This document shows, piece after piece, positions 1-30,439 of a stretch of 30,439 nt of DNA (its first letter is position 1; each line of letters starts with the position of its first letter). The stretch is from NCBI GenBank assembly GCA_028866785.1, contig JAGWHN010000012.1, positions 1 through 30,439 on the forward strand, given 5' to 3'. The DNA comes from Microcaldota archaeon (GTDB lineage: Archaea > Micrarchaeota > Micrarchaeia > Micrarchaeales > CABMGC01). The notes beneath the pieces were generated by a model, which had not been told where the DNA came from, ran no database searches, and was given only the letters and a program-made list of their open reading frames with translations. The position numbers were made by a program, and so were the translations under genes.

Positions 1-630
1 CCCTAACGTATACTGCCCAGGGGCGATGGCGCCGCTGAGCGAGGCATAAGTGAATGGCGCACCGTTTTCGTGCGAGACGCACTCAACTCTCGAGCTTCTT
101 CCATATTTTCCCATTCCGAACGCAATAAGATTTCCCCCCTCGAGGTGCTGATATAGCTTAATGATCCGCTTCGCTTCCTCCACGTTTTTAGGTGTTGGGA
201 CGATCTTGACAATATCACCGTGCTCGCGCATCTCCATGAACAGGCCTATCATGCGCTTCATGGATGGAGTGGATGCAAAGTCATGCCATGAGACAAGTCT
301 CCTGAAAAGATTCCCCTTGAAATGATCCATTATATCATGCTCTATGTCTATCCTAAAAGGCTCAACCTTGCGCTCCACCATCATCAGCGCCTCAACCCTC
401 TCATCAGTGCCCCCTTCAAATTTTCCGTTCTGGGACCTTGGTCTTAGCGTCACAATCAATTTTGAAGAAATCTTCCTCATTGTACCGACTAAGTCTGAAA
501 TTTCACCTTTGTAAAAGTCGACCCTTGCCTCAATAAATGTCGCTCCCTGCGATATTGCCCTCTTTGAATCTTCTGCAAACTGCTGCTTGCTAGTAACGGG
601 AATTGTTACTGCAACCTTTTGGGAGTACAT
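1..630 (-). CDS. aroD: 3-dehydroquinate dehydratase, type I (3' end cut by the window)
   Basis: Class I dehydroquinase, which dehydrates 3-dehydroquinate to 3-dehydroshikimate in the shikimate pathway via a Schiff base. The 210 visible residues run from an ATG at 630 to the window edge with no stop. They carry the family landmarks in order: EARVDFY near residue 34, IVTLRP near 59, DIEHD at 95-99, SWHDF with the catalytic His116, DIVKIVPTP with the Schiff-base Lys142, a GRSSRV phosphate/substrate-type loop near 177, and PFTYASL...APGQ at the C-terminus. Family members are usually about 220-250 residues, so only a short tail is missing. A TATA-like box at 651-659 would place transcription start essentially on the ATG, suggesting a leaderless message. 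Domain assignment is certain; whether it sits in a larger aro operon cannot be seen. Confidence 0.95.
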   Translation of the reverse strand, partial: MYSQKVAVTIPVTSKQQFAEDSKRAISQGATFIEARVDFYKGEISDLVGTMRKISSKLIVTLRPRSQNGKFEGGTDERVEALMMVERKVEPFRIDIEHDIMDHFKGNLFRRLVSWHDFASTPSMKRMIGLFMEMREHGDIVKIVPTPKNVEEAKRIIKLYQHLEGGNLIAFGMGKYGRSSRVECVSHENGAPFTYASLSGAIAPGQYTLG

Positions 631-650
631 CAAGTGTAGTTTGCTTTAAA

Positions 651-659
651 ATTATTTAA
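651..659 (-). promoter_or_regulatory. TATA-like box of aroD
   Basis: On the minus strand the box reads ttaaataat. Its centre lies about 25 nt upstream of the aroD ATG at 630, the usual archaeal TATA-to-start distance, so a leaderless transcript is likely. Position and composition are the only evidence. Confidence 0.5.
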
Positions 660-684
660 CTCTATTCTTCCCCGCCGGAAATCA

Positions 685-692
685 TTATAAAT
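685..692 (+). promoter_or_regulatory. TATA-like box of the tRNA-Ser gene
   Basis: The sequence ttataaat is centred about 28 nt upstream of the first base of the mature tRNA at 717. This is the spacing expected for TBP/TFB-dependent transcription beginning a few bases before the tRNA 5' end. Confidence 0.6.
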
Positions 693-716
693 GTAGCAAC
701 GCAAATGAATAAGCAT

Positions 717-842
717 GCCAGGGTGGCAGAATCCGGTAACGCGCCGGTCTTGAGATAATTTTCAAGAGCTGATCTTCGGAGATGATGCGACAAGCAAACC
801 GGTGCCCTCACGGGCTTTAGGGTTCAAATCCCTACCCTGGCG
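717..842 (+). tRNA. tRNA-Ser (anticodon UGA) with a 42-nt intron at 755-796
   Basis: The acceptor stem gccaggg (717-723) pairs with ccctggc (835-841), followed by discriminator G842; CCA is not encoded. The anticodon stem ccggt (744-748) pairs with accgg (798-802) only if 755-796 is removed, giving a 7-base loop with anticodon tga (751-753). The long variable arm (gccc 804-807 with gggc 812-815) and G73 fit serine rather than leucine. The T stem is 818-822 with 830-834. A bulge-helix-bulge forms: cttg (749-752) pairs with caag (791-794), flanked by 3-nt bulges aga and caa, with predicted cuts at 754/755 and 796/797, the canonical 37/38 site. The D stem is weak, with an A728/C740 mismatch at the 12-23 pair. 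Confidence 0.93.
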
Positions 843-846
843 AACC

Positions 847-860
847 TTTTTGATTTCCTT
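847..860 (+). terminator. T-rich terminator candidate after tRNA-Ser
   Basis: A run of five T followed by further T-rich sequence begins five bases after the discriminator base. Archaeal RNA polymerase commonly terminates on such runs without a hairpin. Evidence is composition and position only. Confidence 0.4.
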
Positions 861-923
861 TTAAGAGGATATTAAGTTTAGTGCCGTCTGATTTTCGATT
901 AAAAAACAAAAAGTGGGGCACAA

Positions 924-930
924 TTATATA
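924..930 (+). promoter_or_regulatory. TATA-like box of the HD-domain gene
   Basis: The sequence ttatata predicts transcription start near 952, ten bases before the ATG at 962. It lies inside the longer reading frame that opens at the GTG at 881, which argues against that upstream start. Confidence 0.5.
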
Positions 931-961
931 CCTCCAAAATCACATAAATTCCGGCGATACG

Positions 962-2026
962 ATGGCTAAAATTAAGGATGTCTACCGCAGCGATGCCATT
1001 AAAAAAGATGACATAAATGCGTCATCAGATTCTACATCCCCTAAGGCCACGATACGAAAAGATTTACTATCAAGTCCAGCATCTCAAGATTCGATATTTC
1101 AAAGTGGCATTCTATCCGCACCGGCATTTAAACAGGCACTCCTCTCACCTAAGGTCCGTGCAGCCTTCCTTTTTGTCTTTGATCATCATCAATCCGAACC
1201 TAGCCATAATTTTTACCACTATCTATTTGTCGCCAGCACGGCCGCGGATGAGGCACGAAAAGACGGTTTTTCACAAGAGGAGGCTAACATCATTCTTATT
1301 GCATCATTATTCCATGATCTCTTTAGGAGCAGTAGTGAGGTAACTGATAAATTTGGCGAAGGTCTGTCCATTCAGCTCCTGGACGAGTTTTGCAGAGCGC
1401 AAAACGTACCTGAAAAGGAAAGGAAGGCAATGATTGAGGCACTTGAGCACTCAAAGCCATTCCAAAGCGAAACCGCCAGTGTAATCTCCAGATATCTACA
1501 ATTTGCCGATTTTGTACACTTTTTAGACCCTGCCAGAATAAGCTCTTTCATAATTGAATTTTTGAATTACCACGAAACCCCGCTGGAACAAATAGGCGAC
1601 ATCTATGCCGATAAATTTACGCGGAAATTCAAGGATATGTCCCCTGAAATAAAAGCTAAGGTGATAGATTTTGTGCAAAAAGCTAGCGATGGCGCCATTA
1701 GCGATCCTATAGTTCATGCAATGCAGGTATTCCGAAAGTACCCTTTCATCTCGCCACCCTCGGCTGAAAATTCACCTGAGTATGATTCCCAAAGGCTCCA
1801 ATTCGGAGGCATGCCTAATTCGCTTAGGTACAATGCCTTGGTTAATTTACGGGAACTAATCGAGATGATTAAAGATCAGGACGAAAATTTGGCCCACGAA
1901 ATGAACCTTATCTTTTTCAGACGGCTTAATGAATATGCGATAAAAATTCCACCTTATCTAACCCCCTTGGAAAGAGATGCCTTCCATCATATCGCCACTC
2001 GCGGAATCAGGGATAGGAGCGCATAA
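962..2026 (+). CDS. HD-domain metal-dependent phosphohydrolase
   Basis: A 354-residue protein with an HD-superfamily metal site. The visible ligand pattern is HNFYH (His82, His86), FHD (His118-Asp119), an EHS motif at His163 and a late Asp183 in FADF. This spacing matches HD hydrolases that cleave phosphate esters of nucleotides or other small molecules; the substrate cannot be read from sequence. Residues 1-60 are serine- and lysine-rich, likely flexible, and the C-terminal third is helical without a recognised domain. The ATG at 962 was preferred over an in-frame GTG at 881, because a TATA-like box lies between them. Codon use looks somewhat more A/T-rich and less biased to AGG/AGA arginine than nearby housekeeping genes, so acquisition by transfer is possible. 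Confidence 0.75.
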   Translation: MAKIKDVYRSDAIKKDDINASSDSTSPKATIRKDLLSSPASQDSIFQSGILSAPAFKQALLSPKVRAAFLFVFDHHQSEPSHNFYHYLFVASTAADEARKDGFSQEEANIILIASLFHDLFRSSSEVTDKFGEGLSIQLLDEFCRAQNVPEKERKAMIEALEHSKPFQSETASVISRYLQFADFVHFLDPARISSFIIEFLNYHETPLEQIGDIYADKFTRKFKDMSPEIKAKVIDFVQKASDGAISDPIVHAMQVFRKYPFISPPSAENSPEYDSQRLQFGGMPNSLRYNALVNLRELIEMIKDQDENLAHEMNLIFFRRLNEYAIKIPPYLTPLERDAFHHIATRGIRDRSA

Positions 2027-2069
2027 ACCTCAACATTTAATGCTCTATTTTGCAAAGCTCTACCAAGGC

Positions 2070-2077
2070 TTATAAAA
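2070..2077 (+). promoter_or_regulatory. Orphan TATA-like box
   Basis: A good TATA match, ttataaaa, has no plus-strand protein start within several hundred bases; the next plus-strand gene begins at 2778. It is followed by a short GC-rich inverted repeat, ggggc (2080-2084) with gcccc (2097-2101). It may drive a small RNA or be fortuitous. Confidence 0.3.
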
Positions 2078-2140
2078 CCGGGGCCGCAAGGACAGAGCCC
2101 CTGGGAAGATGCTAGGTGCTAAGGCGCCATTGATGCCCTA

Positions 2141-2680
2141 TTAATTCTTCTTTCCGTAGAGTAGCAGGTATATCGAGCCGATATAGCTTGCATTCGGCGC
2201 TTCAACGTTGACAGTGAAGTTCTCTATTGCTCCGGGATAGCCCACGCAGTGCGAGACGTTCATGATGTGGTTGCCAAAGGAGATTATCTTGAAGGGCGGG
2301 ACAACATAAGCATCCACAAAAGTGAAGTTCGACGGATTGTAGGTCATCGAGTAGCTGAAATCCTGCGAGGCATTTAGCCTTACAAAATAAGGGAACCTAT
2401 CCAACATTCCTGCCTGCATTGCGGCTTGCGCACTCTCCGGGCAGAAGGTCTGGTTCACAAGCACAGCAGTTGTCCTAACCGAAGGCACCTGCTGAGTGCC
2501 AACGTAAAATTTTATCGGTGGGTTTAGTATAAGCACGCTGCTGTGGCCTGAGACATAGGACTGGTATTGGAAGGTAACAATGAAAGTGTAAAGCGCAAGC
2601 AGCGCAAACGCGGAGATTACAACTCCGATAATCCCACTCATTAGATTCTTCCTACTTCTCTCACTTTTTGAGACTGCCAT
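2141..2680 (-). CDS. Small membrane-anchored extracytoplasmic protein, unrecognised
   Basis: I do not recognise a family. The 179-residue product starts at an ATG with a short basic N-terminus rich in Ser, Lys and Arg, followed by one hydrophobic segment at about residues 15-37. The remaining ~140 residues are polar and beta-rich with no second membrane segment. That layout fits an uncleaved signal anchor with the body outside the cytoplasm. The body carries at least six N-x-S/T sequons (NQT, NAS, NFT twice, NVS, NAS) and two cysteines (FCPES and HCVGY) that could form a disulfide, all consistent with a glycosylated exported protein. It is divergent from the antiporter gene at 2778, with 97 nt between starts. 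Confidence 0.6.
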   Translation of the reverse strand: MAVSKSERSRKNLMSGIIGVVISAFALLALYTFIVTFQYQSYVSGHSSVLILNPPIKFYVGTQQVPSVRTTAVLVNQTFCPESAQAAMQAGMLDRFPYFVRLNASQDFSYSMTYNPSNFTFVDAYVVPPFKIISFGNHIMNVSHCVGYPGAIENFTVNVEAPNASYIGSIYLLLYGKKN

Positions 2681-2703
2681 GATCTGTATGCTCAGCGAAT
2701 TTC

Positions 2704-2710
2704 TATAAAT
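2704..2710 (+). promoter_or_regulatory. TATA-like box upstream of the cation/proton antiporter
   Basis: The sequence tataaat predicts transcription start near 2732 and a leader of about 45 nt before the ATG at 2778. It lies in the divergent intergenic region shared with the minus-strand anchored protein. Confidence 0.4.
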
Positions 2711-2777
2711 CTAATTCTCCTGCAATAAAGCTAAATTCCTTGAGCGAGAAGAGCTTGCGTGCGTTTGTTGTGGTTGT

Positions 2778-4004
2778 ATGATTGATATCTCCTTGCTCTT
2801 CATGCTCTTTGCGGGAATCGTCTTCCTAGGCTACATCTTAAATGCACTTTTTTACCGCCTCAAGATTTCAAGCATTCTGCCACTTCTGCTAGTTGGCCTT
2901 GCAATAGGCCCAATACTACACCTAGTTGACACCTCACCAAATAGCGTTGTCGCGCAGGTCTCACCATTTGTGACTGCAATAGCGATCGCATTCATCCTAT
3001 TTGACGTTGGAATGGGCATAAGACTCTCCTCACTCAAGGACGTCTTTCTCAAGGCGACAAAATTCACCGCCATAACGAGCATCATAACGGGAACCATAAT
3101 GTTCCTGATTCTCTTCTATGTCGAGAGATGGGACATAGTCGCATCATTAATGGCAGGCTTTGCGCTATCTGGGACAAGCTCAATAACCCTGCCATCACTA
3201 TTCAAGGTGGTGAAGTTAGGCGATGGGCTCAAGACAACGCTCGCGTACCAAAGCGTCTTCAACGATGTCTTTAGCCTTGTGATCCCGCTCATCTTCTTCA
3301 ACATACTTGTGACCGGAACCTACACAGCAGGCTTCATCTTCACGGAGCTTGCCGGATTTGTGGTGGGATCTATGCTTCTTGGAATGGTCTTTGCCGCATT
3401 CTGGGTTTTTGTGCTTCGCAGGTTCAAGAAGTACAGCAGCGAGTACAGCTGGATGCTCACGCTCACAATCGTGCTTGCGGTCTATGGCACCTCAGAATTC
3501 CTGAACTTCAACGGCGCCCTTTCAACATTCATCTTTGGAATACTCCTCACCAATATGTCTGACCTCAAGTTCATAAAGAAAGGATTCATGCGCCCAGTAC
3601 TCGAAGACATATCACACATAAAGATCTACCAGAAGGAGATCACCTTTTTTGTGAGCACCTTCTTCTTTGTCTACATCGGTATGCTCTTTGATGCGCAGAG
3701 CGTCCCATACTACCTGATCCTCCTAGCGGTGATCATGTGCCTTATCATGTTGGGGGTTAGATACTTGACAACGGGCATACTAAAGGGCATTATTTCTAGC
3801 GGCAAGCATGCAAAGAGCGACAAGACGATAATGCGCTACTATGTCGCGCAGGGACTTGCCCCTGCGATAGTCGCTACACTGCCAGCGACCGCCGGCATTG
3901 CGGTCCCGAACCTAATTGACATAGTGTTCCTTGTAATCTTAATCTCAAACGCGATGCTCTCGCTGGGGCTTTATAGATACGCAAGGCAGCTGCAAAGAGA
4001 GTAA
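2778..4004 (+). CDS. Cation:proton antiporter (CPA superfamily, Na+/H+ exchanger type)
   Basis: A 408-residue, almost wholly hydrophobic protein with roughly eleven to twelve membrane segments, the size of the bare transport domain of CPA-family exchangers with no TrkA-type regulatory domain. The segment QSVFNDVFSL (near residue 160) corresponds to the Asn-Asp ion-binding motif typical of electroneutral CPA1/NhaP-like transporters. The preceding GFALSGTSSITLPSL resembles the discontinuous-helix region of the family. It probably exchanges Na+ or K+ for protons across the cytoplasmic membrane, contributing to pH and salt homeostasis; ion choice is not determinable. The gene is monocistronic, convergent with the 372-residue gene and separated from it by one base. 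Confidence 0.85.
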   Translation: MIDISLLFMLFAGIVFLGYILNALFYRLKISSILPLLLVGLAIGPILHLVDTSPNSVVAQVSPFVTAIAIAFILFDVGMGIRLSSLKDVFLKATKFTAITSIITGTIMFLILFYVERWDIVASLMAGFALSGTSSITLPSLFKVVKLGDGLKTTLAYQSVFNDVFSLVIPLIFFNILVTGTYTAGFIFTELAGFVVGSMLLGMVFAAFWVFVLRRFKKYSSEYSWMLTLTIVLAVYGTSEFLNFNGALSTFIFGILLTNMSDLKFIKKGFMRPVLEDISHIKIYQKEITFFVSTFFFVYIGMLFDAQSVPYYLILLAVIMCLIMLGVRYLTTGILKGIISSGKHAKSDKTIMRYYVAQGLAPAIVATLPATAGIAVPNLIDIVFLVILISNAMLSLGLYRYARQLQRE

Positions 4005-4005
4005 G

Positions 4006-5124
4006 TCATTTGTTTCGCCTGGTCGTTGCGAGCACATGCACCCTTCCGCCTTTGTCGGATGGCGAGTAGTAGTCCGAATGGCTGTATTTGTCGAAATCCT
4101 TTTTCGATAAGGCATTTAGCTTCTCTATGAGAAGCTGCGGGCTAGTCGCAACCTGCGGAGCCTTTTCCTTGTACTTCTCAATTATCATCGCAGCAAAGAA
4201 AACCCCTATCCCTTCGGATGTGAGCCAGTATGGATAGCTGCTGAAGTTTACGTAGTCGCTCAAGGACCTAGAAAGGCTCTCCTCCTCCTCATAGCCTGCC
4301 ATTGCCTCCCTATGTATCTTCGCCTCGTTTAGCAGCAAATTAGCAAGGAACGGGAGCCTTGAATCGTAGAGCTTGCATATCTCGTACTGCGAAGACATGT
4401 AATCTTCCGGCCCGTTTCCCTCAAGCAGCTCCTTTAGGCTCTTTTTTAACGTGAACGAGGCGACAACCTTCTCTGCGGCAAAGCTAATCCCCTTTGCTAT
4501 GTTCTCAAAAGTCCTCCCCTTTGTGTCACTATCCCTTATTTCCTCCCGCTTTGACTTGCTGATCTTGGACTCAATTGCCAGTTTGAGGTTCCTTTTTATT
4601 TCGCTGTAAGGAAGCTTTTGCCCTACTATGTACTCAGGCAACGTTGTCTCTAGCACCTCCCTAATTCGCATCTCGAGGAACCTTCTTTCCTGTTGCCTTG
4701 TGACTCCGTTCGCCTTCGCAAAATCGCCCTCCTTGTAGAAGACAAGGTCCTGGTTTATCCTATTTAAGTCGACAACTATTGTTTTCTTTTCGTAGTCGTA
4801 AAAGCCAGGCTCTCTTCCGACATAAAACAGCCTGCCGTCGCTCTCTCCCCCAACGTAGTAGTAAGGCAAGACCCCTTTGTGTCCAAATGGGAAGTGCGTC
4901 CTGAGGGCATGGTCGTACACATAATCCCGTATGTCCAGCTCCCTTTCATTGACCAGCACCTTTGGCGCCCTGAACTCCACGCCCAGCCTCTTTAGGTTCT
5001 CCGTCATCTCAGGGAAAAACTTTTCATAAGCAGACAAAACCTGCGCCTCGCCCTTTGTCTGCTTCCTTGGAGCTTCCTGAACCTCAACCTGCTGCCTGAT
5101 TTTTTGTATTTTTATCCTCTCCAT
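4006..5124 (-). CDS. Unrecognised 372-residue soluble protein
   Basis: I cannot assign a family. The product is soluble, with no membrane segment or signal peptide. The N-terminal 30 residues are charged and Gln/Lys-rich. A middle region contains ELDIRDYVYDHA near residue 63 and a Tyr/Gly-rich stretch (PYYYVGGESDGRLFYVG). A central block (about 150-220) is strongly charged and likely helical, and the C-terminal part contains several Tyr/Ser-rich motifs (SSYPYW, YSHSDYYSPSD). No metalloprotease, nuclease or ATPase motif is visible. The ATG at 5124 is preceded by a purine-rich ggggagag and, further up, a TATA-like box near 5157-5166, so it is expressed from its own promoter, divergent from the ThyX-like gene. 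Its integrity over more than 1.1 kb supports a real gene. Confidence 0.65.
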   Translation of the reverse strand: MERIKIQKIRQQVEVQEAPRKQTKGEAQVLSAYEKFFPEMTENLKRLGVEFRAPKVLVNERELDIRDYVYDHALRTHFPFGHKGVLPYYYVGGESDGRLFYVGREPGFYDYEKKTIVVDLNRINQDLVFYKEGDFAKANGVTRQQERRFLEMRIREVLETTLPEYIVGQKLPYSEIKRNLKLAIESKISKSKREEIRDSDTKGRTFENIAKGISFAAEKVVASFTLKKSLKELLEGNGPEDYMSSQYEICKLYDSRLPFLANLLLNEAKIHREAMAGYEEEESLSRSLSDYVNFSSYPYWLTSEGIGVFFAAMIIEKYKEKAPQVATSPQLLIEKLNALSKKDFDKYSHSDYYSPSDKGGRVHVLATTRRNK

Positions 5125-5156
5125 CTCTCTCCCCGTATCAAGCTCCCTTCGGATTC

Positions 5157-5166
5157 CTTATAAGCC
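5157..5166 (-). promoter_or_regulatory. TATA-like box of the 372-residue gene
   Basis: On the minus strand the region reads cttataagg, about 35 nt upstream of the ATG at 5124, giving a predicted leader of roughly ten bases containing ggggagag. Confidence 0.4.
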
Positions 5167-5207
5167 TAATCTCCAAATTCGTCACTTTTTGCATGCGATG
5201 CGGATAG

Positions 5208-5213
5208 TTTAAA
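5208..5213 (+). promoter_or_regulatory. TATA-like box of the ThyX-like gene
   Basis: The sequence tttaaa predicts transcription start near 5236. That leaves room for the ggggga ribosome-binding site just upstream of the ATG at 5254, and excludes the earlier TTG at 5218. Confidence 0.4.
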
Positions 5214-5253
5214 GGTTTTGAGTGGCAAATGTGTATGCTTGTGTTGGGGGACT

Positions 5254-6969
5254 ATGGCTGCAGACTATTTGCTTTCGTTTAATGAGAATGAGAAGGGCGA
5301 GATGGTAGAGCAATTCAGCGACGAGGAGTGCTCGCTTCTTGGCGATAATGTAACTAATTTTGACAGCAACATCTTTGCCTGGAGGATCTCAAACGAGTTC
5401 ACCCCAGAGCAAGCCGGCGCGCTTCTTTCAAGGTACAGCAGGACAGCGCTAACTAGCAGGAGACTCTACCTAAAGGAGTTCTATCCAAACAAAAGCAGGG
5501 GAAGGGAGTTCTTTGATGCATGGCTTGTTGACTATGGAGACGATTCAATTCAGGAGATGGTCGGGGGCCTTCCCGCATCATGCGAGTATGTTTCAAACCT
5601 TGCGGTAAAGGAGATTGAGGACTGCAGGCTAGGCTCCTACATAGAAAAATCAACAAGGTACGTCGCATTTGACAAAAAACTTCCAAATGGCGAGTTCATG
5701 TTCTACAAGGATCCCGAGATCCTTGCCTCAAAATATGCCGACAGGTATCTTGGATTGATGAATGGGCTCTTCAACTCCTACTCCGGCCATATGGAGAAGA
5801 TGATGAAGTACATCAGCGACACCAACAAAATTGAGGAAATTGGATTTAGGATTGGAAGCAAGGTTGTAAAGATAACCGAGTTCACAAAGGTGCTTGAGGA
5901 AGAGTCTGGGATAACCGAGCAGGACCTTAGAAACTCCTACAACAACGCAATCAAGGCAAACGCGCTTGACTTCCTAAGAGACTATCTTCCAATGTCAACG
6001 CTCACGCATGTTGGATGCAGCATGGACGCAAGGTCGTATGAGAACATGCTAAACAAGATGATGGCATCGCCCCTTAGCGAGTCAAGGTGGATTGCAACTA
6101 GGTTATCAGGAGAATTGAAGAAGGTTGTTCCATCGCTTGTCAAAAGAGTTCATGATCACAACGGGGAGGCACTCCAATCGCTCTACAAAGAGAGGGGCCA
6201 AAATGCGTACCATCTAGTCTCAGAGCTATCAAAGGGACTTGTCTCAAATGAGGAGAGCGTCTCGTTACTTGAATACACTGGGGAAAATGCAAAGAATTCA
6301 GAAGTGGCGCTGCAGATCAAGCTTGCATCTGTGATAATTTACAAATTTGCGCGCGGAACAAGCATGAAGCAGGCAATTGAGAAGGCAACCTCAATGAGCG
6401 AGATTGACAGGAAGGCTCTGATCAGCGCTTATGTTGGAAAGAGGACAAACAGAAGGCACAAGCCGGGAAGGGCTTTTGAGAATATCGATTATACCTTTGA
6501 CCTCAACGGCCGAATTGGGATCTACAGGGACATCCAAAGGCACAGGATTGGAACACAGGAGAGGCAGAACTTCGGAGTCGAGCTTGGCTATGACATAAGG
6601 CAGGCCTACAAGGACGTGGGAATCGATGAGGATTACAAGAGCAAGATGGCAGAGGTCATAGAGCTCTACAATGCCCTGCTTCCAACGCACCCATACCAAG
6701 CGCAGTACTGCGTCACGTTCGGCTTTAACATCAGGTGGTACTACAAGCTCAACGCAAGGCAGCTCTACCACCTCTGCGAGCTAAGGTCCACGCACCAGGG
6801 CCATCCAGACTACCGCAAGCTCGTCCAGGACATGGCGATGAAGGTGAAGGCGGTGCACCCTACGATAATCGAGCATATGAACTACCTTGATATGAGCGAG
6901 AAGACGCTCGGCAGGCTCGACTCAGAGATCAGGATGGCGGTCAAGAAAAGCCAGCTCAGCAAGGGCTAG
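5254..6969 (+). CDS. Two-domain ThyX-family (FAD-dependent thymidylate synthase-like) protein
   Basis: ThyX makes dTMP from dUMP using methylenetetrahydrofolate and FAD; typical subunits are about 210-250 residues. This 571-residue protein appears to hold two copies. Domain 1 (about 40-140) has YGDDSIQEM (94-102), matching the YGHxS region, then a degenerate ThyX motif DCR..S..E.S.RY at 123-136 in which Ser128, Glu131, Ser133, Arg135 and Tyr136 survive but Arg-His became Asp-Cys. Domain 2 keeps the opposite half: RHR at 429-431 but not the following Ser and Arg. The two could form a composite site, or the protein may have a different role. Start chosen: ATG at 5254 with ggggga upstream, rather than TTG at 5218. 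Its 3' end overlaps the convergent PH-like gene by 48 nt. Confidence 0.75.
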   Translation: MAADYLLSFNENEKGEMVEQFSDEECSLLGDNVTNFDSNIFAWRISNEFTPEQAGALLSRYSRTALTSRRLYLKEFYPNKSRGREFFDAWLVDYGDDSIQEMVGGLPASCEYVSNLAVKEIEDCRLGSYIEKSTRYVAFDKKLPNGEFMFYKDPEILASKYADRYLGLMNGLFNSYSGHMEKMMKYISDTNKIEEIGFRIGSKVVKITEFTKVLEEESGITEQDLRNSYNNAIKANALDFLRDYLPMSTLTHVGCSMDARSYENMLNKMMASPLSESRWIATRLSGELKKVVPSLVKRVHDHNGEALQSLYKERGQNAYHLVSELSKGLVSNEESVSLLEYTGENAKNSEVALQIKLASVIIYKFARGTSMKQAIEKATSMSEIDRKALISAYVGKRTNRRHKPGRAFENIDYTFDLNGRIGIYRDIQRHRIGTQERQNFGVELGYDIRQAYKDVGIDEDYKSKMAEVIELYNALLPTHPYQAQYCVTFGFNIRWYYKLNARQLYHLCELRSTHQGHPDYRKLVQDMAMKVKAVHPTIIEHMNYLDMSEKTLGRLDSEIRMAVKKSQLSKG

Positions 6970-7431
6970 GATCGCTCTCCTCCCCTCAAATTCCGTCTCT
7001 ACTGGCGCAGTTTCGGGAAAGGAATCCCTGTCCCTCTCATGGACTTTTTCTATCACGTTGTTTAGGTAGCTTGAGAGCTTCTCCTCCTCGCTCTTGTATA
7101 TTCCTGGTATGAGCCCGTTGTTCTTGTCCGGCTTTTCGTGCGGGTGCGTCTGCAGCCCGTTTGTCTTTATGCAGATTGTCGAGGTGAGGATTCCCCTTAT
7201 CACCCTCATCCCGATTATCTGGTTGTAGTGTATTATCTCGTAGTCGTGCCTTATCCCAAAGAGCATCTTGCTGACAACTATCAGCCTCATATTGGTCGCG
7301 ATCAGCACGATAGGGGAGCTCCATGAGCCCCCAAGCGGCCAAAGGCCGCACTGCCTTATGCACAAGTCGACCTTCTCTTTAGGCCAGAGCAGCTCTTTGA
7401 CCAACTCCATAGCTTCATCTTTACTCCCCAC
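6922..7431 (-). CDS. Small PH-like domain protein
   Basis: A soluble 169-residue protein. Residues about 15-95 follow the pattern of bacterial/archaeal PH-like (bPH, YokE-type) domains: an initial helix ending in WPKEKV, then beta strands including VLIATNMRLIVVSK, a Tyr-rich HYNQIIGM strand and an ICIKTNG strand. The last ~60 residues are charged and helical, possibly a coiled tail. Bacterial PH-like domains mostly mediate protein or lipid contacts; no catalytic role is evident. The start is uncertain: GTG at 7431 fits a TATA-like box near 7462-7470 with a short leader, while an in-frame ATG at 7410 is also possible. The last ~16 codons lie antisense to the 3' end of the ThyX-like gene. Confidence 0.6.
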   Translation of the reverse strand: MGSKDEAMELVKELLWPKEKVDLCIRQCGLWPLGGSWSSPIVLIATNMRLIVVSKMLFGIRHDYEIIHYNQIIGMRVIRGILTSTICIKTNGLQTHPHEKPDKNNGLIPGIYKSEEEKLSSYLNNVIEKVHERDRDSFPETAPVETEFEGRRAILALAELAFLDRHPDL

Positions 7432-7461
7432 CTTCTCCCCGATATTTATTGGGATTTTGGC

Positions 7462-7503
7462 TATATATATGCATTTTGCATAAAGTATATATACAATATA
7501 TAC
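7462..7503. promoter_or_regulatory. Divergent promoter with palindromes, candidate operator of the AbrB-PhoU regulator
   Basis: The 84-nt gap between the PH-like and AbrB-PhoU genes holds alternating TATA elements for both directions (7462-7470 leftward, 7486-7494 rightward). It also contains two perfect inverted repeats: atgcattttgcat at 7469-7481 and gtatatatac at 7485-7494, followed by a partial repeat to 7503. The rightward TATA lies about 25 nt before the ATG at 7516, so that transcript is probably leaderless. Palindromes overlapping the box are what an autoregulating dimeric AbrB-type protein would bind. Confidence 0.45.
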
Positions 7504-7515
7504 TTATCAATAATC

Positions 7516-8397
7516 ATGGTCGAGAAGAGGCTTTTCAAGTTCGGAAAGGGCAGCTCCGCCCTCATAATCCCCAAGAAATGGGTCGAGCAAAAAGGGCTTG
7601 ATTTCAGCTCTCCAGTGTACCTGCAGGAGAATGATTCAGGCGACCTTACAATCTCTGCAGTTGAAGGCACCAAGATAGAGAGGGAGGAGGACGCAGGAAG
7701 CCTCTCCCACACGCTCCTCTCAAGGGTGATAGGATTCCACTACATCTACGGAACCACGAGGCTGAGGCTATACTCCAAGAAGGGATTCACGCAAAAGCAG
7801 GCAGAGGAGATACAGGAGGAGATAAAGCGCCACTACATCGGCTTTGAGGTAGTGAACCAGAACCAGTTTGAGCTGATGATTGAGGACATAAGCGGCGCAA
7901 GGGAGTTTGCCATCGACCGCACCCTATCGCGCCTAAAGTATCTGATCTTGGAGGAATTTTCAAGCGCGATTTCAGGTGACGATGACTCTCTCAAAAAATC
8001 AGAGGAGCTCGTTGACCGCTTCTACCTCTTCGGGATAAGGCACCTCAACCTCAACAGGCCCGCAAACCATTTTGCGTACCTGAGGATCGTGCAGATGCTC
8101 GAGCTGATCTCCGACATGCTCCTAATGTCCACCAAGGTCAAAAGCCCCGCGTGCCTTGCGCTGCTCAAGGAAATAAAGACGCAGTTCGAGATGTCCATCG
8201 ACGCCCTAAATGGCAAGGAGGAAGTAATCACAAAGTCCCTTAATTTCGGGGAGTCGATAATCCGCAAGATAGATTTGGAAAAGCTGACCGACCACCAAAA
8301 GATGATCTTCAAGGGGCTGACTTGGAGCACGGTGGCAATAGCCGAGGTCGGGATTGTTTGGAGGAAATCCAAAACAGAGGACCTTCTGGGCGAATAG
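7516..8397 (+). CDS. AbrB/SpoVT domain-PhoU-like transcriptional regulator
   Basis: The first ~45 residues are a swapped-hairpin AbrB/SpoVT DNA-binding domain: the signature FGKGSSALIIPKKWVEQKGL is plainly visible at about 8-27. The remaining ~240 residues are helical and match the archaeal PhoU-like partner domain, with repeated bundle helices such as LIRRI-type and ELISDMLLMS segments. Proteins of this architecture are widespread in archaea and are usually annotated as phosphate-uptake regulators, though most are untested. No pst transporter genes lie nearby, so a phosphate role is not supported by context. Two palindromes directly upstream suggest control of its own promoter and possibly of the divergent PH-like gene. 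Confidence 0.85.
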   Translation: MVEKRLFKFGKGSSALIIPKKWVEQKGLDFSSPVYLQENDSGDLTISAVEGTKIEREEDAGSLSHTLLSRVIGFHYIYGTTRLRLYSKKGFTQKQAEEIQEEIKRHYIGFEVVNQNQFELMIEDISGAREFAIDRTLSRLKYLILEEFSSAISGDDDSLKKSEELVDRFYLFGIRHLNLNRPANHFAYLRIVQMLELISDMLLMSTKVKSPACLALLKEIKTQFEMSIDALNGKEEVITKSLNFGESIIRKIDLEKLTDHQKMIFKGLTWSTVAIAEVGIVWRKSKTEDLLGE

Positions 8398-8399
8398 CC

Positions 8400-9749
8400 T
8401 CAGAGTGAAATCTCAGGATAAAGAGGGAACCTGTTGCAAAGTGCAACAACCTTCGCGCCAATTTCCTTTATCGTTGGATTATTCTTTGTCTCCTCCCTGA
8501 ATTTTGCAACTGCATCAGCACGCTTTTCCTTCTCCGCTGGCAGTTCCATTCCCTCAATCAGATTGATTGCATCGAAAATGTACTGCGCAATGAGCTTCAT
8601 CTCCCCTTCCTTCATTCCCCTTGATGTGATGGCAGGCGTCCCGATCCTGATCCCGCTCGGGTAGAAAGGGCTTGCAGGCTCCGCGGGAACCGTGTTCTTG
8701 TTGCATACAATTCCGGCAAGGTCAAGCGCGTCCTGCGCAAACGCCCCCTTTCCCGCGCCGTACTTTTTGGAAAGGTCAATTAGTATCAGATGGTTGTCAG
8801 TCCCCCCTGTGACGAGCGTCAGTCCCATTTTTGCAAGCTCCTTACCTAGCACCTTTGAATTCTTCACGACCTGCCTTGCATACTCTTTGAATTCGGGCTG
8901 CGAAGCCTCAAGCAGCGCAACTGCAAGCGCCGCAGTTGTATTGTCATGCGGCCCACCTTGAAGCCCCGGGAAGACCGTCCTATCAATCATGTTTCCAAGA
9001 TCCGGATTTTTCTTTAATCCCTTCTCCGTTACCATTATCATTGCGCCTCGCGGCCCCCTTAGTGTCTTGTGCGTTGTGGTCGTGACTATATGGACATAGT
9101 TCACCGGGCTTTCATGCGCTCCCCCTGCCACGAGCCCTGCAATATGCGCGATGTCAGAGACAAGGTATGCTCCAACCTCATCTGCAATCTGCGCGAACTC
9201 TGCAAAAGGAAGCGCTCTTGCGTAAGCTGTTGCGCCTATCCAGATAAGCTTTGGCTTGTGCTCTTTTGCAAGCCTTCTAACCTCCTCAATATCAATGTAT
9301 CCGTCCGGCTTTACGTGGTATGCCACGCTGTTGAAGAACTGTCCGGTCACGCTCGCCTTGAATCCGTGCGTAAGATGACCTCCGTCCTGGAGATTTAGTC
9401 CCATAATCGTATCTCCTGGGCTGCAAAGTGTTGCATAAATCGCAAAATTTGCGGGCGAACCTGAATAGGGTTGAACATTTGCATGCGGAACCTTGAAGAG
9501 CGCCTTCGCCCTCTCGATTGCAAGATTCTCAACAACATCTATGAACTGGTTTCCCCCGTAGTATCTTTTTCCCGGATACCCTTCAGAGTACTTGTTTGTA
9601 AGGACCGAGCCGAGTGCGCGTATCACATTAATGCTTGCAAAGTTCTCGGAAGGGATCATCTCAAGGGTGTCTCTCTGCCTCTTTACCTCATTTTCCATCG
9701 CTTTTGCAAGCGCAGGATCTGCTCCCTCCAAGAAACTAAACTCCCCCAT
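8400..9749 (-). CDS. glyA: Serine hydroxymethyltransferase
   Basis: PLP enzyme interconverting serine and glycine and producing 5,10-methylenetetrahydrofolate (or the archaeal pterin equivalent), the one-carbon donor for dTMP synthesis. The 449 residues show IPSENF near 32, NKYSEGYPGKRYYGG near 52-66, the QPYSGSPAN substrate/PLP loop, SDIAHIAG (Asp199, His202) and the PLP lysine in TTTTHKTLRGPRG (Lys228). The length and motifs are of the general bacterial/archaeal type, complete through the C-terminus. ATG at 9749 was chosen because ggggaaag precedes it and a TATA-like box at 9781-9789 predicts transcription start near 9758; an in-frame TTG at 9773 would lie upstream of that. It is divergent from tmk and near a ThyX-like gene, consistent with dTMP metabolism. 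Confidence 0.97.
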   Translation of the reverse strand: MGEFSFLEGADPALAKAMENEVKRQRDTLEMIPSENFASINVIRALGSVLTNKYSEGYPGKRYYGGNQFIDVVENLAIERAKALFKVPHANVQPYSGSPANFAIYATLCSPGDTIMGLNLQDGGHLTHGFKASVTGQFFNSVAYHVKPDGYIDIEEVRRLAKEHKPKLIWIGATAYARALPFAEFAQIADEVGAYLVSDIAHIAGLVAGGAHESPVNYVHIVTTTTHKTLRGPRGAMIMVTEKGLKKNPDLGNMIDRTVFPGLQGGPHDNTTAALAVALLEASQPEFKEYARQVVKNSKVLGKELAKMGLTLVTGGTDNHLILIDLSKKYGAGKGAFAQDALDLAGIVCNKNTVPAEPASPFYPSGIRIGTPAITSRGMKEGEMKLIAQYIFDAINLIEGMELPAEKEKRADAVAKFREETKNNPTIKEIGAKVVALCNRFPLYPEISL

Positions 9750-9780
9750 GCTTTCCCCGACTATCTTGTACAACTCAAAG

Positions 9781-9789
9781 AATAAATTG
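9781..9789 (-). promoter_or_regulatory. TATA-like box of glyA
   Basis: On the minus strand this reads caatttatt, about 35 nt upstream of the ATG at 9749, predicting a leader of about ten bases that contains the ribosome-binding site. Confidence 0.4.
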
Positions 9790-9810
9790 GTTTCTTAAGC
9801 CGGCAAAACC

Positions 9811-9818
9811 TTTATATT
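9811..9818 (+). promoter_or_regulatory. TATA-like box of the tmk-mazG operon
   Basis: The sequence tttatatt lies about 25 nt before the ggggga ribosome-binding site that precedes the TTG start at 9851. Expected transcription start is near 9839. Confidence 0.5.
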
Positions 9819-9850
9819 TTGCAAAATGGATATTAGCTTGGGGGAAGAGT

Positions 9851-10489
9851 TTGTCATCGCAGAAAGTAAAGGCTGGCAAGTTTGTGGTAGTTGAGGGTCT
9901 CGAGGGTTCGGGAAAGAGCACCCAGATAAAGTTGCTTCAGAATTCACTTAGAAAGAAAGGCGAGGGGTGCATTTTCATAAAGGAGCCGGACTACGAAAAC
10001 AGAATCGGAGCCTTCATCAAAAAGGAGCTTACAAATAAAGAGGACCCTCTTGATATAATTGCCCTCCAATTCACATTTGTTGCTGCAAGGTTCGAGCAGT
10101 TTGCAAAAGTAACGGCGCCAGCCCTAAAGGAAGGAAAGAGCGTGATTAGCGATCGAAACTGGTTCTCAACAGCAACGCACGTGGCGGCATTTGCTCCAAA
10201 ACCATATTCTGATCTTACCTGGATTGCAAATGTCCACAGCAAGCTTCCGCTTCCAGATGCTGTTTTTTACATAGGGGTTCCTCCGGAGGTTGCAAGCGAG
10301 AGAATAAACTCAAGGGGCGACCAAAAAAGAAGATTCGACAGCCTCAGCAGCCTAATTGCACTTGAAAATGCATACACCGAGCTCTCAAAGCTCTATCCAC
10401 AGATCTGGCACAGGCTCAACGGCAATCAGAGCACCGAAAAAGTGCACGCAGAGCTCTTAGCAGCATGGGAAGATTTAAAATTAAAATAG
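9851..10489 (+). CDS. tmk: Thymidylate kinase
   Basis: Phosphorylates dTMP to dTDP with ATP in the cytoplasm. The 212-residue protein has a Walker A loop GLEGSGKST (16-24, Lys22), the DRNW motif (Asp101-Arg102) equivalent to the DRY motif of P-loop nucleotide kinases, and an arginine-rich LID region (RINSRGDQKRR) near 152-162. Size is normal for the family. The start is a TTG preceded by ggggga about ten bases upstream; no in-frame ATG lies nearby, and the next in-frame GTGs fall inside the first beta strand. It forms an operon with the MazG-type gene seven bases downstream. A TATA-like box at 9811-9818 supports the promoter. Confidence 0.93.
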   Translation: MSSQKVKAGKFVVVEGLEGSGKSTQIKLLQNSLRKKGEGCIFIKEPDYENRIGAFIKKELTNKEDPLDIIALQFTFVAARFEQFAKVTAPALKEGKSVISDRNWFSTATHVAAFAPKPYSDLTWIANVHSKLPLPDAVFYIGVPPEVASERINSRGDQKRRFDSLSSLIALENAYTELSKLYPQIWHRLNGNQSTEKVHAELLAAWEDLKLK

Positions 10490-10496
10490 TGATTAG

Positions 10497-10811
10497 ATGA
10501 ACTTTGAAGAATACCAAAATGAGGCGAAAAAGACGGCGATATACAAGCAGGAGTATAAGGTGACCTACCCGGTTCTTGGCCTGTGCGGCGAGGCTGGAGA
10601 GCTTGCAAACAAGCACAAGAAGACGATTCGTGACGGGAAGGTGATAAACACGGAGGACGCAGAGGGCGAGCTTGGGGACATACTCTGGTACTTATCTCAG
10701 GTTGCCACAGACATGGGAATTTCGCTTGACACAATCGCCCAAAAGAATATCGCAAAGCTAAGGAGCAGGCAGGAGAGGGGGGTCCTGCAGGGCAGCGGCG
10801 ACAACCGATAA
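10497..10811 (+). CDS. MazG-type nucleotide pyrophosphohydrolase
   Basis: A 104-residue all-alpha NTP pyrophosphatase domain with the diagnostic metal site ExxE(n)ExxD: GLCGEAGEL gives Glu32 and Glu35, and EGELGDILWYL gives Glu58 and Asp61. Enzymes of this group hydrolyse NTPs or dNTPs to the monophosphate plus pyrophosphate, as housecleaning or dUTP/dCTP trimming. The gene begins seven bases after the tmk stop with a gtgat element just upstream, so the two are translated from one message. Placement next to tmk suggests work on pyrimidine deoxynucleotides, but the substrate is inferred from context only. Confidence 0.9.
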   Translation: MNFEEYQNEAKKTAIYKQEYKVTYPVLGLCGEAGELANKHKKTIRDGKVINTEDAEGELGDILWYLSQVATDMGISLDTIAQKNIAKLRSRQERGVLQGSGDNR

Positions 10812-10815
10812 GGTC

Positions 10816-10962
10816 ATGAAAGGCAAGTATTCCTGCAGCATCTGTGGCCTTCACTATGAGACCAAGGAGTTGAGCGAGAAGTGCTATGCCTGGTGCTCAA
10901 AACACGAGAGCTGCAATTTGGAGGTGGCACGTCAATCAATCGAGGCAAAGGCCCAAAAGTGA
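10816..10962 (+). CDS. 48-residue zinc-finger-like protein
   Basis: A short gene beginning four bases after the mazG stop, with an aaggt element immediately upstream of its ATG, so it is probably the third gene of the tmk operon. The product carries CSIC (Cys7, Cys10), then CYAWC (Cys23, Cys27), His30 and Cys33, arranged like a compact zinc-binding knuckle, followed by a short helix. Small archaeal proteins of this kind, with a CxxCG..Y and a second Cys/His cluster ending in SCN, recur in archaeal genomes, but I know of no assigned function. Metal binding is inferred from the cysteine spacing. Confidence 0.75.
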   Translation: MKGKYSCSICGLHYETKELSEKCYAWCSKHESCNLEVARQSIEAKAQK

Positions 10963-10980
10963 CCTGGCTAAAAGAAAGGC

Positions 10981-10990
10981 TTTAATCTTA
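10981..10990 (+). promoter_or_regulatory. TATA-like box of lemA-htpX
   Basis: The sequence tttaatctta lies about 33 nt before the ATG at 11019, giving a predicted leader of about ten bases. A separate promoter here agrees with the functional break from the tmk operon. Confidence 0.4.
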
Positions 10991-11018
10991 GAACGTGTAA
11001 TATGCTATTAGTGGTTTC

Positions 11019-11627
11019 ATGGACATCGTCTGGATAGTAGGGGGAATAGTAGTACTGCTGATATTGATTGTTATTGCAATCTTCAACGGCTTCATCTCGA
11101 AGAGGAACCGCGTCCAGGACGCATGGGCGCAGATTGACGTCCAGCTAAAGAGGAGATATGACCTCATCCCAAACCTTGTTGCAACCGTAAAGGGCTATAA
11201 GAAGTATGAGGCAAGCGTGCTCACACAGGTCACAAAACTAAGAAGCTCAATAATGTCAGGCTCCGTTGAGGACAAGGCTGCGGCAAACAACAAGCTCAGC
11301 CAGGCGCTAAAGAGCATCTTTGCAGTTGCGGAGAATTATCCGGACCTAAAGGCATCGCAGAACTTCAAGGATCTTCAGGACCAGCTTGAGACAACTGAAG
11401 ACAAAATCTCCTTTGTCAGGACCTCCTACAATGACTATGTGCTTGACTACAACAATGCGCTCCAGCAGTTTCCGGGCAACATCCTTTCGGGAATCTTCAA
11501 CTTCACAAAGGCTGAGTTCTTCCAGACGCCTGATGAGGAAAGGGAGCCGATGAAGGTGGACTTTGACGATGAAGAGCCTGCAAAGCCTTCAAAACCTGCA
11601 AAGTCCTCCAAAAGACAGAAGAAGTAA
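11019..11627 (+). CDS. LemA family membrane protein
   Basis: A 202-residue protein with one N-terminal membrane segment (about 4-24) followed by the LemA domain. Landmarks are RNRVQDAWAQIDVQLKRRYDLIPNLV near 30-54, YKKYEASVL, and the C-terminal FNFTKAEFFQ. LemA proteins are helical-bundle membrane proteins of unclear function that often sit beside HtpX-type proteases, as here, 15 bases away. The last ~35 residues are acidic and then lysine/proline/serine-rich, likely a disordered tail. The gene appears complete and starts at an ATG consistent with the upstream TATA-like box. Confidence 0.93.
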   Translation: MDIVWIVGGIVVLLILIVIAIFNGFISKRNRVQDAWAQIDVQLKRRYDLIPNLVATVKGYKKYEASVLTQVTKLRSSIMSGSVEDKAAANNKLSQALKSIFAVAENYPDLKASQNFKDLQDQLETTEDKISFVRTSYNDYVLDYNNALQQFPGNILSGIFNFTKAEFFQTPDEEREPMKVDFDDEEPAKPSKPAKSSKRQKK

Positions 11628-11642
11628 ATAAAGTGAATCCTC

Positions 11643-12539
11643 ATGGCAAGCTTCTTTGACGAAATAGCTAGGAACAGGCTAAAATCGATAGCGCTAATGA
11701 TGGTATTTTCTGCCTTATTTGTGGCAGTCATTTATCTATTCATAGTGTTTTTGGGCGGAGGAGTCTTCTCATTCACGTTTGCAATCGGCTTGGTTGCAAT
11801 TTATGCATTAATCACCTACTATACGGGAGACAAATTGGTCCTTGCAGTTTCCGGAGCCAGGGAGGCCGACCCAAAGAAGTACAGGCAGCTCTATGGGATA
11901 ATAGAGGGTCTTGCATCCGCGACCCAGATAAAGATACCAAAAGTCTACATAATTGAGGATCCGACCCCGAATGCATTTGCGACTGGAAGGAGCAAGAATC
12001 TCTCCTCCGTGGCAGTCACTACAGGAATCCTATCAATAATGAGCAAGAATGAGCTTACGGGAGTGCTTGCTCACGAGATGTCACACGTTGCGGACAACGA
12101 CGTTCAGTTCATGACCATCGCAATCGTCTTTGCGGGAGCAATTGGCATAATCTCTGCCTTCATGAGAAACATGCTTTTCTTCGGCGGAGCGAATGGCGAG
12201 CGAAACAATGGCGGCGCGCTCTTGCTGATCGCATTAATTCTTGGGCTCTTGGCGCCTTTCTTTGCAATGCTAATTCGGCTTGCAATCTCAAGGAAGAGGG
12301 AGTACATGGCCGATGCAAACGGCGCAAGGCTCACAAGGGATCCACACTCGCTTGCCGAGGCTCTAAAGAAAATAATGACATTCGAGAAAAATCCAAACAC
12401 ACCGCAGATGCAAAATGTCAACGAGATAACCGCGAATCTTTACTTCTCAAACCCTTTCAAGGCGGAGAGCTTCGCTAACCTGTTTTCAACGCACCCTCCT
12501 ATCGAAGAGAGGATAAAGAAACTCGAAGAGATGTATTAG
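11643..12539 (+). CDS. htpX: HtpX-like membrane zinc metalloprotease (M48)
   Basis: A 298-residue integral membrane protease of peptidase family M48. Two N-terminal membrane segments (about 15-35 and 38-58) precede the catalytic domain. The zinc motif is HEMSH (His144, Glu145, His148), with the third ligand Glu220 in REYMADANGARL; two more hydrophobic segments lie between, near 158-173 and 190-212. It likely degrades misfolded membrane proteins, with the active site facing the cytoplasm. It follows lemA in a two-gene operon, a common pairing. Length and motifs are complete. Confidence 0.95.
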   Translation: MASFFDEIARNRLKSIALMMVFSALFVAVIYLFIVFLGGGVFSFTFAIGLVAIYALITYYTGDKLVLAVSGAREADPKKYRQLYGIIEGLASATQIKIPKVYIIEDPTPNAFATGRSKNLSSVAVTTGILSIMSKNELTGVLAHEMSHVADNDVQFMTIAIVFAGAIGIISAFMRNMLFFGGANGERNNGGALLLIALILGLLAPFFAMLIRLAISRKREYMADANGARLTRDPHSLAEALKKIMTFEKNPNTPQMQNVNEITANLYFSNPFKAESFANLFSTHPPIEERIKKLEEMY

Positions 12540-12584
12540 AGGACGCTTTTTGCATTTCCATTTGTAGCCGACCAGTGCAAAAGC

Positions 12585-12593
12585 ATATTTAAA
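12585..12593 (+). promoter_or_regulatory. Second TATA-like box in the htpX-hyfB gap
   Basis: The sequence atatttaaa lies about 100 nt upstream of hyfB, separate from the proximal box at 12664-12673. It could start a longer hyf leader transcript or a small RNA. No reading frame or clear RNA fold was recognised in the 154-nt gap. Confidence 0.25.
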
Positions 12594-12663
12594 CATATAC
12601 GAAGAATGAAGATTATCGAATTGTTTAAGGTCAATCACCGGTAACTTTCGTAACTGCCCAGTA

Positions 12664-12673
12664 CTTTTAATTA
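12664..12673 (+). promoter_or_regulatory. Proximal TATA-like box of the hyf-like operon
   Basis: The sequence cttttaatta is centred about 25 nt before the ATG at 12694, so the first gene of the operon may be translated from a leaderless transcript. Confidence 0.45.
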
Positions 12674-12693
12674 TGCTCACCTGAGGAAGCCCC

Positions 12694-14694
12694 ATGGCAA
12701 TCTACCCAACAAATGCAACGGGAGAGATCATCTCCAATCTTCTATTAGTATCGATACTGCTTTTTTCGCTGGGGCTCGCATCCGCAATCCTGCTTTGGAG
12801 GCAGGGCAACTTATGCAAAAAGGCAAGCTTGGGCTTCTCGCTCCTTGCAAGCCTATCACTCTTTGTTGCAGGCATATTTGCGCTTCTTGGCTTGCAGATT
12901 AATCCAGTGATATTTGCCACTGTCTCCCAATTAGGAAGTTTTGGATTCGGCATCGATGCCCTCTCAGGATTTTTTGCAGTGCTGATAGGCTTTGCGGGAA
13001 TATCAATCTCCATATACTCATTTACTTACCTTGAAGAGTACCAAAGAAAGGGTTACAGCATTGCAAAGTTCGCCTTTCTATTCAACCTATTCCTGCTTTC
13101 AATGGCTGCGGTCGTCAGCGCACAAAATGCCTTTGCATTTCTGGTATTTTGGGAGCTTATGGCGCTTTCCTCATACTATCTGGTTTCCTTTGAGCATAAG
13201 GAAGAGGCTTCAAAGAATGCAGGATTTGTCTATTTACTGATGACTCATTTTGGCACTGCCTGCCTGATTGTCATGTACCTTATACTTGCAGGAGGAGCAG
13301 GCGGCTCCTTCGATTTCAGTGCCTTTTCAAACGCTACCTATCTCTCAATTGCCAAGGACGCAATATTTGTACTTGCACTCGTCGGATTTGGCGTGAAGGC
13401 AGGGCTTATGCCTTTCCATATCTGGCTGCCAATTGCGCATCCTAAGGCGCCCAGCAACATTTCCGCGCTGATGTCAGGCATAATGCTCAAGACCGCCATC
13501 TATGGGATGGTTAGAGTCATTTTCGGATTTCTTGCCGTGGGAATCACCTCCCCTCCTATCTGGTGGGGAATCGCACTTCTTGGCCTTGGAATAATTTCTG
13601 CCGTTCTGGGCGCGCTATACTCAATGATGGAACACGATCTCAAAATCCTCCTTGCATATTCCAGCATAGAAAACATAGGGATAATCGCAATAGGTCTTGG
13701 AGCATCCCTCATGTTCCTTGCATCGGGCTTGCAGGCTGTTGCAGCCCTTGCACTCTTCGCTGCGCTTTACCATTCGCTAAATCACTCTCTCTTCAAAAAC
13801 CTCCTTTTTGCTGGAGCGGGGTCTATCATGCGCTCAACCCATAGCGGAGATATTGACAATTTGGGCGGACTGAACAAAAAAATGCCGATGACAGCCTCCC
13901 TCTTCTTTGTAGGAGCAGCCTCGATTGCCGCCATTCCTCCGCTAAACGGATTTGTAAGTGAGTGGCTCACTTTCATCGCACTTTTGGGCGGAATCGGCGC
14001 TTCGGCAACCGTCTCGTTTAGCTCTGCAATGGCTGTGATCTTCCTCGCCCTGACCAGCGGCCTTGCAGTTGCAGTTTTCGTAAAGGCCTTCGGGGTGACA
14101 TTCCTCGGAACCCCGCGAAGTGAAAATGTGGAAAGCGCGCAGGATCCTCCAAAAGGAATGCTTTTCGGGATGGGCCTGCTCGCATCAGCCTGCATTGCTC
14201 TCGGCCTCTTTCCAGGCGTCATTGCGCAGGTTTTTGTCCCTGTGCTCACGCAGCTCAAGTTTTCAGGGGCAACTGAGATAGTCGCCACGGCAAACACGCT
14301 TCCGACACTTTGGATATTTGCTGCCCTGTTTGTCATTATGGCCCTACTCACAATTTTCCTGCGCCTTATCCAAAGAAAGAGGACCGTCAGCGATAGCAGC
14401 TCTATCGCCACCTGGGACTGCGGCGTGCCCTCAATTGACGGAAATATGCAGTACACCGCAAAGGGCTTCTCTATGCCGGTGATTAGGACCTTTGGTTTTG
14501 CCGTTGGGCCCTTGGGCAAGGGAAATGCGTACGGGCATCAGCTGTTTGAGGCCGTAATCTATCATCCTCTCGAGACACTCTTCCTCACCGTTTCGCCATG
14601 GTCCCGGAAGCTGCATACCGGTAAGCTGATGCACTATCTGCTATATCTGCTTGTAACACTGATTGCGGTGATAAGCTTTGCGCTGATTAGATAA
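12694..14694 (+). CDS. hyfB: HyfB-like antiporter-type subunit of a complex I/hydrogenase-related complex
   Basis: A 666-residue, multi-spanning protein close in length to HyfB/HycC (NuoL/M-like, Proton_antipo_M family). Proton-pathway residues of the family are present: Glu154 in FWELMAL, Lys235 in GVKAGLMPFHIWLP, Lys317 in HDLKILLAYSS and Lys464 in VFVKAFG. The C-terminal extension after about residue 530 is typical of HyfB and carries the conserved CG(V)PSIDGNMQYTAKGFSMP stretch. It is the first gene of a five-gene operon, followed ten bases later by the hyfC-hyfE fusion. Expected role: proton or cation translocation through two half-channels in the membrane arm. Nothing in it suggests degeneration, in contrast to the soluble subunits encoded downstream. 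Confidence 0.93.
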   Translation: MAIYPTNATGEIISNLLLVSILLFSLGLASAILLWRQGNLCKKASLGFSLLASLSLFVAGIFALLGLQINPVIFATVSQLGSFGFGIDALSGFFAVLIGFAGISISIYSFTYLEEYQRKGYSIAKFAFLFNLFLLSMAAVVSAQNAFAFLVFWELMALSSYYLVSFEHKEEASKNAGFVYLLMTHFGTACLIVMYLILAGGAGGSFDFSAFSNATYLSIAKDAIFVLALVGFGVKAGLMPFHIWLPIAHPKAPSNISALMSGIMLKTAIYGMVRVIFGFLAVGITSPPIWWGIALLGLGIISAVLGALYSMMEHDLKILLAYSSIENIGIIAIGLGASLMFLASGLQAVAALALFAALYHSLNHSLFKNLLFAGAGSIMRSTHSGDIDNLGGLNKKMPMTASLFFVGAASIAAIPPLNGFVSEWLTFIALLGGIGASATVSFSSAMAVIFLALTSGLAVAVFVKAFGVTFLGTPRSENVESAQDPPKGMLFGMGLLASACIALGLFPGVIAQVFVPVLTQLKFSGATEIVATANTLPTLWIFAALFVIMALLTIFLRLIQRKRTVSDSSSIATWDCGVPSIDGNMQYTAKGFSMPVIRTFGFAVGPLGKGNAYGHQLFEAVIYHPLETLFLTVSPWSRKLHTGKLMHYLLYLLVTLIAVISFALIR

Positions 14695-14704
14695 GGGATT
14701 GAAA

Positions 14705-16315
14705 ATGGATTATGCTACTATAATTAATTCGGTCCTTCAGGCTCTCTTCATCTTCCTGATTGCGCCACTGCTTGTGGGGATCATGCGAAGGGTAAAGGCC
14801 CGTTTCCAGAGCCGCATGGGAGCTCCAATCTATCAGCCATATCTGGACATACTCAAACTCTTCATGAAGGGAACTGTAGTTAGCTCCACGACCTCATGGG
14901 TTTTCATCGCTGCTCCTGTGGCGTTTTTCGCATCTGTTGCGATAGCCGCAATAATCCTTCCAATAATTTTTCCGAATAATCTAATTACTGCGGATCTGGT
15001 GCTATTCGTGTATCTTTTTGCAATAGGCCGCTTTATGACCGCGCTTGCCGCCCTTGACACCGGAAGCGCATTCGGGGGAATAGGCGCCAGCCGTGAGATG
15101 CTCTACTCCATACTACTCGAGCCGCTGCTCTTCGCCGCCATTGTTTTCTTTGCGGCATTCGCGCTGAACAGCAGCATTAGCATGTCCTCAGTTGTCTCAA
15201 CTGCTACAATTAACTGGCCAGGCGTCCTTGTCTCTCCCGCATTTTGGCTTGCGGGAATAGCGCTATTCATAGCCATACTTGCAGAAACTGGAAGGCTTCC
15301 GTTTGACAATCCTGCAACCCATTTGGAGCTTACAATGGTACACGAGGCCATGATTCTTGATTATTCGGGCCCGCTGCTTGCGCTCATAGAGTGGGCAAAC
15401 TCCGCAAAGACCGTGGTCTTCTTTGGACTGTTTGCGGCGCTGTTCCTACCATTCGGCCTTCCCCTATTTTCCTCAAACCCATTTGTTGCCGCAGGCACCT
15501 TCCTGCTGGTCGTCGTGCTGCTTGGAATACTTACCGCTTCGCTCGAGAGCCTCACTCCGAAGTGGCGTCTCTTTGAGATACCAAAGCTCCTCACATTCTC
15601 GCTGACTCTTTCTCTTATAGCATTCTTGGTCAAGATATTCGGCGGCACGCTCACAGGAGGCTTTGAGAGCGTTTTGCCTTTTGTGATGCTTGCCACCTCA
15701 CTATACTTCCTCTTCAGCGCCACCTTCAAGAGAAGGCTTGAGATATACGTCGTACAAAGCGTGGCGCTTGCGCTCATTTTCGGCACAATCGCCCTAAGCG
15801 TCGGAGACACAAGCACATACTGGAGGCTTGGCTCAACGATTCTCTTCAAGGTGATAATACTCCCATTGCTGCTAATAAGGGCCTTCGGAGCGCTGCAGAA
15901 AGATTCGAAGAACATCCTGAATGTGGATCCGATCTTTTTGGGCTCCCCTCTAAGCGTATCCAAAAGCTTAATCCTCTCTGGCTTCCTTATCGTTCTTTCC
16001 TATTCGATTACCGCGGTGCTTGGCGTCCAAAACCCACTGCTTCCAGTAGCCTTCTCCATTATACTAATCGGAGGGCTGATAATCGCCACAAAGACACACG
16101 TCATTCTTCAGGCAATGGGCTTCCTGATACTCGAGAATGGTCTTGTGCTCTTGCCAACCGCGCTTTCGCTTCAGATTCCATTTTTCGGGGAGATAGCAAC
16201 CTTGTTCGATATACTCACCCTAATGGTGGTCGCACTGGTGCTCGCTTTCAAGGTTAACGATGCAATTGGCGGTCTTGACAGCAGGAATCTGGACCAGCTG
16301 CTTGAGGAGCAATGA
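14705..16315 (+). CDS. HyfC-HyfE fusion membrane subunit
   Basis: One 536-residue frame joins two subunits that are separate in Hyf. Residues about 1-310 are HyfC/NuoH-like: an N-terminal VKARFQSRMGAPIYQPYLDI loop, the ALDTGSAFGGIGASREM region, and the acidic loop with AETGRLPFDNPATHLEL and MVHEAMILDYSGP. Residues about 320-536 are HyfE/NuoK-like, recognisable by TKTHVILQAMGFLILENG, whose Glu lies in the NuoK-like proton path. E. coli HyfC plus HyfE total almost the same length, so neither part is truncated. ATG at 14705 follows aaggga at good spacing; an in-frame TTG at 14699 is less likely. HyfD, which separates C and E in hyf operons, is absent, and its loss could have brought the two genes together. 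Confidence 0.88.
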   Translation: MDYATIINSVLQALFIFLIAPLLVGIMRRVKARFQSRMGAPIYQPYLDILKLFMKGTVVSSTTSWVFIAAPVAFFASVAIAAIILPIIFPNNLITADLVLFVYLFAIGRFMTALAALDTGSAFGGIGASREMLYSILLEPLLFAAIVFFAAFALNSSISMSSVVSTATINWPGVLVSPAFWLAGIALFIAILAETGRLPFDNPATHLELTMVHEAMILDYSGPLLALIEWANSAKTVVFFGLFAALFLPFGLPLFSSNPFVAAGTFLLVVVLLGILTASLESLTPKWRLFEIPKLLTFSLTLSLIAFLVKIFGGTLTGGFESVLPFVMLATSLYFLFSATFKRRLEIYVVQSVALALIFGTIALSVGDTSTYWRLGSTILFKVIILPLLLIRAFGALQKDSKNILNVDPIFLGSPLSVSKSLILSGFLIVLSYSITAVLGVQNPLLPVAFSIILIGGLIIATKTHVILQAMGFLILENGLVLLPTALSLQIPFFGEIATLFDILTLMVVALVLAFKVNDAIGGLDSRNLDQLLEEQ

Positions 16316-16324
16316 GATGATTAT

Positions 16325-17791
16325 ATGATTGAACTAACATTATTGATACCTGTAATCTTTGCAGTCGCAATCCTGTTCTTTCGCCGAAACCTAAGGGCGG
16401 TGGAGTCGATTGCAATTCTTGGCGCCCTGCTTTCCCTAGCCTCGCTGCTTCTTTCCGCATTTGCAAGCAACTTCTTTGGCCAGCCCGTTTCCGGATTGTT
16501 TGGCTTCCTATACATTGACTCGCTCGGGTTTCTCTTCACCTTGATTACGGTTACGATTACGCTTTTCGTGATCGTCTACTCTAGGGGATACATAAGGGAG
16601 GAGCTCAAGGAGGGCATCTTTAGCAAGGAGCAGGTTTGGAGCTACTATTCGCTGCTACTTCTTTTCCTCTCATGCATGATACTTGTCACTCTCGCATCTG
16701 ACTTCCTGACCATCTGGATTGGACTTGAGGCCACGACACTCACCTCAGTTTTCCTTATCAGCTTTTACGGCACCAAGGAATCGGTGGAGGCGGCCTGGAA
16801 ATACTTCATCATCTGCTCCCTTGGAATCACAATGGCGCTTGTCGGGCTTATGATTTTGGGATACGGGCTGCAGCAGGCAGGCCTTCCAGTGAACTTTAGC
16901 TTTGGCAATGTGCTTGCAAGCGCGCACCAAATCCCATCAATATACCTAAAGCTCGCATTTGCCTTTATCTTTGTCGGCTACGGCACGAAAATGGGGCTTG
17001 TTCCGCTTCACGAGTGGCTTCCAGATGCGCACAGCCAGGCGCCGACCCCTGTGAGTGCATTGCTATCGGGAGTGCTTCTCAGCACTGCATTTTACGCAAT
17101 CCTTCGATTCTATCCAATTCTCCTGCAAGGTTCAGATACAGGATCCTTCGGATCCCTCCTTTTCCTCACCCTCGGGTCACTTTCATTGATCCTTGCCTCG
17201 CTCAGGCTTTTCTCGCAGACAAACTACAAGCGCCTTCTCGCATATTCAAGCGTTGAGAATATGGGGATAATAGCCCTGGGCGTTGGCGTTGGAGGTCCGC
17301 TTGGACTCTTCGCATCCCTATTCCATGTTGTATCCCACTCGCTGGTCAAGCCTCTTGCATTTTTCCTTGGCGGGGTGCTTACCCAGGTCTACGGCACTAA
17401 GGAGATCTCAAAAATCACGGGAGTTTCGACGGTTATGCCTGCAATCGGCAAGATCTTCGTGCTGGTGAACATCGGGCTAACGGGCGGGATACCATTTGGT
17501 ACCTTCATTTCGGAGATAGTCTTGCTTGCAGCTGCGCTTGCAACCGGAAACTATCTTATAGTCCTTCTGCTGGTCGTTTTCACAACAATAGCTTTCGGAA
17601 CATTCCTCTTAAGGTCTTCAAGAATGGCATTTGGTCCACTTCTCCAAAAGCCTAGAAAATACCGCCCTGACTCCCTGACGCTCGCATGCGTATGGGGCCT
17701 TTTTGCGCTCGCGGTTATTTTAGGTTTGCTTGTGCCTACATTTGTTGCAGGGCTAGTAAATGCGGCGATTGCAGTGCTACTAAAGGTGTAA
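16325..17791 (+). CDS. hyfF: HyfF-like antiporter-type subunit
   Basis: A 488-residue membrane protein of the NuoN/NuoM-like family, matching HyfF in operon position and slightly shorter than the E. coli protein. Ionisable residues of the translocation path are kept: Glu135 in IGLEATTL, Lys222 in GTKMGLVPLHEWLPDAH, Lys302 in NYKRLLAYSS and Lys342 in HSLVKPLAFF. It starts nine bases after the fusion gene and ends three bases before the large-subunit gene. Together with HyfB it gives the complex two antiporter-like modules, compared with three in Hyf and one in Hyc. The function inferred is ion translocation coupled to the adjoining arm. Confidence 0.92.
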   Translation: MIELTLLIPVIFAVAILFFRRNLRAVESIAILGALLSLASLLLSAFASNFFGQPVSGLFGFLYIDSLGFLFTLITVTITLFVIVYSRGYIREELKEGIFSKEQVWSYYSLLLLFLSCMILVTLASDFLTIWIGLEATTLTSVFLISFYGTKESVEAAWKYFIICSLGITMALVGLMILGYGLQQAGLPVNFSFGNVLASAHQIPSIYLKLAFAFIFVGYGTKMGLVPLHEWLPDAHSQAPTPVSALLSGVLLSTAFYAILRFYPILLQGSDTGSFGSLLFLTLGSLSLILASLRLFSQTNYKRLLAYSSVENMGIIALGVGVGGPLGLFASLFHVVSHSLVKPLAFFLGGVLTQVYGTKEISKITGVSTVMPAIGKIFVLVNIGLTGGIPFGTFISEIVLLAAALATGNYLIVLLLVVFTTIAFGTFLLRSSRMAFGPLLQKPRKYRPDSLTLACVWGLFALAVILGLLVPTFVAGLVNAAIAVLLKV

Positions 17792-17794
17792 TCC

Positions 17795-19351
17795 ATGGAT
17801 ACTCAAACTAAAAAATTCATCGCAGAACTCTCTAAGGGCTCTATTGGCGACAAATTAAGCGTGGTTGATACTGAGTCAGCCATCTGGATTGAGACAGCTC
17901 CAAAAAATATGGAGCACCTATGCATATCCTGCATCGGCCTTAGTGGCACATTCGATTCGGGGTTTGCATATCCTCATTCTAAGGCGGGTGAATGGGCGGC
18001 CACATACCTCTTCCGCGTGCCCAAAATCGGCAAGCTAGTTGCCCTCTGGACGCATTCCCGCACGTTTTATTCTATCTCAAACTCAATCCAGGCTGCGCTT
18101 TGGGATGAGCGAAAAATGTGCGAGATGTCCGGAAGGGAATTTGTTGGGCTCCAGGACCAGCGGCCCATAGTGATCCATCCTGAAAGCGCCAAGTTCGGGA
18201 AGGGCAAGATCAGGAAAAGAAAGGCAATAGAGTACCTCTTTTCCGGAACCGGAGCCGAAGAGGAGTTCCAAATACCAGTCGGACCTGTCCATGCGGGAAT
18301 AATCGAGCCAGGCCACTTCAGGTTCCATGTAATTGGTGAAAAGATAAATAAGCTTGAGGTCCGCTTGTCCTACCTGCATAAGGGCATCGAGAGCCTCGCT
18401 CAAAACAGGGATGCTGAGTCACTCTTCCCTTTGATTGAGCAGATTTCCGGTGACGAGTCTGTTGCAAATTCCGTCGCATATGCGCAGGCAATAGAAGTCG
18501 CATCTGGGATAGAAGTGCCCTCAAGGGCAAATTCGCTTAGGCTAATTTTGCTTGAGATGGAAAGGGTCTACAATCACTTAGCTGACCTCGGGGGAATGTC
18601 CATGGATATAGGGTACTATGCCTCATCCTCTCAATTCCTTATACTAAGAGAAGAGTCAATGCGTCTAAATGAGTCCATTTTTGGCAACCGCTTCCTTAGA
18701 GGCATGATCTTGGTAGGCGGGGTCTCAAGAAACATCTCGGTCGAGAAACTACAACAATTGAAATCAGCCCTGGCCATATTCTTAAAATCCTTCTCGGACG
18801 TCGAAGCGCTTACAATGACCTCATCAACATTTTTGGACCGTGTCTTTACCACTGGAAGGGTTTTCCCACAAACCGCAATGGATCTCTCACTTGTTGGGCC
18901 AACAGCGCGAGCTTGTGGGATAAGCTGTGATTTGCGCAAGCATTTTCCTTACAGTGGATACAAGAGCATCCCAGTTGTCGAGTCTCTTGCTGACGACGGA
19001 GATGTGCTTGCACGTTTCCTAGTCAAATTCAAGGAAGTGCTTGAGTCTATAAGACTCATACGTCTAGCTGCAAGCGAAATCTCATCGGGCCCAATCTCTG
19101 CAGATGCCTCCAGAAAGATTGCTAAAGTCAAGTCAGGCGCATTTGGGATCGGAGCATGCGAGGCCTCGCGTGGAGGATGCACATTCCTTGTACAATTCGG
19201 AAAGAAGGGAAGAATTGCAAATCTTTCAATAAGAACGGCCTCATTCCGTAACTGGAGGGCCATCGAGAAGGCAGTAAAGTCAAACATAATTGCAGATTTC
19301 CCACTGATAAATAAAAGCTTCAATCTCTCCTATTCTGGAGCGGATCTGTAA
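17795..19351 (+). CDS. HyfG/HycE-like large subunit lacking all Ni-Fe cysteines
   Basis: A 518-residue NuoC-NuoD-type fusion as in HycE/HyfG. An N-terminal 30-kDa-like domain (1-130) has the ALWDERKMCEMSGREF region, followed by the 49-kDa/hydrogenase-like domain beginning GPVHAGIIEPGHF (163-175), with LSYLHKGIE at 191-199. Catalytic subunits carry two CxxC pairs binding Ni-Fe. Here the first (ERxCGxC) reads EQISGDES, with Ser218 and Glu221 in place of cysteines, and the second (DPCxxC) reads NLSYSG at 510-515, with Ser512 and Gly515. Both were checked at the nucleotide level, and the frame is intact. The protein cannot hold the Ni-Fe centre, so it is a structural or repurposed subunit, comparable to Ehr-type large subunits. 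A ggtg element precedes the ATG. Confidence 0.9.
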   Translation: MDTQTKKFIAELSKGSIGDKLSVVDTESAIWIETAPKNMEHLCISCIGLSGTFDSGFAYPHSKAGEWAATYLFRVPKIGKLVALWTHSRTFYSISNSIQAALWDERKMCEMSGREFVGLQDQRPIVIHPESAKFGKGKIRKRKAIEYLFSGTGAEEEFQIPVGPVHAGIIEPGHFRFHVIGEKINKLEVRLSYLHKGIESLAQNRDAESLFPLIEQISGDESVANSVAYAQAIEVASGIEVPSRANSLRLILLEMERVYNHLADLGGMSMDIGYYASSSQFLILREESMRLNESIFGNRFLRGMILVGGVSRNISVEKLQQLKSALAIFLKSFSDVEALTMTSSTFLDRVFTTGRVFPQTAMDLSLVGPTARACGISCDLRKHFPYSGYKSIPVVESLADDGDVLARFLVKFKEVLESIRLIRLAASEISSGPISADASRKIAKVKSGAFGIGACEASRGGCTFLVQFGKKGRIANLSIRTASFRNWRAIEKAVKSNIIADFPLINKSFNLSYSGADL

Positions 19352-19361
19352 GGTGAAAAAA

Positions 19362-19886
19362 ATGAATGAATTTGATGCATTATTGAAATATCCAAAAACC
19401 GACCGAATCTCAAAAGATTCAAAATCAAAAGTGATTAGAGAAATAGCAGAGCTTCTTGAAAAACGCCCGCTTTCTCCGTTTTCCCGTTCAATCTCAGTGC
19501 GAATGATAGATTGTGGCTCCTCAAACGATGTTGAAATTGAGGAAGGGCTTGCCAATTCTCCTCAGGTTGATTGCGAGCGCTTTGGAATACATTTTGTTGC
19601 ATCCCCACGTCATGCTGATGTCCTCCTTGTAAGCGGTCCCGTTTCAATAAATATGAAGCGCGCTCTGGAAAAGACCTATGCCGCAATGCCTCATCCCAAG
19701 GCCGTTGTTGCTGTAGGAGACGGAGCTGTCACAGACCGCATATTCTCAAAGAGCAATGTCATATACAAGAGCGGCAAAGTGGAAGATGTTGTGCCAGTTA
19801 CGATAAAAGTTCCAGGGAATCCACCAGCTCCCTACGAATTAGTCTTGGGCATACTTAAAGCTGGTATAATTCTATCAAGACAATAA
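19362..19886 (+). CDS. HyfI/NuoB-like small subunit lacking all four Fe-S cysteines
   Basis: A 174-residue homologue of HyfI/HycG/NuoB, recognisable by the fold-specific stretches VDCERFGIHFVASPRHADVLLVSGPVS, HPKAVVAVGDGA and VPGNPPAP. NuoB-type subunits bind a [4Fe-4S] cluster through CxxC, one later Cys before a Gly, and the Cys of PGCPP. Here the positions are Ser54 and Val57 (in CGSSNDVE), Gly121 and Asn153, so all four ligands are gone. Only two cysteines remain (51 and 71), neither at a ligand position. ATG at 19362 is preceded by aaggtga; an in-frame GTG at 19353 overlaps that element and is rejected. This is the last gene of the operon. No ferredoxin-like HyfH or HyfA gene accompanies it. 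Confidence 0.9.
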   Translation: MNEFDALLKYPKTDRISKDSKSKVIREIAELLEKRPLSPFSRSISVRMIDCGSSNDVEIEEGLANSPQVDCERFGIHFVASPRHADVLLVSGPVSINMKRALEKTYAAMPHPKAVVAVGDGAVTDRIFSKSNVIYKSGKVEDVVPVTIKVPGNPPAPYELVLGILKAGIILSRQ

Positions 19887-19909
19887 AAAAGAAGCATATG
19901 ATAACAAAC

Positions 19910-20830
19910 TCAACCCATTCTTGCCGTCAATTTTGTTGAGCCAAAGATTTGTGGTTTTTCGATTTCACGTATGTTTGTAGGTTTGACATTGAGTGGACTT
20001 ACATTAGACTCCCTCTGTATTGGCAAAACAATCTCCATAATCTGCGCACTTCTTTCCAAAGCTTTTGAAATATTTGCATTGCTTTCATAAGGAACAACCC
20101 AGTCTTTAACCCCCAATCTTGCAAATACTTTCAAACCCGCTATCACACAATCTTCTGGGTCTAAATTAAAGAAATATGTGAAGAATTCATTTCCATTTTT
20201 TATCTGGTCTATAACATCAATGAATTTTGCATTCAAAAACGAAACATCAACAACCCCAACATATTTCAAATTCTTATAATCTGCTTGTTTTTCTGTTTCA
20301 TCATGTCTGTGAGTATCTATCAGTTTGGTTTCTACGCTTATTCTAGATGTATCTATTCCTGTTCTTATTTGAATTTGCCTTAACAGCGCATACGCATTTT
20401 CCCTCTGCTTATCCATATGGAAATGCTCCAAATTCATGAGATTTTTTTCCCTACTGATCCCTTTGTCGACTTCAAAATTATTATACTGGTTAGTAAACTC
20501 CCTTATCTGAATATATGCTCTTTCTTTATCCATTAAACTATCAAGTACCATACCCATTGCTCCGCAATCGGAATGAGCCTCTGATACTAGCCTGCTAACT
20601 CTCGTAGTGCCATCACTTCTTAAATTCTCTCTAATGTGTCTTTCAATTGTATTTTGCGCCCCCTTTATATTCCCCGCCCCGTTTCGCATCACAATTTCAT
20701 CAGCAGTATTAGAGTGTGACTGATCGAAAAATTTGTTTAATCTTCTATCGCCACATCCTGCGCGCAAATTTATTTCTTTTTGCTTGAAAACTGCCATATC
20801 CTCATCGTTGCAAATTTCTGAAAGCAGCAT
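19910..20830 (-). CDS. Beta-carbonic-anhydrase-like zinc protein with a long C-terminal extension
   Basis: The N-terminal ~100 residues match the beta-carbonic anhydrase signature. CGDRR at 26-30 gives the CxDxR motif (Cys26, Asp28, Arg30), IVMRNGAGN at 46-54 matches the RNAGG strand, and EAHSDCGAMG gives the HxxC pair (His86, Cys89). The three zinc ligands and the Asp-Arg dyad are therefore all present. The remaining ~200 residues, including HFHMDKQRENAYAL, RHDETEKQADYKN and a hydrophobic VGVVDVSFLNAKF strand, I do not recognise. ATG at 20830 was chosen (tagga upstream, TATA-like box at 20872-20880) over TTG at 20842. The gene is visibly more A/T-rich than its neighbours and lies tail to tail, 23 nt away, with the hyf-like operon. 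Probable role: hydration of CO2 or a related zinc reaction. Confidence 0.7.
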   Translation of the reverse strand: MLLSEICNDEDMAVFKQKEINLRAGCGDRRLNKFFDQSHSNTADEIVMRNGAGNIKGAQNTIERHIRENLRSDGTTRVSRLVSEAHSDCGAMGMVLDSLMDKERAYIQIREFTNQYNNFEVDKGISREKNLMNLEHFHMDKQRENAYALLRQIQIRTGIDTSRISVETKLIDTHRHDETEKQADYKNLKYVGVVDVSFLNAKFIDVIDQIKNGNEFFTYFFNLDPEDCVIAGLKVFARLGVKDWVVPYESNANISKALERSAQIMEIVLPIQRESNVSPLNVKPTNIREIEKPQIFGSTKLTARMG

Positions 20831-20871
20831 TCCTAGAATCAACAGAACAATATGCTATTATCTCTTTCGAA

Positions 20872-20898
20872 GCTATATAAAAGAGGGTAATATTTAAA
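20872..20898. promoter_or_regulatory. Divergent TATA-like boxes between the carbonic-anhydrase-like and transglutaminase-like genes
   Basis: Leftward, ttatatagc (20872-20880 on the minus strand) precedes the ATG at 20830. Rightward, atatttaaa at 20890-20898 sits about 25 nt before the ATG at 20920, predicting a leaderless message. Confidence 0.45.
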
Positions 20899-20919
20899 CC
20901 TAACTCATCGAATGTTTCC

Positions 20920-21498
20920 ATGGAAGAAGATCAACTGCAAAAAAAGTACAATCAGATTTACCTGCAGGTGATCTTGCGCTACAAGGAGCACATCGAGCAA
21001 AACGAGAACTTAAATGTCGCGGAGCTTCCAAAACTCATAACCCCCACCGATGAAACTGTTGCGACCTCAACAAACAAGATAAAAGCCAACTTTGACAGCT
21101 ACTCCTACAACTCCAATTTCCTTGCGGCTGCAAAGTTGGCGTATGAATACGTCACAAATCATGTTTCACAGGTGAGTCTACCTATAGAGTTCTGGCTCTA
21201 TCCTGCGGACACAATAAAGTGCGAGGCGGGGGACATATTCGATAAGGCAACGCTGCTGTGCAGCATGATGATAGCGCTTGGAAATCCGTCAACTAGGGTG
21301 ATAAGCTCCGTCAAGCCAAACGAGAGAAGGTTCATTGTATACTGCGAGTTTGACAATGCACTCTTTGCGTTTGATTTGGACCGCGGGCTGATAAAATTCG
21401 AAAGTAAAGAGAAATTGATCGAAAGCCTGGTCCTAAAAGAGAACGATGACACAACGGCTTACGAGTTCAATGACAAGATGTACGCAAATCTGGACTGA
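20920..21498 (+). CDS. Transglutaminase-like fold protein, apparently without catalytic residues
   Basis: A 192-residue soluble protein. The central part, IKCEAGDIFDKATLLCSMMIALGNPSTRVI, follows the transglutaminase-like pattern in which G-D-C-x-D is followed by a helix and a strand. Here the position of the nucleophile cysteine is Ile (GDIFD), and the later strand RRFIVYCEFDNALFAFD has no histidine where the catalytic His is expected before the Asp. It may be a catalytically dead member used for binding. The assignment is tentative and rests on one motif. A TATA-like box just upstream suggests leaderless transcription. It ends immediately before the convergent 39-residue gene. Confidence 0.5.
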   Translation: MEEDQLQKKYNQIYLQVILRYKEHIEQNENLNVAELPKLITPTDETVATSTNKIKANFDSYSYNSNFLAAAKLAYEYVTNHVSQVSLPIEFWLYPADTIKCEAGDIFDKATLLCSMMIALGNPSTRVISSVKPNERRFIVYCEFDNALFAFDLDRGLIKFESKEKLIESLVLKENDDTTAYEFNDKMYANLD

Positions 21499-21618
21499 CT
21501 ACTTTCTCTTCCTGTTAGCCTTCATTTTCTTCCTTGCGGCGGTCTTTAGCCTGACTAGCTTCTTGTGCCTGTAGTTCTTTCCAACCTTCCTGTGCTTCTT
21601 TTTTACGTTTATCTGCAT
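21499..21618 (-). CDS. 39-residue highly basic protein
   Basis: A short minus-strand frame starting with ATG and ending in TAG. About half of its 39 residues are Lys or Arg, interspersed with Asn, His and a few hydrophobics, and acidic residues are absent. Such composition is typical of small ribosomal or RNA-binding proteins, but it does not match L39e, L41e or S30e as I remember them. Its stop codon abuts the stop of the transglutaminase-like gene, and it lies just downstream of the hsp20 gene on the same strand (14 nt), so it may be the last gene of the MBF1-FEN1-Hsp20 run. Reality of the gene is inferred from fit and composition. Confidence 0.5.
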   Translation of the reverse strand: MQINVKKKHRKVGKNYRHKKLVRLKTAARKKMKANRKRK

Positions 21619-21632
21619 AGAAAAACCTTATT

Positions 21633-22133
21633 TTACTCTATCTTAATGTCCGTTTGCTTATTTATCTTCTTCCCTTTGGTGAGAATTACCTCAAGCACGC
21701 CGTTTGTGTACTTTGCCCTGATGCTTCTCGAACCATTGTGCTGTGGGAGTGAGATTTGTCTGAAGTACTTTTGCGGTGAGTTCTCGTTTGCAATTATCTC
21801 AAGCTGCTGTGGGGTGTAGCTTAGTTTTATCTCTGACTTCTTTGCCCTTGGCACCTCAGCGATGATCGAAATCTGTCTTTGATTTGAAAGAACTTCAACG
21901 AGCGGCTCTATTTCTATCTCCTTGTCAGGGGCCTGAAGGGTTTTTTGCATTCCCTCCTCGCCATTCTTTATCGTGACCTCCCTGAAGGTGAACTCAGCGT
22001 TGCTTCCCTGCTCCTCAAGCCTATCGGCCAGCTCACGCACTAGCGCGTTGAACAGGTTCATCATGTTAGGATCAGATGTGAAGAAATTCTGGAGGTGGGA
22101 AAAAGGGTCCTCATCTCTTTTTTTCTTCGCCAT
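21633..22133 (-). CDS. Small heat-shock protein, Hsp20/alpha-crystallin family
   Basis: A 166-residue ATP-independent chaperone candidate. The C-terminal half forms the alpha-crystallin domain: strands around PLVEVLSNQRQISIIAEVP, then KYFRQISLP, and the diagnostic YTNGVLEVILTKG near the end. The N-terminal ~85 residues are variable, with a Lys-rich start and a helix region. The usual IxI/V motif at the C-terminus may correspond to the final DIKIE. ATG at 22133 was chosen; a GTG two codons upstream (22139) is equally plausible, since a TATA-like element at 22158-22166 inside the end of the FEN1 gene predicts transcription start near 22137. It lies downstream of fen1 in the same orientation and could also be co-transcribed with it. 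Confidence 0.85.
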   Translation of the reverse strand: MAKKKRDEDPFSHLQNFFTSDPNMMNLFNALVRELADRLEEQGSNAEFTFREVTIKNGEEGMQKTLQAPDKEIEIEPLVEVLSNQRQISIIAEVPRAKKSEIKLSYTPQQLEIIANENSPQKYFRQISLPQHNGSRSIRAKYTNGVLEVILTKGKKINKQTDIKIE

Positions 22134-22146
22134 ACGCACTCTCTTG

Positions 22147-23205
22147 TTATAGCCAGCTATTTATACCTTTTTGGCCCGAGCTGTGACGCAGCGCCACAAG
22201 CTTGTCCGCGTTCTTTGTGATTCTGTCGGGAGAAAATTCGTGCTCGTCGCACATGAACTTCATTATCGCATCCTTGCTAGGCGTAGCCTTTGCAATCTTC
22301 TCGTCCAGCTCCTTTGCACCAATCTCAAGCGTATCTGGCTTCATGAAGATTGCCTCTACCTCCTGAGGGTCCACCTCGAACTCGGTGTTGTATTTTTCTT
22401 TCACGTATGCCTCTATCTCCTTGAGGCTTTTGTGCTCGTTTACGATCTTGAGAGCAGTCTTTGGACCGACTTTGTCTATCCCCTCATTGAAATCTGTTCC
22501 AATGAGCATTCCCATCCAGATCAGCTGCTGCCTTGTGAGCTTTAGGTTGTCTAGTAATTTCTTCAGCAGTATCCTCTCCGGCTCCACTGTTATGTAAATC
22601 CCTTTTCCGGGGAGCTTCCTCTTTCCTGTTATCGTGAGATTTCGAACTATCACATCGGATCCAAACAAAAAGAGGTCATAGTCCTGGCTTGCTGCGGCAT
22701 ATACTATCCCCTCCCTTACCATCGTTGCCGCCTGCGCCTCACCCTCGCTTGGCGCCTGGATGTACGGCACGCCCATGTGCGTGAGCAGCTCCTTTGAGCT
22801 ATCCACAATCCACTTGTTGATCTTGCTGCTCTGCACTGCAAACGCCCTTGCCTCCTCCATCTGCCCCTGGGCCCTCGCCTTCTCCCACTCCGCCTGCGCC
22901 TCGTTCCTCCTATTCGCCCTTGCCTCAAGCGTTCTCTGCTTTAGCACTGGCGGCTTTCCGTCAAAGATGAAGATTGGAGCAACGCCCTGCTCAAGAAGGC
23001 TTGTTGTCCTGTAGAAAAGTCCGGAGAGGTGGCTGGTCACGCGATTCTTTGAGTCGGTTAGCGGAGTTCCATCTGGTCCCCTAATAATTGAGATGAACTG
23101 GTAGATTGTATTGTAGGCGTCGATTGCGACCCTCTTGCCTTCAAGGTCGCCTATCGAGATGTTCTCCTTTACCTCGGCGACTACCTTTCCCAGATCTACT
23201 GCCAT
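22147..23205 (-). CDS. fen: Flap endonuclease 1
   Basis: Structure-specific 5' nuclease that removes RNA-DNA flaps during Okazaki fragment maturation and repair. The 352-residue protein shows the N-terminal XPG block (AIDAYNTIYQF, with PIFIFDGKPP near 80), the internal block APSEGEAQAA and ASQDYDLFLFG, and the helix-hairpin-helix/H3TH region GTDFNEGIDKVGPKTALKI. The extreme C-terminus QKGINSWL resembles a PCNA-interacting peptide. The start ATG overlaps the stop of the MBF1 gene by one base (TAATG), implying translational coupling. The gene looks complete and unremarkable for an archaeal FEN1. Confidence 0.96.
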   Translation of the reverse strand: MAVDLGKVVAEVKENISIGDLEGKRVAIDAYNTIYQFISIIRGPDGTPLTDSKNRVTSHLSGLFYRTTSLLEQGVAPIFIFDGKPPVLKQRTLEARANRRNEAQAEWEKARAQGQMEEARAFAVQSSKINKWIVDSSKELLTHMGVPYIQAPSEGEAQAATMVREGIVYAAASQDYDLFLFGSDVIVRNLTITGKRKLPGKGIYITVEPERILLKKLLDNLKLTRQQLIWMGMLIGTDFNEGIDKVGPKTALKIVNEHKSLKEIEAYVKEKYNTEFEVDPQEVEAIFMKPDTLEIGAKELDEKIAKATPSKDAIMKFMCDEHEFSPDRITKNADKLVALRHSSGQKGINSWL

Positions 23206-23678
23206 TATTCCTCCTCTGTGTCTGCGCTGCCTTTCTTGAATGCGACATCTCCAAGTGTAAATGCCTGTTTTCTGCCGAAGCCCTCTGTTGACTCATCGCC
23301 GATCTTCTTCACCGCAAGCTTTATTCCAAGCTCCTTCTCAAGCTTCTTCCTAAGCGTGTCTGTAGGCAGTCCCCTTCCCTGCTCGACCCTCCTGAGCGTG
23401 CTCTCCTGTTCAGAGATTCTCTCCGCGAGCACCTTTAGCGGGAAACCGAGCTTCTCCCTTGCCTTGCGTATCTGCTCTCCAAAGTGGTCGACTATCTCGT
23501 CTTCTTCCTCCATCTTCTTCCTTGAATAGGCGCTTCCCTTCTCCACTTCCTGAAGGTTCATGCCCTTTAGAATCGTCTTGCCCTTTGAGCACGAGGTGCA
23601 AACCCACATCTGCGCCTCCTCAACTCTTGCCAGGTATATCTTTTCGGTCGACTTTCCGCAAATCTCGCAAGTTTCCAT
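23205..23678 (-). CDS. Multiprotein bridging factor 1 homologue (zinc ribbon + HTH)
   Basis: A 157-residue archaeal MBF1-type protein. The N-terminal zinc ribbon has CEIC (Cys4, Cys7) and CTSC (Cys27, Cys30). A charged linker leads to a Cro/C1-type helix-turn-helix at about 70-130, marked by IRKAREKLGFPLKVLAERI and ESTLRRVEQGRGLP. Archaeal MBF1 proteins are implicated in transcription and translation, but their exact role is debated. ATG at 23678 was preferred over a TTG at 23690, because the TATA-like box at 23711-23719 predicts transcription start near 23690. It is the first gene of a minus-strand run leading into FEN1. Confidence 0.93.
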   Translation of the reverse strand: METCEICGKSTEKIYLARVEEAQMWVCTSCSKGKTILKGMNLQEVEKGSAYSRKKMEEEDEIVDHFGEQIRKAREKLGFPLKVLAERISEQESTLRRVEQGRGLPTDTLRKKLEKELGIKLAVKKIGDESTEGFGRKQAFTLGDVAFKKGSADTEEE

Positions 23679-23710
23679 TCGTATCCCCAATCGTATATTG
23701 TGTGGGAAGC

Positions 23711-23729
23711 TATATAATTTATTTATACT
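23711..23729. promoter_or_regulatory. Divergent promoter between MBF1 and the site-2 protease
   Basis: The 72-nt gap holds aattatata on the minus strand (23711-23719) for MBF1 and tttatact (23722-23729) on the plus strand. The latter is centred about 25 nt before the ATG at 23751, consistent with a leaderless site-2 protease transcript. Confidence 0.45.
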
Positions 23730-23750
23730 ATTTACTCCTGCGCTGGTCGG

Positions 23751-25220
23751 ATGGCAAAACCAAAAAAGCTTAGGAAACCCTCTGAGAGAAGGGCAATAAC
23801 TGCGGCAGCCCTGCTTGCAAGCATCCTCATACTCTATTACCTAATCGAATTGAGCACACTTCCTGTACTTCAAAGGGGAATAATTGCGGTGGTTGCGCTA
23901 GTAATTGCAAGCCGCGTCATAATCGTTACAAATAACTTCAGGCAGATCTTCGGCGCATACCTCTTTGGGGGAAAGGCTGGGATAAATTTTGTGGATTCGC
24001 TCTCAAGGCATCACCCAAAGCTCTGGAATGCCTTTGCGGACTGGGGACTTGTGCTGAGCTTTGGGCTAGCGTCCTATTTCCTTTTCAGAAAACAGATATC
24101 AAGGAGAATGCTTGCATTCGGAATGGTTTCAATTTTTGCAATAGTCTACCTTGTGCTCCCATCCTCTGCAATCGCTTTCCAATTTGTAAATCTGCCTCAG
24201 ATAACCTCTCACATAAGCAGCGCTCCAAGTTCGGGTCCGTCTGCAAGCGTACTTACCTCCCCGGCATTTTATGCGATCAACGCAGTTCTGCTCTTTGGAG
24301 GCTTTTCACTTTTCATACTTTCAACTCTTGTCTATGCGGGACTTAGCATAATCTACAGCCTGCTTGTCTTTGCCCAGAGCCTCACAACAGCGACGCCAAA
24401 CTACGGCGCAATCAACTCTCAGGTTCCTGGCGTTGCACCACTTCTTCCAGGAATAACGATCCCACTCTTTGCCGGGATCGCGACCCTCGCCATACTCCTA
24501 ATCGTGCATGAGTTTTCGCACGGGATACTTGCAAGGGTGGCAAACGTAAAGCTAAAGGAAATAGGCATTCTCCTGCTCGGGGTGATACCCATCGGTGCAT
24601 ACGTTGAGCCTGATGAGAAGCAGATCAAGAAGCTTTCAAAGGAAAAGCAGAGCAGGATTCTAATTGCGGGAGTCGCAGCAAACATCGCAACATCGATAAT
24701 CGCATTCGTGCTTCTCTTTTTGCTCATTACTTATGTTCTTCCAAGCTTTGTTACCACAAAGGTGTTCATTACCGCAACTGCTCCCAACTCGCCCTCATTC
24801 AACATAATACCTTCAGGCTCCCAGGTGCTTGCGTGGAATGGCCATCCGGTATCCAACCTAAGCTCGCTTGAGGCGGCCGCATCATCGACGCCGTTTGCAA
24901 GAGTTGTGGTGAACACTAGTAAGGGCAACTACTCGCTCCTATCAAATGCGACCGGAAAAATCGGTGTATCGCTCTCGCAGACAAGCGGTCCGATCAATAC
25001 TCTTGGGGGCAGCATAGTCTACTTTGCATATATCGTGCTTTCGCTCTCCTTCCTGTTCAATTTCCTAATCGGTGTCGTTAATCTGCTTCCGGTTCCGGCA
25101 GTTGATGGGTGGCAGGTATTCCAGCTGGTTACAAAGGATAAGGGAATTCTGGCGGCACTTGCGTGGATAACCGTGCTTGCAGTGCTTGCAAACATTTTGC
25201 CGTGGTTTTGGACGCACTGA
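23751..25220 (+). CDS. Site-2 protease family intramembrane metalloprotease (M50)
   Basis: A 489-residue polytopic protein. The zinc site lies in membrane segments: HEFSH (His253, Glu254, His257) and the partner NLLPVPAVDGW with Asp452. Several extra N-terminal membrane segments precede the core. Between the two motifs, residues about 335-415 form a soluble, PDZ-like insert (NIIPSGSQVLAWNGHPVSNL resembles a PDZ repeat). Site-2 proteases cleave membrane-bound substrates such as anti-regulators or signal remnants; the target here is unknown. The first 12 residues are lysine/arginine-rich. The gene is convergent with carS, with adjoining stop codons, and its promoter is shared with MBF1. Confidence 0.9.
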   Translation: MAKPKKLRKPSERRAITAAALLASILILYYLIELSTLPVLQRGIIAVVALVIASRVIIVTNNFRQIFGAYLFGGKAGINFVDSLSRHHPKLWNAFADWGLVLSFGLASYFLFRKQISRRMLAFGMVSIFAIVYLVLPSSAIAFQFVNLPQITSHISSAPSSGPSASVLTSPAFYAINAVLLFGGFSLFILSTLVYAGLSIIYSLLVFAQSLTTATPNYGAINSQVPGVAPLLPGITIPLFAGIATLAILLIVHEFSHGILARVANVKLKEIGILLLGVIPIGAYVEPDEKQIKKLSKEKQSRILIAGVAANIATSIIAFVLLFLLITYVLPSFVTTKVFITATAPNSPSFNIIPSGSQVLAWNGHPVSNLSSLEAAASSTPFARVVVNTSKGNYSLLSNATGKIGVSLSQTSGPINTLGGSIVYFAYIVLSLSFLFNFLIGVVNLLPVPAVDGWQVFQLVTKDKGILAALAWITVLAVLANILPWFWTH

Positions 25221-25718
25221 TTACCAAGGAACAGATTTTAGCTTCCAGCTGTGCGCAACAGAGTTTGTGAAAAGATGGAGCGCCCCTGTTATCACAAGAA
25301 TGAAGACTATTCCGTAGATGCTCGGTAAGTTTCCGAGTGGTGCAGCAAACAGGATTGCAAATATCACGAAAAGGTACTGATCCATGAGTCCTGCTTTGTG
25401 TCCCGGTGACCTTCCTCCCCTTCTTTTAATGAAACTTCCGACCAGATCTCCAAAATGCGCGCCTAATGCCTCAAGTATTCCAATCTCAAGCATGAATGGA
25501 AGCGCAAATGACTCTCCAAATCCAATCAAAGCTCCGGCGAGCAGCCCCGCAACCAATCCCCTCCAGGTCTTGTTGTCTCCGAAGATCCTATTCTTGCTAA
25601 GCTTCCTCCCGTTGTCAATAGGCCTTCCACCTCCAAAAAGGACTGGAGCTCCGTTTGCAACGTATCCTGGTAAAATGTAGATTATCGGATAGATAATAAG
25701 TGAGTAAATATCAATCAT
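25221..25718 (-). CDS. carS: CDP-archaeol synthase
   Basis: Activates 2,3-di-O-geranylgeranylglyceryl phosphate with CTP to give CDP-archaeol, the precursor of archaeal ether-lipid head groups. The 165-residue membrane protein shows the family pattern: YILPGYVANGAPVLFGGGRPID near 15-36, RIFGDNKTWRG near 44-54, and GDLVGSFIKRRGG then GLMDQYLF further on. About five membrane segments are visible. It starts eight bases after the alaS stop with a ggcgag element upstream, so it is the third gene of the EXO5-like/alaS/carS run. Its presence is strong evidence that the window is archaeal. Confidence 0.93.
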   Translation of the reverse strand: MIDIYSLIIYPIIYILPGYVANGAPVLFGGGRPIDNGRKLSKNRIFGDNKTWRGLVAGLLAGALIGFGESFALPFMLEIGILEALGAHFGDLVGSFIKRRGGRSPGHKAGLMDQYLFVIFAILFAAPLGNLPSIYGIVFILVITGALHLFTNSVAHSWKLKSVPW

Positions 25719-25726
25719 TTTCTCGC

Positions 25727-28402
25727 CTAAACTTGCATCTTTCCCTCCGCGACCTTATTTGATCCGCCGCCCTTGAATCCCTTTGATGCAAGCTGGCTCT
25801 TTGCAAATTCTATGGCGCTCCTTCCTGAGTGCTCTCCACATGCGCACACAACGTCCCCCGCGGAGTTTGTTAGCAATACAACCGCTTTGCTGTTCTTCTC
25901 AACTATCGCCCCGGAAAGCTTCCTAAGTAGCTCCCTTGGCGCTTTCCCTAGATCCATTTCAATTAGATTCTTCTCTGCAAGTTGCTCCGCCATTATTGAG
26001 CTCACCACCTCGTTTGACTGGTTTAGCTTTTTGTACATCTCGCTGTAGTCCTCCCTTGCGGACTTGACTGCATCAAGGCTCTTCATCTTGTCAACATTCA
26101 TCTCATGTGCAATTCCTGTGAGCTCCCTATCCTCCTTTTGGAAGTAGTCAAGCGCCGCAGGACCTGCCGTGAACTCTATTCTATCTATTCCATCCGAAAT
26201 TCGGGCGGTTTCGATTATCTTCACCATTCCCATCCTGCTCTCCCTGTTCACAAGGTGAAGCCCTCCGCATGCCTGCGCGTCAAACACCTTTCCGTGCTTG
26301 TCTGCGATTGTTACAATCCTCATCTTCTTTGCAGGTACCCCGTGTCCCTGGTAAATAACAAATCCGTACTTTGACTCCGCCTCTCCCCTGTCAAGCCAGT
26401 TGACCTCAATCTTCATTCCGTCTGCAATGTGGTCGTTTGCAATTCTTTCAATTGCATCGACATCTGCATCGCTTAGCTTATCGTAATGGGTAAGGTCAAT
26501 TCTAGCCTTCGCATAATCTTTGAGAGTTCCCTCCTGCCAGATATGCTTTCCAAGGGCGCTTCTTGCGGACGAGTTCATCAGGTGCGTTGCGCTGTGGTGG
26601 ATCATCAGCCTATTCCTCCTGTCTTTGTCAACCTGCGCATCAACAGTTGAGCCGACCGCAAATCCCTTCTCCTTGCCTACGTCTTTTTCCATTGTATGGA
26701 CAATCACATCGCCCAGCTTTTGGGCGTCAGTGACCTTAACCCCATTTATCATTCCATGGTCGGCAAGCTGCCCTCCACCCTCTGGATAAAATGGCGACTT
26801 GTCAAGCACAACAAAATTCTTGTGGACAAAGAGCACCTTTGACTTTGACTCTGTCGCATAATCATAGTAAAGCTGCTCAGTCTTTGGCAGCTTTGGAAGT
26901 TCAACCTCAACCTTCGCTCCCTTGACCTTCTTTGCAAAGTCCCCCTGCAATATGTCCTCGTACCAGTTCTCCGGCATCTCTATCTTGATCCCCTTCTGGT
27001 GTGCAACGTCGTTTAGCAGCTCTGGGGTTACCCCGTAGCTTTCGTAGAGGAGCTTGAGCTCCTTTTGACCGAACTTGCTCGTCTTTGCGACCATCTGCTC
27101 AATTACCTTTGCGGAGTTGAGCTTGCTTTTCTCGTACCTGTCTTTCTCTATCGCAACTATCTTCTCAAGCGTCTCAAGCGCTCCCTCAAGCTCTGGATAA
27201 AGCTCATGGAGTGCTTCTGCATCTGCCCTTGCAACATCCAGTATTGTAAACTCAAATCCGTACCTCTCAATGAAGCTAAGCGCTCTTCGCAAAATGATTC
27301 GCAGGTTGTATCCGCCGCCTATATTTGATGGAAGGCCTCCGTCCGCTATCGCAAAGAGCAGGCTCCTTGTATGGTCTAGTATTGCATAGTAAGCGTGAAG
27401 CGGCTTGAGCTTCTTCTCATAGTCCTCTGTTGTGATTCCGACTCCCTTTAGCAATTGGGCAAGCCTCGTCTTTGCCTCCTTGGCCTCTGTCACGTCAAGC
27501 TCCCCTGAAATTGCCGCAAACTTCCTGAATAAAACATCATCAAAGTCAAGTCCTACTTCCTTGCCCATCTTCTTTATGGTGCCCTCAAATGCCGCCCTGT
27601 ATGCATTGTCGTATCCTGTGTAAAACCAGAGAAGCCTCTCAAAGCCCCATCCGACGTCGATAACTTTGTCATCAAGCTCCTTGATCTTACCATTTACGCA
27701 TTCAAACTCCGTGAAGACGCTGTTGACAAGCTCTATTCCATTTGCAAAGCTCTCAAGGCTCGGGCCAAACTCCGAGAAGTCTCCCATCGCCCAGACATCC
27801 TCGTGGTAAATCAGGTCATCCTTCTTAACCCCCAGAATTTCGGTGAGGAATTTGTAGTTGAGCTCAATGCACTTGTCCTTCCAGTATCCCTTCTTTGGGT
27901 ACTCAAAGGAGTGCTGCCCCGCCATCATGAATCCCGTGAAGTGCCTTCCGGTCACTCCCACGTTTTCAATATCACTGAACCTGAGGCATATCTGCGGGAC
28001 GACTAGCGGGTTTGATGGATACTCAAATCCCATCGCTCCGTTTTCTATTCTCTGGAAGTCCTGGATGCTTGCAATTGTGAAGTAAAGATCCGGCCTCCAT
28101 CTGCTCACCACAGGGTACCTCTGTATTGATGCGTGCCCGTTCTTTTTGAAGAACTCCGCAAACTTCTTCCAGAACTCAACATACCCTATCTTCACTGGCT
28201 TGTCCTTGAAGAAAGAGTAAGGCTCATGCTCTCCACACACTTTTCTTTCCTTCGTGCTCCAGAAATTCCTTCCGCAGTCAGCACACTTGTACCTTGAGTA
28301 TCCTTCCTCCTTGAAAATATCGACTAAGTAATAGTGCTCGAAGTTCTTGCTGAACTCCGCGCCCAGCGTCTTCTTGTTAAGCTCCGTCACTTGAGGTATC
28401 AT
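25727..28402 (-). CDS. alaS: Alanyl-tRNA synthetase, archaeal type
   Basis: Charges tRNA-Ala. The 891-residue protein has the archaeal N-terminal zinc element (CADCG and VCGEH), class II aminoacylation motifs with RFSDIENVGVTGRHFTGF, the tRNA-recognition region, the editing domain metal site HSATH (603-607) with CGGLH (Cys712, His716), and a C-terminal DHHA1-like domain ending near AIEFAKSQL and GGSNKVAEGK. Length is normal. ATG at 28402 overlaps the stop of the upstream nuclease gene (ATGA), so the two are translationally coupled; an open frame reading upstream to 28450 is ignored because it runs through that gene's 3' end. carS follows eight bases later. Confidence 0.97.
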   Translation of the reverse strand: MIPQVTELNKKTLGAEFSKNFEHYYLVDIFKEEGYSRYKCADCGRNFWSTKERKVCGEHEPYSFFKDKPVKIGYVEFWKKFAEFFKKNGHASIQRYPVVSRWRPDLYFTIASIQDFQRIENGAMGFEYPSNPLVVPQICLRFSDIENVGVTGRHFTGFMMAGQHSFEYPKKGYWKDKCIELNYKFLTEILGVKKDDLIYHEDVWAMGDFSEFGPSLESFANGIELVNSVFTEFECVNGKIKELDDKVIDVGWGFERLLWFYTGYDNAYRAAFEGTIKKMGKEVGLDFDDVLFRKFAAISGELDVTEAKEAKTRLAQLLKGVGITTEDYEKKLKPLHAYYAILDHTRSLLFAIADGGLPSNIGGGYNLRIILRRALSFIERYGFEFTILDVARADAEALHELYPELEGALETLEKIVAIEKDRYEKSKLNSAKVIEQMVAKTSKFGQKELKLLYESYGVTPELLNDVAHQKGIKIEMPENWYEDILQGDFAKKVKGAKVEVELPKLPKTEQLYYDYATESKSKVLFVHKNFVVLDKSPFYPEGGGQLADHGMINGVKVTDAQKLGDVIVHTMEKDVGKEKGFAVGSTVDAQVDKDRRNRLMIHHSATHLMNSSARSALGKHIWQEGTLKDYAKARIDLTHYDKLSDADVDAIERIANDHIADGMKIEVNWLDRGEAESKYGFVIYQGHGVPAKKMRIVTIADKHGKVFDAQACGGLHLVNRESRMGMVKIIETARISDGIDRIEFTAGPAALDYFQKEDRELTGIAHEMNVDKMKSLDAVKSAREDYSEMYKKLNQSNEVVSSIMAEQLAEKNLIEMDLGKAPRELLRKLSGAIVEKNSKAVVLLTNSAGDVVCACGEHSGRSAIEFAKSQLASKGFKGGGSNKVAEGKMQV

Positions 28403-29289
28403 GATGACCAAACCTTGCACTCCTTTCCAAAGAACCTGCACCAGTTGCACTTCCAGTTCTCTTCCTTTATGACCGGGCGAGCTGCTCTTTCCCCGAGCCA
28501 GTAGCCCATAACGTCAGTTAATGTCTTATCAAATTCAGATTTATTATATTCTACGTTCACCGATGCAAACTCCTCTCCCGTTGCCCTGTCAACATACGAG
28601 ATTAGCAGCGTGTCGCTCACCTGCGGCATCTTGTAGAGCTGCTCAAACATAAGGTTGTATATTGTGTTGAAGTTTCTCATTTCGGCGGGTATCCCTATTA
28701 TCTCAAGCTGCTTTAGGAATTTTTCCGAAAGCATCATGGTCTTGATGCCATATGATGCATAGAAATTTTGGTAGGTGTAGTTCCTTTTCTGCAGATCTTC
28801 AAGCAGCTTCTTGTAAACCATTATCTGCATCTTGTGGGTTCGCATTGTAGTCTCGCGAATCTCCTTCACGTTGCTCCCATCAAGCTTTGCGTTTAGCGAC
28901 TTTGTCTTTGTCTCAACGATTATTACTTTACCGTCCTTCACCTTGAGCTCGTCAATCTTTCCCGAGACCTTGAACCCATTAATCGAGCCGTAGACCTTGA
29001 TCTCCCTTCCTATTCCCTTCTCATTTAGCGCCTTGTAGGCAAGGTAGTTCTCGTACGCCTCCTTGTATAGAAAATCCGCATATCCCTGGGGCTCCGCATC
29101 AATTGCAACATGCGCCTGGACCTCAAGCGCCTTGTGCACTTTTGCGCCTCCTGCCATCGCCTTGGTGTACTCCTTTCCGTGGATGTAGTTTAGCTCCATC
29201 TGCAGCTCGCACCAGAACTGGCTTGCTATGTCCGTTGCGAGAATACTGTTCTTCTTTAGCTTCTCGAGCACGCCAATTTTACCCTCCAC
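28399..29289 (-). CDS. EXO5/Cas4-like Fe-S PD-(D/E)XK nuclease
   Basis: A 296-residue nuclease candidate. The catalytic core is KIDEL (Asp113) followed by VETKTK (Glu126, Lys128), the D...ExK signature of the PD-(D/E)XK superfamily. A cysteine near the N-terminus (Cys27 in FWCELQ) and three near the C-terminus (Cys281, Cys284, Cys291) are arranged as in Fe-S-binding EXO5, Cas4 and Dna2 nucleases. The region GGAKVHKALE (47-56) matches the family's conserved N-terminal motif. The start is a GTG at 29289 with aagg eight bases upstream; no in-frame ATG fits. No cas genes or repeats are near, so an EXO5-like DNA processing role is favoured over CRISPR adaptation. Confidence 0.8.
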   Translation of the reverse strand: MEGKIGVLEKLKKNSILATDIASQFWCELQMELNYIHGKEYTKAMAGGAKVHKALEVQAHVAIDAEPQGYADFLYKEAYENYLAYKALNEKGIGREIKVYGSINGFKVSGKIDELKVKDGKVIIVETKTKSLNAKLDGSNVKEIRETTMRTHKMQIMVYKKLLEDLQKRNYTYQNFYASYGIKTMMLSEKFLKQLEIIGIPAEMRNFNTIYNLMFEQLYKMPQVSDTLLISYVDRATGEEFASVNVEYNKSEFDKTLTDVMGYWLGERAARPVIKEENWKCNWCRFFGKECKVWSS

Positions 29290-29363
29290 AAAAAAACCTT
29301 CTTGTCAGACCGCCTATCAATCGTCACAGCAAAAAGCTCAGCGATTACCTCTGTCATCACTCG

Positions 29364-29373
29364 TATTTTTATT
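29364..29373 (+). promoter_or_regulatory. TATA-like box of the HAD phosphatase gene
   Basis: The sequence tatttttatt is centred about 28 nt before the ATG at 29397. The predicted transcript is leaderless or nearly so. Confidence 0.45.
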
Positions 29374-29396
29374 TGTTGGCAAGGTTAATAGCCCTT

Positions 29397-30038
29397 ATGA
29401 ACTCGCTTCTCAAGGATTACGACCTTTTCATTTTCGACTGGGACGGGACCCTTTCAACATCAACTATGCTGGTCAGGATCAGCCACTTTTTCAAGAAGAG
29501 GTACAACCCAGACTACATCCGCGCGCACGCTGACAAGTACAAGCAGCCTCAGAGCACCAACATGCCCTTCAGGTCGAGTGAGGCGCACGCGGTCGACTTC
29601 CTCTACGAGTTCTATGGCGCATTTGCAAAGCCAAAGCTCAGGGAGGGCACCCTGGAGCTTCTAAGGTCCCTAAAGAAGCGCAACAAGAAGATCGCCCTAT
29701 TTAGCGACGGTGCGCAGCACAGGGTGCACAGCGAGGTGAGAAAGCTCGGGCTCGAGGAGTACTTCGACGTGATACTAAGCGCCGAGACTATACACGCATA
29801 CAAGCCAAACCCTACTGGCATAACACTAATCTCAAGGGAGCTCTCGACGAGGAAGAACAGGTGCCTATACATTGGGGACATGTCGATCGACATCTTCACC
29901 GCGCGCTTTGCGGGAATAGATGTCTGCTCGGTCGGAAACGGGCTTGACCCGTACCCGACCCTTGTGGCCACAAAACCGGACTACATATTCGAATCAACAG
30001 ACGCGCTTGCTCGAAAAATCGAGGGCAAACGACGATAG
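29397..30038 (+). CDS. HAD-superfamily phosphatase
   Basis: A 213-residue soluble hydrolase. The four HAD motifs are present: DWDGT (Asp14 nucleophile, Asp16), SDG at 103-105, Lys136 in AYKPNP, and GDMSID with Asp161 and Asp165. A helical cap sits between motifs I and II (about 20-85), placing it with class-I phosphoglycolate-phosphatase-like or nucleotidase-like members; the substrate is not inferable. ATG at 29397 was chosen with the TATA-like box as support; the frame extends upstream to 29103 only by running antisense through the nuclease gene. It is transcribed divergently from that nuclease. Confidence 0.9.
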   Translation: MNSLLKDYDLFIFDWDGTLSTSTMLVRISHFFKKRYNPDYIRAHADKYKQPQSTNMPFRSSEAHAVDFLYEFYGAFAKPKLREGTLELLRSLKKRNKKIALFSDGAQHRVHSEVRKLGLEEYFDVILSAETIHAYKPNPTGITLISRELSTRKNRCLYIGDMSIDIFTARFAGIDVCSVGNGLDPYPTLVATKPDYIFESTDALARKIEGKRR

Positions 30039-30046
30039 ACGATACC

Positions 30047-30055
30047 TTTATAAAT
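30047..30055 (+). promoter_or_regulatory. TATA-like box of the TRAM-domain gene
   Basis: The sequence tttataaat predicts transcription start near 30076 and a leader of about 43 nt, longer than for most genes here. Confidence 0.5.
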
Positions 30056-30119
30056 CACAAATCCCATAACTTATCTACGTAGTAAAGCGTCTTAAAAGCG
30101 CAAATTCTACAGAGAAAAG

Positions 30120-30439
30120 ATGAACATGGAAGGAAGAGACAGATTTGAAAGAAGGCCAATGGGTGGCGACAGAAACGGAGGAGACAGGAGAGGAGGCGGA
30201 ATGGGAATAAAACCAAACTACTTCCTGCCAAAGCCTGTGAAGGTCGGTGACGTAGTCGATGTAACAATCGAGGCAGTTGCGTCCAAGGGCGACGGCATCG
30301 CAAAGAAGGACGGTTTCGTTATCTTTGTAGCTGGCGCAAAGCAGGGTGAAACAGTGTCTGTGAAGATAACTGACGTGAAGGCAAGATTCGCAATTGGCGA
30401 AATGGCCGGAGCGGCATCCGCTGCGCCTTCAGCACCATC
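30120..30439 (+). CDS. TRAM-domain RNA-binding protein (3' end cut by the window)
   Basis: The visible ~106 residues begin with an Arg/Gly-rich tail (about 1-35, RGG-like with repeated GGDRNGG and RRGGG). A TRAM domain follows: VKVGDVVDVTIEAVASKGDGIAKKDGFVIFV, then GAKQGETVSVKITDVKARFAIGE, at about 42-95. TRAM proteins are small beta-barrel RNA-binding proteins common in archaea, proposed to act as RNA chaperones or in translation. After the domain begins an Ala/Ser/Pro-rich segment that runs off the edge, unlike the minimal ~70-residue archaeal TRAM proteins, so the full protein has an RGG-type head and a low-complexity tail. A purine-rich agagaaaag precedes the ATG. Confidence 0.9.
   Translation, partial: MNMEGRDRFERRPMGGDRNGGDRRGGGMGIKPNYFLPKPVKVGDVVDVTIEAVASKGDGIAKKDGFVIFVAGAKQGETVSVKITDVKARFAIGEMAGAASAAPSAP

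Follow-up and report, generated by a model that had tools for sequence, protein, structure and literature searches.

A Micrarchaeota Ehr-type operon with a conserved membrane arm and soluble subunits free of metal ligands: a possible redox-free relative of respiratory complex I

The 30,439-nucleotide stretch of Micrarchaeota DNA analysed here (hereafter, the window) carries five co-oriented genes on its + strand, encoding HyfB, a HyfC-HyfE fusion, HyfF, HyfG and HyfI (positions 12694-19886; Table 1). Judged by its subunit set, the motifs of its large subunit and the tree of that subunit, the operon is an Ehr (energy-converting hydrogenase-related) complex and thus of a known kind. The initial annotation had proposed an undescribed system; for the operon as a whole this is not supported, and what is unusual is the ligand-free small subunit and the fusion of HyfC to HyfE. 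Because the charged residues of the membrane arm are kept and the metal-holding cysteines are gone, the complex likely moves ions without electrons. The best reading, with a probability of roughly 0.45, is that of a cation/proton antiporter resembling Mrp and working without redox chemistry, with the soluble pair as its cap and probable gate.

Organization of the operon and its membrane arm

The five open reading frames and their domains were recovered by ORF and domain searches as first described. Besides the Pfam matches listed in Table 1, HyfB matched the NCBIfam model for hydrogenase 4 subunit B (1.2e-179, under the model cut-off), the HyfE part of the fusion (residues 326-534) matched that for a hydrogenase-4 membrane subunit (7.2e-16, also below the cut-off), and the fusion matched PDB chain 7z0s_D (5.4e-37); HyfG matched 7z0s_E (2.5e-57) and, weakly, PF00374 and PF00329. 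The likelier starts are the ATG at 14705 for HyfC-HyfE and that at 19362 for HyfI, whose database copy has 174 residues, and with these starts the intergenic gaps measure 10, 9, 3 and 10 bases. Genes for LemA and HtpX lie upstream, and the downstream gene, on the opposite strand, has no Pfam match. A promoter and terminator scan, based on a bacterial consensus, gave results at chance level. Further upstream, at 2778-4004 and some 9 kb from the operon, lies a gene of the sodium/hydrogen exchanger family (PF00999).

Table 1. Genes of the operon and the former metal-binding sites of its soluble subunits (window coordinates)
Feature	Position	Strand	Description
HyfB-like antiporter-type membrane subunit	12694..14694	+	666 aa; PF00361 1.5e-48
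HyfC-HyfE fusion	14699..16315	+	PF00146 at residues 15-311; HyfE at about 326-534
HyfF-like antiporter-type membrane subunit	16325..17791	+	488 aa; PF00361 3.1e-51
HyfG-like large subunit without NiFe ligands	17795..19351	+	518 aa; PF00346 2e-41
HyfG, former first NiFe motif	18446..18457	+	Ser218-Gly-Asp-Glu221; conservation 0.96, 0.97, 1.00, 1.00 (80 rows)
HyfG, former second NiFe motif	19310..19345	+	residues 506-517; N506, K507, S508, N510, Y513, G515, D517 invariant
HyfI-like (NuoB-like) small subunit without N2 cluster ligands	19353..19886	+	PF01058 1e-19
HyfI residues 56-60 (S-S-N-D-V)	19518..19532	+	first two ligand Cys replaced by S57 (P in 53% of rows) and V60
HyfI G124	19722..19724	+	third ligand position, GDC to GDG
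HyfI N156	19818..19820	+	fourth ligand position, GCPP to GNPP; Asn in 91% of rows

All five proteins have homologs in the E. coli formate hydrogenlyase/hydrogenase-4, and NuoB, NuoC/D, NuoH and the antiporter-like subunits are held in common with respiratory complex I (Nuo). Unlike the E. coli enzymes, however, the operon encodes neither NiFe nor N2 ligands and lacks the ferredoxin-like subunits, so that the HyfH/HyfA expected alongside a group 4 hydrogenase is missing. In contrast to complex I, it has no N2 cysteines and no NADH or other input module; canonical Nuo genes form a separate locus in three of 14 relatives. In agreement with the initial annotation, none of the window's reading frames contains a ferredoxin motif (C..C..C...C), and no gene for HyfH, HyfA or an NADH module is present in the operon or its flanks.

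As for the membrane arm, the residues that we take from complex I to form the translocation path were tallied wherever 90% or more of the rows agree. HyfB E154, K235, K266 and E423, HyfF E135, K222 and E397, HyfC E133, E141, E196, D203, E210 and E216, and HyfE K384, E479 and D504 are present without exception in the rows that extend over them, as well as in the E. coli proteins. This supports the retention of charged residues described at the outset. HyfB and HyfF belong to the antiporter family (PF00361) that also includes Mrp-type cation/proton antiporters. No small subunits resembling MrpC, E, F or G were seen in the operon, and Mrp is not known to have a soluble pair like HyfG and HyfI.

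Loss of metal ligands in the soluble subunits

When HyfG is aligned with subunit 5 of E. coli formate hydrogenlyase, both cysteine pairs are gone: the RxCGxC and DPCxxC motifs of group 4 NiFe hydrogenases are replaced by Q-I-S-G-D-E and N-L-S-Y-S-G, respectively. None of the 120 HyfG rows bears the NiFe motifs (two of them, P0136 and P0190, end near the C-terminus). The fold is nonetheless that of a large subunit, as the single-chain AlphaFold2 model (pLDDT 91.8) has 7z0s_E as its best Foldseek match, with a TM score of 0.92 by query length; such models contain no metals, and residues 515-518, at the old site, are of low confidence.

In HyfI, all four N2 cysteines are likewise gone by alignment with MbhJ and HycG, CNGC having become SNDV, GDC GDG and GCPP GNPP. 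In the 110 nearest HyfI rows (P0005-P0114; P0005 and P0006 are one protein), cysteine is missing from each of the four ligand positions, and two rows are gapped at one of them. A broader set of 264 HyfI-type rows, which stems from searches centred on ligand-free queries and whose counts therefore give no frequency, included 17 rows with all four cysteines and 246 without (one of these with a single Cys), plus a complex I NuoB misaligned by one place. The AlphaFold2 model (single chain, pLDDT 91.9) is closest in Foldseek to 6cfw_J, the MbhJ subunit of the Pyrococcus membrane-bound hydrogenase MBH (rmsd 1.5 A over 135 columns), from which HyfI differs in lacking the metal ligands. The view that both soluble subunits are devoid of these ligands is thus confirmed.

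The former metal sites are occupied by strongly conserved polar residues. In a set of 80 HyfG rows, H195, E215, D220, E221, D501, N506, K507, S508, N510, Y513, G515 and D517 reach 1.00, and in 123 HyfI rows N58 (1.00), D59 (0.99), E61 and E63 (1.00), D123 (1.00) and N156 (0.91) stand high, some proteins in both sets being identical. Cysteine columns stay below 0.9, with maxima of 0.89 in HyfG and, at a position that is Val in the window, 0.84 in HyfI. Taken at the level of sequence, this conservation suggests a reuse of the old metal sites. It suggests it without proving it, because background conservation is high (110 of 518 HyfG positions and 53 of 177 HyfI positions lie at or above 0.97), and the old metal site is therefore no unique stand-out in either protein.

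By the same alignments, electron transfer of known type through the complex is excluded, unless another cofactor is present. It could be imagined that clusters are still held, with Asp, Asn, Ser or Glu in place of Cys, as polar residues do occur at or beside the former ligand positions of both proteins. This is very unlikely, since HyfI has S or P at position 57, V at 60 and G at 124, which leaves it short of four ligands, and a second ligand-free clade, described below, has other letters there (D, T/A/P, D and N). The complex might also be an oxidoreductase still, either by hydride chemistry in the HyfG pocket or by means of a cofactor that some further partner would contribute. We hold this to be unlikely, although less so than unusual ligands: there are no N2 cysteines to pass electrons and no partner gene in the operon, and the position of the quinone tyrosine of complex I (Y87 of T. 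thermophilus Nqo4) aligns with HyfG G219, its partner His being kept as H195. In its favor, canonical NuoI/HyfH-like and soluble hydrogenase proteins are encoded in some of the 14 related genomes, and redox coupling of Ehr complexes is supposed in most of the literature covered (PMC6349859, PMC10432482, PMC7894505).

Relation to the Ehr family

Ehr complexes are defined by the loss of the NiFe ligands in the large subunit, according to passages in PMC6349859, PMC10284858, PMC7304191 and PMC4378227. Together with passages in PMC6728331, PMC10432482 and PMC3569383, these give as standard traits the subunit set, the absence of HyfH/HyfA and the lost NiFe ligands, and six plasmid Ehr operons agree. 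The function of the family is mostly called unknown in the passages concerned (further ones are found in PMC7894505, PMC8561730 and PMC12892359). The operon shares with Ehr the HyfB-C-E-F-G-I set, that is, two antiporter-like subunits, HyfC, HyfE and a large and a small subunit, without HyfH/HyfA alongside and with a large subunit free of NiFe-binding cysteines. In the HyfG tree (63 rows, built by a quick method with SH-aLRT support and no bootstrap), 53 Ehr-type rows fall on one side with a support of 100, forming a single clade; these ligand-free rows, including eight plasmid Ehr, Methanosarcina and Woesearchaeota, are set apart from E. coli and from the NiFe enzymes of Micrarchaeota (100). 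The Micrarchaeota rows make up one clade (100), beside a wide set at 90. The replacement motifs, SGD and NKSxNxSYxG, are common to most Ehr rows (Allomeiothermus departs from them most clearly), and it is this, along with the grouping in the tree, that identifies HyfG as an Ehr large subunit. Two loci, L051 and L055 (genomes G227 and G108), were left out of this tree; they hold a Micrarchaeota Hyf-like cluster whose large subunit lacks the NiFe cysteines and whose small subunit has all four of its own.

The operon departs from other Ehr in two respects. Firstly, N2 cysteines in the small subunit, usual in the Ehr operons examined and not stated as defining in the passages cited, are absent from HyfI, whereas seven of eight bacterial plasmid Ehr small subunits keep CNGC/CNAC, GDC/GEC and GCPP (the eight operons were hand-picked from 246-247 records with a match). 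The eighth, from Allomeiothermus silvanus (pMESIL01, 11254-12126), has lost every N2 cysteine, and its N-terminus is lengthened by a segment that bears CxxCxxC. No mention of ligand loss in an Ehr small subunit was found in the passages of open-licence literature; the main Ehr paper, Marreiros et al. 2013, may already mention it. Secondly, HyfC and HyfE are two genes in all six annotated plasmid Ehr operons. On plasmid pHY1 of Methylovirgula sp. HY1 (1-10444), the Ehr operon stands near F0F1 ATP synthase genes.

Whether ligand loss is monophyletic, a check proposed with the initial annotation, has a clear answer inside Micrarchaeota: it is, both for HyfG (100) and for HyfI, where the clade is supported at 99/99 in a first tree (11 of 86 rows left out) and at 100/99 in a tree built without the ligand columns (two more left out). 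The latter tree also recovers as one clade (100/98) the second ligand-free group, which reads DSGSDN, GDD and GNPP at the corresponding motifs and whose named members are Dehalococcoidales, Dehalococcoidia and Altiarchaeota. This second clade lies closer to cysteine-bearing Ehr (weakly, 66/50), a placement that argues against the N2 ligands having been lost only once. One loss shared by all 52 HyfI rows without ligands was rejected (p-AU 0.0075). For Micrarchaeota and the second clade alone it was not (p-AU 0.12), and therefore one or two losses are both possible for this pair. In the wider family, the HyfI tree shows that the ligands were lost more than once. A further loss, if real, would be that of the metagenomic sequence P0115, which groups with cysteine-bearing Rhizobium-type rows and whose longest contig has 619 bases.

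Conservation and gene content among Micrarchaeota

The same gene set, which had been suggested as something to look for in related genomes, is present in 14 of 295 sampled Micrarchaeota genomes, with HyfI proteins of 58-83% identity. In all 14, HyfG and HyfI are both ligand-free, the order HyfB, HyfCE, HyfF, HyfG, HyfI is preserved (in three, L040-L042, the contig stops within HyfB) and HyfC-HyfE is a single ORF of 534-571 residues. The nearest full relative found, L002, has a HyfG 71% identical and shares flanking genes with the window, so that homology and synteny both place the window in Micrarchaeota. Across 15 loci, no shared flanking gene suggests a partner or points to a substrate. The family that recurs most often beside the operon, in 8 of 15 loci, is of the eRF1 type as judged by two representatives, and next to it in frequency stands one without an assigned identity.

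Comparison of the window with L048 gave pN/pS values of 0.18 for HyfB, 0.11 for HyfCE, 0.15 for HyfF, 0.25 for HyfG and 0.13 for HyfI, in a single pair whose synonymous sites are near or at saturation (dS is saturated for HyfI). All five genes are thus under purifying selection, which indicates that the operon is not decaying. Together with the order kept in 14 of 14 relatives, this bears out the idea of a compact set maintained as a unit. That the operon is a decaying relic might be argued from the repeated loss of ligands in the wider family. It is hardly credible, as the HyfI and HyfG matches of the 14 genomes have intact frames with no internal stops, which, with purifying selection and conserved order, contradicts it; no sign of decay in close relatives, the other outcome named at the start as adverse, was seen.

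The remaining gene content of the 14 genomes, whose completeness is unstated, was surveyed by profile searches. With PF00346, the operon's own HyfG was the sole match in 11, a complex I NuoD being additional in G001, G002 and G044; with PF00374, a separate large subunit with intact motifs, of the soluble NiFe hydrogenase type, appeared in three others (G224, G089 and G059). HyfG is therefore the only large subunit found in 8 of 14. The initial annotation had regarded a second cysteine-bearing pair that completes the complex as decisive against it: the outcome was mixed, as complex I or a soluble hydrogenase does exist in these six genomes, but the searches made found no cysteine-bearing group 4 pair completing the complex. 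HyfH-like proteins were not detected in 10 of 14; they occur on the Nuo-bearing contig in G001, G002 and G044, with a weak match in G086. Exactly two PF00361 matches, HyfB and HyfF, were obtained in 10 genomes, three in G097 (where HyfB is cut) and five in each of the three complex I genomes. No COX1 oxidase passed the cut-off in any of the 14 (one weak match in G236). The ATP synthase c subunit was found in 13, all except G002, and its sequences, recovered for 9 of 14 loci, did not discriminate between H+ and Na+ use.

HypD was found in none of the 14 relatives and in one of six comparison genomes, all of which carry NiFe motifs; the lack of a match thus carries little weight, because five of those six are also without a match. 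The soluble hydrogenase-type large subunits mentioned above (L089, L090 and L091) come from genomes without a HypD match. So do the Ech/Mbh-like clusters at L053, L054, L056, L057 and L058 (G185, G147, G032, G144 and G125), in which RTCGIC and DPCISC are intact.

Possible function of the complex

In the antiporter reading, HyfB, HyfF and HyfC-HyfE would form the ion path, and HyfG and HyfI would dock onto HyfC in the manner of formate hydrogenlyase. Where metals were once bound, the invariant polar residues could then make up a pocket or a proton network; responding to pH or to a ligand, it would open the membrane arm or couple to it. The ion gradient that the ATP synthase uses would power the exchange, and the cation/proton exchanger might convert one ion gradient into another. 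Several observations are consistent with this proposal: the kept membrane arm and soluble-subunit folds, the high conservation of the former metal-site residues, HyfB and HyfF as the only PF00361 proteins found in 10 of 14 genomes, the presence of an ATP synthase, the missing ferredoxin motif in the window, the absence of an oxidase over the cut-off and, in 10 of 14, of HyfH-like proteins, and a ligand-free pair that persists in conserved order in every relative at pN/pS values of 0.11-0.25. However, a bare antiporter has no obvious need for two large, highly conserved soluble subunits, three of the genomes also have complex I and three a soluble hydrogenase, and a site without Cys might in principle still accommodate some other cofactor.

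The conserved HyfG pocket, moreover, fits catalysis too. Ion flow could be coupled to a non-redox reaction in this pocket, making the complex a gradient-driven enzyme or the reverse, much as coupling of ion flow to non-redox chemistry has been proposed for the DabA-DabB CO2 systems. Two nearly invariant motifs that now fill the old active site, Ser-Gly-Asp-Glu and Asn-Lys-Ser-x-Asn-x-x-Tyr-x-Gly-x-Asp, in Micrarchaeota as in the wider Ehr, argue for this possibility, and the lack of a recurring neighbor that would name a substrate argues against it. We consider it rather unlikely, more probable than a remaining oxidoreductase function, and rank it close behind the antiporter reading.

More broadly, we give an even chance to the proposal that a lineage related to complex I gave up electrons altogether and became a metal-free ion machine, its N2 and NiFe sites rebuilt as a proton or ligand network and kept across these Micrarchaeota and, independently or by descent, in the Chloroflexota/Altiarchaeota clade. 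It has long been asked how electron transfer in complex I is linked to ion pumping far away from it. A natural homolog that keeps the coupling arm but has no path for electrons would reveal what HyfG/NuoD, HyfI/NuoB and the antiporter-like subunits are capable of in the absence of redox chemistry, and the Ehr complexes would gain in it the simplest case for testing their function.
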